Of a stretch of DNA of 45,088 bases, positions 1 to 45,088 are shown piece by piece; positions within the stretch are counted from its first letter, which is position 1; every line of letters begins with the position of its first letter. Position numbers and translations under genes: made by a program. A model generated the notes under the pieces. It was not told the DNA's origin. It did no database searches and saw only the letters and a program-made list of their open reading frames with translations. Source of the DNA: Halorubrum sp. CBA1125 (GTDB lineage Archaea; Halobacteriota; Halobacteria; Halobacteriales; Haloferacaceae); assembly GCF_009742825.1 (NCBI RefSeq), contig NZ_WPCE01000005.1:1-45088 (forward strand), given 5' to 3'.

Positions 1-171
1 TTTTTTCTCCATCATCTTCGTCGTGACGCGGTCCATCGCGGGGAGCGCGGCGACCGCGTTCGTCCTGACCCGGCCGTCGCACTCGGGACATTGGTTCGCG
101 CTCGATTCCGTTCGGACGTCTTCGTCGAAGCCAGTTTCGTAGATGTCTCTGGTTGCCATCGTTCGTACCAT
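1..171 (-). pseudogene. TFB N-terminal fragment, runs off the left edge
   Basis: Minus-strand reading from ATG 171 gives MVRTMATRDIYETGFDEDV followed by a CPEC zinc-ribbon half, as at the start of haloarchaeal transcription factor B. After the first CxxC half (about position 62) the reading no longer follows TFB: the second CxxC is missing and Ala-rich unrelated sequence runs to the edge. About 130 bp covering this N-terminus and its upstream region resembles the second TFB remnant at 14698-15056. Seen: N-terminal match and loss of homology. Inferred: a chimeric junction left by rearrangement. A start at ATG 159 (MATRD) is also possible. Confidence 0.6.
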
Positions 172-349
172 GTTTCGGGAACTCGCCAGTACGGCGAACC
201 CCTCACCCATTGAGGGGGTAAAAAACTACACGTCAGCTACGTCAGTGACAAATGAATCAGATAAGAGACGATATGTTGAGACTTGGATCCCCTCCCCGCC
301 ACAGTACGTACATTGCCGGCTGATATCCGTTCGACCCTTGCTTCTACCA

Positions 350-384
350 GTAATTATATATCATATATGGTTCATAAGTTAGAT
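350..384 (+). promoter_or_regulatory. AT-rich promoter of the first deoxyribosyltransferase gene
   Basis: An A/T-rich stretch with TAATTATATATC at about 351-362 lies 23-34 bases before the ATG at 385. This is the usual position of an archaeal TATA box for a leaderless or near-leaderless transcript, and it supports choosing the internal start at 385 over the upstream in-frame ATG at 283. Confidence 0.5.
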
Positions 385-810
385 ATGCGAATTTACTTCG
401 CTGCACCACTATTCTGTGAGGCAGAGACAACGTACAACGAGCGTGTTTGTGGAATGCTAGAGGAGCGGGGTCACTCCGTGTTTCTCCCGCAACGTGACGG
501 CTACGAGAATCTTGACGATCTACTGGATGATCCGGACATCGATTCAGTTGATGAGGCGAAAAACGAGATCTTTCAGCTCGACCGGCGGGAGATCCTCAAC
601 GCGGATCTATTGACAGCGATCTTGGACGGCCAGGTCCCCGATGAGGGAGTCGCCGTCGAGATCGGGATTGCACACGAAAACGACATCCCCGCGATCGGGC
701 TAAAGACGGATCAACGGAACGACCCACTGAACGCGATGGTCTTTAGTCCGCTTGAGGAACTGACCGGATCCCCTGCTGAACTCGTCGAAGCCGTACAACA
801 CTACGACTGA
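385..810 (+). CDS. Nucleoside 2-deoxyribosyltransferase family protein (copy 1)
   Basis: A 141-aa protein of the nucleoside 2-deoxyribosyltransferase (NDT) fold. The family exchanges the base of a 2'-deoxynucleoside or hydrolyses the N-glycosidic bond. Visible signs: the N-terminal MRIYFAAPLF strand, D81 and D86 in AILDGQVPDEG, the probable nucleophile E92 in VAVEIGIA, and N116 in DPLNAMVF. The length fits the compact family members. It is about 70% similar by eye to the copy at 10350-10778, so they are paralogues, and differs more from 1255-1788. The start was chosen from the promoter and from alignment with the paralogue. Substrate cannot be told from sequence; the neighbours (nucleoside hydrolase, deaminases, ECF importer) favour nucleoside salvage. 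Confidence 0.85.
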   Translation: MRIYFAAPLFCEAETTYNERVCGMLEERGHSVFLPQRDGYENLDDLLDDPDIDSVDEAKNEIFQLDRREILNADLLTAILDGQVPDEGVAVEIGIAHENDIPAIGLKTDQRNDPLNAMVFSPLEELTGSPAELVEAVQHYD

Positions 811-1254
811 CGTCGTTCCAGTCTAGGTCGCGGATGTCCGACTCGGTGTGTGTGGTTCCGTCACATACTCGAACGAACCGTTCTTCCCGCCAGCGGAAGG
901 TGAACTACTCTCGATCCGCTTCTCACCGTAGCTCGGGGATTGCCGACCGATACGCCAGCGATCGGGTGGATTGGCTTCTCCGAACCAGCACACCCGACCG
1001 GAAGTGTGCACTCGCCATCGTTTGCACCCTGTTCAAGGCCGATTTCGACACTCTCGGAGACGTCGTCTATTACTGGCTGATTCGTGGCGAACAGCATTAT
1101 CGTCTGGCGCGTCGACGCGGATACGGACCCAGTAGAGATGCGGCGACCCTGCAATTCTCCGGTGAAATGCCACGTGGCATCCCAAGACAGAACTGATGAG
1201 TCAACCCGAGTGCATTCGCCCAGCTTCACTCATCAGTCCACACTTGGGACGGTA
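811..1254. other. Intergenic stretch with an inverted repeat
   Basis: No convincing gene in 444 bp. Open frames on both strands overlap each other and match nothing known to me. A perfect 10-bp inverted repeat (ACTGATGAGT at 1192-1201 and ACTCATCAGT at 1228-1237) lies 18 bases beyond the stop codon of the minus-strand gene at 1255. It could form a 3' stem-loop in that transcript or be an end of a lost element. Confidence 0.4.
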
Positions 1255-1788
1255 CTAGAGGGCGTCGAGTTCTTCGATAATGAGATCCTCCAGATCTTCG
1301 AGGGATTCGTAGAGCCGGTGGTGCTCCGCTTCCCACTCACCGCCGTAATTATCGGCCGAAACGATGGATCCACCGCTGTCCCATATGAAGTACTCGACCT
1401 GCAAGTTCACGACGAGACCTTCGTTTTCGCCTGCGGTCCGGCTATCCGTCCGGTAGCCGACAATCGGTGTTCCGATCCCGTAGGCGTATCCGATCTCTGC
1501 AGAGGTGCCGCTGTCGGGGTCCGCGCCGTCGAGGTTTGCGAGGACGACATCTGCCTCGACGATTGCTTCACAGTTCCGTTGTCCGATACCCATCGCCCAC
1601 TCGTTCAGAGCCTCGGCCCGGTCGACGCTCACGGGCTCACCCGCGAGTTCGGTGATCGAGTCATCCCCGAGGTCTGTCGGATAGATGCACTCATACCCGT
1701 TTTCTTCGAGTGACGGAATGAGTCGTTCACGGACGAATCGTTCACCTTGAGGTGTAAACACCTGTGGTCCAGCGAGGTATACCTTCAT
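1255..1788 (-). CDS. Nucleoside 2-deoxyribosyltransferase family protein (copy 3, divergent)
   Basis: A 177-aa NDT-family protein beginning MKVYLAGPQVF. The conserved pieces are D87 in VVLANLDGAD, the probable catalytic E98 in GTSAEIGYAYG, and N128 in GLVVNLQVE, near which the family contacts the nucleobase and sugar. It is longer than the other two copies and resembles more closely the NDT type common in bacteria and archaea in general. It lies alone on the minus strand between the first NDT gene and an IS110 remnant. Possible roles are deoxyribosyl transfer or hydrolysis of (deoxy)nucleosides or nucleotides; the sequence does not decide. Confidence 0.85.
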   Translation of the reverse strand: MKVYLAGPQVFTPQGERFVRERLIPSLEENGYECIYPTDLGDDSITELAGEPVSVDRAEALNEWAMGIGQRNCEAIVEADVVLANLDGADPDSGTSAEIGYAYGIGTPIVGYRTDSRTAGENEGLVVNLQVEYFIWDSGGSIVSADNYGGEWEAEHHRLYESLEDLEDLIIEELDAL

Positions 1789-1977
1789 CGTGATACGCTA
1801 CGTCTAGACGCACCGACATAGGTGTTTTGCTGAGAAGGGCTCTTATGGGATGGAAGCCTGGTAAGTCTCCCACGTGCGTGAAGAGGTACTGGGGTAGTCA
1901 AAGGCCGATGATTCAACAGCGTCTTAGAAGGCGTGGCTTTGATTGGCCTACCTGCCAAGGACGCACTCTCATGGGAG

Positions 1978-2008
1978 GCCGCCCGGATGCCGCCAGCATC
2001 CAGGCGGC
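1978..2008 (+). other. Strong stem-loop upstream of the IS110 remnant
   Basis: GCCGCC (1978-1983) pairs with GGCGGC (2003-2008) and GGATGC (1985-1990) with GCATCC (1996-2001), with one C-A mismatch and a 5-base loop: a 12-bp stem. It lies about 85 bases before the ATG of the IS110-like recombinase remnant at 2091. In IS110-group elements the long noncoding left end encodes the bridge RNA that specifies donor and target. Whether this stem-loop belongs to such an RNA is inference. Confidence 0.3.
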
Positions 2009-2090
2009 GAACGCGAATAGGTGTAGCTTCCTTCACGCACAAATCGCTCCACAGGAACCAGGTACCACCTCGGAATCAGCCTTCATAAAG

Positions 2091-2456
2091 ATGACTCGTC
2101 ACGTCGCTGCTTTGGACGACGATGCCGAGGTTGTCGAAGAGTATGCCGGAGCCAAAGCGGCGCTCGAAGTAACCAGCAACTACTACACGATCTACGACAT
2201 CCTCGACGAACACCTCGACGTGGTTGCCGCAGATCCAACCCAAACTCAAGCGGTCGGCTAGGCTGAGGTGAAAAACGACCGACTCGACGCGGAGTTGCGC
2301 GAACAACTTCGCCGAGCCGGCATGATCGCTGAGAGTTGCGTCCCGTCCGAAGAACTCCGACAACGCCGCGCACTCGTGCACGGCCGGGAGTGGTTGGTCG
2401 AGAAGGGCACGGACTTCAAAAATGAAGACCACCCCCTGCTGGACAAAACCTATATA
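2091..2456 (+). pseudogene. IS110-family transposase, N-terminal remnant
   Basis: The frame reads MTRHVAALDDDAEVVEEYAG, then VTSNYYTIYDILDEHLDV and, after an in-frame TAG at 2259-2261, AEVKNDRLDAELREQL. This order matches the N-terminal half of haloarchaeal IS110 (DEDD) recombinases. The initial D-containing segment and about 15 residues after EVVEE are absent, one codon has become a stop, and similarity ends near 2456, so the Tnp20 half with the catalytic serine is gone. It ends just ahead of the nucleoside hydrolase promoter. Clearly non-functional. Confidence 0.75.
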
Positions 2457-2521
2457 CATGATCGGTTGGCCGAAATCCTTCAGGAAAATAGTTTTAATCC
2501 TCGTTATCAGTGTGGTCTGTA

Positions 2522-3445
2522 GTGACCAGAAAGATTCTTTTCGACACCGATCCAGGGTGTGACGACGCGTCCGCGCTCTCGCTCGCACTGGCGAGTGACG
2601 AACTCGAGGTCGTCGGCGTGACCACCGTTGCAGGGAATACGACGATCGAGAATACCACCCGGAACGCGCTGTCCGTGTTGGAATTGCACGATCGAACTGA
2701 CGTTCCAGTCGCCCGTGGTTGTGCCGCGCCGCTCTGGCGCCCACTCGAGACAGCGGAACACGTGCACGGTTCATCCGGCATCACCGGTTCACCACCGGTT
2801 CCCGACGTCGAAACGATCGATACGAGCGGGACCAGGTTCATGCTCGAACAAGTTTACGAGCACGGCGATGAACTGACGATCGTTGCCGTCGGTCCGTTGA
2901 CGAACGTCGCTACAGCGATCGCGATCGAACCGGATCTCCCCGAGTTGATCGACGAGATCGCCATTATGGGGGGTGCTGCTCTCTGTCCTGGGAACTCGAC
3001 GCCGGAGGCAGAATTCAACTTCTATGTCGATCCCGAAGCTGCCCAGCGTGTCGTTAGGGACGGGAATCCGCGTCTAATCGGACTGGACGTCACCCAGGAC
3101 GCAACATTGACGGCCGAGTTCGTCGAAGAACTCGCGGAACGGGATGACCCACATCGCACGCTGGCCGCATGGTTCGGCTACTCGGAGGTCGACGCGATCC
3201 GCGAGGGGGAGCTTTCTGGGGAACAGGTTGTCCACGACGTGACCGTGATAATCGACCTCATTGACGACATCCTCGAATACCGTCGGTTCCCCGTGAATGT
3301 CGGCACCGACGATGGGGACTTCCGCGGTGCCGTGGTCTGTGACGTGAACGACGTCACCGGAACCCCGCCAACGGCGAACGTCGCACTGGAGGTCAACGTT
3401 CCCGCCTTCCGGAACCGGATCGCGGAGCTGATCGAGAAACTATGA
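2522..3445 (+). CDS. Nucleoside hydrolase (IUNH family)
   Basis: A 307-aa inosine-uridine preferring nucleoside hydrolase homologue. It hydrolyses the N-glycosidic bond of (ribo)nucleosides to free base and ribose. The hallmark calcium-site motif DTDPGCDDA is at residues 8-16; TVAGN (about 36-40), an HGSSG segment, NFYVDPEAA and the late VVHDVT motif follow in family order. The GTG at 2522 is preferred because it places the motif at the usual distance from the start; a GTG at 2510 is also in frame. A TATA-like TTTTAAT lies at about 2491-2497. The stop overlaps the adenine deaminase start (ATGA), so the two are almost certainly cotranscribed and translationally coupled. Base preference is unknown. 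Confidence 0.9.
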   Translation: MTRKILFDTDPGCDDASALSLALASDELEVVGVTTVAGNTTIENTTRNALSVLELHDRTDVPVARGCAAPLWRPLETAEHVHGSSGITGSPPVPDVETIDTSGTRFMLEQVYEHGDELTIVAVGPLTNVATAIAIEPDLPELIDEIAIMGGAALCPGNSTPEAEFNFYVDPEAAQRVVRDGNPRLIGLDVTQDATLTAEFVEELAERDDPHRTLAAWFGYSEVDAIREGELSGEQVVHDVTVIIDLIDDILEYRRFPVNVGTDDGDFRGAVVCDVNDVTGTPPTANVALEVNVPAFRNRIAELIEKL

Positions 3446-5121
3446 GTTCCCAGACCCCTGTCGACCTCGTCGTTCGTGGAACAGTTGTAAACGTTCTCAC
3501 GGGGAGCCTGGAGGACCGATACGTGGCGGTAGACGGCGGTGAAATCGTGGGGTTCGGTGATAGGCCTGCACGGGAGCGGTACGAGGCGGCGTATCTGGCG
3601 CCGGGACTGATCAACTCCCACATGCACATCGAGTCGACGATGCTCTCGCTGCCACGGTACGGCGAGGCAGTCATCCCGCACGGCGTCACCGGGATCGTCG
3701 CCGATCCCCACGAAATCGGCAACGTTCTCGGCGTGGACGGCGTTCGTCAGTTGACAGTACACGCCGATCACACGCCGCTCCGTGTTCGATTCACCGTCCC
3801 GTCGTCGGTGCCGGCGTCGGACCTTCAGGATACGGGTGCGACTATCGACCCGGCAGACGTAGAACGGTTGCTCGCGACCGACCGGATCGTCGGTCTCGCC
3901 GAGGTGATGGACATCGAGGGTGTGGTCGCCGACGATGCAGCGGTTCACGCGAAGATCGAGGCGACCCGCAAACGAGGATTGACCGTCGACGGTCACATGC
4001 CTCGAGTCACGGGGAACCGCCTGCAGATGGCGGCCCGGTTTCTCGATACCGATCACGAGAGCCGGGCGCTCTCGGAGGCACGCGAGAAGGTGGAAGCGGG
4101 AATCAAGATCCAACTCCGTCAGGGATCCTCGAGCGAGAACCTTGAGGAGCTCCTCCCGCTCGTCGACGAGGTCGACTCCCGCCGACTCATGCTGTGTACG
4201 GACAACTTCTACATTAACGACCTGCAAGAACACGGCGGGATCGACGAATCCGTCCGGATGATGATAGAATACGGCGTCGATCCCGTCGAAGCGGTGCAAC
4301 TCGCTACGATCAACGTCGCCGAGACCTACGGGTTGCCCTACGGGCGGATAGCCCCCGGTGCGCCGGCTGACATTGTACTCCTCGACGATCTCGAGACGTG
4401 GGATGTGGACGCCGTCATGGTCGACGGAGTGATCGATCCGGTCGCCGATGTCACCGATCCGCCGCGTTATGAACTCGATCACAACACGGTTGATGTCGAC
4501 CGGTTAGATCCTTCCGACTTTGCGTACCCTGCTCCCCACGACGGTCCCTGCAGGATCCGTGCAATCGATCATACCGGCGAGATCCCGACAGAACGTGTCG
4601 AAACGGTGCCTGTGGCGGACCGCGTGCTCGCCCCAAACCCGGAGGAGGATCTACTTCCGGTTGCCGTTGTTGAGCGCCACGGGAAAGGCGGCGGGATCGG
4701 TAAAGGGTTCGTTCACGGCTTCGCACTCGAGCGTGGAGCTCTGGCGAGTACGATCGCCCACGACGCTCACAACCTCGTCGTCGTGGGAGCCAGTCACCGG
4801 GCGATGGCGGAAGCGGCGAACGAACTCCGTGATGTCGGTGGGGGCCTCACCGCGTTCGATCCCGAGAACGGTACGACAACCCTGCCGCTGCCGGTTGCCG
4901 GCCTGATCTCCGAACGCCCTGTTTCCGTAGTGGCGGAACAGTTCAAAGCCGTGCAGACTGCTACGCGCGAACTCGGTACCGAACTAGCTGGCGGTATCAT
5001 GGAACTGGACACCCTGACACTGGAGGTGATCCCGGAACTCAGAATAACGAACCACGGGCTGGTTGATGTCGAACAGATGGAACTCGTCGACCTCCTCGTC
5101 GCCGGCAGCGACGAAGAATGA
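3442..5121 (+). CDS. ade: Adenine deaminase
   Basis: A 559-aa amidohydrolase of the adenine deaminase (Ade) family, converting adenine to hypoxanthine and ammonia with a metal-dependent centre. Visible: the HxH motif in INSHMHIEST, ADPHEIGNVLG, LAEVMDIEGV, VDGHMPRVTG, TDHESRALSEA, and the strand-8 motif as LCTDNFY. The usual Ade text there is CTDD, so the second Asp is Asn here; the first, the likely metal ligand, is kept. The C-terminal Ade domain (HGKGGGIGKGFVHGFAL, about 412-428) is complete and the length is normal. It overlaps the nucleoside hydrolase by 4 bases, giving a logical route: adenosine to adenine to hypoxanthine. Confidence 0.93.
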   Translation: MSSQTPVDLVVRGTVVNVLTGSLEDRYVAVDGGEIVGFGDRPARERYEAAYLAPGLINSHMHIESTMLSLPRYGEAVIPHGVTGIVADPHEIGNVLGVDGVRQLTVHADHTPLRVRFTVPSSVPASDLQDTGATIDPADVERLLATDRIVGLAEVMDIEGVVADDAAVHAKIEATRKRGLTVDGHMPRVTGNRLQMAARFLDTDHESRALSEAREKVEAGIKIQLRQGSSSENLEELLPLVDEVDSRRLMLCTDNFYINDLQEHGGIDESVRMMIEYGVDPVEAVQLATINVAETYGLPYGRIAPGAPADIVLLDDLETWDVDAVMVDGVIDPVADVTDPPRYELDHNTVDVDRLDPSDFAYPAPHDGPCRIRAIDHTGEIPTERVETVPVADRVLAPNPEEDLLPVAVVERHGKGGGIGKGFVHGFALERGALASTIAHDAHNLVVVGASHRAMAEAANELRDVGGGLTAFDPENGTTTLPLPVAGLISERPVSVVAEQFKAVQTATRELGTELAGGIMELDTLTLEVIPELRITNHGLVDVEQMELVDLLVAGSDEE

Positions 5122-5346
5122 CTCCGGACGTCGCCCGTCTTCGGCGTAGAGCGCCACCTGCGCCGGAACGCGGACGAACCTTCGACAGTCGACAGCGTCC
5201 GAATTCCCGCGACGGTTTCCGATGTCCGCGTCGGCGAGGGTTTAGACTCTCACAAAGACGTGGTGTTGGCAGCCTCTCACGTCTTGGTTCACGACGATCC
5301 TATACCGAACTGTCGTTTCGCTGCCGAGGTAACCACAACAGTTTGA
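5122..5346 (+). pseudogene. In-frame open stretch after the ade stop codon
   Basis: Directly after the TGA of ade the same frame stays open for 74 codons to TGA 5344-5346. It reads like a haloarchaeal protein, for example RHLRRNADEPSTVDSVRI and VLAASHVLVHDDPIPNC, with acidic composition. There is no good start codon near its beginning. It may be the tail of a decayed gene or a former extension; I do not recognise the family. Confidence 0.25.
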
Positions 5347-5361
5347 CGAGAGGCCCATCCA

Positions 5362-6567
5362 ATGAACCCTCCTGACCAGATATCCAAGGCTTCGATCCGG
5401 CGCTGGCTCGCGTTGGTAGGCTTGCTCGTGGCGGCCGTGAATCTCCGGCCGGCGATCGCCTCGATTCCGCCACTTCTCGAGTTACTCAGAGCTGAACTCC
5501 AGCTGAGCTACAGCGTTGTCAGTCTGCTTACGACGATTCCCGTCTTCTGCATGGGGCTCTTCGCGTTCGTAACGCCGTCACTGATCGATCGGTACGGACG
5601 CGGACACACCTTGATTTGGGCCGTCGTCGCGATCGGTCTCGCGACCGTAGCCAGGATCGGGAGTCACAGCGTGGTCGTTCTCTTTGGAACGACCGTGCTG
5701 GTCGGGATCGCGATCGCGATCACACAGACGATCCTTCCCTCGCTAGTCAAAATCTACTTCCCGTCACGCGTCGCGCTGGCGACCGGTGCGTATACAGTCA
5801 GTCTCACCGTCGGCGCGATCCTGGCGGCCGGGTTAACCGCCCCCTTATACGTACTGTTCGACTCGTGGCCGCTATCACTCGCTGTGTGGGGGATACTCGC
5901 GTTCGTTGCCGTTCCGGGATTGATCCCGCTCGTACGTGACGACTCGTCGGAGCCTGATCGCTCACCTCCTGACGCCTCGAAGAGTGGGCCGATCCCGTGG
6001 CGGAACCCGCTGGCGTGGATCTTGATGCTCTTTTTTGCGATCAGTTCGACGATATTCTACTCAGGGTTGACGTGGCTGTCGGCTCGATACGTCGCGCTCG
6101 GGTGGGATGAAGCGACAGCCGGACTGTTACTGACCGCCTTCATGGTCGCGCAATTAGGAGGGATGGCACTCGTTTCTGCATACGGAGATAAATCGATCGA
6201 CCGCCGGCCGTGGCACGCACTCATGATCGCGATAGTCGTGATCAGTACTGGCGGCGTCGCGTTCACGCCGCTGTCGTATCCTTGGATCTGGGCGACGTTG
6301 CTCGGTGTCGGCACCGGCGGTCTGTTTACGCTCTCGCTCACGCTACCGATCGATTTCGCGACGGGAGAGAACGCTACCGATCGTCTATCGTCGATGGTGA
6401 TGGGAGGCGGCTACATGCTCGCGGCTGTCGGGCCGTTCGTGACCGGGGGAATCCGTGACCTATTCGGCAGCTACGTCCCTGCGTTCGTCGGACTCACAAT
6501 TCTGGGTGTCGTCCTCACAGTCTGTGCGGTCCGACTCTCCCCTCGCAGTTACGGAACGATCTCCTGA
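5362..6567 (+). CDS. MFS transporter, CynX/NimT-like
   Basis: A 401-aa major facilitator protein with about 12 hydrophobic segments and a hydrophilic central loop around residues 194-212 (DDSSEPDRSPPDASKSGP). The N-terminal VNLRPAIASIPPLLELL is the signature of the CynX/NimT branch of MFS, whose characterised members move cyanate or nitroimidazoles. The loop-2 motif is DRYGRGHTL. It follows adenine deaminase by 240 bp on the same strand and sits amid nucleoside genes, so a role in nucleobase or nucleoside movement is a reasonable inference, but neither substrate nor direction can be read from the sequence. Confidence 0.8.
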   Translation: MNPPDQISKASIRRWLALVGLLVAAVNLRPAIASIPPLLELLRAELQLSYSVVSLLTTIPVFCMGLFAFVTPSLIDRYGRGHTLIWAVVAIGLATVARIGSHSVVVLFGTTVLVGIAIAITQTILPSLVKIYFPSRVALATGAYTVSLTVGAILAAGLTAPLYVLFDSWPLSLAVWGILAFVAVPGLIPLVRDDSSEPDRSPPDASKSGPIPWRNPLAWILMLFFAISSTIFYSGLTWLSARYVALGWDEATAGLLLTAFMVAQLGGMALVSAYGDKSIDRRPWHALMIAIVVISTGGVAFTPLSYPWIWATLLGVGTGGLFTLSLTLPIDFATGENATDRLSSMVMGGGYMLAAVGPFVTGGIRDLFGSYVPAFVGLTILGVVLTVCAVRLSPRSYGTIS

Positions 6568-6731
6568 GGGACAACTGCTGTGCCCTACCCTACGATCTTC
6601 GACGGTCGTGTTGACAGATGTTAGGAAGCAGTTCGATCGGACTGTCGATAGGTGCCGTCGATGTCGAGTTTGGTTACACATGGACCCGTTTCCGTGGACG
6701 CCGATGTCTTCGATCAGAAATAAGAACTCTC

Positions 6732-6944
6732 TGCTCTGTTGAATCCGCAGAAGGCGTGCGAATCGGGTCACTCTGTACTCGGTTCAGGAGCGCTGTCGAG
6801 AGAATTTTGAGAAGGAATCTTGGCAGACAGGGAGAGAGATCGAAATCACCGAGTGAGTCGATCTAACACATCGACGACGAAGAGTGGAATAACCGCTCCT
6901 TCAGATACTGTGATCCCCGTGCAGTCATCAGATTCAACAGAGCA
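6732..6944. mobile_element. MITE-like element with 14-bp inverted repeats and 8-bp target duplication
   Basis: TGCTCTGTTGAATC at 6732-6745 and its exact complement GATTCAACAGAGCA at 6931-6944 bound 213 bp, and GAACTCTC stands immediately outside both ends (6724-6731 and 6945-6952) as a perfect 8-bp direct repeat. No reading frame inside looks like a transposase. Identical outer sequence bounds a second element at 15196-15405, although the interiors differ. An 8-bp duplication fits movement by an IS6-type transposase supplied elsewhere; the family assignment is inference. This element accounts for much of the 6568-7178 gene-free gap; the rest shows only the promoter region of the next gene. 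Confidence 0.8.
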
Positions 6945-7178
6945 GAACTCTCTGGACTCGATCTTCATATTTTCGGGGATATACTCCCTCCATCCGCGAA
7001 TCTACAAATTCACGAACTAGCAGACCTGCTACTATTGACACTAACACCCAGAGAACGTAGTATACTCCAAGTGGTAATACCGCTCCGATAACGGATAGAC
7101 TTCCGTTTAGCGATATTCACTGACAAAAAAAGTCCGATCCCCACAAATCTTATGTCCCACTATAGCGCTTGATAGTGT

Positions 7179-8024
7179 ATGTCAGCCAGGGACATCGATA
7201 TAAACAAATTCATCAAAGAATCCACGGAAGGCGAGAGTGGTATACTACAGTATAAGCCCGGAGACACCTTGGTCCATAATCTGAACCCCGTTACGAAAAT
7301 TGTCGTTGCGACCGGCCTCATCATCGGAGTGTGGATGTATCCCAACTTCGTCGCACCGGCGGTGATATTCGGGATCCTACTCGGAATCGTGTTCGCGTCC
7401 CGCCTGTACAGGAACATCCTTCCTGTGCTCGTGGTTGTCGGGGCTCCGCTCTTGTTCATGATGTTCACCATTCACGGCCTGTTCTATCCGGGGAACATGA
7501 CACCATACTACACGATTAGTCCAGTTCCTGTTATCGAGTCAATAACAATCTACGAGGAGGGTCTCCTCTTCGCCGCGATGTTCTTCTTCCGTATTATGGT
7601 GTTACTGACGGCGCTGCTGTTGGCGATCGTCTCGACGCACCCGCGGGAGTTCGGCGTCGCGTTCACGGAGAAGGGTATGCCGCCGAAACTGGCCTACGTC
7701 TTCCTCGCGGCACTCCAACTGGTTCCCGATATGCGTCGCCAAGCGAACAGTATCATGGAGGCCCAACAGTCGCGCGGGCTCGACATCCACGCCAACGTTT
7801 GGCAGCGGCTCAAGGCGTTCTTCGCGCTTATGACACCGTTGATCATCGGGACGCTCATTTCGGCCGAAACGCGCGCCCTAGCGTTGGAATCACGTGGATT
7901 CGGACGGACAAAAACGCCGACCTCGTTGTTCGAGACGACTGAAACGACAGTTGACTACATGCTTCAGGCGTGTACCGTCGTTGGAGTTATCGCTGCTGTC
8001 GGCTGGAGGGTGTTCCTCGCATGA
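7179..8024 (+). CDS. ECF transporter transmembrane component (EcfT)
   Basis: A 281-aa integral membrane protein with about six hydrophobic segments and the cytoplasmic coupling helices of EcfT/CbiQ proteins: the two family Xaa-Arg-Gly motifs appear as QQSRGLD (about residue 197) and LESRGFG (about 237). EcfT joins the S component to the ATPases in energy-coupling factor importers. A TATA-like TCTTATG lies about 30 bases before the ATG. Its TGA overlaps the ATG of the ATPase gene (ATGA), showing coupled translation. A long N-terminal tail precedes the first helix. The substrate-binding partner is probably the S component at 13967-14620. Confidence 0.9.
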   Translation: MSARDIDINKFIKESTEGESGILQYKPGDTLVHNLNPVTKIVVATGLIIGVWMYPNFVAPAVIFGILLGIVFASRLYRNILPVLVVVGAPLLFMMFTIHGLFYPGNMTPYYTISPVPVIESITIYEEGLLFAAMFFFRIMVLLTALLLAIVSTHPREFGVAFTEKGMPPKLAYVFLAALQLVPDMRRQANSIMEAQQSRGLDIHANVWQRLKAFFALMTPLIIGTLISAETRALALESRGFGRTKTPTSLFETTETTVDYMLQACTVVGVIAAVGWRVFLA

Positions 8025-9766
8025 CTGAGATCAATTTTAACGACGTGTCGTTCCGTTACACAACCAAACGAGACGTTGCCGCAGTACACGAACTCGATTT
8101 CACGATCGAATCTGGCGAGTTCGTCGGGATCACTGGTCCGAGTGACGCGGGAAAAACGACGCTGGCCAGACTGATCCCGGGATATATTCCTCACTTCTAC
8201 GACGGCCAAATGGCCGGTACCGTTCAGGTTGGAGGCATCGACGTTCGCGAGAGTTCGATGCGAGAACTTTCCGATCAGGTTGGGTTCCTCTTCGAGAATC
8301 CCTTCAATCAGCTAACCGGGGCGAGTATGACAGTTCTCGAGGAGGTCGCGTTCGGTCTCGAACAGATGGGAGTCGAACGCGAGAAGATCTTCGGTCGTGT
8401 CGACGAAGCGCTGGAAACCGTCGGCATCGCAGACCTGATACGACGGAAACCCCAGGAACTGTCGGGGGGACAGTCCCAGCGCGTCGCGATCGCGTCTATC
8501 CTCGCACTCGAACCGGACGTGCTGGTTCTCGACGAACCGACCTCACAACTCGATCCGCACGGCACGGAGGAGGTGTTCCAAGTCCTCGCGAACATGGATC
8601 GGAAGGAGTACACGATGGTCATCATCAGTCACGATCTGGAACGGTTGGTTCCACACCTCGATCGATTGATGGTTGTCGACGGGGGGTCGGTCGCCCTAGA
8701 CGACACGCCACAGAATGTCCTGTCCAGCGACGACGAGGTCATAAATCAGCTCAATGTTCCAGAGAGCATCGAGATCGGAAAGTACCTCCGAGACAAGGGA
8801 CTGGTGTCCCCGGAGAAGCATCTCCCGCTGAGCGTCGCCGACACGGTCGAAGAACTCTCGCCGCATGTTCGCAGATCGGGACGGCCCGAACCGTCAACCA
8901 CCAACGGCGGCGTCGACAGAGACGTCGGACCGGCGTCGAATCCCGCGACTGACGTTGAGGATCCGTTGATTAAGTTCGAGAATGTCGACTATTATTACAA
9001 CAACGAAATCCAGGCGCTTCAGGACATCTCTATCGAAATGGCTGAGGGCTGCGTCTGTGTCATCGGCCAGAACGGTGCCGGCAAAACGACGTTCGTCAAA
9101 CACCTCAACGGACTGTTGAAGCCGACGAATGGGACCGTCTACGTCAACGGAATCGACACACAAGATAACTCTATCGCTCAGCTATCTCGCCACGTTGGGC
9201 TCAGTTTCCAGAACCCAGACGATCAGATCTTCCACGACACCGTTGAGAAGGAGATCCGCTTCGGGCCGAAGAACCTCGGTTACCCCGAAGAGCGAATCGA
9301 CGAACTTGTCGACAGACAACTAGAACGCTTCGAGTTAGAAGACGTCCGCGACGAGGACCCGTACAACCACGGACTCGCAACCCGGAAGCACATCGCCGTC
9401 GCGTCGGTGCTCGCCATGGACACGCCGGTAGTCGTCCTTGACGAGCCAACTGGGGGGCAGGACAAGCCGGGTAACGAACTGCTTGGAGACGTCATTGACG
9501 ATCTAGTCTCCGAGGGAAAACTGGTGATCACCATCACACACGACATCCCCTTCGCGAGAGACCACGCTGATCGTGTGATCGCACTTTGTAATGCGGAAGT
9601 GTTAATAGACGGTTCGCCTCGAGAGGTGTTCAATGAGGGATCTACACTCGCCGAAACGATGGTCGAACCGCCAAAGGTCACTCAGATCGGCAAACAACTC
9701 GATCTGCCACGCACGTTGCTGACGAACGACGAACTCTTCAAGTACGTGGACACTTCGGCCGACTAG
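8021..9766 (+). CDS. Fused double ATPase of an ECF transporter (EcfA-EcfA')
   Basis: A 581-aa protein with two ABC ATPase domains joined by a hydrophilic linker (about 285-315). Domain 1: Walker A GPSDAGKTT (39-47), signature ELSGGQ (about 146-151), Walker B VLVLDEP (about 166-172). Domain 2: Walker A GQNGAGKTT (about 348-356), Walker B VVVLDEP (about 469-475), but the place of the LSGGQ signature reads HGLATRKH, so that signature is degenerate. One weakened composite ATP site is therefore expected, as in many asymmetric ABC pairs. Both domains have the Q-helix features of ECF ATPases, for example SFQNPDDQIF in domain 2. It overlaps ecfT by 4 bases; together they form the energising module. 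Confidence 0.92.
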   Translation: MTEINFNDVSFRYTTKRDVAAVHELDFTIESGEFVGITGPSDAGKTTLARLIPGYIPHFYDGQMAGTVQVGGIDVRESSMRELSDQVGFLFENPFNQLTGASMTVLEEVAFGLEQMGVEREKIFGRVDEALETVGIADLIRRKPQELSGGQSQRVAIASILALEPDVLVLDEPTSQLDPHGTEEVFQVLANMDRKEYTMVIISHDLERLVPHLDRLMVVDGGSVALDDTPQNVLSSDDEVINQLNVPESIEIGKYLRDKGLVSPEKHLPLSVADTVEELSPHVRRSGRPEPSTTNGGVDRDVGPASNPATDVEDPLIKFENVDYYYNNEIQALQDISIEMAEGCVCVIGQNGAGKTTFVKHLNGLLKPTNGTVYVNGIDTQDNSIAQLSRHVGLSFQNPDDQIFHDTVEKEIRFGPKNLGYPEERIDELVDRQLERFELEDVRDEDPYNHGLATRKHIAVASVLAMDTPVVVLDEPTGGQDKPGNELLGDVIDDLVSEGKLVITITHDIPFARDHADRVIALCNAEVLIDGSPREVFNEGSTLAETMVEPPKVTQIGKQLDLPRTLLTNDELFKYVDTSAD

Positions 9767-9847
9767 GCGGATCATCGTCGATATTTTCGGGTGCAGGAGG
9801 ATTGTACTCAGCCGATCCATTCGAGAAGTGGTTGGTGGACTGTCGTT

Positions 9848-10237
9848 TTATTCGAGAAGCGTTTCGCTATCCATCGCGTGCGGAAGGATCTCTGCCATCG
9901 TGTATTTGACGTACCCATCACCTTCGTCAACGACGATCGGGAACTCATCGTCGCAGAACTCCCGCAAACTCTGTCGACACATGCCACAAGGGGCGTTTCC
10001 GGACTGTTGGGCCGACGTTAGCGCGAGGGCATCTAAGTCGGTGTGACCGTCACTGACGGCTTTCGAGAGTGCAACTTCCTCCGCGTGGAGCGTGTTCGTG
10101 TAATTCGCGAACTCAATGTTACAACCCGTGTAGACCACGCCGTCGGTCGTCCGGAGAGCGGCTCCGACCTGGTACTCGGAGTACGGCGCATAAGCTCGGT
10201 CCAGAGCGCGTTCCGCCTCTTCAAGGAGTTTCTCCAT
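9848..10237 (-). CDS. cdd: Cytidine deaminase
   Basis: A 129-aa cytidine/deoxycytidine deaminase, the size of the tetrameric form, converting (deoxy)cytidine to (deoxy)uridine. Zinc-site motifs: TLHAEEVA (H51, catalytic E53) and PCGMCRQ (C84, C87). The first ligand is His, as in the dimeric E. coli enzyme, whereas short tetrameric enzymes usually have Cys; this is an uncommon mix. The APYSEYQVGAAL and GCNIEFANY segments bind substrate in the family. ATG 10237 gives the family length; the open frame extends upstream without homology. It follows the minus-strand NDT gene by 112 bp and probably shares its transcript, consistent with deoxynucleoside salvage. Confidence 0.93.
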   Translation of the reverse strand: MEKLLEEAERALDRAYAPYSEYQVGAALRTTDGVVYTGCNIEFANYTNTLHAEEVALSKAVSDGHTDLDALALTSAQQSGNAPCGMCRQSLREFCDDEFPIVVDEGDGYVKYTMAEILPHAMDSETLLE

Positions 10238-10349
10238 ACCCACTATGGAAGAACTGTCCGTATAACTGTGCCGCAAACATATCAGGTGGTACTTATGTAT
10301 AGAAAGCGGACCTATCAAGATACGTTTCTCGATTTCCGGAAGTCCAGGA

Positions 10350-10778
10350 TCAGTCGGCGTAATCGTTGACCGTTTCAAGGAGTTCCTGTGGGGTTTCAAC
10401 AAGTTCCTCGAGGGGACTGAAGACCATCGCGTTCAGTGGGTCGTTCCGTCGATCCGTCTTCAGCCCGATCGCGGGGATGTCGTTTTCGTGTGCGATGGCG
10501 ATCTCGATTGCAACTCCCTCATCCGGGACCTGTCCGTCGAGGATCGCGGTCAACACGTCCGCCTCCAGCACTTCGTTCCTGTCCACACGAAAAATCTCGT
10601 GTTGAGCCTCTTCTACCGTGTCGAATTCGGGTTGCTGCAGGAGCTTTTTGACACCACCAGTGCCATCGCGCTGGGGGAGAAATGCGGAATGTCCAGCGTC
10701 TTCTAATGCCCCACAGACCCGTTCGTTATACTCTAGTTCTGCTTCACTGAACAACGGAGCTGCGAAGTAGATTCGCAT
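10350..10778 (-). CDS. Nucleoside 2-deoxyribosyltransferase family protein (copy 2)
   Basis: A 142-aa paralogue of the protein at 385-810, sharing MRIYFAAPLF, DGQVPDEGVA, the probable nucleophile E92 (VAIEIAIAHEND) and RNDPLNAMVFSPLEEL. The least alike segment is residues 40-60 (TGGVKKLLQQPEFDTVEEAQ), which in this fold lies near the substrate pocket entrance, so specificity may differ between copies. A TATA-like TTTATATAAT lies about 20-30 bases upstream on the minus strand, so the ATG at 10778 is close to the transcription start. The cytidine deaminase gene is next downstream. Confidence 0.87.
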   Translation of the reverse strand: MRIYFAAPLFSEAELEYNERVCGALEDAGHSAFLPQRDGTGGVKKLLQQPEFDTVEEAQHEIFRVDRNEVLEADVLTAILDGQVPDEGVAIEIAIAHENDIPAIGLKTDRRNDPLNAMVFSPLEELVETPQELLETVNDYAD

Positions 10779-11213
10779 ACTGTTAGAACTTATAACTATT
10801 ATATAAATAATTTTCTCTATTAATCATTTATCATATACATACGCTCAATGTATTTTTCCTCGAATCCATTGTCCGGCCGACAGTCTCATCTCGAGAAATC
10901 CCTCGAAGGCGATCGTTTCCTAGGAGTCACGGAGAACTGATCATGATCCGGACGAACCATCAACTGGAAATTCCGTAGATTTGTCTAGTACGAAATGGAC
11001 GACTCCAACAGGGGAGATACCCACCAACACAGTGACCGTGATATTCCGACTTGGCGAATCTGAGACGTTTACCGGTTCAAACGTACGGCTATCCCGACCT
11101 GTTTATGTCGGGCGGAATCGGCATATTCATTCAATCCGACATTATAAATTCACATATCTATATTATACAATTTTGGGAGCGAACTAAGTACAATTCCCGC
11201 GTGGATCCACATC
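10779..11213. promoter_or_regulatory. Divergent promoter region between copy-2 NDT and the DUF2419 gene
   Basis: This 435-bp gap holds no convincing gene. Its left edge (10783-10815) is very A/T-rich and contains the minus-strand TATA-like element; AGTTATAAG lies between it and the ATG and recurs before the S-component gene (about 13925-13933). Its right edge has CTATATTATACAATTTT (about 11158-11174), a TATA-like element for the plus-strand gene at 11214. Middle part: nothing recognised. Confidence 0.4.
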
Positions 11214-12206
11214 ATGACAGCAAACCGTGTTCGAAGGACTGTTTCGGACGTCCTCTGCTGGTACGATCTCGATCACGTGACCGTTCACGCGGATAGGATC
11301 GAGGCGTTCCTCAAGGATCTGGCGATCGGGCAGGAGGGATCGGACCCATCAGGGCCCCAGGTCCTCAGCGAGGCCGAATACGGTCTCGACACGATCGTCG
11401 ATTACCTGCTCGTGAGCAACTCTCTGAACTTCGTCTATGACGACATCGACACCCAACGGCGGTTCACGACGGAGTACGACGGCGAAATCTGGACTGGGGC
11501 CTACGCGCTGTGGGCGAGCATGCGACGTGCACTGGATGAGGGACGCCCCATCACAGATGGAGAATATCTCCGTACGCTCACTCTGGAAGAAACGAAGGAC
11601 ATCTTCCGTGGTGATCCGCCGATCCCGATGATTCAGGCCCGTCACGAGATCCTCACGAGCATGGGGACTACACTTTGTGACATCGCGGACGGTCACTTTC
11701 ACACCGAGGTGTCTCTGGACGAACCACTCTGGTTGTTCGACGATGGGAACGGGCTCGTGGAGTGGCTGACCTCCGAGTTCCCCCGGGCGTACGGTGACGA
11801 ACGGACATACAGCGGTGACACGGTCTATTTTGACAAGAAAGCACAGCTCTCCGCCGGCATCCTGTACGGTCGGTTCGCCGATAGACCCGGCTTCGAGATC
11901 CCCGATCTGGACGAGCTCACGGTGTTCGCGGATTACCTCATTCCGGCGCTCCTCCGTAACGTGGGGATCCTCGAGTACTCCCCGAGTCTGGCGCGAAAGG
12001 TAGACGAGAAGCGTCCGATCGCCGAAAACAGTCCCGAGGAAGTAGAGATCCGTCTCGCCACGGTCCACGTTGGCGAAAAACTCCTGGAACGGGTCAATGC
12101 CGGGCGGTCGGAGCCGATCACGGCTTACACTCTCGATCAGTTGTTATGGCTAGCCGGACGCGAGCGTGATCTCGTCCACCACTTAACTGAGACCACAGCG
12201 TACTAG
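11214..12206 (+). CDS. Queuosine salvage protein (DUF2419/Qng1-like N-glycosylase)
   Basis: A 330-aa protein recognised as the DUF2419 family, whose characterised members (Qng1) hydrolyse queuosine 5'-phosphate to release queuine. Family landmarks in order: NFVYDD (72-77), IWTGAYALWASMRRAL with GRPITDGEYL (92-119), EETKDIFRG (125-133), LVEWLTSEFP (181-190), DKKAQLSAGILYGRF (207-221), DLDELTVFADYLIP (231-244) and SPEEVEIR (273-280). Length fits. The second Lys of DKKAQ stands where many homologues have KRAQ. Archaea carry archaeosine in tRNA, not queuosine, so a 7-deazapurine nucleotide or nucleoside salvaged from the environment is the likely substrate. It lies between the transport module and the S component, suggesting a joint role. 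Confidence 0.85.
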   Translation: MTANRVRRTVSDVLCWYDLDHVTVHADRIEAFLKDLAIGQEGSDPSGPQVLSEAEYGLDTIVDYLLVSNSLNFVYDDIDTQRRFTTEYDGEIWTGAYALWASMRRALDEGRPITDGEYLRTLTLEETKDIFRGDPPIPMIQARHEILTSMGTTLCDIADGHFHTEVSLDEPLWLFDDGNGLVEWLTSEFPRAYGDERTYSGDTVYFDKKAQLSAGILYGRFADRPGFEIPDLDELTVFADYLIPALLRNVGILEYSPSLARKVDEKRPIAENSPEEVEIRLATVHVGEKLLERVNAGRSEPITAYTLDQLLWLAGRERDLVHHLTETTAY

Positions 12207-12491
12207 TACGTTCGTCACCTCGAACTGTCGGATATTCAATTATTCTTGGAGAGGTTATCGAACGTTCGCAGAAGGGCAACTATGAGTGAACGGATCGCTC
12301 GGGCCCAGACACTGTCGGTGGACAGCCCGGCGTTACCGCCGCTTTCCCCGAAACCGGAGTCCAAAGACGTTGCTGCGCTGGTCACTCATACGACCGGCGA
12401 CGCTGCATCGGCGCCAAGCTAGGGTCGAACCTTCGTCCGTCTGAAATTCGTTCTCGGCAGTAACAAAGGGCCGACATCAGCCCGGACGCTC

Positions 12492-13437
12492 TTACGCAGA
12501 CTGGCGAAAAACATCAGCGGTGAAACAGTTAATGAGTCCGTAGATTGGTGCCCCAGCAAGATTCAGCGTTCGCAGGAAGCCATAGGTCCGAGCGGCCTAT
12601 TCCAAGCCCTGCTTGGACAGACCACGGAACTTCTTGATCCATGGCTCAAACAGCGACCAGAGACACTCCGCTTGGTTGGTGTGAATGCCTTCTTCTGACA
12701 CGTATCTCTCGTCGTACACGACTGATGGTGGTCCCGTTCCAGTTGCTGATACGGCGGATACTCATCAATCCAGACCTCTCCCAACGGCTGGGAGAGGTCT
12801 TCAGCCTCTTTCGATCAATAGCTTGAATTCGTTAGCGAACGTCGTTCCATCCCCGGCAGAGATCACCGAAGCACGTCGCAGCACGCCGCGACGAGCGTCA
12901 TCTCATCGTCCTGCCCACCACTTCAGCGTGTGCGACTACCCCTAGACGACCCGCCGCGGGACAGCCCGTCCCGCGGTGGGTCGCGTCCTTTGAAACTCGA
13001 ACACACCTGCTGACTCTCACCGACCTGTGTTGGCCCGTTGAGAGTATGATCAATACGATCCCAGACGACGTGGAAGCCGCGTTTCAGCGCGGTTTCCACG
13101 TTACGAATCGCCGAGGAAACCGTATTGTTGGCTCGCTCAAGCAGCGAAGCAATCTGGTTGATGCTGAGCAACGAATCAGCGTAGAATGCAAAGCGACGAG
13201 GGACTCACCGGGACGAGTTCCGCATCGTAGAACGGCGTCCCGAGTGTATAGGTACTCATGAAGCCGCAGCCGCGGCGCCAGATACGGTCGAGATCATCCC
13301 ACGTTCGGACAGCTGTGGCTCCACAGTTCAGGAAGGGTGCCCTGGTCCCAGATCGTCTTGAGACGCCGTTCGACGCCCTCGTCGAGCGGCTCGGTCCGAA
13401 ATTCCAAAGTGTCAAGCGACACAAGTTGTTGAACCAT
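12492..13437 (-). pseudogene. IS1595-family (ISXO2-like) transposase, frameshifted
   Basis: Minus-strand pieces in correct order reconstruct a transposase: MVQQLVSLDTLEFRTEPLDE from ATG 13437, ADSLLSINQIASLLERANN and VETALKRGFHVVWDRIDHT near 13160-13060, GEVWIDEYPPYQQLERDH near 12780, then in another frame HTNQAECLWSLFEPWIKKF, an in-frame TAG after QGLE, and RTYGFLRTLNLAGAPIYG ending at TAA 12492. At least two frameshifts and one stop. The Cys-rich N-terminal ribbon is damaged (CPNVG, then stop). It separates the DUF2419 gene from the ECF S component. Between 12207 and 12491 only a 46-codon frame (ATG 12282) is seen, with no homology recognised. Confidence 0.75.
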
Positions 13438-13966
13438 CCCACCTCATGCTACCGATTGTGACCAAACAACCTGCATTCGGCGGGATGCTTTCCGTACGAC
13501 GGAATCTTTTCGCTAGGTTGAACAAGAGCGAATCCGGATAACTGCAACCACCTGAAACGTATCGTGGACAGGCATTTCGGCAACTTCAGTTCGTTTTCGA
13601 CGGTCGGGGCGAGGCGCAATCCGTCCCGCTGACGACCCAAGCCGCCTCCCGGAGATCACACGCCGGCTCACCCAGCAGACAACCCTACCCCTAATGGGCA
13701 GACTGGTGAAGTCGGACAATGAACCGATAGAAACGGAGGAAGTCTCACCAGGGGGATTCGGACGTGAACCGGCTTCTTCCGACGAAGTCAGGTCTTTCCT
13801 CTGCTCCAAAGGCGTGGACGAAACTGTGTCTTGCCTCTTTTCGACCAATTCGTTTGCGTTATTTAGATTATATATGCGCCCGACCCAAGGATACATCAAT
13901 ATTGATTTTCCTGTAATAATACAATAGTTATAAGAAAATTGGTTCAATTCCTTGGTATGAGGTTCC
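13438..13966. promoter_or_regulatory. Gap holding the S-component promoter
   Basis: The right 120 bp (about 13850-13966) is markedly A/T-rich, with ACAATAGTTATAAG at about 13920-13933 as a TATA-like element 33-46 bases before the ATG at 13967. The left 400 bp holds no gene I can support; minus-strand open frames there look like noise. Confidence 0.4.
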
Positions 13967-14620
13967 ATGTCAAGTGAAACTGTAACAGAACAGACGGCCA
14001 ATGTGGAGACATCGTTCATCGGGAGCATATCCGACGAGTTTACAACGTTCGCCTGGGTGCTGATTCCTGTCGCGGTCGGGTTAAACCTGACCGGCGGGTT
14101 TCTCGTCCGCATGCTACGGATCCCGTTGTTCATGGACACGATCGGAACAGTTCTGTTGGCGATCATCGCTGGGCCGTTCGCGGCAGCACTCGCTGGCATA
14201 GTTACCAACCTCGTTCTGGGGGCGATCCAGTCGCCAACGTCGATCCCATTCGCGATCACGCAGGTAGCCATCGCGTTCGCTGCCGGCTACCTCGCATACA
14301 GAGGCTGGTTTAGAATCCTCAACCGAAAGGATTACCTGAAACTGATCGGGGCGGGTATCGTGATCGCGGCCGTATCGACGATCGTCAGCACCCCCATCGT
14401 CGTTCTTGTATTCGGCGGTGTGACCGGAAGTGCAACCAGTGCACTCACCGGATTCTTCTTGGCGACTGGTGCGGGGATCGTCGAAGCGGTGCTGAGCCAG
14501 CAGATCATCACATCACCAACTGATAAGATCGCGACGGTCATCATCTCCGTCTACCTGGCACGCCAGATTCCGACGCGGTACCTCACGAGCAAAGGACACA
14601 GAGCACTCTACGAGGAGTAA
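13967..14620 (+). CDS. ECF transporter substrate-binding (S) component
   Basis: A 217-aa, almost wholly hydrophobic protein with about six membrane segments and the layout of ECF S components: a short polar N-terminus, a Gly/Asn-rich early region (GLNLTGGFLVRMLRIPLF), MDTIGTVLLAIIAGPFAAAL and the Ala-rich ALAGIVTNLVLGAIQSP that packs on EcfT, then a polar C-terminal tail (PTRYLTSKGHRALYEE). It probably pairs with EcfT-EcfA at 7179-9766, the only energising module in the window, although an IS1595 remnant and the cdd/NDT/DUF2419 genes lie between. The subfamily is not one whose substrate I can name; the neighbourhood suggests a nucleoside or nucleobase-like compound, possibly a 7-deazapurine. 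Confidence 0.8.
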   Translation: MSSETVTEQTANVETSFIGSISDEFTTFAWVLIPVAVGLNLTGGFLVRMLRIPLFMDTIGTVLLAIIAGPFAAALAGIVTNLVLGAIQSPTSIPFAITQVAIAFAAGYLAYRGWFRILNRKDYLKLIGAGIVIAAVSTIVSTPIVVLVFGGVTGSATSALTGFFLATGAGIVEAVLSQQIITSPTDKIATVIISVYLARQIPTRYLTSKGHRALYEE

Positions 14621-14697
14621 TCGACGTTCCAGATCCGGAGTATCGTCGATATTCCTCTATGTAAATAAAATGGGCGCGGTGGCTGCAGGAACGGATC

Positions 14698-15056
14698 TCA
14701 GATGATCTCGCTGGGTAACTCGTCGGCCAGTCTGACGCAAGTCCCCTCGACCGTAGGCCCCGCCGTTTCGTCGATATGCCTTGGGGCGGTCAGATAGACG
14801 CAGGCGGCCGCGACGCTCGATGGCGGACAGCCGTTCGTGAGGGTTGTCCCATCGGCGCATTCTGCGCGTTCGTTCGCGCGCCGGCGAATGTGTGGTACTC
14901 TTCAATAACGAATCCGCAGTCCTCGCAGACAGTTTCCTTTATGTTCGTGGTGACGTGTCCTCCATACTCGGGACACTGGTTTGCGCTCGACTCCGTTTGG
15001 ATGTCTTCGTCGAAGCCAGGCTCGTAGCTATCTCTGATTGCCATTGTTCTCACCAT
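14698..15056 (-). pseudogene. TFB remnant: zinc ribbon joined to the C-terminal core
   Basis: From ATG 15056 the minus strand reads MVRTMAIRDSYEPGFDEDI, then a zinc ribbon with one ligand lost (CPEYGG for CPECGG) and an intact CEDCG. A frameshift follows, and near 14830-14760 another frame reads PPSSVAAACVYLTAP, which resembles the TFB core repeat, ending at TGA 14698. About two-thirds of a normal TFB is missing, so this is an internally deleted remnant. Its first 130 bp match the region at 93-222. Confidence 0.65.
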
Positions 15057-15195
15057 GTTCAGGAACTCCCAGTATAGCGAGCCCCTCACCCATCGAAGGA
15101 TAAAAAGACGCTATCGAGTACGGAATTCGGTTCAGCTAGATCGGGACTCAAACGGCAGCGTCTGAGTTACTGTTGTGCACCCCTTTATAAATGAG

Positions 15196-15405
15196 TGCTC
15201 TGTTGAATCCGATGAAGACACGAGGATAACCGATTCACAGCTCCCATTTACTCCCGAATCTACGAGGTTTCAGTTAGCTTCACCAGTCAGTATCTGCTGG
15301 GAAAGACGACCTCACGAAACTCAGAGCTAGAAATCATTCGGAACAGCTGTTCGTCCAGCCAAATCCATGCCTGATCCTGACGCATTCTGTGGATTCAACA
15401 GAGCA
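15196..15405. mobile_element. Second MITE-like element, same inverted-repeat ends
   Basis: TGCTCTGTTGAATCC (15196-15210) and GGATTCAACAGAGCA (15391-15405) form a perfect 15-bp inverted repeat around 210 bp, almost the same size as the element at 6732-6944, but the interior differs. The flanking octamers TAAATGAG and GATAGAAC do not match, so no target duplication is seen; recombination after insertion could explain that. The rest of the 15057-15579 gap holds only the promoter of the MATE gene (CGTTTACAAT at about 15547-15556). Confidence 0.7.
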
Positions 15406-15579
15406 GATAGAACCGGTCCGGACCACCCGCTCCGAGAGATGATAGCAATTCCATCCTAACCCCAGCAGGTGTACAATCACGAGCTGGGTCAGAGCCACTT
15501 GCATGGCTCACTATTCTCGGTAACTTTCCGATGATGAATATCCATACGTTTACAATCCTGCTGTCACAGGCACAGATAT

Positions 15580-17073
15580 ATGGCCGTTCGGGAGCGTCTG
15601 CAGGCGCTTCTGGAGCTCTTTCCGGCGGTACTTGACCGACTTGGTATCGCTGATCAACGACGGGGCGGTGAAGCCTTTCAGTTGGCCCTTCCCGTGATGG
15701 TCACAGGGTTGCTCCGTGTACTCCTGCGGATTGCCGACTTTCTGATGATCGGTATCGCACTTGGTGACGCCGCGATTGCCGGGCTCGAACTGGGATTTCA
15801 GTACTACTTTATCGGGTTTGGCCTCTCGCTCGCGGTCTCCTCGGGGACGATCAGCGTTGTCTCCCGACTTCAAGGAGCCGACCAGCCCGAAAGAGCGAAT
15901 CTCGCAGTCAAACAGTCATTGTGGCTGGCCCTCGCCATCTCGATCCCACTCACTGTCAGCACATGGCTCTATGCTCCCTCACTCATCGATATCCTTACTG
16001 ATGACCTGGCGACGATCAACTTCGGTGCGACGTATCTCTCTCTCATCATGCTGTCAATGGCCCCCCGATTCTGGTCGATGGTCGCTGCACGAGCCCTCGC
16101 TGGAAGCGCCGACACCCGCACCCCCATGTACGTGCGGTTAGTAACGCTACCGACGAACGTCGTTCTCAACGCGGTACTCATCTTCGGGCTGGGGCCAGCG
16201 CCCCCACTGGGTGTGGCTGGCGCGGCAATTGGGACCGCTGTTGCAAATGTACTTGCCGCTTTGGTCTTCCTCGCGCTCCTCCTGTCAGGGAAGTACGTCA
16301 TCACGCTGAGAGTGGGTGGCAAACAGCTTGATGTCGGGCTCATCAGGGAGATTCTTCGGGTCGGCGTCCCCTTATCAGGAATGCGGCTGCTCCAGACGTT
16401 CGGCCGATTCCCATTCCTGTTCATCCTGGGTATCCTCGGGACACCGGCATTGGCAGCATATGCGATCGCCCGGCGGGTGATTCTGCTAGCGATGATGCCA
16501 GCGTGGGGGTATTCAACGGCAGCATCGACACTCGTCGGGCAGGCGATTGGGGGTGGGGAGGCTGATGAGGCGACCGCGTACGGCTGGCAGACACTGCGCA
16601 TCGCGCTGGCGACTCAACTGCTCATTGCTACGGTTCTTGTGGGCGGTGCCCGGCCAATCGCAGCGACATTTGGAACCGAACATGTCGCTCTCTCCGCGAA
16701 TTTTATTCGACTGTTCGGACTCGTGGTGGCAGGCTTTTCGATCTCACGGACGATGCGTGGAAGTCTACGGGGCGCGGGCGACACCCGTTGGCCGCTGTAC
16801 GGGACACTACTTGGATCGTTCGTTGTGCGCCTTCCGATTGCAGCACTCGCACTCCCAGCAGGATTCACCATCACGCTTCTCGGGAGGGAGTTTCCGATCG
16901 GATTTAGTCTCGGCTTCACGGCTATCTACGCGGCGATTCTGGCTGACTACTACACAAAAGCCGGGGTAAACACGTGGCGGTTTTGGTCGGGCAAGTGGCA
17001 GGCGGTTGCTCTCGCGTCGAAAGTTGGGGAGACAGTTCGGGGAAGCAGTGACCAACACGACGGCACCGGATGA
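15580..17073 (+). CDS. MATE family efflux transporter
   Basis: A 497-aa polytopic membrane protein with about 12 hydrophobic segments and two repeated MATE halves. The first half carries LPVMVTGLLRVLLRIADFLMIG and the second VGVPLSGMRLLQTFGRFPF; SRTMRGSLRGAGDTRWPLY is typical of the family, as is RALAGSADTRTPMY in the first half. Family members export organic cations or toxic compounds in exchange for H+ or Na+. ATG 15580 follows a TATA-like box by about 25-30 bases, so the mRNA is probably leaderless. It is on the same strand as the salvage island but separated by a MITE; a functional link is not evident. Confidence 0.92.
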   Translation: MAVRERLQALLELFPAVLDRLGIADQRRGGEAFQLALPVMVTGLLRVLLRIADFLMIGIALGDAAIAGLELGFQYYFIGFGLSLAVSSGTISVVSRLQGADQPERANLAVKQSLWLALAISIPLTVSTWLYAPSLIDILTDDLATINFGATYLSLIMLSMAPRFWSMVAARALAGSADTRTPMYVRLVTLPTNVVLNAVLIFGLGPAPPLGVAGAAIGTAVANVLAALVFLALLLSGKYVITLRVGGKQLDVGLIREILRVGVPLSGMRLLQTFGRFPFLFILGILGTPALAAYAIARRVILLAMMPAWGYSTAASTLVGQAIGGGEADEATAYGWQTLRIALATQLLIATVLVGGARPIAATFGTEHVALSANFIRLFGLVVAGFSISRTMRGSLRGAGDTRWPLYGTLLGSFVVRLPIAALALPAGFTITLLGREFPIGFSLGFTAIYAAILADYYTKAGVNTWRFWSGKWQAVALASKVGETVRGSSDQHDGTG

Positions 17074-17324
17074 GCCCGCAGTCTGTCGCTGCCTGCCGGC
17101 ATTCTTCGATCTTGACGAGGGTGCCGATGAACGCCCTCGGTACACACCGACCAGGCAACCATCTGGATGACTTGCTTGGGGAGTTGTGCAAGCCTAGTCC
17201 CCACCCAAGTCGTCGTCAAAGACGTGCAAGATTCGCGCTGTGTATGCGGCAAGCCGCGTCGAACATCATTGGAATCCGATAGAACTGCTATTGATAGTTA
17301 TGAATAGGATCCTCTCTCACCGCA

Positions 17325-18309
17325 CGCATGATCCCTGTTGAGAGGTATTCCGCGGATCCACTGTCGCAACGGGGATCCCTCTCTCAACGGCGTTGTAGCG
17401 AATCTGTGCGTGGTGTTTAGCGAATCCCCAGCCGTGAAGTCGGCGATTCATGTACTCCCCGTAGTCCATCGACTCCTATATGTAGGTGAGATCCTCGAAC
17501 ACGAGAACCGGCGTCTCGACTGACTCAGCGTACTCCACCTCTTCCCTCGTGACGGTATAGCGGATATCGTCAATTTGCGCCCACAACTCGTCGCCAAAGG
17601 TGTCTGCGATCCGTTCGCTCTCACGACTCTGGAGTCGCCGCATCGTGGTGAAGTAGCGCTTGCCGAGTCGACGAACAGTCTTCCCCTCATCCGACCAGAG
17701 TTCGGGATTTGTGGGGGAATCATGCTCGTTGCGGTGACACACCGTGACGAGACTTGTTTCCCCGATATCGACGCCAATGGGGTGCTTTCTTCGGCGGGAG
17801 CTAGGAGTTGAGCGCTATGTCACGGCTCGCGGTGAGATGGAAATACCACGGTTCCATCCCGCCTGATCAAGCGACCTTCCACCATGTCTGCGTCGCCAGC
17901 AATCACCGCTTCAAGCCAGTCCCGTTACTCAGGGTTCGGCTGTGCTGGTACCCAGAGGTGGTAGTCCTCGTGGTGTGGGATTTTGACGTACCACTCGATC
18001 GCGTTTTCGGACTTGTGGTCGATTTTTACCCCTTCGTTCGTGAAGCGGACAGGCTGGTCGTCACTGGGTTCATTTGCCCCATAGGTCGTCGTTAGTTGCG
18101 GGACGTACCGCTTCAGGGCGTTTTTTCGCGTAACTGCTCAGCTGGTAGTCACCAACGATGTCGTTCGCTTTCCCCAGTGTGGTACTGTTTGCGTCGAAGG
18201 CATCTTGAAGCGCCTGCTGGTAGGTTGACTGCGTCTTCCAGAGTTTCTCCCACTTGTGTGCGTTCGGGTCTACCAGTTTCAGTTCCAGCGTTTTCGTGAG
18301 GTCAGTCAC
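17325..18309 (-). pseudogene. IS1341-type TnpB, frameshifted and truncated
   Basis: Start MTDLTKTLELKLVDPNAHKW at 18309; pieces continue in three frames: RFTNEGVKIDHKSENAIEWY, VPAQPNPEQRDWLEAVIAG, GVDIGETSLVTVCHRNEHD (RuvC I Asp), PVLVFEDLTY (RuvC II Glu) with a stop right after it at about 17480, and GYMNRR-like text through RGIPVATVDPRNTSQQGS. It stops in the zinc ribbon near 17325, so the RuvC III Asp is lost. It belongs to the same TnpB type as the copy at 24763-25947 and differs from the two intact copies further right. The 17074-17324 gap downstream shows no gene. Confidence 0.75.
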
Positions 18310-18387
18310 GACTTACCACCTGCAGACACTGACCGGTCGTCTTGGAGGTCCCACCAGTTACTGGCTGCCTGCTGTCGCGATCATTTT

Positions 18388-18407
18388 TCAAGTTCCTGTG
18401 AACTTGA
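18388..18407. repeat. Perfect inverted repeat near the left end of the TnpB remnant
   Basis: TCAAGTTC, a 4-base loop CTGT, then GAACTTGA: an 8-bp perfect stem 79 bases upstream of the TnpB start. A second short hairpin (GCCCCCA/TGGGGGC) lies about 45 bases further out. Subterminal hairpins at element ends are expected for IS200/IS605-type elements, so one of these may mark the left end. Confidence 0.4.
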
Positions 18408-18517
18408 CCTCATCTGTTTCTCCTCAGGCCGTCCGCGACTGGTTCGCCCCGCCCCCATCCTGGGGGCGATAAACACTCTCAGAAGCGATCCAGCCAAATT
18501 CCCCATTGCGACGCCGT

Positions 18518-18706
18518 TCAGGACTCGATCTGTGTATCGGCGTCCCCGGTGTGTTGCGAGTGAGAGAGCAGACTCACGTCCTGCAGGAGAGCTCTCGATG
18601 CCTCGATACGCTCTTGATCTGCGTCATCGAGTCCAGCCGCCTCGATACGGTTGAGATCGGTGAGAGAACGGTGCGGTCGATATCCTGGTGTGTTTCGTGC
18701 GTCCAT
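18518..18706 (-). CDS. Possible small acidic protein
   Basis: A 62-codon minus-strand frame, MDARNTPGYRPHRSLTDLNR, then an Asp/Glu-rich segment (GLDDADQERIEASRALLQ). The composition is that of a haloarchaeal protein, unlike the overlapping frames. No domain recognised and no clear promoter; it could be a remnant. Confidence 0.3.
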   Translation of the reverse strand: MDARNTPGYRPHRSLTDLNRIEAAGLDDADQERIEASRALLQDVSLLSHSQHTGDADTQIES

Positions 18707-18817
18707 TCGAAGCGCCTCGTCGATTCACGGCGCAGAGAATCCGCCCCAATCGCGGGCAGTTGTGGGGTCGAGTGCACCTATTAACCAATATTAGAACCGG
18801 TCTTGTCATTTTGTTGG

Positions 18818-19592
18818 TTAAGACAGGCCGCGCGTCGATGGATTCAGCCCATACCGACACGCACCGCACTCTCGACACTCCCAGATCACTTGCCCTGACC
18901 AAGTGTCATCAGGGAAGGTTCGTGAGTGTCAAACCGATGATCAGTTTCGTCGTCGCAGTGGTGGCACTCGAGTTGCTCCCTCGTCGGAATGCTGGGTGAC
19001 TGGTCTTTCCAATCGCTGGCTTCGCTCGGTTCCCGAAGAGCGATCCCCGGCACCAGCCACAACGTGTCATCGGCGTTCTCAAGCATCGTGTCGAGACGGA
19101 GTTCAGCCAAGAGGGAGTCCCGCTTTCGTCGTAGAGGTGTGCCTCGGTCTCCTGTGCCTCTACAAACGTTGTACCGCTCTGGGAACCCATTCGGTCCCGG
19201 ATAGCCGTGAGCAGCTGCTCACCGGCTGCTGAGGTAACGGTCGTTGCGTCCGGAAGCGATGGCCACTGGTCAACCAGCTGGGACGCAGGCTCGTCCTCAA
19301 GGTCGTAGATGAGTCGATGGTCATCGACGCCCTCCGCGGTCTCGCTACCGACGAGCAGATCCCCGGCGGCGGCTCCCCTCGCCACAGCGCCGTAGAACGT
19401 CGACGACTCGACAAGCGTGAACACGATCCCCACGAGTGTTGATTCCCGGCCAGTCTTCGCTGTCTTGGTGGTTATATCACTGAGATGATTGGTGAGACAG
19501 AACCGACATTTCGTCTGTCCGTCTGGGATCGACGTCCCACAGGATCGACACTCGCCGTCGGTGGCCGTCGGTTCGTCGGAGTAGCCACCCAT
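18818..19592 (-). pseudogene. Haloarchaeal double zinc-ribbon protein, two frameshifts
   Basis: ATG 19592 opens MGGYSDEPTATDGECRSCGT with a first Cys4 ribbon (CRSCG, CRFC), then a hydrophobic/acidic body (VESSTFYGAVARGAAAGDLL, LIYDLEDEPASQLVDQWPSL). Near 19105 the frame shifts by one base to LLAELRLDTMLENADDTLWL, and near 18920 again to WSGQVIWECRECGACRYGLN, restoring a C-terminal ribbon before TAA at 18818. The three pieces join without gaps, so only two single-base losses separate this from an intact gene of about 257 codons; sequencing error cannot be excluded. An N-terminal half ribbon and a C-terminal C2H2/C4-like pair (LECHHCDDETDH) suggest nucleic-acid or protein binding; no function is known to me. 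Confidence 0.6.
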
Positions 19593-19795
19593 GGTCGTCG
19601 CGACGCGTTGCCGCCGGGAGTCACAATCACAGCCGTTGTTGAGCTTCTCGTCTGGAATGTGGGACGCCTCGTCAGTCGGCCGCAGTGCCGCGAAGTCAGA
19701 ATATCGGTTGTCTCGTGGCTTGTTCCGGCTTCGTATTTTAACTTCAGGTGGTCATAACCCCCTGCCGTCTTCCGTCTGTAGCAGATGTCATGAAT

Positions 19796-19820
19796 ATGTT
19801 CATGCGAACATGTTTTATAC
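19796..19820 (+). promoter_or_regulatory. Candidate operator and TATA box of the antitoxin gene
   Basis: ATGTTC-ATGC-GAACAT (19796-19811) is a perfect 6-bp dyad directly followed by GTTTTATAC, a TATA-like box about 40 bases before the antitoxin ATG at 19859. GAGGG stands 8 bases before that ATG as a ribosome-binding site. The dyad next to the TATA box fits autoregulation by a ribbon-helix-helix antitoxin; this is inference. Confidence 0.45.
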
Positions 19821-19858
19821 TATGAACAAGTAAGGGAGCGTAGCAACGAGGGTTTCGT

Positions 19859-20170
19859 ATGAGCAGCAACGACTCCAAGCACGTCCAGACGGAGTTAAGC
19901 GAAGACGAATACGAACGCTTCCGGAAGTTCGCGAGCGAACACGGACTCTCGCTCAAAGAAGCCGGCCACGAGGCGCTCATCGAGTGGATCGAACGCCAGC
20001 AGCAAGCCGATCCAAACGACCCGGCATTCACCGTTCTCGATAACCTCGAGGACGAGTCCCTTCCAGCGTCAGCGGCGACGGACGCTCGCGAAGAGGACGA
20101 TCTCGTCGACGAGTGGCATGGTAGCGACGAGTCGTTCACGCTCGCCGACGATCCGTCTACCCAGTCCTGA
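19859..20170 (+). CDS. Antitoxin-like protein (VapB/ribbon-helix-helix type)
   Basis: A 103-aa acidic protein. The N-terminal half, KHVQTELSEDEYERFRKFAS then EHGLSLKEAGHEALIEWIER, has the strand-helix-helix pattern of CopG/MetJ-like ribbon-helix-helix proteins. The C-terminal half is a disordered-looking Asp/Glu/Ser tail (EEDDLVDEWHGSDESF), suited to wrapping a toxin. It is followed after 6 bases by a PIN-domain gene, the classical VapBC order, and preceded by a dyad operator candidate. The partner is frameshifted, so this antitoxin may now be orphaned. Confidence 0.65.
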   Translation: MSSNDSKHVQTELSEDEYERFRKFASEHGLSLKEAGHEALIEWIERQQQADPNDPAFTVLDNLEDESLPASAATDAREEDDLVDEWHGSDESFTLADDPSTQS

Positions 20171-20176
20171 CCACAG

Positions 20177-20675
20177 ATGGCGGAGCCAGTCGACACCCCG
20201 ATCGGCACAGTCATAGCCGAGCATTTTCGCCCAGGTCATGTCCGTCATCAGGTCGTCGTCGGCCCGAAGTTCCTGTACGCGTTGTTCAACCCCCGTGACC
20301 AGATGCATGCGGTCTCACGAGCCTTCATGACGTTCGTTCGCGACGGCGACCTTCCCTATCGCCGACTCATCGTCAACGACCACATCGTCGACGAGGTGGC
20401 CACGCGGCTAAAAAAAGCAAGCCTCGATACGGAAGGCAACGTCGTTCCTGACGACGCTCGACGAGAGTATGCTCTATCAGTTCGAAGGGATCTCCGCGGA
20501 CGTCTTCGATGCCGCCAAAACGATGTTCGTCGAGTGGACCGACCTGGATGCATCATTCACCGACTTCGTCGTTGCCGCACACATGGAGGAGCTTGAGGTC
20601 GATCACATCCTCACCTACGACCGGCACTACGATGCGTTCGACGTAACGGCGCTCCCGTATCGCAGTGAGGTCTAG
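20177..20675 (+). pseudogene. PIN-domain toxin (VapC-like), frameshifted
   Basis: From ATG 20177 the frame reads through FLYALFNPRDQMHAVSRAFM and RRLIVNDHIVDEVATRLKKA. Between about 20440 and 20465 the reading moves to the +1 frame (TLDESMLYQFEGISADVF), continuing SFTDFVVAAHMEELEVDHIL and TYDRHYDAFDVTALPYR to 20675. The C-terminal TD and TYDRHYD residues of PIN nucleases are kept, but the first catalytic Asp, expected at the end of strand 1, is replaced (VVVGPKFLYAL), so activity would be doubtful even without the frameshift. Confidence 0.65.
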
Positions 20676-20687
20676 AGGTGCCAAGCA

Positions 20688-20946
20688 TGTCCAAATCCTC
20701 GCGAGATGGCGTTCAGTCGTGGACAGAGTTCATGAGCGCCCGCGCCCCATTCAAGCGGTCGCCGAGACGCTCCGCGAACCTCGCTCGGTCGACTGGATCA
20801 GCGAGCAGCCACACGCCGCCTGGAGCACGACCGCCGAGGAACTCCAAGCGCTCGTCGACCAGAGCCAACTGCGTCGTGTCGGGGGCAGCGAGACGACGCG
20901 CTATCGGCCGGACTACACGCGACTTCTCTTTGTCGCCGCCGCGTGA
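20688..20946 (+). pseudogene. Winged-helix DNA-binding protein, frameshifted
   Basis: MSKSSRDGVQSWTEFMSARA starts at 20688; at about 20745 the reading moves one base to RPIQAVAETLREPRSVDWIS, then TTAEELQALVDQSQLRRVGG and RYRPDYTRLLFVAAA, ending at TGA 20946. The pieces give a small haloarchaeal winged-helix regulator with the family sequence of helix, REPRS turn, recognition helix and YxPDY tail. It converges with the SWIM gene, one base apart. Confidence 0.5.
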
Positions 20947-20947
20947 G

Positions 20948-21769
20948 CTACTCGCCTGACTGCTCGCCCACCGTTTCTCGGAGTTCGACTGCTGCCTTCT
21001 CGAAGTGTTCCACGAGGAACGGCGTTCCCGACATCGCCCGCTCGGTGAGGAACTCAACGGCGTCAGTGACCGCATCAGCGTCGCGCTCCGCGGCCGCGAC
21101 ACAGTCGACGTACCCGTCAAGGGCCCGACTGAACGCACTCGAGAAGTGGTCATACGTCCCGTCGACGCGCTCCATGTTGTCGTCGAGGGACTCGACGAGT
21201 GCCCGGTAGACGGTCGCCGCCGACGCGTCCCGCCCCTGCTCGCGGTACTCGTTCGCGAGATCGAACCAGTGCGTGAAGTCGATGGGCTCGAAGACGACGT
21301 GGTACTCAGGGTTCGTCTCCTCGAACTGCCGGTTGATCGAGGTGCGAAGTTCGTCGACCGATCGCTTCGTCGGCTCGCCGACCCGGGCGAGAAACCGATC
21401 GCGGAGATCCGCATCGGTCGCGAGTTCTTCACGCAGGAACGCGCGGAGCTCGTCGACGTCGGCGCCGTCGAGCGCGGCGTCGAGTCGATCGCCGTCGTCT
21501 GGCGGTGGGTCGTCACCACACTCCAGCAACACGGCGACGACGTGCTTGCACGCTCCCGGCCCGTCGTACGGACAATCGCACCATGGGGCAAACCCGTCGG
21601 GAGTGAGGTCAACACGGACATCGTACTGACGGCTACCACTCACGACGGCGGTTACGGTGGTGTCGACGCGGTGAATCTCGCGGATTCGGCCCTCACCGCG
21701 GTATCGTTCACCGCGTTCGAAGACCGCGTCCGTGCAGATGTCCCGAACTGCGTCCTCAGTTATGTCCAT
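20948..21769 (-). CDS. SWIM zinc-finger protein
   Basis: A 273-aa protein starting MDITEDAVRDICTDAVFERG. The SWIM motif CxC...CxH is visible as WCDCPYDGPGACKHVVAVLL (about residues 56-75). The rest is acidic and helical (DELRTSINRQFEETNPEY; NEYREQGRDASAATVYRALV, TPR-like). SWIM domains bind DNA or protein. ATG 21769 places the motif as in other haloarchaeal SWIM proteins; the frame runs further upstream without similarity. No operon partner on the same strand. Confidence 0.8.
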   Translation of the reverse strand: MDITEDAVRDICTDAVFERGERYRGEGRIREIHRVDTTVTAVVSGSRQYDVRVDLTPDGFAPWCDCPYDGPGACKHVVAVLLECGDDPPPDDGDRLDAALDGADVDELRAFLREELATDADLRDRFLARVGEPTKRSVDELRTSINRQFEETNPEYHVVFEPIDFTHWFDLANEYREQGRDASAATVYRALVESLDDNMERVDGTYDHFSSAFSRALDGYVDCVAAAERDADAVTDAVEFLTERAMSGTPFLVEHFEKAAVELRETVGEQSGE

Positions 21770-21962
21770 ATGCGTGGACGATGTTCCAGCGCGAACGAAA
21801 AAACCGATACGTCGCTCTCGCTTTCGTTCCGAACCGGAACGGTCTCGCTCTGCGAGAAGCCACAATACTGTCTCAGTACTGTACCAACAACACTACGGGG
21901 CACACCGGGAAATTGACGTGTCTCAAAGTGGAGATTCCTTCCAGACTCTCGCGGTACCCATC

Positions 21963-22415
21963 TTACGGTGGATTTGATGCGCTGTTCAATCGATCCAGAT
22001 CCTCATTCTCGTACGCTGCTCGCCACATCGCATGGACGGCACGCGTCACAAGTGAGACCTCGGTCACGTCGACACAGGACGGTTCGGCGTCCATCGTCGC
22101 GGCCTCGGGCGGGGGATGGAAATGAATCTCGGGGGAGTGTGTATTCGGGTGACGATCGAAGCACCAGTTGATGTCGCCGCTATCGACGTAGTGAAACGAA
22201 TACATACCCAGTTCGCTCCACTGAATATCGAGCCGAGCGTTGTCGGCGTCGCCGAGTCCATCGCTGAGACTGATCTGCAGTTTCGTGGGCGCGACGACAT
22301 CACCGTACGACGTTGTGTCGACGAGTGGTTCGAGTTCGAGCCAGCAGTCACGAATCCGCTGAAGCGCCGGCAGATAGATCGGCCCGAACTCGCCGGCCCG
22401 GTCGTCGTCGCTCAT
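21963..22415 (-). CDS. TumE-like (DUF6516-type) putative toxin, copy 1
   Basis: A 150-aa protein with ARLDIQWSELGMYSFHYVDS, CFDRHPNTHSPEIHFHPPPE and a C-terminal helix (RAVHAMWRAAYENED). The H-Y, RHP and HxHPPP pattern is that of the TumE/DUF6516 family, annotated as toxins of toxin-antitoxin modules. The start overlaps the upstream winged-helix gene by 4 bases, so the pair is coupled. The same pair recurs at 41313-42323. The mechanism is not known to me; family assignment is by motif recall. Confidence 0.55.
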   Translation of the reverse strand: MSDDDRAGEFGPIYLPALQRIRDCWLELEPLVDTTSYGDVVAPTKLQISLSDGLGDADNARLDIQWSELGMYSFHYVDSGDINWCFDRHPNTHSPEIHFHPPPEAATMDAEPSCVDVTEVSLVTRAVHAMWRAAYENEDLDRLNSASNPP

Positions 22416-22924
22416 ACCGCGAGCTGGTGGCTAGCCTCGTCGTAGGCGAGTGCTGCGTGGGCGACAGCGAGATTCTGCCGCGTCGTTCGCCACGCCGTGA
22501 GGTCGTCCCACCCATCCGTCTCATCGGCGTCGAGTTGTTTTGCGAGTTCTTCCGGTGACACCACGTCGTAGCGATCTTCGTAGCGCCGGATCTCGGCTTT
22601 CATCTCCTTGATGCTGTCGAGCAACTCCGTCCGATCTGCTTCCTCCCGAAGCTCGCGGATCCGGGACATCAAGATCCGGTCGCTGTTGCGCCGATACAGC
22701 GTTGTTTGGCCGTCTCGTTCCGTCTCGGCGAACCCGGTGTTCACGAGCGTCTTGCAGTGGCGACGTGCCGTTGGCTCGCTCACGAGAGCCCGGTCGGCGA
22801 TCTCGGCGGCCGACTGCCCGTCATGGGTCTGTTCGACGATTTCATACACTCGCTCGAACGGTGGGGTCTCCGCTTTCCAGTCCGCTTTGACCTGCTCGTT
22901 GACGTCATCCCACGTCTCGGTCAT
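22412..22924 (-). CDS. Winged-helix regulator, putative antitoxin partner, copy 1
   Basis: A 170-aa protein starting MTETWDDVNEQVKADWKAET. A helix-turn-helix lies at about 31-73 (QSAAEIADRALVSEPTARRH; KTLVNTGFAETERDGQTTLY, the wing), followed by a long helical C-terminus (ELREEADRTELLDSIKEMKA). A TATA-like ATTATTTGTTTAAA lies about 20-35 bases upstream of ATG 22924. It overlaps the TumE-like gene by 4 bases. Related in layout to 41313-41873, with the same ERVYE/QRVYD element before the helix-turn-helix. Confidence 0.65.
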   Translation of the reverse strand: MTETWDDVNEQVKADWKAETPPFERVYEIVEQTHDGQSAAEIADRALVSEPTARRHCKTLVNTGFAETERDGQTTLYRRNSDRILMSRIRELREEADRTELLDSIKEMKAEIRRYEDRYDVVSPEELAKQLDADETDGWDDLTAWRTTRQNLAVAHAALAYDEASHQLAV

Positions 22925-23015
22925 ACTGGAGCTACGGGGTTTAAACAAATAATTTCCTGAGAAAACTATCTATGAGTCGTGCTTGTATAGGAGCGTTGTC
23001 AGGCTACCTGCTCCG

Positions 23016-23192
23016 CTAACGTCTGGTGCGTTCATCACGTCCGATCGAGGCGTGGCCACCTCGATGGCTGCGATAGGCAGCGAGCGAGAGGCAGATCTCA
23101 CCGCAGGTCTCGCATTCGTACTCGCCATATCGATGTGTGGAGGCAACGTGGCTGCCGAGACAGCGGACGTCTCGATCGCGCCGGCAACCCAT
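23016..23192 (-). CDS. Small C2H2-type zinc-finger protein
   Basis: A 58-aa frame, MGCRRDRDVRCLGSHVASTH, containing YECETCGEICLSLAAYRSHR then GGH: a CxxC-x12-HxxxH finger. Small single-finger proteins are common in haloarchaea. The start at 23192 was chosen because text before it is low-complexity; a TTTATCT box lies about 15-20 bases upstream. Confidence 0.45.
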   Translation of the reverse strand: MGCRRDRDVRCLGSHVASTHRYGEYECETCGEICLSLAAYRSHRGGHASIGRDERTRR

Positions 23193-23320
23193 GGCAGCGC
23201 CAGATAAACCGCATCTGAGGTCGTGGCTGCGCGCGCAGCGAAGCGAGCACGGAGCGGAGGGTGGGGCGGTGGGGTCTGGGTCGGCCCGGCACACAACAAA
23301 AAGAACGGTGCGTCACTCGG

Positions 23321-24219
23321 CTACGCGTCCCACCAACGGCCGCGCTCAGGGAAGTGGATGGTGCTCCACCCAGTGACGGCCAGGGAGACGCGTCCCTCGT
23401 ACCAGTTCCGGGCAGCCCCGTGAATGCGAACGTGTTCACCTTCCGCGATCCATGGGGCCTCTGAAGCCTTCCAGATGGTCACCCGGGTTTGCCCACTGTC
23501 GTCGGCGATGAGTCCGACTTGAGCGATACTTGGATGTGATGGATTCCAAAGCACCTCGATTTTACCGTCGATGCTCACCTCCTTGCGATCGACGTCGTCG
23601 AGTTTCCCGATGGGAACCACCTGTCCAGGTGCTGTCTGCAACTTCTCGAACACCCGCACGACTGCACTGGTCATGTCCGTGTCGTCGACGACCGCTTCGG
23701 CCAGACGTCGACTGATCGCCGCACGCGACCAGCCATCCAACCGCGTCGCGAGTCGGTTCGCTTCCTGATTGACCGTCGCCAGTACATCTTGGGAGAGCTC
23801 CGCCCGGGGGTCATCCCGTTCGGGGTCGGTTCTTGGGTCCACGCTTGCGGCACGCTTCTGGAACGCCCGCCGGCGCTGCTTGCTCCCGTGCGCGGCGACT
23901 TCCCGCGTGCGCTGTGCCCGACCATCCTGCGTGCCCAGCTTGGCTTGGGCACTAATGTGCTCCAGTTCGGCGTCCCGCGCTCGAATGCGCTCCTCCTGTT
24001 CGAGGGTGACACCGTGAATCCGCTCGTTGCTCGTGTCCGCGATCCCGTCCGGGTGGTTCGCATCCACCTTCGCTTGCGTCTCCTGTTCGACGGCCGCCTC
24101 GACGCCGGCGTCTCGTCGACGACTGGGAAGCCATCTTCATCGACCGCCTGACCGCCCGCGTTCTCGAATGCCTGTTCATCCACCGTAACGACCTTGCGAC
24201 TCGAGTTGGTACTAGACAT
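23321..24219 (-). pseudogene. OB-fold (RPA/SSB-like) DNA-binding protein, one frameshift
   Basis: ATG 24219 opens MSSTNSSRKVVTVDEQAFEN then GFPVVDET; at about 24112 the reading moves one base to DAGVEAAVEQETQAKVDANH and continues unbroken to 23321. The body has a helical middle (ATRLDGWSRAAISRRLAEAV) and a C-terminal OB-fold pattern (VSIDGKIEVLWNPSHPSIAQ; TIWKASEAPWIAEGEHVRIH; GWSTIHFPERGRWW). It resembles plasmid-borne haloarchaeal RPA-like proteins. A product from GTG 24067 would keep the OB domain, so partial function is possible. Single-base loss or sequencing error. Confidence 0.6.
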
Positions 24220-24445
24220 TGGGTACTCACCGTACCTATGAAGGCGCTCACGCGCCGACGCCGCGATGCTACTACATCATGGTTTTCCGACGACAACGAC
24301 CGACAGAACCATCTGCGCGCTCTCGCTCGCGCCTTCGCGAGCGCCCTACTGGGCGCGAGCGAGAGCGCGCCTGCATGCGGTGGCCCCAACCAGCACCGCG
24401 CGCCGACCCGCCCGGAGCGAGCGGCCAGCGGAGAAAGCGTGGGGG

Positions 24446-24591
24446 GTGAGCAGCGACGCCGCGCAACCCCCCACGCTTTCCCGCTGGCGTCGAGGGCACA
24501 TGCACTTTAGCCCGGAACGGCGACCGAGCGCACGCGAGGGAGCCGGACGCCCGGAATGGTCGGTCGCGAGCGACGCGGAGGGCGGAATGCG
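24446..24591 (+). repeat. Dispersed repeat, copy 1
   Basis: About 145 bp alignable with 28243-28380 in the same orientation. It includes CTGGCGTCGAG, TTTAGCCCGGAACGG and an exact block of more than 30 bases beginning CGCCCGGAATGGTCGGTCGC. The surrounding 24220-24762 gap is very G/C-rich; frames there have no recognisable product. No transposase or tandem iteration is attached. Confidence 0.6.
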
Positions 24592-24762
24592 GCGCGCCGG
24601 GCGGGCCGTGACGTATACAGTAAAAAAAGTGCCTGCCCGGTGACTAGACAGACAACCTGGAGTGACATCCTCACCGCATCGGTGCCCCACACAGGAGGCG
24701 TTGCTGAGGTTTCAGGACTGCACTCGGGAGCGTCGTCACTGTGATCGGCTCTGCTCCCGAGG

Positions 24763-25947
24763 TCATGTGGCACTGTCACGGGTGCGCCCGCTCCGTGGCG
24801 TGTCATCGCTGGCCGGGTTCCAAGGACAGCTCTCACCCCACGGATCGAGGCGGCTGGCGATATTGGCCGCCGCGTTAATATCGGCCTGATAGATCGACAC
24901 CCAGCAGTCATCGTTCGTGCAACGGAACTCCGCCTGTGCAGGCCGCGTCCCGATGTGTCCGCAGGCGTGGCAGATCTGGGACGTGTACGCCGGGTCGACG
25001 TACTGGACGGGAATCCCGGCGTCGGCAGCCTTGTCTGCGAGCCGCGTCTGTAGTCGGGCGAACGCCCACGCGTGAAGCCGCCGGGTCAGATGGGGCCCGA
25101 CATCGAGGTCCTCCTGTAGTGACTCGAGGGCCTCTAGGACGATCACCGGCTGCTCGAAGCCGGCGGCGTAGTCGACGGCCCGGCGGGTCGCCGTCTCGAT
25201 CTCGTCGTCGAGTGCGTTCCGGAAATACTCGGCCTGCTGGTCGATCCGTCACGCGGCGGCGTCGCGTTCCTGCAACCGCTGGAGCGTCCTCTGGAGCGTC
25301 TGATTGAGGTCGCGTGCCCGACCACCATCGACCAGCAGCGGGTCGACTGGCCGTCTGTTCCGGAGCGCACAGCCGGTCAGCAGGATCGCCTCGCCGACGT
25401 CGAACCCGACCGGGGTACGGGATTCGTGGTCGAATTTCGTGTCGGGGATCGGGAGCGACAGTGGGACGTGGAGTTCCCAGCGGCTGTGTCGGGCCTGGTG
25501 GACGAGTTGCAACTGTCCAGCAGTGGCGTCGCCGGCGAGCAGCTGGTCCCACCAGTTCCGCTGGGCCGGGTTAATGGCGAGTGCGATCCAGAAATTCGTT
25601 CCGCGGCCCGGCTGGGGGACTTCCCAGCAGAACGCGTGGGTGCGCTCCGCCGACTGATCGAACGTGGCGGCACGGTTGGTGAACCGGACTGGCTGTGCCG
25701 CGTTGAGGTCCGGCGTGCCGTCCTCGAGAAGCTGCGGAACGTGGCGCTTCAGCGCATCCTTCGCCTGATACGGGAGGTCGTACGGGGTCACGATGTCGTT
25801 GACCGCTGTCATCGTCGTCGCGCCGGCCTTGACGGCGGCTTCGAGAGCCTCGCGGTAGGCCGACTGAAGACGGCGAAGTTTCCGTTCCTTGTGCGCCGTT
25901 GGCTCGACGAGTGTCGCAACAACGGTCCGGATACGTTCGTTGGACAT
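24763..25947 (-). pseudogene. IS1341-type TnpB with one internal stop
   Basis: From ATG 25947 (MSNERIRTVVATLVEPTAHK) the frame is intact to 24763 except for TGA at 25249-25251, probably a CGA codon changed to TGA. All nuclease motifs are present: RuvC I Asp in TPVGFDVGEAILLTG before the stop, and, after it, RuvC II Glu in PVIVLEALESL, the zinc ribbon CHACG...CTNDDC, and RuvC III Asp in YQADINAAANIA. Length would be 394 residues, normal for TnpB. It is the same type as 17325-18309. A single nonsense change suggests recent inactivation or an error. Confidence 0.75.
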
Positions 25948-25967
25948 AGGGCTGAAGAGTCAGTGAA

Positions 25968-26144
25968 TCAGTGGTCGACGTGTCCCCACATCCGCGGCAC
26001 GTAGCCGGGATGTTCGATGTCATCTGCGTAGTCCCGAAGGAGTCCAATCAGGACGATCTTCGGGACACCGTTCTCGGCCTGTTCGACCAACCACTCTTCC
26101 AGTTCGACTTCAGCCTCCTCAATCTCGTTCAGTTCGACCGCCAT
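25968..26144 (-). CDS. Small acidic protein next to tnpB
   Basis: A 58-aa frame, MAVELNEIEEAEVELEEWLV, EQAENGVPKIVLIGLLRDYA and DDIEHPGYVPRMWGHVDH, on the same strand and ending 20 bases before the TnpB start. Codon use and acidity are typically haloarchaeal and the frame is closed cleanly by ATG and TGA. Predicted as a helical hairpin with a hydrophobic IVLIGLL core. Unrecognised; a partner or passenger of the TnpB element, or a small antitoxin-like protein. Confidence 0.6.
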   Translation of the reverse strand: MAVELNEIEEAEVELEEWLVEQAENGVPKIVLIGLLRDYADDIEHPGYVPRMWGHVDH

Positions 26145-26458
26145 CGGTCATCGCCCCTCCGGCTGTTGATACACCTGTCGCTGCTGCTGGTGTCGCATCT
26201 TGAATCACCTGTGCTGTGCAGGCACGACCGAACGCGCCTGCACCCTTTGCAGGCGCTCAAAAAACACTACTGGACTACACAGTCAGAATCGGGTGCTGTA
26301 GAACAGCTGTCATACTTGGCTCAGGGCGATAAGTACAGACGAGCTACGTAGCAGCAGCCCGGCCAGCCTTGACTACTGCCCGATACTGGAGATGCCAACT
26401 GAGAGTGCGTCACATTCACGGCGTCGGCAAATTGCACGCCGAGGTTCAGGACGGGTTC
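26145..26458. other. Gene-free stretch with a hairpin
   Basis: 314 bp without a gene apart from a possible 16-codon frame just before the small protein. GCGCCTGCA (26234-26242) and TGCAGGCGC (26248-26256) form a 9-bp perfect hairpin followed by CTCAAAAAAC. It may be the left-end hairpin of the TnpB element; the run of A after it argues against a plus-strand terminator. Confidence 0.4.
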
Positions 26459-27241
26459 TCAGTGTGACGTGGCGTTGGCTTTGACTTGGTCGTACCTCTC
26501 CGCTGCCCACTCCAGGAGTTCCGAGTGTGACGGGGCCTCTAGCACTGAATGGGTTCGCATTCGTTCGTCGAACGCCCCGAGGAGGACCGTGTCATCGACG
26601 ATTCCGAGTGCGTACTCCGGAACCGTACTTGATTCGTAGAGCGTGATGTTCTTGGACGCGTTGATAGCCTTGAGCGCCTCGTCGTAGTCAGGACTCGCAG
26701 ATTCGTATCCCCCCCGCGGGACGACGATATCAAGCGTCAGATCCTCGGCAATACACTCGTGAAGTGTCTCGATGTAGAGCGGATTGACTGTCGGAAGGAA
26801 TCCCCTGACAGAAGTCGAATTCATCACGCTCCGGCGGACGTGGTAGAGCGGCTCGAACGGGGTGTCGGTCGTGGACACCGTTATGTCACACGACGTCAGC
26901 GTGTCCGGACTGACCGGGAGACCGGCCGGGAAACGCTCGAAGAAGGGGCCGAGAGACGACCCGAGCTCAACCGCCGAGAGTGCGTCTCCCACTGCTTCGC
27001 ACGCGATTTCACCCGCTACGGTGATCTCGTATCTGTTCTCCGTTACGACATGGGAGATGTACCCCTGTTCCTCAAGGGCAGTGAGGTTCCGCCGAAGCGT
27101 CGATCGAGGTAAGTCGAGTTCCTCGCCGAGCGCGTCGCCCGGTGCCGCACTCTCGGAGAGCAACCGCAGTAATCGGTAGCGATTCGGGGACGCAACGAGG
27201 AACTCTAGTCGCTCAAGTGCGACCTCAACTGAGCTCTCCAT
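26459..27241 (-). CDS. Winged-helix transcriptional regulator (FilR1/DUF1724-type)
   Basis: A 260-aa regulator. N-terminal winged helix (residues 8-75): LEFLVASPNRYRLLRLLSES, then GEELDLPRSTLRRNLTALEE and the wing SHVVTENRYEITVAGE. The C-terminal 130 residues (MNSTSVRGFLPTVNPLYIET; LTLDIVVPRGG; LYESSTVPEYALGIVDDTVL) match the sensor half common in archaeal regulators of the methanogenesis-regulator/FilR1 class. Divergent from the HAD gene 129 bp away, which it may control. ATG 27241 is the natural start. Confidence 0.8.
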   Translation of the reverse strand: MESSVEVALERLEFLVASPNRYRLLRLLSESAAPGDALGEELDLPRSTLRRNLTALEEQGYISHVVTENRYEITVAGEIACEAVGDALSAVELGSSLGPFFERFPAGLPVSPDTLTSCDITVSTTDTPFEPLYHVRRSVMNSTSVRGFLPTVNPLYIETLHECIAEDLTLDIVVPRGGYESASPDYDEALKAINASKNITLYESSTVPEYALGIVDDTVLLGAFDERMRTHSVLEAPSHSELLEWAAERYDQVKANATSH

Positions 27242-27370
27242 GACTCCGTCACAAGTGCTTTGACACTTCCTCGTTTCGATGCGCTACGTCCACCCCCTGA
27301 ACACTGCTCACCCCTCGAACACCTCCCACCAGATAGCGTTATTCATCTGACGGAATAGCTTCCGTTCACG

Positions 27371-28021
27371 ATGAGCTACGATACGGTACTGTTCGACTGT
27401 GATGGTGTTATCGCAGAAATGCCCGACAGGACGGCCATGACAGAGGCGATGCGCCGTGTACAGCGACGGTTCGAACTGTCCACTCCACCCGAGCAGATAC
27501 TTTCAGACTTCTTGCGGGGCAACCTCTCGTCCATTACCGAGCGCTGTCGGTCGGCTGAAATCGAACGTGATACCTTCTTTGCGGCGGCCGCCCGCGAAGG
27601 AGTTCAGGCGCAACTAACCGAGATTCGATCGGGTCTTCGCTCAGTGTATGACGACATCGCCGCCGTTCGGCAGCTGAACTACCCGATGGGCGTGGTCAGT
27701 GACAACCATCCGCGCGTTCTCTCGTTCCTCCTGCAACAGTTCAACTTGGCGAGTTGCTTCGAGACGGTGCAGGGCTGTCGGTTCACGCCGTCCGAATTCC
27801 AACGCCGGAAGCCTAACCCATACAACCTCAAGATTGCAATGGAGACGCTTGATGCCGAGAGTGCATTGTACGTTGGGGACCGAGAGATAGACATCAAAGC
27901 GGCCGATAACGCCGGGATTGACTCAGCACTGCTACTACGCGACCACACGGCCGAGAGCGAGACTGATGTTGCTCCGACATACGAGGTCTCCTCGCTCTGG
28001 CAACTCCACAACGTACTCTAA
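27371..28021 (+). CDS. HAD superfamily phosphatase
   Basis: A 216-aa haloacid-dehalogenase hydrolase of the phosphoglycolate-phosphatase-like group. Motif I FDCDGVIAE (8-16) supplies the nucleophile Asp, motif II is VVSDNHP (about 113-119), motif III the Lys in QRRKPNPYN, and motif IV VGDREIDIKAADNAG. A helical cap lies between motifs I and II. Substrate unknown; phosphate monoesters are typical. Divergent from the winged-helix regulator. Confidence 0.87.
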   Translation: MSYDTVLFDCDGVIAEMPDRTAMTEAMRRVQRRFELSTPPEQILSDFLRGNLSSITERCRSAEIERDTFFAAAAREGVQAQLTEIRSGLRSVYDDIAAVRQLNYPMGVVSDNHPRVLSFLLQQFNLASCFETVQGCRFTPSEFQRRKPNPYNLKIAMETLDAESALYVGDREIDIKAADNAGIDSALLLRDHTAESETDVAPTYEVSSLWQLHNVL

Positions 28022-28242
28022 AGTAGAGTTCCGAAGCCAACAAGACCGTTCATGCGACTCCGGCTTCACTGACGGAGATAGAAACACTCGTTCGTCGAAT
28101 AGTCATCAGCGGCCGGAGGAAACGACCGAAACAAAACTCGGTGGGTAAATCTACTTACAAGTGGATTCAGCAATCCCTGGGATGAAAACGACCATTCTGT
28201 CCGTAGTTCTTTGGCACCTTGATCAGAGCTTTCCCAGTCGGG

Positions 28243-28380
28243 GATGAGCAGCCACGCCGCAGAACCCCCCGCGCTTCCCCGCTGGCGTCGAGACCAGATT
28301 CATTTTAGCCCGGAACGGGCGCTCGCGGTGCGGAGAGCGCCCGCACGCCCGGAATGGTCGGTCGCGAGCGACGCGGAGGG
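28243..28380 (+). repeat. Dispersed repeat, copy 2
   Basis: Matches 24446-24591 in the same orientation, with small gaps around 28310-28340. It occupies part of the 28022-28712 gap, the remainder of which is G/C-rich and shows no gene I can support. Confidence 0.6.
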
Positions 28381-28712
28381 TGGCAGCGGCGAGCGGGGCG
28401 GCCGGTACGAACACACCCATCCAGCCGGCTACGTCGCGCAGCCGGCCATCTATCGTCCTGACGGATGCAGAACGGGCGAGGCCGTCTCGGTCACCGGGAG
28501 ACTCGTCTCCCGAGCTCACGGCGCGAAGCACCGTGAACGTCCCCCGATCCCGCAAGCACCACAGGGACGTGGCGCGCAGCGGCGTCCTCGTGAGCGAAGC
28601 AAACGAGGGCCAGCGAGACGCAGTCTCGCGCGGTCGCGGGACGTCGAGCCGCCGAGGGCTTTCGGGTGTCGTCGCCGGCGCTGGGTGTTCGGCGTCGCCA
28701 CGCGGAGACCGG

Positions 28713-29275
28713 TTACTCTTCGAGACGGTGGAGCAATTGCGTGACGTACGGACTGTGCTCCCAGCTCCGGTGCGGGCTGATCGTCGTAATCAGCGTTCGA
28801 GCCACCTCGTGGCTCAGATGGCCGTTCCGAGCGTAATCGGCGATAAGCCGTGGCGTCGGAACGATCCGTGGGCCCTGTAGCACGGCGTGAATCAGCGGGA
28901 AGTTCGTCCCGCCAAACTCGTCGGTGAGAAACCTATCGATCCCGAGCGCGTTCGCGAGGACGATGCCATCAGTTTCGCCGTCGTCGAGGCCGAACGTCGC
29001 TCGCGCATCCGGGGTGTCGTCGCGCACATGCGGATCTTCGACCGTGTAGTGGCCACGGGCCGCGAGGACGTTACTCGCGGCTGCGGCGTGGATATCCTGA
29101 TACTGCGTGATATCGTGGAGTTCTGCGACCACTTCCGGAGGGACGACCGCATCACAGAAGGTGAGCAGGTACTGGAACAGGTCCAGAACGTCGAGCCCGA
29201 CGGCTGCATCCACACGGGCACTGCGCGGCTGACGAGCGCGCCCGTGTCGCCGACGACTGAACAGTCGTCGGCCGC
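28713..29275 (-). pseudogene. PIN-domain nuclease, frameshifted near its N-terminus
   Basis: The start of the domain reads SVVGDTGALVS (first PIN Asp) in one frame at about 29267-29235; the reading then moves to ARVDAAVGLDVLDLFQYLLT at about 29220 and is intact to 28713. Later PIN features: PPEVVAELHDITQYQDIHAA, LDDGETDGIVLANALGIDRF and LTDEFGGTNFPLIHAVL. The start codon is obscured by a palindrome at 29249-29272. It sits directly behind the antitoxin-like gene. Probably an inactivated toxin, or the frameshift is an error. Confidence 0.6.
29249..29272. repeat. Perfect 11-bp palindrome at the antitoxin/toxin junction
   Basis: GCCGACGACTG, two bases, CAGTCGTCGGC. It lies 4 bases past the stop codon of the minus-strand antitoxin-like gene and covers the expected start of the PIN gene. 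It could be an operator, a translation-controlling hairpin or a rearrangement scar. Confidence 0.6.
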
Positions 29276-29503
29276 TCAGCAATCGTCATCGGCTCTGGTG
29301 TCGACTGTCGTCAGGTCCCCCTCGTAGATATCGATGTCGTCGGGGCCAGCGAGATCGAGTGGGTCCTCCTCGAGGTCAGCTTTGAGGAGACGAAATCGCT
29401 GGGCGGACGTGGCACCAACGAGGACTGTGAGCTGGTCAACGGTGAGCCCGGCATTGTAGTACGTAGTTGCGATCGCCTTCGGAAGTGGGTCTCCCTCGCT
29501 CAT
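29276..29503 (-). CDS. Antitoxin-like small protein
   Basis: A 75-aa protein: MSEGDPLPKAIATTYYNAGL, TVDQLTVLVGATSAQRFRLL, then an acidic tail (EEDPLDLAGPDDIDIYEGDL). The middle has a helix-turn-helix feel. It overlaps the upstream gene by 4 bases (ATGA) and precedes a PIN gene, the position of an antitoxin. Family not firmly recognised. Confidence 0.6.
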   Translation of the reverse strand: MSEGDPLPKAIATTYYNAGLTVDQLTVLVGATSAQRFRLLKADLEEDPLDLAGPDDIDIYEGDLTTVDTRADDDC

Positions 29504-29730
29504 CGGTCGCGCAGCCGATCTCGAGCGGCTGCGAACCGAACTGGATCCGTATCGCCAGCGGCAGCCATGTCGTTTGCCGACTGGAGCTGAGAGTCAATAA
29601 GCCGATTCTGTTGGCGTGACCACTCTCTGTCGTCGTGCGTCCGAACGTACTCAGCCCATCGCTTGATCATCTCACGCCGTTGCTCCGTGTTCCGACGGTG
29701 GTTGTCCTCAAACTCCTGTGAGTTCAGCAT
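29500..29730 (-). CDS. Small charged protein between nucleotidyltransferase and antitoxin
   Basis: A 76-aa protein, MLNSQEFEDNHRRNTEQRRE then MIKRWAEYVRTHDDREWSRQ, rich in Arg and Asp/Glu and predicted helical throughout. It starts 23 bases inside the end of the nucleotidyltransferase gene and ends overlapping the next gene by 4 bases, so all are translated from one mRNA. It may be the cognate partner of the nucleotidyltransferase. An ATG at 29748 is also in frame. Not recognised by family. Confidence 0.6.
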   Translation of the reverse strand: MLNSQEFEDNHRRNTEQRREMIKRWAEYVRTHDDREWSRQQNRLIDSQLQSANDMAAAGDTDPVRFAAARDRLRDR

Positions 29731-30319
29731 AGTACTCTTCAACTCCAAGTTCGTTGACGTACGTTTCGAGCTGCTCCGTGTTAAATCGTTCCTCGAAGGT
29801 CAAGTACAGGTGGAGTGCATCTTCGAAATCCTTCCCGTTGAGACTGTTTGCAGCTTGCGCAAGTCGGAGTTTGTATGCGATTTGGAGTTCAAGCGGACTG
29901 ATCTCGATCTGCCCCTCATCAAATGTCACCGTGAGGGGGTTCGAGAGGGCCTCACGCTCAACGTCGTTTGAAACAAACCATGTTTCGAAGTTCGGGTACA
30001 TCTCTCCGTCCTCAGCAATTCGGATTCGGCTGCCCTCGCTCAACATCGAAAACATCTCATCAAGTGGCATTGCCATCCCCCAATATCCGTGATCTTTGAG
30101 TTCGGTAACTAACTGCTCAGTCTCAGTTTCGGATAACGACTCCAGAATGATGTCGATGTCCTCTGTCGATCGAGATCGCCCAGTGAGGATCGCGACGTAC
30201 CCACTCACGATGACGTAGTTAACATCGCAGGCGTCGAGAATTCCTGTGAACTCAAGCACATCTTTGTCGAGTGCTGATAGCTCCCGTGACACCGTGAGCG
30301 TATGATCACTGAGTTCCAT
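29708..30319 (-). CDS. Nucleotidyltransferase, AbiEii/MNT-like
   Basis: A 203-aa protein with the minimal nucleotidyltransferase signature YVIVSGYVAILTGRSRSTED then IDIIL (about residues 36-60), in which the Asp pair (EDIDI) would bind metal. The C-terminal helical half (PLELQIAYKLRLAQAANSL; GKDFEDALHLYLTFEE) matches the arrangement of AbiEii-type and related nucleotidyltransferase toxins. First gene of the four-gene minus-strand operon; a TATA-like TAGTTTATTG lies about 20-30 bases upstream. Such proteins act in toxin-antitoxin and phage-defence modules by nucleotidylating RNA or protein targets. Target unknown here. Confidence 0.75.
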   Translation of the reverse strand: MELSDHTLTVSRELSALDKDVLEFTGILDACDVNYVIVSGYVAILTGRSRSTEDIDIILESLSETETEQLVTELKDHGYWGMAMPLDEMFSMLSEGSRIRIAEDGEMYPNFETWFVSNDVEREALSNPLTVTFDEGQIEISPLELQIAYKLRLAQAANSLNGKDFEDALHLYLTFEERFNTEQLETYVNELGVEEYYAELTGV

Positions 30320-30388
30320 CAGTTTCCTCTATGGAACCACAATAAACTAAGCGCTGCGTCAGTCGTGTCAGGACACCTGTTTCGATGC

Positions 30389-30967
30389 TCATTCGTTGAC
30401 TCCTTCTTGGGTGGCGTGACTTACGTCCGCTCCGGTCTCGTAGTGCTCGTGGACGACGGGCCGGAGCGCCTGCAGAATCATCTCCGCAGCTAGCGGTGAG
30501 ATGTCCAGGTCCTCCGCCATCAGCCGATAGGTCACCTCACCGCGTTCACGGGCGACCGCGTAGGTGAGCGCCGTTGCGAGGCCGGCGACGCCGTGCCGGT
30601 GTATGTAGGTGTCGATGTCGGCGTCCGTCTCGCGGCGGCCGACGGCGTCGATGAGCGCCGGCGTGATCGTATACTCGCGGTCGCCCGCGGTCGTCGTCAC
30701 GGTCAGGTCGATCTCCCGGGCGGCGTACCGGCGCGGCTGCTCGTCGTCGGTGACGTCGACGAGGCCGGCGTCGACGAGCCGGTTGACGTAGCTGTAGGCC
30801 GTTCCCTGTGCGAGCTCGAGATCGTCCATCACGTCCTGGACGGTCGCCTCGCTCTCCCGAGCGAGATACGCGTACAGCTGGGCCAACTGTGGCTCCGCGA
30901 GGAGGTCCGCGACCGACAGGAAGTCCTGGACGATGTCGCCGTCGGGGCGGTTTGAGGTGCGTGACAC
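30389..30967 (-). CDS. Winged-helix transcriptional regulator
   Basis: A 192-aa regulator from GTG 30967 (VSRTSNRPDGDIVQDFLSVA). The helix-turn-helix is ESEATVQDVMDDLELAQGTA then YSYVNRLVDAGLVDVTDDEQ (wing); the C-terminal domain (DADIDTYIHRHGVAGLATAL; GEVTYRLMAEDLDISPLAAE) is a type found repeatedly on haloarchaeal plasmids. The GTG is chosen because a TATA-like TTTATTGG lies about 30 bases upstream and the longer frame from 31021 would run through it. Tandem TTACAGT repeats lie between TATA and start. Confidence 0.75.
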   Translation of the reverse strand: MSRTSNRPDGDIVQDFLSVADLLAEPQLAQLYAYLARESEATVQDVMDDLELAQGTAYSYVNRLVDAGLVDVTDDEQPRRYAAREIDLTVTTTAGDREYTITPALIDAVGRRETDADIDTYIHRHGVAGLATALTYAVARERGEVTYRLMAEDLDISPLAAEMILQALRPVVHEHYETGADVSHATQEGVNE

Positions 30968-30980
30968 GATGCGTTCTTGA

Positions 30981-30994
30981 TTACAGTTTACAGT
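30981..30994 (-). promoter_or_regulatory. Tandem 7-bp repeat in the regulator's promoter
   Basis: TTACAGT occurs twice without a gap, 14 bases upstream of the GTG start and just downstream of the TATA-like box. Binding there would block transcription, so autoregulation by the adjacent winged-helix protein is a natural guess. Confidence 0.4.
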
Positions 30995-31124
30995 GAACCA
31001 ATAAAGTGTGTTTGGGGTCACTCTGTTGGCGTCGCGACGAGATGCTCCTTGTGGGCTGCCGCACCGGACGTCGTGAAGCCACCCGAGTCACAGCGACTGG
31101 GGGCTGCCAGCTACACAGATCCCG

Positions 31125-31703
31125 CTAGGCCGTTTCGATGAGCTGACCGTGGGCTTCTGTGAGTGATCCTTCGAACTGCCACGTCGCTTCACAGAACGCC
31201 GCATCTGTCTGGGCGTCCCACCGTGGGAACCCACACTGCTCGCTCACCGCAACCTGCCACGCCGGCGGCTCAACCTGCGCAAGGTTGTACTCAGGGATCG
31301 CGACGATGTACAGATACTCTTCGTCACCGTGGATCCCTTGTCGCGGATCCTCGATCCCGTGACCGAGCAGAAACAGCGGTTGCGCAAGATGCTGCATCCG
31401 GCTGGGATCACACACGTCCGCGGGCGACGATGCGTCGAGGCGCCGATCCGGCTCCCGTTTGAGATCGAGATACAGCGGCAGCGTGGTGAGCTTCTCGAGG
31501 AAGACGTACTGGGCCGCTGCGTACGCAGGCCCACGCACGCTCGCGGTCGCCTCTAAGAGTTGCTTGAGTTGGTGGAGCCGTCCGAGCACCCCCTCCGGAT
31601 ACCCGTCGGAGTGGGTGTACACCTGTGCGACTGGATCGGTCGGATCGGTCGTCCGGCCCTGATCGAGGTCACGGACGAACCGGAGTTGACATCGTGTCGA
31701 CAT
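31125..31703 (-). CDS. Conserved haloarchaeal plasmid protein, function unknown
   Basis: A 192-aa protein, MSTRCQLRFVRDLDQGRTTD then VAQVYTHSDGYPEGVLGRLH, in which a short RC-rich N-terminus resembles proteins that coordinate an N-terminal motif. The middle has a helical segment (LHQLKQLLEATASVRGPAYA) and the end is strand-rich (EEYLYIVAIPEYNLAQVEPP). ATG 31703 is preferred over the upstream in-frame start at 31751. It lies 65 bp downstream of the GHKL-zincin gene on the same strand, probably in one operon. No function assigned. Confidence 0.7.
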   Translation of the reverse strand: MSTRCQLRFVRDLDQGRTTDPTDPVAQVYTHSDGYPEGVLGRLHQLKQLLEATASVRGPAYAAAQYVFLEKLTTLPLYLDLKREPDRRLDASSPADVCDPSRMQHLAQPLFLLGHGIEDPRQGIHGDEEYLYIVAIPEYNLAQVEPPAWQVAVSEQCGFPRWDAQTDAAFCEATWQFEGSLTEAHGQLIETA

Positions 31704-31768
31704 CGAATCACACCGGCAACTGACTCGCCGGCACCCATCGCGGCGAGCCACAAACCCACAGACGTCAC

Positions 31769-33439
31769 CTATCCGATCGAGACACCCCGGTCAGCGAACA
31801 CCTGGGTGAACCCCCGCTCGTGGATCGCGGTCACCAGCTCGGTGTATGCCGCTCGCACCTCGGGGTCTTCGACGAGCTCACGAAAGCGGCTCTCGAAGCG
31901 CCGCCCATGCGCGGTCCGGTTCTTGTCCGACCGGTCGTGTGCCGCCTCGTGACACAGCGTCAGAAAGATATCGTGGCTCCAGACGACGCGTTTCGAACTC
32001 GTCACCGCCGAGTCAGTGACCACAATCTGCGTCCGGCCGTCCGTCCACGCGTCGGCTGTCGCCTCCCCCCACGCAATCGAGCGGTCGATCCCGATGGCAT
32101 CGGCGAGCGCCCGAGCGAACAGTAGGTAGCGCGCCTGCCGCGTCGTCAACTCGGTATCCGCTAGCTGCGAGTACCCTTGCCAGACCCCCACCTGTTGGGC
32201 CCGCGTCGCAACGTCGAACGTATCCGGGAGCGTCACGTCTGTCTCGGGAGTGTCTGCAGCCTGCACCAACTGCTTGGTGGCAGGGTCCGTCGTATCGAGG
32301 ATGATCGTCCCACGCTCGACGAGCGCATCTGCACCGTGGCTCGCTCCCTCTTGGACGCCGATCTGGGGGACCGTCTGCACCTGTGCGAGACTCACCGGCG
32401 TCTCGGTAGCGAGTTGGAAGAGATCGCGGTCCCGCCACCGCTCGCGCAGCGTCTGGTCGGTGGTCATGAGTTCGGCCATCATCGCGCGGGTCTGGCCGTC
32501 GAGTGCGGTATCACTAAGCTGGTCGTATAGCTCGATCCGGGCGTCAGCCAGGGTGTCTTGGATCCGCCCCCACCGTTCACAGCCCGACTGGACAGCTGTT
32601 CGCGCAAAGTTGAGCGTGAGGTTCCCTTTCGAGACGATACCCCCACCGACGCCGGCGTCGTGATCAGTCATCACGTAGAGGCCGTTGCTGTAGATGTCGA
32701 GCCCTTGCTCGGGCGCATGCTCCAGCGCAAGATACGCATCTGCCGTTTCCCGGGTGACCGCCACCCGGCTGTTGGCGACCGCGTCGAACGGATGGCCGCG
32801 ATCGACGGACTCGCCGTTCACGACCACGTCGACGTCAGTCTGGAAGGTGAGATACCCGAACCGCTCGTGGAGGCGCTCGTAGATGCGCTGCCACCGGTAG
32901 CTGTCGGGATCGGGTACCTCGGTTTCGTAGTGATCGATTCTCACGCAGACGCCGTCGAACGCGTGGTCGGTCGCGAGTACAACCCCTTCACGCCCGCTCA
33001 CCGTTCCGAACGGCTCTGCCTCGCGCCGATCCTGGTAGTCGAAACAGAGCGCGTGCTGGCCACTCCAGAGGCGGACGGCGCCTTTCGCGATAATCGCGCC
33101 GGTGCCGATCCCCCACTCACCCAGGGTGGTGTCGTCGGCACGGGTCTTTGTTCCGGCTCCGAGCACGGACAGATCCCGCGTGCCCTGTTCGGTACCGAGG
33201 TCGACGCCAGCGCCGTCATCACAGACGACGGTCCGATGTGGAGTGACGCTCACGAGCACACGCGAGGACCCGGGACTGTCGACCCCGTTCTGGACCGCCT
33301 CCCGAATTGCATCGGTCAGATCGGCCATCTGGTCTTCGATCAGATACTGCGCGACCTGATCGGCGGTGGTCATTTCGACAGTGTCGGTACGACTCGGGTC
33401 GGTCCCGGACGGGTCCGGGGACGTGGCCTGCTCAGACAT
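31769..33439 (-). CDS. GHKL ATPase fused to an HExxH (SprT-like) zincin
   Basis: A 556-aa protein. The N-terminal GHKL (Hsp90/MutL-type) ATPase shows the N-box AIREAVQNGVDS (44-55), the G1 box CDDGAGVD (73-80) and the lid/G2 region GEWGIGTGAII (107-117). The middle (VVVNGESVDRGHPFDAVANS; YSNGLYVMTDHDAGVGGGIV; LNFARTAVQSGCERW) fits the transducer part of such ATPases. The C-terminus carries CHEAAHD (HExxH at 497-501) with AHGRRF (His 511) as a possible third zinc ligand, the SprT/WSS layout. ATP-driven clamp plus peptidase in one chain suggests a role in DNA-protein complex handling or defence. Operon with the gene at 31125 and near ardC-like 33534. Confidence 0.75.
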   Translation of the reverse strand: MSEQATSPDPSGTDPSRTDTVEMTTADQVAQYLIEDQMADLTDAIREAVQNGVDSPGSSRVLVSVTPHRTVVCDDGAGVDLGTEQGTRDLSVLGAGTKTRADDTTLGEWGIGTGAIIAKGAVRLWSGQHALCFDYQDRREAEPFGTVSGREGVVLATDHAFDGVCVRIDHYETEVPDPDSYRWQRIYERLHERFGYLTFQTDVDVVVNGESVDRGHPFDAVANSRVAVTRETADAYLALEHAPEQGLDIYSNGLYVMTDHDAGVGGGIVSKGNLTLNFARTAVQSGCERWGRIQDTLADARIELYDQLSDTALDGQTRAMMAELMTTDQTLRERWRDRDLFQLATETPVSLAQVQTVPQIGVQEGASHGADALVERGTIILDTTDPATKQLVQAADTPETDVTLPDTFDVATRAQQVGVWQGYSQLADTELTTRQARYLLFARALADAIGIDRSIAWGEATADAWTDGRTQIVVTDSAVTSSKRVVWSHDIFLTLCHEAAHDRSDKNRTAHGRRFESRFRELVEDPEVRAAYTELVTAIHERGFTQVFADRGVSIG

Positions 33440-33533
33440 GGTGGCCACCCCCTCAGGGCACCACACAAACCGACGATAGCGATCAAGTGATCAGCAGACT
33501 GGGACGGCAGCGACCTTGCGCTGGAGCGGCAGC

Positions 33534-34484
33534 TTACTTCTTCGAGTCAGGATCAGCGGAACCACTCTGCTCGGCAACCGCGTTGATCACAGTCGCGCTC
33601 GCCTCTCTGATCCGTTCACACCGCTCTAGGAGTTGATCTGCGTCGTCGCCGCTCCACGCTGCGAGATACAGCGCCGAGCCCTCCATGTCTAACCCGAAGT
33701 GACGCCCCACGATGTACGCCGTCGCCTCGGCTTCCAGCTCACGCGCCTCGCGAGTCGCGGTATCATCCGGGTCGTGAAGCAAGGCGTGCGCATACTCATG
33801 GACAAGCGTTCCCGCCACGGCTGCAGGTCTGGCTTCCCGCACCTGGATGTGGGTGTCGCCGTCGACGTGGCGACACACACCATCAGCGTCGCCGTGGGGC
33901 CACGCATCGGCGCCGACGACGTCGACGTGCAGCTCAAGGTCGCCGGCGGCTGCGAGTAGCGCTGACAGAAGCGCGTCGGCCTCACCACTCGCAGCCGTCT
34001 CCAAGTCTGGAAGCGGCTCGCCCTCAGTCTGGGAGACGTCGAACACGGGAACAGGTTTGAACCCGACGATGCCTTCGCTCCACTCCTCGGGCGGCGTGTC
34101 GTCGTACTCACAGTCGCTGTCCGCGTGGTACGAGGGACTGTTGCCACACTCGGGGCACTGCCGTGAGATCATCGGCGCCCAGATCCAGATGGCAGATTCG
34201 CCGTCTGTCACCTGGCGATTGAACTCTTCCTGCCACGTCCGGTATCCTGCGACCTTCGTCGCGTCAGGGCACTGTAAGGTGATGAGTAGCGTGTTCCGGT
34301 GGGAGTAGTCGTGGAACCGACTCTGAACCTCAAGCCACTGCTGGAACTGCTCGCTGGCGCGCGCCTCGTCAACCGCGTCCACGAGTTCACGAAGCCACTG
34401 GTCGATCGCTTGATGCATCTGGTCGGCGCGGGCGTCAGCGTCGCCGAAAGCGACGTGCCCGCTCGCGGGCTGGGATTCACTCAT
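33534..34484 (-). CDS. ArdC-like antirestriction protein with zincin domain
   Basis: A 316-aa protein. The N-terminal ArdC domain has HDYSHRNTLLITLQCPDATK, VAGYRTWQEEFNRQVTDGES and AIWIWAPM (about 58-105), the single-strand DNA-binding part in characterised ArdC, followed by an inserted zinc knuckle (CPECGNSPSYHADSDCEY). The C-terminal metalloprotease-like domain has LVHEYAHALL (HExxH 229-233) and the downstream helix REARELEAEATAYIVGRHFG with the Glu expected as third ligand. ArdC proteins protect incoming plasmid DNA from restriction. The gene is divergent from the VirD4-like gene, as in a conjugative element. ATG 34484 is preceded by a perfect hairpin. Confidence 0.82.
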   Translation of the reverse strand: MSESQPASGHVAFGDADARADQMHQAIDQWLRELVDAVDEARASEQFQQWLEVQSRFHDYSHRNTLLITLQCPDATKVAGYRTWQEEFNRQVTDGESAIWIWAPMISRQCPECGNSPSYHADSDCEYDDTPPEEWSEGIVGFKPVPVFDVSQTEGEPLPDLETAASGEADALLSALLAAAGDLELHVDVVGADAWPHGDADGVCRHVDGDTHIQVREARPAAVAGTLVHEYAHALLHDPDDTATREARELEAEATAYIVGRHFGLDMEGSALYLAAWSGDDADQLLERCERIREASATVINAVAEQSGSADPDSKK

Positions 34485-34486
34485 GT

Positions 34487-34509
34487 GCGCTCCCGCCCAT
34501 CGGGAGCGC
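34487..34509. repeat. Perfect 9-bp hairpin adjacent to the ardC-like start codon
   Basis: GCGCTCCCG, loop CCCAT, CGGGAGCGC, ending 2 bases before the ardC-like ATG (minus strand). It may control translation initiation or serve as operator. A further 7-bp hairpin (CTCTCTG/CAGAGAG, 34530-34547) lies in the same divergent region. Confidence 0.5.
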
Positions 34510-34673
34510 CACAAAATCCGGCAGGCGGACTCTCTGGGTACAGAGAGCGGTGCTGCACGAGAGGGGGAAATCCGGGGCAGACCGCTCTAGGCCAAGCAGG
34601 CGCCTCATCGATTCGATTCAGCTGTCTTTCCGGCGTTAGCTTCTTGGCTGATCGTGTGATTTGCTCGCACACA

Positions 34674-37600
34674 ATGGGGCGTGCTGCTGACCCCACCCCG
34701 CAAACTGAGTCATCTGCCACACACCTCCGCATTCGCCCGACCGACACGCCGCTCACTGCAGCTGCCGTTGCACAGGGGTTTCGTCGCCTCCACGGGCTCA
34801 CCACGAACGCGAGCTGGTGGGACCGATTGCGTGGGGCAACCCCACAGCCCACGATCGAGTGGCGGCTCCACAGCCCGGCAGGAACTGAGACCGACCTTGC
34901 GTTGTACGTCGGCGTGACAGACACGGCGATCGACACGCTGCGTGAGGCCATCCGAACCGCCTGTCCGAACGATTACGAACTCACGCCGGCGACCCCGCCG
35001 GCGCTGCCAGATCTGGCCGCCGAGGAGCCCGCTGCTGAGTCCGTTGCCGCCGTCGAGTGGGTCGGTGACGCGGACCGCCGTGATGACTGGCAAACGCGGC
35101 TCACGCCGCTTGCGGCGTTCACCGACGCCGATGACGCGCGCTTGCCGCTGGCGGCCGTCGCCGAGACGCTGGCCGAGACACCCGCTGCAGTCACGTATCA
35201 GGCGGTGTGTCAGCCGTTTCGCGACTATCGTGACACCGTTCGCGTGCGACAGCGCCAGCTCGATGCGGGACGCGACACGCCAGCCAGCCGGCTTGTCGCC
35301 GACTTCGTTGGAGAGTTTGAGGAAGCGGCGACAGCCACATCGGCGACCGACGCGACGACGACTGAGCGCAAAGAGGCACTCACAGCCACCGACCCGCAAC
35401 ACGCCTTCATCGTCAACGCGCGGTGTCTCGTCTGGGGGGAGGAGGCTGTGGAGGTTGCCGACCGGCTCGCCGGAACGCTCACGGACCTCTCTGGTCCCTT
35501 CTATACGGTCGACGCACGAGCCGACGTCGAGCCCGCCACGGTCGCCGCCGCGATCCGAGAGCGGACGGTGCATCCACCCCGCTATGACACCCTCACGAAC
35601 AAGCTCCCGTGGACACGAAACCGGAGCCGCGGGATCATCGCGGATGCGGCGAGCGCCCCGGGGTTCGGGCTGGTTGATGGGCCCGCACTCACAGCCGGCG
35701 GGAGCCGTGCGGTCGCGCCCACCGCTGCTGACCGCACCGCGCTGCCACGGCCCCCGACGAGTCAGCTGACACGGTATCGTACAGCGGGGCTCACGGTCGG
35801 GCACCCGCTCGATCAAGACGGAACCGCGGCTGAGGAGCCGGTTGCTGTCCCGCCGTCGCTCCAGCCGCTCCACGTGGCGTGGTTCGGCAAAACCGGCTCC
35901 GGAAAGTCCACCAGCCTGATTACGGGGATGCTTGCGAACCACGCCGCCACCGACGGCGCAGACATCCTTATCACGCCGAAAGGCGACGCCATGGCCACGG
36001 CGTATCTGCGCGCCCACTACGCAGAGTACGGCTCGCTTGACGAGGTTTATTATTTCGACTGTGCGACAACGCTGCCTGCGGTGTCGTTTTTCGACATTCG
36101 CAATCAGCTGGCCGCGGGGATCGACCGTGCGACAGCGGTCGAAGACCTCACCGATCACTACATCGAGATTCTGGAAGGAGTGATGGGTCGCGATCGCTTC
36201 CGACAAGCGGTGCGGTCACCCGACATTATCCGACAGCTCGTGAAAGCGCTCTTCGATCCCGTCCACGGCAGCGACGCGTTTGCCCATCGTGAACTCCAGC
36301 AGGCAGCCGCCCGGTTTCATGAGACGGGTGAACCCCCGCCGGTTGTCGATGACGAGCTCCAGTCGATGCTGTACAACGTCGCCGCCAACAGCCAGCAGTC
36401 GTTCGACGAGCTGCTCCAAGGCGTTCACAATCGTATCGAGAAGATCCCGCTCGATGAGCGGGTGGGCCAGCTGTTTAATCATGTCCCCGAAGCTGGCGAC
36501 CCACACTTCGATCTCCGGGACGTGATCGATGAAGATGCAGTCGTCATCATCGATACCGGCGCGCTACGACCTGCCAGCCAGCAGGCGCTCACGCGGACGG
36601 TGCTCTCGAAGCTGTGGACGGCGCTCCAGCGCCGCGCGCAGACGACAGACACCGAGACGCGCCCACTGGTCAATCTGTATCTCGAGGAGGCGGCCCAGCT
36701 TGTCACCTCAGGGATCGTCGACGACCTGCTGGCACAATCCCGGTCGTTCGGCTGTAGCGTGACGCTTGCCACCCAGTTTCCGGGCCAGCTTCGCGTCCAG
36801 AATGAAGCCGCGTACGTGGAACTTCTCAACAACGTCTCGACGATCGTCACCGGCAGCGTCCCGGTGGATGACGCACTCACCAAGCGGCTCGCGACGGCTG
36901 ACCACGATCCGGCGGCGATCGCCAACCGGCTGCGCGCACTCGGCCGTGGTGAGTGGCTGGTGCGGCTCCCAGCACCGTTCAACACGCCGCCACCCCCACC
37001 GTTTCTCGTCGAAAGCGCGCCGTTGCCGCCAGGGCACCCGGATGGGGAAGGATTTCGACCGGCGCGCGAAACGGCGGTTGCCGCCCGGATCGACGCGTGT
37101 CGCGACCGGACACGACACGACGATGGGCTCGATCTAACGACGACACAGGCGACGACAGGCTCCAGCGATGAGGAGTCTGAGCCCGAGACGGCAGCTGCCG
37201 ACAGTACCGCTGCGGAGCCAGCCCCGCGGGTTGATTCGGCGCTGCCGTACACGGAGCGGCTGCCCGATCCGGTCATGTACGACGAACAGCGCCACGCGCT
37301 CGTCTGTGTCGCCTGTGAGACCCGCTACGACCCATCGCCCGATGGGTTGCGGGCGGCGATCGGCTGTTGTCACGACCCGCAGACGGTCGACCGCGATGAC
37401 TGTCCGATCTGTGATCTGCCGCTCAAGCTCACGTACGCGGAACGCCAAGACAGTCCGATCAGCGACGCTGGGCTGCGGTTTCTCCAAGCGGTGTACTCGG
37501 CCCACCAGGGCCAGTACGATCCCGAACTCGAATACGACATCACCCGCGACAGCATGCGCCGGCTGCGTGAGTACGTGGGGATCGACGCGGACGAACTCGA

Positions 37601-38201
37601 CGAGCTCCAAGAGGCGGGGCTCGTTACGCGTGATTGTCGGTATCCGCACACGCTGTATACGGTCACGCCAGATGGTCGCGATGCGATCGGCGTACGCCAC
37701 CGCGAAGGGGTGGCGCATGGCGCAGGTGCCGGCGATCTGAGCGAGTCGAGTCTCCACGTCGCGATGGTCGAGGTGGGCAGTCAGTTGCTGACCGCCGAGT
37801 ATGTTGAAGATCCGGAATCGCCAGCCGCCACGGTTGAGCAGTACTACGAAGTCCCCGAGGGCCGGCTCGATGCGGCCGCCGTCGACGAGGCGGGTGACGT
37901 GGTCGCCGCGCTCGAAGCCGAACGCATCAACAACGACGCGACCCGTGCCATCCCGGACGATTACGATAAGCTCGCCGCCCAAAACCCGGCTGCCGCCGTC
38001 TGGATCGTCAAAAACCGAGAAGCTGCCCACGCGGTCGTCGAGGCGCTCAACACGCCGCCCGATGGCGAGCCACGGGTGACGAAGACCTACGGGAAACAGA
38101 CGCGCCCCGCGGTGTTCACGATCGACCAGCCTGGCCTGACTGATGTGTACACATTCCAATCGGTGCGCGATACGCACCTGAATAGAGAGGAATCTATTTG
38201 A
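34674..38201 (+). CDS. VirD4/TraG-like conjugation ATPase
   Basis: A 1175-aa protein starting MGRAADPTPQTESSATHLRI (ATG 34674; the open frame extends further upstream through the divergent region without homology). The N-terminal 400 residues are haloarchaeal-specific. The motor domain has Walker A WFGKTGSGKSTSL (about 403-415), Walker B LYLEEAAQLV (about 666-675) and a sensor strand (GCSVTLATQFPGQL), as in HerA/VirD4/TraG ATPases. After about residue 860 come a zinc-finger-like part (CVACETRY, CC, CPICDL) and a winged-helix-like tail (ITRDSMRRLREYVGIDADEL). It probably couples plasmid DNA to a transfer channel or resolves DNA. The last few residues lie at the edge of a TnpB element, so the natural C-terminus may have been altered by insertion. 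Confidence 0.85.
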   Translation: MGRAADPTPQTESSATHLRIRPTDTPLTAAAVAQGFRRLHGLTTNASWWDRLRGATPQPTIEWRLHSPAGTETDLALYVGVTDTAIDTLREAIRTACPNDYELTPATPPALPDLAAEEPAAESVAAVEWVGDADRRDDWQTRLTPLAAFTDADDARLPLAAVAETLAETPAAVTYQAVCQPFRDYRDTVRVRQRQLDAGRDTPASRLVADFVGEFEEAATATSATDATTTERKEALTATDPQHAFIVNARCLVWGEEAVEVADRLAGTLTDLSGPFYTVDARADVEPATVAAAIRERTVHPPRYDTLTNKLPWTRNRSRGIIADAASAPGFGLVDGPALTAGGSRAVAPTAADRTALPRPPTSQLTRYRTAGLTVGHPLDQDGTAAEEPVAVPPSLQPLHVAWFGKTGSGKSTSLITGMLANHAATDGADILITPKGDAMATAYLRAHYAEYGSLDEVYYFDCATTLPAVSFFDIRNQLAAGIDRATAVEDLTDHYIEILEGVMGRDRFRQAVRSPDIIRQLVKALFDPVHGSDAFAHRELQQAAARFHETGEPPPVVDDELQSMLYNVAANSQQSFDELLQGVHNRIEKIPLDERVGQLFNHVPEAGDPHFDLRDVIDEDAVVIIDTGALRPASQQALTRTVLSKLWTALQRRAQTTDTETRPLVNLYLEEAAQLVTSGIVDDLLAQSRSFGCSVTLATQFPGQLRVQNEAAYVELLNNVSTIVTGSVPVDDALTKRLATADHDPAAIANRLRALGRGEWLVRLPAPFNTPPPPPFLVESAPLPPGHPDGEGFRPARETAVAARIDACRDRTRHDDGLDLTTTQATTGSSDEESEPETAAADSTAAEPAPRVDSALPYTERLPDPVMYDEQRHALVCVACETRYDPSPDGLRAAIGCCHDPQTVDRDDCPICDLPLKLTYAERQDSPISDAGLRFLQAVYSAHQGQYDPELEYDITRDSMRRLREYVGIDADELDELQEAGLVTRDCRYPHTLYTVTPDGRDAIGVRHREGVAHGAGAGDLSESSLHVAMVEVGSQLLTAEYVEDPESPAATVEQYYEVPEGRLDAAAVDEAGDVVAALEAERINNDATRAIPDDYDKLAAQNPAAAVWIVKNREAAHAVVEALNTPPDGEPRVTKTYGKQTRPAVFTIDQPGLTDVYTFQSVRDTHLNREESI

Positions 38202-38267
38202 CATCCTCCCCGCGCTGAAGCGCGAGGATTCCCACGGTACCGCACCGCTGGGTTGGGATATTGTGGT
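38198..38267 (-). ncRNA. Predicted omega RNA scaffold of element A
   Basis: In TnpB elements the guide RNA covers the 3' end of tnpB and the right end, and the bases just outside act as guide. The conserved right-end block here, shared with element B, would be the scaffold; the guide would be the minus-strand bases below 38198 (starting ATAGATTCC), which belong to the end of the VirD4-like gene. Inference from position and from conservation with B. Confidence 0.45.
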
Positions 38268-39548
38268 TTACGACGTTACCTGTTCTTGAGGTGCGAACGC
38301 ACCAGTTTCCTTGTCAAACAGGAACGTCGATGGCTGTGCCAACCAGCCGTTACTCCTATCGCCGCCATCCGTAGCGGGACTCGGAGTTACTTTCTGTCGA
38401 ATGTTCTCCGCACCGTTCACATCTGCGTTCGCCACCATACCACACTCATCGCAGACGTACAGCCCACGTTCAACACGATTCGTGTCGCGCTTGCGACCAC
38501 AACACGAACACGACTTCGAGGTATCTCGCTCGGGCAACTCTTCGAGCGTGATGCCCTCCATCTCTGCTTTGTATTCGAGCAGGTCAGTGAATCGGTCGAA
38601 CGCCCACGAATGGAGGTCAAGGTTACCGTGTTTGCCCCAGTCTGTTACCTCGCCATTCTCCTCATCCTCGCGGATGCCGGAGAGGTCACCGATCACGATG
38701 GTTCCGACTCCTTGGTCAACACATCGCTGAACGATGTGTTTCGAGAGCGTGTGGAAGTAGTGAGTGCGGCGAGCCGCCTTCTTGTGGTTCAGCCGCGTGG
38801 CCTGCTCGGAGTTCGAGTCGTCACACTGAGCGATCCGCTTGCTGAAGTAGTAGTCGTCCTGCTTCAGACAGTTGAGTGGGTATAGCTCGGCGTAGCCGTC
38901 CTCGTAGGCGAGTGCTGCGAAGTTGTTGATGCCGAGGTCAACACCCACCGTCTTTTCACCCGGTGCTTCGGCCACTTCGATCTCAACTTTACACACGAAG
39001 TGTAGCTCCCACTCCTCACCCGTCCAGACTGCCCGAACCTGTCGGACGTTCTCTACGGTGGAGAGGTCTACGTCGGGGCGAGTCTGGTATTCGCAGAGGA
39101 TAAAGTCCGACCAATACTCCTTGAGGTTCGACCCCTTTGAGAGTCGAACACGGTTGTACTGGGTGTCGAGTTTGAAGCCAGCGGCTTTGAACGTTACCGT
39201 CGAACGCGGGTGTTCGTCGCCGTGTTTGCGGTAGCCGGGCGGGTTCGCTCTCGCATTTCCGTTACGTCGTTTGCCGTACCAGCTGTTGAACGCCTCAGCG
39301 AGTTCTTGGAGGACTCGCTGACTTGACTGCGAATGCAGGTCAGCATAGCGTTCGTGTGACTTCAGGTACGCGGTGAGCTCGTTGTGGTTGGGGATGTGAT
39401 CGATTTCATCCCAAATCCGACTACACGTCCACCGTCCGACGTTCCAGAGTTTCGAGGCGGCGAACCCGAGCGAATCAAGATCGTCCTGTACCCGAGACTG
39501 ATCCCGTATGGAAGCAGTGTAGGTGCGAGTGACGACCTGATACGCCAT
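38268..39548 (-). CDS. tnpB: TnpB RNA-guided nuclease (element A)
   Basis: A 426-aa intact TnpB. N-terminal recognition region LWNVGRW and LHSQSSQRVLQELAEAFNSW, KRRNG, then RuvC I Asp in VGVDLGINNFAA (D203), zinc ribbon CSCCGRKRD...CDECG and RuvC III Asp in NADVNGAENIRQ. At the RuvC II position the usual Glu is absent: IVIGDLSGIRED has Gly (287) where other TnpBs, including the pseudogenes in this window, have Glu. A nearby Glu (E294) could substitute. TnpB cuts DNA guided by an RNA from the element right end. About 60% alike by eye to copy B. Confidence 0.9.
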   Translation of the reverse strand: MAYQVVTRTYTASIRDQSRVQDDLDSLGFAASKLWNVGRWTCSRIWDEIDHIPNHNELTAYLKSHERYADLHSQSSQRVLQELAEAFNSWYGKRRNGNARANPPGYRKHGDEHPRSTVTFKAAGFKLDTQYNRVRLSKGSNLKEYWSDFILCEYQTRPDVDLSTVENVRQVRAVWTGEEWELHFVCKVEIEVAEAPGEKTVGVDLGINNFAALAYEDGYAELYPLNCLKQDDYYFSKRIAQCDDSNSEQATRLNHKKAARRTHYFHTLSKHIVQRCVDQGVGTIVIGDLSGIREDEENGEVTDWGKHGNLDLHSWAFDRFTDLLEYKAEMEGITLEELPERDTSKSCSCCGRKRDTNRVERGLYVCDECGMVANADVNGAENIRQKVTPSPATDGGDRSNGWLAQPSTFLFDKETGAFAPQEQVTS

Positions 39549-39773
39549 ACGTAACCTATATAGATAAAATTACTTGAAGGCTTGGATTGGAGGCAGCGTG
39601 GAATATCCAGCTGTGCCATCGACCGGTGGAGTGTGAAAGGAAGTGTCGGATTCATCCCCGCGCTGAAGCGCGAGGCTTTCTCCTCGATTCTCCGTAAGGG
39701 AATACGCGGACGAAACCGTCGATTCCTGCAGTCGGGGCAGGCTGAGTGTCTCGGGGCGTGACCCCGAGGCGGT

Positions 39774-41093
39774 TCATCCGCGCGAAAACGGCCACCAGCC
39801 GCTCGACGCTTCTTCCGTGGCTGCCTCAAGTTGCTGGCGGCGCTCACGTTCCGCCTGAAGCTCCGTCCGGAGGCGTTCGTTCTCTGCCAAGAGCGATTCC
39901 ACCCGATCGGTAAGCTCTTCGATCCGATCACGCCGTGCCTGGGCCCGCTGGGGGTTGGCTGCTGAAATTGCATCATCCGCACCCGACTCCGCCGCGTTCA
40001 CAGTGGGGTCTGATGTCGGTGGAGACGAGACTGGTGACGTGGCTGTGGTCGCTGGGGGATCCTGTTGATCGGTGTCAGTCGACGCTGATGGCTGGTCGGT
40101 GGAACCGCTGGGGGTAGCCGGGGCAGTATCCGACCGGTCGTCCGCGTCCGCCTCCGGGGGGGTGTAGACGTCGTCGGTATGGGTAATCGCACGCTCGATT
40201 GTTTTGTCGCCGTAGGTGCTCCCATCGGCGTAGTGGACCGTATCCCACTTGTCACGGAAGAGGCCTGACCGGCGAAACAGCCGGTCGATACGGGCCGCAT
40301 CACAGCCTGTCCAGAAGGCGAGCAGCCGACACAGCGCCATGTCGGCCTCCGAGTGGCTCTCGTACCCGCTCGTATTGCCATTCCAGAGACGCGTGAACTT
40401 CTCGCCGTTGGCAGCGGCGTGCGCCCGCGTGAGGAGTTCCTCGTCCGAAAGTGTAGCCACCCCGGTCGTCGGGGTGCTGGTATCAGTAGATGGGGACCCC
40501 TCGGCGGCGTGGGCTGGAGCCGACGTCCCGTCTTCCGCGGACGACGCGCCAGTGGACGTGTCCATCTCCGTAGCATGGAGCGTCTCGAGGGCTTGTGATC
40601 GCTGTTGGATCGTGGACGGTGTCTCACTGACGTGATCGCCGGTCACGGTAAAGAACCGAGACCGGTCGTACAGTTCGAGGTCGCCGGCGCGGTTCCGCCC
40701 CTCAGGGAGCGTCCCCGAAACGAGGACGTGGTACCCCGTTCCGGAGGGGCTCACTTCAGTGTAGGAATCGAGCTGGGAGATGATCCGGCTGGCCCACGCT
40801 GTGGGCTCGCCTGTCTCTGGATCCCGGCAGTCGTCGAGATCGATTCCGACGAGCGGATCGTCTGCGGTAAAGACGAAGCCCAGCCCGTCGACACTGGTTG
40901 TAGTGACAGCCTCACGAGCCGTCTGGAACCGCCGCCAGGTGTCGGGATCGGTCGTCGACGCAAACTGCGTCGTGCCGGGAACGATCGGCACTTTGGTTGG
41001 TTTGCCATCGCGCTCATGGGGGCGCCAGCAAACCCACTGGTCACGGTCGATGAGCGCTTGTGGGAGGGCGTCAGCCGTGGGCGGGAGTCCCAT
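39774..41093 (-). CDS. PrimPol-type plasmid replication protein
   Basis: A 439-aa protein. The N-terminal archaeo-eukaryotic primase-like polymerase domain shows RDQWVCWRPHERDGKPTKVP, LVGIDLDDCRDP (metal Asp pair, 85 and 87) and SPSGTGYHVLVSG (His 122), the DxD and sGxGxH motifs of PrimPol. A helical domain like the helicase-binding domain of NrS-1-type polymerases follows (RLWNGNTSGYESHSEADMAL; CRLLAFWTGCDAARIDRLFR). Then a Ser/Thr/Asp linker and a C-terminal coiled coil (DRIEELTDRVESLLAENERL). The start was chosen at MGLPPT; an in-frame ATG at 41117 is possible. Probably initiates replication of the element. Confidence 0.8.
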   Translation of the reverse strand: MGLPPTADALPQALIDRDQWVCWRPHERDGKPTKVPIVPGTTQFASTTDPDTWRRFQTAREAVTTTSVDGLGFVFTADDPLVGIDLDDCRDPETGEPTAWASRIISQLDSYTEVSPSGTGYHVLVSGTLPEGRNRAGDLELYDRSRFFTVTGDHVSETPSTIQQRSQALETLHATEMDTSTGASSAEDGTSAPAHAAEGSPSTDTSTPTTGVATLSDEELLTRAHAAANGEKFTRLWNGNTSGYESHSEADMALCRLLAFWTGCDAARIDRLFRRSGLFRDKWDTVHYADGSTYGDKTIERAITHTDDVYTPPEADADDRSDTAPATPSGSTDQPSASTDTDQQDPPATTATSPVSSPPTSDPTVNAAESGADDAISAANPQRAQARRDRIEELTDRVESLLAENERLRTELQAERERRQQLEAATEEASSGWWPFSRG

Positions 41094-41164
41094 CGCTGTC
41101 GTGTATAATGATCCCATGCCACATGCAAATAGATGTTGCTGTCTCAAAGAGAGGATGACGTCCT

Positions 41165-41184
41165 CCTCGCCGTGAACGGCGAGG
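41165..41184. repeat. Solo right-end-like hairpin of the IS1341 type
   Basis: CCTCGCCGT-GA-ACGGCGAGG is a perfect 9-bp stem inside GACGTCCTCCTCGCCGTGAA, which resembles the right end of element A read on the plus strand (ACATCCTCCCCGCGCTGAAG). No tnpB is attached. It may be a relic end just upstream of the PrimPol gene. Confidence 0.45.
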
Positions 41185-41259
41185 TTTCCTCACGCTGGAG
41201 GTATCGCTCACCTCCCATCACCGGCTGCCGAGCCGCCGCGGAACTCACGACCGACTATC

Positions 41260-41291
41260 CGATATATCTACTTTAGAAAAGATATATATCG
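41260..41291 (+). promoter_or_regulatory. Dyad operator candidate before the second regulator/TumE pair
   Basis: CGATATATC (41260-41268) and GATATATATCG (41281-41291) form an interrupted dyad of near-identical A/T-rich half-sites 22 bases before ATG 41313, overlapping the likely TATA box. The position suits autorepression by the winged-helix protein. Confidence 0.45.
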
Positions 41292-41312
41292 ATATAGCTC
41301 AAACGTCGACGC

Positions 41313-41873
41313 ATGTCCGAAGACGAATCGAAGGAGGGGTCATCACTGAGCAACACCGAGACGGCGCGACGCCAGTGGCGTGAGGATCGGACGACGTTCC
41401 AGCGGGTGTACGACGTGATCACCGGCGTGACTGAGTACGAACGGGCCGATACGATCGCAGAGCGCGCGGCATGCTCGGCGGATGGTGCCCGAAACGCACT
41501 CACGCAACTGACGGAGATGGGCATCGCGACACGGCGTGGGAACCGTCCGGCGGAGTTCCGGCGGAACGACTCGTACTTCCGATGGAAGCGGATCGAAACG
41601 CTCGCCGATGAGCACTCGCTTCCCGAACTCCGAGAGCGGCTCAACGCGCTGATCGACGAAGACGCCGAGTTCCAAGACCGGTTCGATGTGCCGGACCCAA
41701 ACGCGGTTCCGTCCACACGGCTCGCCGACAGCGATCACGCGACAGTGCACGAATATCTCGAGTCACTGTCGCGCTGGCGGACGGTTCGATACGATATCGA
41801 ACTTCTCCAGGACGCCATCACGCGGGCCGAGCGTCACCAGCACGGCGACGATGGGGCCGGGATCTCCGCGTGA
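41313..41873 (+). CDS. Winged-helix regulator, putative antitoxin partner, copy 2
   Basis: A 186-aa protein, MSEDESKEGSSLSNTETARR, with WREDRTTFQRVYDVITGVTE before a helix-turn-helix (ERADTIAERAACSADGARNA; LTQLTEMGIATRRGNRPAEF, wing) and a helical C-terminus (ELRERLNALIDEDAEFQDRF). Organisation equals that of 22412-22924. The TumE-like gene follows after 15 bases. A dyad lies in its promoter. Confidence 0.65.
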   Translation: MSEDESKEGSSLSNTETARRQWREDRTTFQRVYDVITGVTEYERADTIAERAACSADGARNALTQLTEMGIATRRGNRPAEFRRNDSYFRWKRIETLADEHSLPELRERLNALIDEDAEFQDRFDVPDPNAVPSTRLADSDHATVHEYLESLSRWRTVRYDIELLQDAITRAERHQHGDDGAGISA

Positions 41874-41888
41874 CGGAGCGCTCAGCAG

Positions 41889-42323
41889 ATGAGCGATGAA
41901 CACGACGGCACGCCGGGGAGTGGCCGACTCGACCGAACGAGGATGGAAACGCTCGCACGGCGGTCCGAAACCCACCCGTTGGTCGTGTCGTGGGCGTTCA
42001 CGCCGGATCGACTGTCCCCACGAGCTCTCGAGATCACACTCGATCCGTCAGCGTATCCCGCGTCTATTGAGGCTGTCCGCCTCGAGATTCACTGGTTCGT
42101 GACTGGAGACTACTACGTTCACTACGTGGAGATACGCACGGAGACACGCTACCAGTGCCGGTGGGATCGACATCCAAAAACGGATGCTCCACAAACGCAC
42201 GTTCATCCACCGCCGGACGCTGGCGATGCCGAAGCCTCACCGGTTGGAACACACCACCTCGACGTGTTGTTCGAGGTGCTTGATTGGGTTAGTGAACATG
42301 TCTCGACGCTCCATGAGGCCTAA
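41889..42323 (+). CDS. TumE-like (DUF6516-type) putative toxin, copy 2
   Basis: A 144-aa protein. SIEAVRLEIHWFVTGDYYVH, YVEIRTETRYQCRWDRHPKT and QTHVHPPPDAGDAEAS carry the family pattern (H-Y, RWDRHP, HxHPPP), followed by a helix (LDVLFEVLDWVSEHVSTLHE). It matches copy 1 (21963-22415) motif by motif. Coupled to the winged-helix gene upstream. In a toxin-antitoxin reading this would be the toxin; the His cluster may form the active or binding site. Confidence 0.6.
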   Translation: MSDEHDGTPGSGRLDRTRMETLARRSETHPLVVSWAFTPDRLSPRALEITLDPSAYPASIEAVRLEIHWFVTGDYYVHYVEIRTETRYQCRWDRHPKTDAPQTHVHPPPDAGDAEASPVGTHHLDVLFEVLDWVSEHVSTLHEA

Positions 42324-42344
42324 TTCAGTATATTAAATTAGGTT

Positions 42345-42429
42345 GGCTCTGTTGAAATCCTCAGCAGGTGACACATTTTGGGTTGCTGTGGTCAGCACAA
42401 GACTTCCAACGCTCAATTATACGCAAGCA
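42345..42429. mobile_element. Solitary IS end, cut by TnpB element B
   Basis: GGCTCTGTTGAAATCCTCAG at 42345 resembles the MITE ends in this window (TGCTCTGTTGAATC) and looks like one inverted-repeat end of a full-size element. No transposase and no matching second end are seen before element B begins near 42430, so this appears to be a truncated relic. Confidence 0.45.
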
Positions 42430-43906
42430 AGGAGAATACCTGACCCTTTAGGGTCAGGATGAATCCGACAACTCCTACACAATCCACCGTCGATAGCAAG
42501 ACCGGATATTCCACGCCAACCGACATGATTAATAAAACACTGTTCATAACCAGTTATGAAGCCAGAAAATGAGTCGTACCGTCCGAACATTCGAGGCCAC
42601 CATCACGAACCAGCAACAGGTCCGTGATGACCTCGATCAACTCGGATGGGCCGCCTCAAAACTCTGGAACGTCGGTCGCTACTACGCACAAGAACAGTGG
42701 GATGAAACGGGCGAGATTCCCGATGACGGGGAACTCAAAGCCGAACTCAAAGGCCACGAACGCTACACGGACTTGCATTCACAATCCAGTCAGCGCGTTC
42801 TCGAGGAACTCGCTGAAGCGTTCAACGGCTGGTTCGGCAAGCGTCGGAACGGCGACGACCGCGCCCGACAGCCCGGCTACCGGAAGCACGGAGACTCCCA
42901 TCCACGTTCAACTGTGTCGTTCAAGCCGGCTGGCTTCAAACACGACGCACAGTTCACCCGCGTCCGCCTCTCAAAAGGTCGCAACCTCAAAGAACACCGC
43001 TCAGACTTCATCTTGTGCGAGTACCAGACTCGCCCTGATGTTGACCTGACTGAGTGGGACATTCAACAGGTTCGCGCTGTCTACAAACGCGACGAGTGGC
43101 GGCTTCAGTTCGTCTGTCGCACCACTATCGACCCGGAACCACCAGGAGATGAGGTAGCTGGTGTTGACCTCGGGATCTGCAACTTCGCCGCCGTCTCGTT
43201 CGGCGGTGAATCCGTGTTGTATCCCGGTGGCGCACTGAAAGAGGACGAGTACTACCTCACGAAAAAGAAAGCCAAGTGCGACGATTCCTCGTCCCGAGAG
43301 GCAACTCGTCTCGACAGTAAGCGAACGGGTCGCCGGACACACTTCTTGCACGCACTCTCGAAAGCTATTGTCGAGGAATGTGTCGAACGGAATGTCGGTA
43401 CGCTTGTCATTGGCGACCTTGGCGGCATCCGAGAAGACGACGAGAACGGCGAACCACGCAACTGGGGCGACCACGGCAATCTGGACTTGCACGGGTGGGC
43501 ATTCGACCGCTTCACGACGCTACTCGACTACAAAACGGAAGCCGAGGGCATCAACATGGAGTTGGTGTCCGAACGCGATACGTCGAAGTCGTGCTCGGCG
43601 TGCGGCCACACAGACGACAATCAGCGAGTTGAACGTGGGCTGTACGTGTGTGAGAAGTGCGATACGGTTGCGAACGCTGATGTGAATGGTGCGGAGAATA
43701 TTCGGCAAAAGGTACTCCCGAGTCTCGCCACGGATGGCGGTGATAGGGATAACGGCTGGTTGGCACAGCCAGCGGTTCACTTGTTCGACCGTAGTGAGGG
43801 CTGTTTCGCCCCACGAGAACAGGTTGTGAACCGCGAACCCTAATATCCCAACTCAGCGGTGTGGTGCCGTGGGATTCCTGCATCTTCAGGCGCGGGAGGA
43901 TGTCAA
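42430..43906 (+). mobile_element. IS1341-type element B (TnpB only)
   Basis: Left end: hairpin CCTGACCCTTTAGGGTCAGG (42439-42458) followed by ATGAATCCGACA, shared with the left end of element A, with GGAATATCC-like text further in. Right end: TAATATCCCAACTCAGCGGT through a hairpin to GGAGGATGTCAA ending at 43906, matching element A. Edges are defined by this alignment; the left edge is approximate. Confidence 0.7.
42569..43843 (+). CDS. tnpB: TnpB RNA-guided nuclease (element B)
   Basis: A 424-aa intact TnpB, MSRTVRTFEATITNQQQVRD, with RuvC I Asp in GVDLGICNFAA (D200), zinc ribbon CSACGHTDD...CEKCD and RuvC III Asp in NADVNGAENIRQ. As in element A, the RuvC II strand reads LVIGDLGGIRED with Gly 282 where Glu is usual and a nearby Glu at 289. 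Sequence and ends show it is a sister of element A. Two intact copies with preserved scaffold argue for recent activity. Confidence 0.9.
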   Translation: MSRTVRTFEATITNQQQVRDDLDQLGWAASKLWNVGRYYAQEQWDETGEIPDDGELKAELKGHERYTDLHSQSSQRVLEELAEAFNGWFGKRRNGDDRARQPGYRKHGDSHPRSTVSFKPAGFKHDAQFTRVRLSKGRNLKEHRSDFILCEYQTRPDVDLTEWDIQQVRAVYKRDEWRLQFVCRTTIDPEPPGDEVAGVDLGICNFAAVSFGGESVLYPGGALKEDEYYLTKKKAKCDDSSSREATRLDSKRTGRRTHFLHALSKAIVEECVERNVGTLVIGDLGGIREDDENGEPRNWGDHGNLDLHGWAFDRFTTLLDYKTEAEGINMELVSERDTSKSCSACGHTDDNQRVERGLYVCEKCDTVANADVNGAENIRQKVLPSLATDGGDRDNGWLAQPAVHLFDRSEGCFAPREQVVNREP

Positions 43907-43922
43907 GATTACGGTCGGTTGT
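43844..43922 (+). ncRNA. Predicted omega RNA and guide of element B
   Basis: The right-end block after the tnpB stop (43844-43906) aligns with that of element A and should be the scaffold. The bases after GTCAA, GATTACGGTCGGTTGT (43907-43922), would be the guide. The exact processing point is not visible in the sequence. Confidence 0.45.
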
Positions 43923-44119
43923 AGACATGAATATGTCTGAAAAATAGGATATCAATCGGGCCAAATATCACCCTATACACGGTGCGTAGCTCGTACAGAA
44001 TCAGTTCTTGATTCGATCAGATCGGATCGGTCAGTACAAGACGTTCAGGATGGGTGACCGGCCGTCGACGGCGATGAAAGCGAAAGCAACACCGTTCCTG
44101 GTGCCGATAGCCCGGACGA

Positions 44120-44743
44120 ATGAGCGCCCCCTCGTTGCCAACCGGCTACGATGTCTCCAAACACGTCTTTGCCGGCCGTCGCGACTGCCTTCTCACGGTC
44201 GGGTTCGACCGACGCCGTCAACGTATCCCGCGCTTTCTCGTTCAGCTCTACTACCGCGTATCGACCGATCCGATCGAGTGGACGTGGATCGCCCGGATGG
44301 ATCACAACGAAACCTCGGCACTGGGCCACGACGTGTATCATGAAGGACTCCACGTTGATGTCGACCGACGGTCGGGGCCGGCCGCACACCTAAAACTCGC
44401 ACACTCGCCGCTTCCAGCGAGCCGAGGCGCAGTGATCCGCGGCTGTGTGGACTACTTCAAACGCGAGGCCCAGTATTTCATCGACACCTACGAGGAGCGC
44501 CGGCCACCAGGACAGCCGCCGTCGTGGTCGGACGGCGGTGAACCATCACTCACGTTTATCCCTTCGCAACGGGTAGAGGGAAACATGAGCCGCAAAGCTC
44601 CGGCCGACGCCGACATCATCTCGGACGAGGAGCTCACCGAGCTGCTCGCCGACGCCGAGGGGACGACGCCCGAGGAGATCGAGCGCGGCGCCGCCGAGCT
44701 CGATCTCGCTTCTCCTGAAGAAGCGACTGTCGTCGACGAGTGA
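44120..44743 (+). CDS. Haloarchaeal hypothetical protein with acidic C-terminal extension
   Basis: A 207-aa protein. The body (RFLVQLYYRVSTDPIEWTWI, ARMDHNETSALGHDVYHEGL, HVDVDRR) has a beta-rich layout with DHN and GHDV-EGLH motifs seen in a haloarchaeal family of unknown function. The last 52 residues, from MSRKAPADADIISDEELTEL, are acidic and separable; ATG 44585 has a TTTATCC box about 25 bases upstream, so a second, shorter product may be made from the same frame. Likely accessory, perhaps toxin-antitoxin related. The 43923-44119 gap holds no gene. Confidence 0.65.
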   Translation: MSAPSLPTGYDVSKHVFAGRRDCLLTVGFDRRRQRIPRFLVQLYYRVSTDPIEWTWIARMDHNETSALGHDVYHEGLHVDVDRRSGPAAHLKLAHSPLPASRGAVIRGCVDYFKREAQYFIDTYEERRPPGQPPSWSDGGEPSLTFIPSQRVEGNMSRKAPADADIISDEELTELLADAEGTTPEEIERGAAELDLASPEEATVVDE

Positions 44744-44793
44744 CGTCGTCGGTGGAAGTGTAGGCTAGTGCCCGCTTGACCCCGCCTAAAGAC

Positions 44794-44812
44794 CTGTCTC
44801 TTACCCACAACT
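44794..44812 (+). mobile_element. Tn5/IS50-like terminal repeat of the IS4-family element
   Basis: CTGTCTCTTACCCACAACT matches the 19-bp Tn5 mosaic end (CTGTCTCTTATACACATCT) at 16 positions. It points into the transposase gene starting 35 bases further on, so it is the left inverted repeat. The other end is outside the window, so target duplication cannot be checked. Confidence 0.75.
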
Positions 44813-44846
44813 TCTATCGCTGTAGTTCGTCGAGAAAGAGACCAAG

Positions 44847-45088
44847 ATGCAGAGCGGTTCACGAAAGCGGCGGACTGACCTAGACGAGGAAGAGCTGTGT
44901 CAAACCGATGTTTCTGGCAAGGTTCGAAAGGAGTTCCAGTCTGCTGAGTTCGGTGACAAGCGGCTCACTGACCGATTGATGCAAGTCGGAGATCGGCTCG
45001 GCAGGGCACCTGCCGAGTCGATCCCAAACGCCTGCGAAGACTGGGCCTCCGCAAAGGCTACGTATCGATTTTGTGATAACGAGCGTGT
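44847..45088 (+). CDS. IS4-family (IS50/Tn5-like) transposase, N-terminus, runs off the right edge
   Basis: Eighty codons, MQSGSRKRRTDLDEEELCQT, then EFQSAEFGDKRLTDRLMQVG and SIPNACEDWASAKATYRFCD. The segment EFGDKRL...R...A...SIP.AC..WA..KA.YRF is the N-terminal DNA-binding domain of Tn5-type transposases. The catalytic DDE core lies beyond the edge. It is preceded by a matching terminal repeat at 44794-44812. Confidence 0.85.
   Translation, partial: MQSGSRKRRTDLDEEELCQTDVSGKVRKEFQSAEFGDKRLTDRLMQVGDRLGRAPAESIPNACEDWASAKATYRFCDNER

Follow-up and report, generated by a model that had tools for sequence, protein, structure and literature searches.

Gene content of the locus

The window is the whole stretch of DNA analysed here, 45,088 nucleotides of contig NZ_WPCE01000005.1 of Halorubrum sp. 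CBA1125. Three nucleoside 2-deoxyribosyltransferase (NDT) family proteins, a nucleoside hydrolase (IUNH) with an adenine deaminase (Ade), a cytidine deaminase (CDA), a DUF2419 homologue and the T, fused A and S components of an ECF transporter were annotated in it (Table 1). All of these are intact frames, as the first-pass annotation had stated for the metabolic genes, and have significant family matches. The permease that it called CynX-type belongs to the MFS, and Pfam supports nothing narrower.

Table 1. Features annotated in the window
Feature	Position	Strand	Basis
tfb fragments	about 51-227 and 14966-15106		
NDT1, nucleoside 2-deoxyribosyltransferase family	385..810	+	PF05014 E 1e-18
NDT2, nucleoside 2-deoxyribosyltransferase family	1255..1788	-	PF05014 E 1e-26
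Decayed IS110-family transposase	about 1839-2447		matches annotated IS110 transposases
IUNH nucleoside hydrolase	2510..3445	+	PF01156 E 4e-82
Adenine deaminase (Ade)	3442..5121	+	PF13382 E 7e-55, PF01979
MFS permease	5362..6567	+	PF07690
Two short elements, common inverted termini GCTCTGTTGAATC...GATTCAACAGAG	about 6733-6943 and 15197-15403		
EcfT, transmembrane coupling component	7179..8024	+	PF02361 E 2e-27
Fused EcfA1-EcfA2 ATPase, two domains	8021..9766	+	TIGR04520 + TIGR04521, both above cut-off
Cytidine deaminase (CDA)	9848..10237	-	TIGR01354 above cut-off
NDT3, NDT family	10350..10778	-	PF05014 E 1e-16
DUF2419/QNG1 (Q_salvage) homologue	11214..12206	+	PF10343 E 1e-53
Decayed IS1595-family transposase, between DUF2419 and EcfS	about 12590-13395		71% match, annotated IS1595 transposase
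EcfS, predicted nucleoside-binding S component	13967..14620	+	NF045596 match, AF2 model

The IUNH has an intact DTDPGCDDA motif and matches the RihA structures 3g5i/1yoe (E 6e-49). The IUNH and Ade frames share 4 bp and are translationally coupled. Ade scored 469.8 bits against TIGR01178, whose cut-off is 472.5. NDT3 is a paralogue of NDT1 (73% identical) and lies 112 bp from the CDA on the same strand, and these two genes are probably co-transcribed. A relative of NDT2 (67% identical) was found near an IUNH in another locus (L090). DNA resembling the CDA gene was found across the genus Halorubrum.

The EcfA frame overlaps EcfT by 4 bp. With an EcfT and two EcfA-type ATPase domains, the locus has the composition of a dedicated-module (group I) ECF transporter. 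Walker A and Walker B are present in both EcfA halves, and LSGGQ in the first half only; a second half lacking this motif is an oddity. The S gene is located ~4.2 kb downstream of A, with other genes and IS debris between them. In other haloarchaea T-A follows immediately after S and the three genes are contiguous, so the order in the window is rearranged. A tblastn search of the window for a decayed second S gene ahead of T found none. The separated S and T-A of the window are presumed to work together.

The IS and MITE debris reported earlier between the genes was recovered as IS110 and IS1595 remnants, tfb fragments and the two short inverted-terminus elements. Near-identical islands on plasmids were sought, and the records listed shared only IS and tfb fragments with the window. 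When related islands were sought in Halorubrum by DNA, the matches lay mainly in IS1595, a gene of the CDA type and short segments.

The S component and its family

EcfS matched the NCBIfam model NF045596 over positions 3-172 of 174 (E 3e-33). This is its best family match; the score of 115 bits is below the curated 180-bit cut-off, so EcfS is no formal member by the NCBI threshold. The model was common to all 38 aligned S proteins, including EcfS of the window. NF045596 is named "CD3073 family putative ECF transporter S component" and gives no substrate, and EcfS is thus not placed in a family of known unrelated substrate. A Pfam search of EcfS gave no match, and no papers were found in the open-access literature for the CD3073 locus names. 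The AF2 model of EcfS had a pLDDT of 90.7, and its best 14 matches among PDB folds were all ECF S components (probability 0.95-1.00, E 0.03-0.4). The model thus confirmed the predicted six-helix S-component fold.

Gene context of S in other genomes

Of the 391 haloarchaeal genomes, 12 have a member of the S family, two more hits at chance level being excluded. A total of 42 S loci from haloarchaea, Chloroflexi, Actinomycetota and a Firmicute were compared. Nucleoside genes lie near S in 34 of them (28 when ADP-ribosylglycohydrolase is not counted), and the co-occurrence that the first-pass annotation had proposed looking for was thus found. No recognised nucleoside gene was detected near S in the remaining 8/42 loci, one of which ends at a contig edge.

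The neighbours comprise IUNH, adenine deaminase, adenosine deaminase, purine/uridine phosphorylase, DeoC, PfkB or ADP-ribosylglycohydrolase. IUNH lies beside S in L017, L018, L020, L024, L026, L027, L038, L040, L054 and L056, and also in ten Chloroflexi loci; Ade does so in L016, L027 and L056. In four Acidimicrobiia-type loci (L033, L034, L036, L037) PNP_UDP_1 is located directly 3′ of the ATPases. The adenosine deaminase of Arthrobacter castelli (L031) overlaps the start of S, in Dorea (L052) DeoC lies a short way upstream of S, and PfkB is present in Chloroflexi S operons. An IUNH followed by Ade was found near S-T-A in three genera, namely Halorubrum (the window), Natrialba and Natrinema.

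IUNH is present in 11/12 S-positive and 132/379 S-negative haloarchaea (Fisher P 1e-4, relatedness uncorrected). With the window excluded, six S loci lie within 10 kb of an IUNH, against 0.10 expected (P ~1e-9, also uncorrected for relatedness); many of the S loci are related and therefore not independent. On this comparison the conserved unit consists of S, T, A, IUNH and Ade, and the NDT genes are a plausible add-on to it. No homologue of the MFS permease was found near S in the other loci compared. We treat CDA, MFS and DUF2419 as local neighbours. The selection for the whole set that had been suggested holds for the conserved unit, plausibly with NDT; for these three the comparison gave no such support.

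The ECF parts and nucleoside genes of the window could also be a chance pile-up in a mobile, IS-rich region, with an S that no longer works with T-A. The IS110, IS1595 and tfb debris, the displacement of S from T-A and the occurrence of S in only 2/52 Halorubrum genomes would fit such a history. All five frames of the set (S, T, A, IUNH, Ade), however, are intact, and the set is linked in other genera as well, so we regard a chance pile-up as highly improbable.

Similar IUNH/sugar-acid clusters in two further loci (L087, L088) carry a binding-protein-dependent ABC permease, and no ECF genes were detected within the stretch read. We count this in favour of a nucleoside importer as well.

Proposed cargo and comparison with known importers

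In several groups of bacteria and archaea, related S genes adjoin genes for nucleoside-degrading enzymes, so nucleosides are very probably the substrate of this importer class. From this gene context, we consider it likely that S, T and the fused A1-A2 of the window form an ECF importer of nucleosides, with purine ribonucleosides (adenosine and inosine, for example) as the most likely cargo. S would capture an extracellular nucleoside, dock on EcfT, topple and release the cargo inside, with ATP on EcfA powering the toppling and release, as in the general ECF mechanism. IUNH would then hydrolyse the N-glycosidic bond to give base and ribose, and Ade would deaminate adenine to hypoxanthine for purine salvage or as a source of nitrogen. 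The ribose may enter carbon metabolism through the PfkB kinase in Chloroflexi and probably through oxidation in some haloarchaea. The NDT proteins probably act on 2′-deoxynucleosides.

Both the IUNH and the ADP-ribosylglycohydrolase family can cleave ribosides of several kinds, and at six further haloarchaeal S loci an ADP-ribosylglycohydrolase replaces IUNH. The cargo could accordingly be another riboside or base (nicotinamide riboside, a free nucleobase, ribose or an ADP-ribose-derived riboside) that is cleaved by IUNH and its relatives. This is improbable for the importer of the window, because in other phyla S is accompanied by adenosine deaminase, purine/uridine phosphorylase and DeoC, whose common substrates are ordinary nucleosides. 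The S subgroup linked to ADP-ribosylglycohydrolase might import a different riboside.

The first-pass annotation had also allowed for a deazapurine importer. Its DUF2419 gene lies between A and S and covers positions 8-269 of 285 of PF10343, a full-length Q_salvage domain. With a match to solved QNG1 (7uk3/7u07, E 2e-44), it is a putative QNG1 (queuosine 5′-phosphate N-glycosylase). The nucleoside hydrolase QueK of some bacteria acts on queuosine; QueK and Qng1 are characterised queuine-releasing enzymes, and QueT/QrtT are ECF S components (PMC11130926). In another haloarchaeon (L065), DUF2419 is located near genes resembling queD, queE, folE and queC. The cargo could thus be 7-deazapurine nucleosides or bases (queuosine, archaeosine or preQ0 precursors), freed by DUF2419 or a QueK-like IUNH for tRNA modification. 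However, EcfS matches NF045596 and gave no match to PF06177, the QueT/QrtT family. DUF2419 was found in only 4/391 haloarchaea and at no S locus but that of the window, and no S gene was found in the three other haloarchaeal DUF2419 regions; we rejected it as a conserved importer partner. A strong QueC match was present in 14/15 genomes examined, host included, and Ade, adenosine deaminase, PNP and DeoC are ill-suited to queuosine. We therefore rejected deazapurine import as the main reading and consider it quite improbable, while the nucleoside part of the earlier proposal is supported by the conserved context.

The usual description of ECF transporters is that they bring in micronutrients, vitamins and metals among them. 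The first-pass annotation had proposed its nucleoside importer for a haloarchaeon; the context supports it there, and the trait extends to Chloroflexi, Actinomycetota and a Firmicute. We lean towards a widespread ECF class in Archaea, Chloroflexi, Actinomycetota and Firmicutes that is dedicated to nucleosides as a carbon and nitrogen source rather than to micronutrients, and whose dedicated modules have an asymmetric pair of ATPases in which one signature motif is degenerate and conserved as such. The family-wide link to nucleoside-degrading enzymes gives a probable substrate class for an orphan S family in several phyla. It suggests a possible additional nucleoside uptake route for haloarchaea feeding on nucleic acid debris, and the bacterial and archaeal orthologues are a ready set for experimental work. 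No paper assigning an ECF S component to nucleosides was found in the open-access literature; one in a subscription journal is possible. The "novel nucleoside transporter" of Mycoplasma bovis was considered as a possible ECF precedent, but its description is that of a UgpE-type ABC permease.

The importer proposed here shares ATP-driven nucleoside uptake with the PnrA/Bmp-type nucleoside ABC importers, which differ in having a binding protein and another permease type and no S or T component. One locus (L027) has a PnrA/Bmp-type binding protein together with S. The QueT/QrtT importers share the ECF architecture and a purine-like cargo; they differ in that EcfS has no PF06177 match, its partners are ordinary-nucleoside enzymes and the host has QueC. 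The closest solved S component to EcfS by profile is that of the folate ECF importer, FolT (5d0y, E 6e-9), which has the same fold and binds a pterin. It differs in that EcfS matches the folate family model weakly (22.7 bits, cut-off 60). In the alignment, Asn81 of EcfS appears to be the counterpart of the pterin-contacting Asp of FolT.

Island layout and identity of the S component

The genes listed by the first-pass annotation were all found as intact frames with family matches. The frames of the nucleoside hydrolase (IUNH) and adenine deaminase (Ade) overlap by 4 bp, as do those of EcfT and the fused EcfA, and the spacing between cytidine deaminase (CDA) and NDT3 is 112 bp. The assembly is fragmented (379 contigs, 84% complete). 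The two tfb (transcription factor IIB) gene fragments flank the island in direct orientation, with 84% identity over 144 bp. Frames 1 and 2 of the table, both long and intact with approximately 72% DNA identity, resemble TnpB-type proteins encoded by transposons and have what looks like a zinc finger at the C-terminus.

Features in the window, in 5′ to 3′ order, and at three other loci
Feature	Position	Strand
tfb fragment	51-227	
Island	385-14620	
NDT1		+
NDT2		-
IS110 debris		
IUNH-Ade		+
MFS		+
Short element with inverted termini		
EcfT	7179-8024	+
Fused EcfA	8021-9766	+
GLATRKH (EcfA2 half)	9371-9391	
CDA		-
NDT3		-
DUF2419		+
IS1595 debris		
EcfS	13967-14620	+
tfb fragment	14966-15106	
MATE-like transporter		
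Frame 1	38268-39548	-
Frame 2	42569-43843	+
QueT-like ECF beside S-T-A	L025:3569-7081	
Tandem S pair	L058:9320-10579	
DUF2419 and que-like genes	L065:5002-10581	

EcfS had no Pfam match. Its best family was NCBIfam NF045596 (CD3073 family putative ECF transporter S component), matched over nearly the full length at 115 bits, below the curated cut-off of 180 bits; all 38 relatives in the alignment of S proteins matched this family. The AF2 model had a mean pLDDT of 90.7, and its 14 best PDB matches were RibU, ThiT, PanT, FolT and other S components (probabilities 0.95-1.00, modest E values of 0.03-0.4). The profile search showed FolT as the nearest solved protein, and the folate family model matched weakly. 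The nearly invariant Asn81 is aligned with the Asp of the FolT S-D-L motif, probably the Asp64 that contacts pterin in EfFolT (PMC4525288), and is its putative counterpart in this family.

Gene neighbourhood of S and the proposed substrate

Searching 391 haloarchaeal genomes for the S family turned up 13 genuine loci, spread over 12 genomes, once two hits near E 1e-3 had been left out. At the loci from this search other than the window, S, T and A lie side by side or almost so. A named scan extended the set to more haloarchaea and to many bacteria. Non-redundant loci (20 haloarchaeal, 22 bacterial) were tallied by hand. With the window and ADP-ribosylglycohydrolase counted, S lay near nucleoside-related genes at 18 of 20 haloarchaeal and 16 of 22 bacterial loci. 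IUNH and/or adenine deaminase lay nearby at 12 haloarchaeal loci, window counted, and ADP-ribosylglycohydrolase (PF03747) at 6 more; two (L019, L028) had neither. Among the bacterial loci, 10 carried IUNH, most also with PfkB kinase, 4 a purine/uridine phosphorylase directly after the ATPases, one an adenosine deaminase that overlaps the start of S and one a DeoC aldolase a short way upstream of it; no recognised nucleoside gene was found at 6, including L032, which is cut by a contig end. IUNH was present in 11/12 S-positive versus 132/379 S-negative haloarchaea (Fisher P 1e-4), and lay within 10 kb of S at six loci outside the window versus 0.10 expected, phylogeny being ignored in both.

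In the haloarchaeal loci L021, L022, L023, L025, L035 and L041, the ADP-ribosylglycohydrolase-family gene replaces IUNH beside S and may encode a riboside-cleaving enzyme. The tandem S pair belongs to a Chloroflexi operon, PfkB-IUNH-IUNH-S-S-T-A-A.

On gene context, the window ECF is a probable nucleoside importer; if this holds, a transporter type that is already known would probably gain nucleosides as a new class of substrate. Gene context supports the first half of the first-pass proposal of a nucleoside or deazapurine importer. Import of deazapurines, to which the DUF2419 (QNG1 homologue) gene in the island had pointed, is unlikely: DUF2419 occurs in 4/391 haloarchaeal genomes and at no S locus outside the window, which leaves its link to the importer unsupported, and the window genome probably makes its own preQ0, since it has a strong QueC match. 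In another haloarchaeon (L065), DUF2419 lies approximately 2 kb from queD-, queE-, folE- and queC-like genes, which suggests a 7-deazaguanine role in archaea. In Halorubrum sp. SD626R (L025), S-T-A is directly adjoined by another ECF system, whose S component is QueT-like (PF06177).

Members of the system and proposed fate of ribose

Conservation supports S, T, A, IUNH and Ade as members of the window system. NDT proteins like these are rare, occurring in 6/391 genomes with the window genome counted; a role in the same metabolism as IUNH is plausible because NDT lies near IUNH in L086, L087 and L088, as does the NDT2 type in L090. CDA-like DNA is spread across Halorubrum, and no MFS homologue was found near S at the other S loci. 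In the related clusters L087 and L088, IUNH and NDT are accompanied by an ABC permease that depends on a binding protein; no ECF was found in the stretch read, as if this permease substituted for it.

Near S-T-A and IUNH, L017 and L018 carry MR_MLE (enolase superfamily), FAA_hydrolase, short-chain and epimerase-type dehydrogenase, metallo-beta-lactamase-fold and IclR-type genes. Haloarcula breaks down ribose by pentose dehydrogenase, lactonase, an enolase-superfamily ribonate dehydratase and 2-keto-3-deoxypentanonate dehydratase (PMC8551123). From these two, it is reasonable to infer that ribose released from nucleosides would be oxidized.

ATPase asymmetry

The S-linked modules read lack the LSGGQ-x-QR signature in their second ATPase and have in its place forms that end in R-K or R-G, conserved across phyla: GLATRKH in the window, LSPTWRKM in Chloroflexi, LSLSWRKR in Acidimicrobiia and LDLAHRKH in Arthrobacter (loci besides the window: L016, L019, L020, L022-L028, L031, L033-L045 and L053-L059). 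The first ATPase, where captured, keeps LSGGQ or LSGGE. These motifs suggest that one composite ATP site is probably weak or inactive. In contrast, the QueT-like ECF of L025 is canonical in both halves, the second reading LSKGQRQR.
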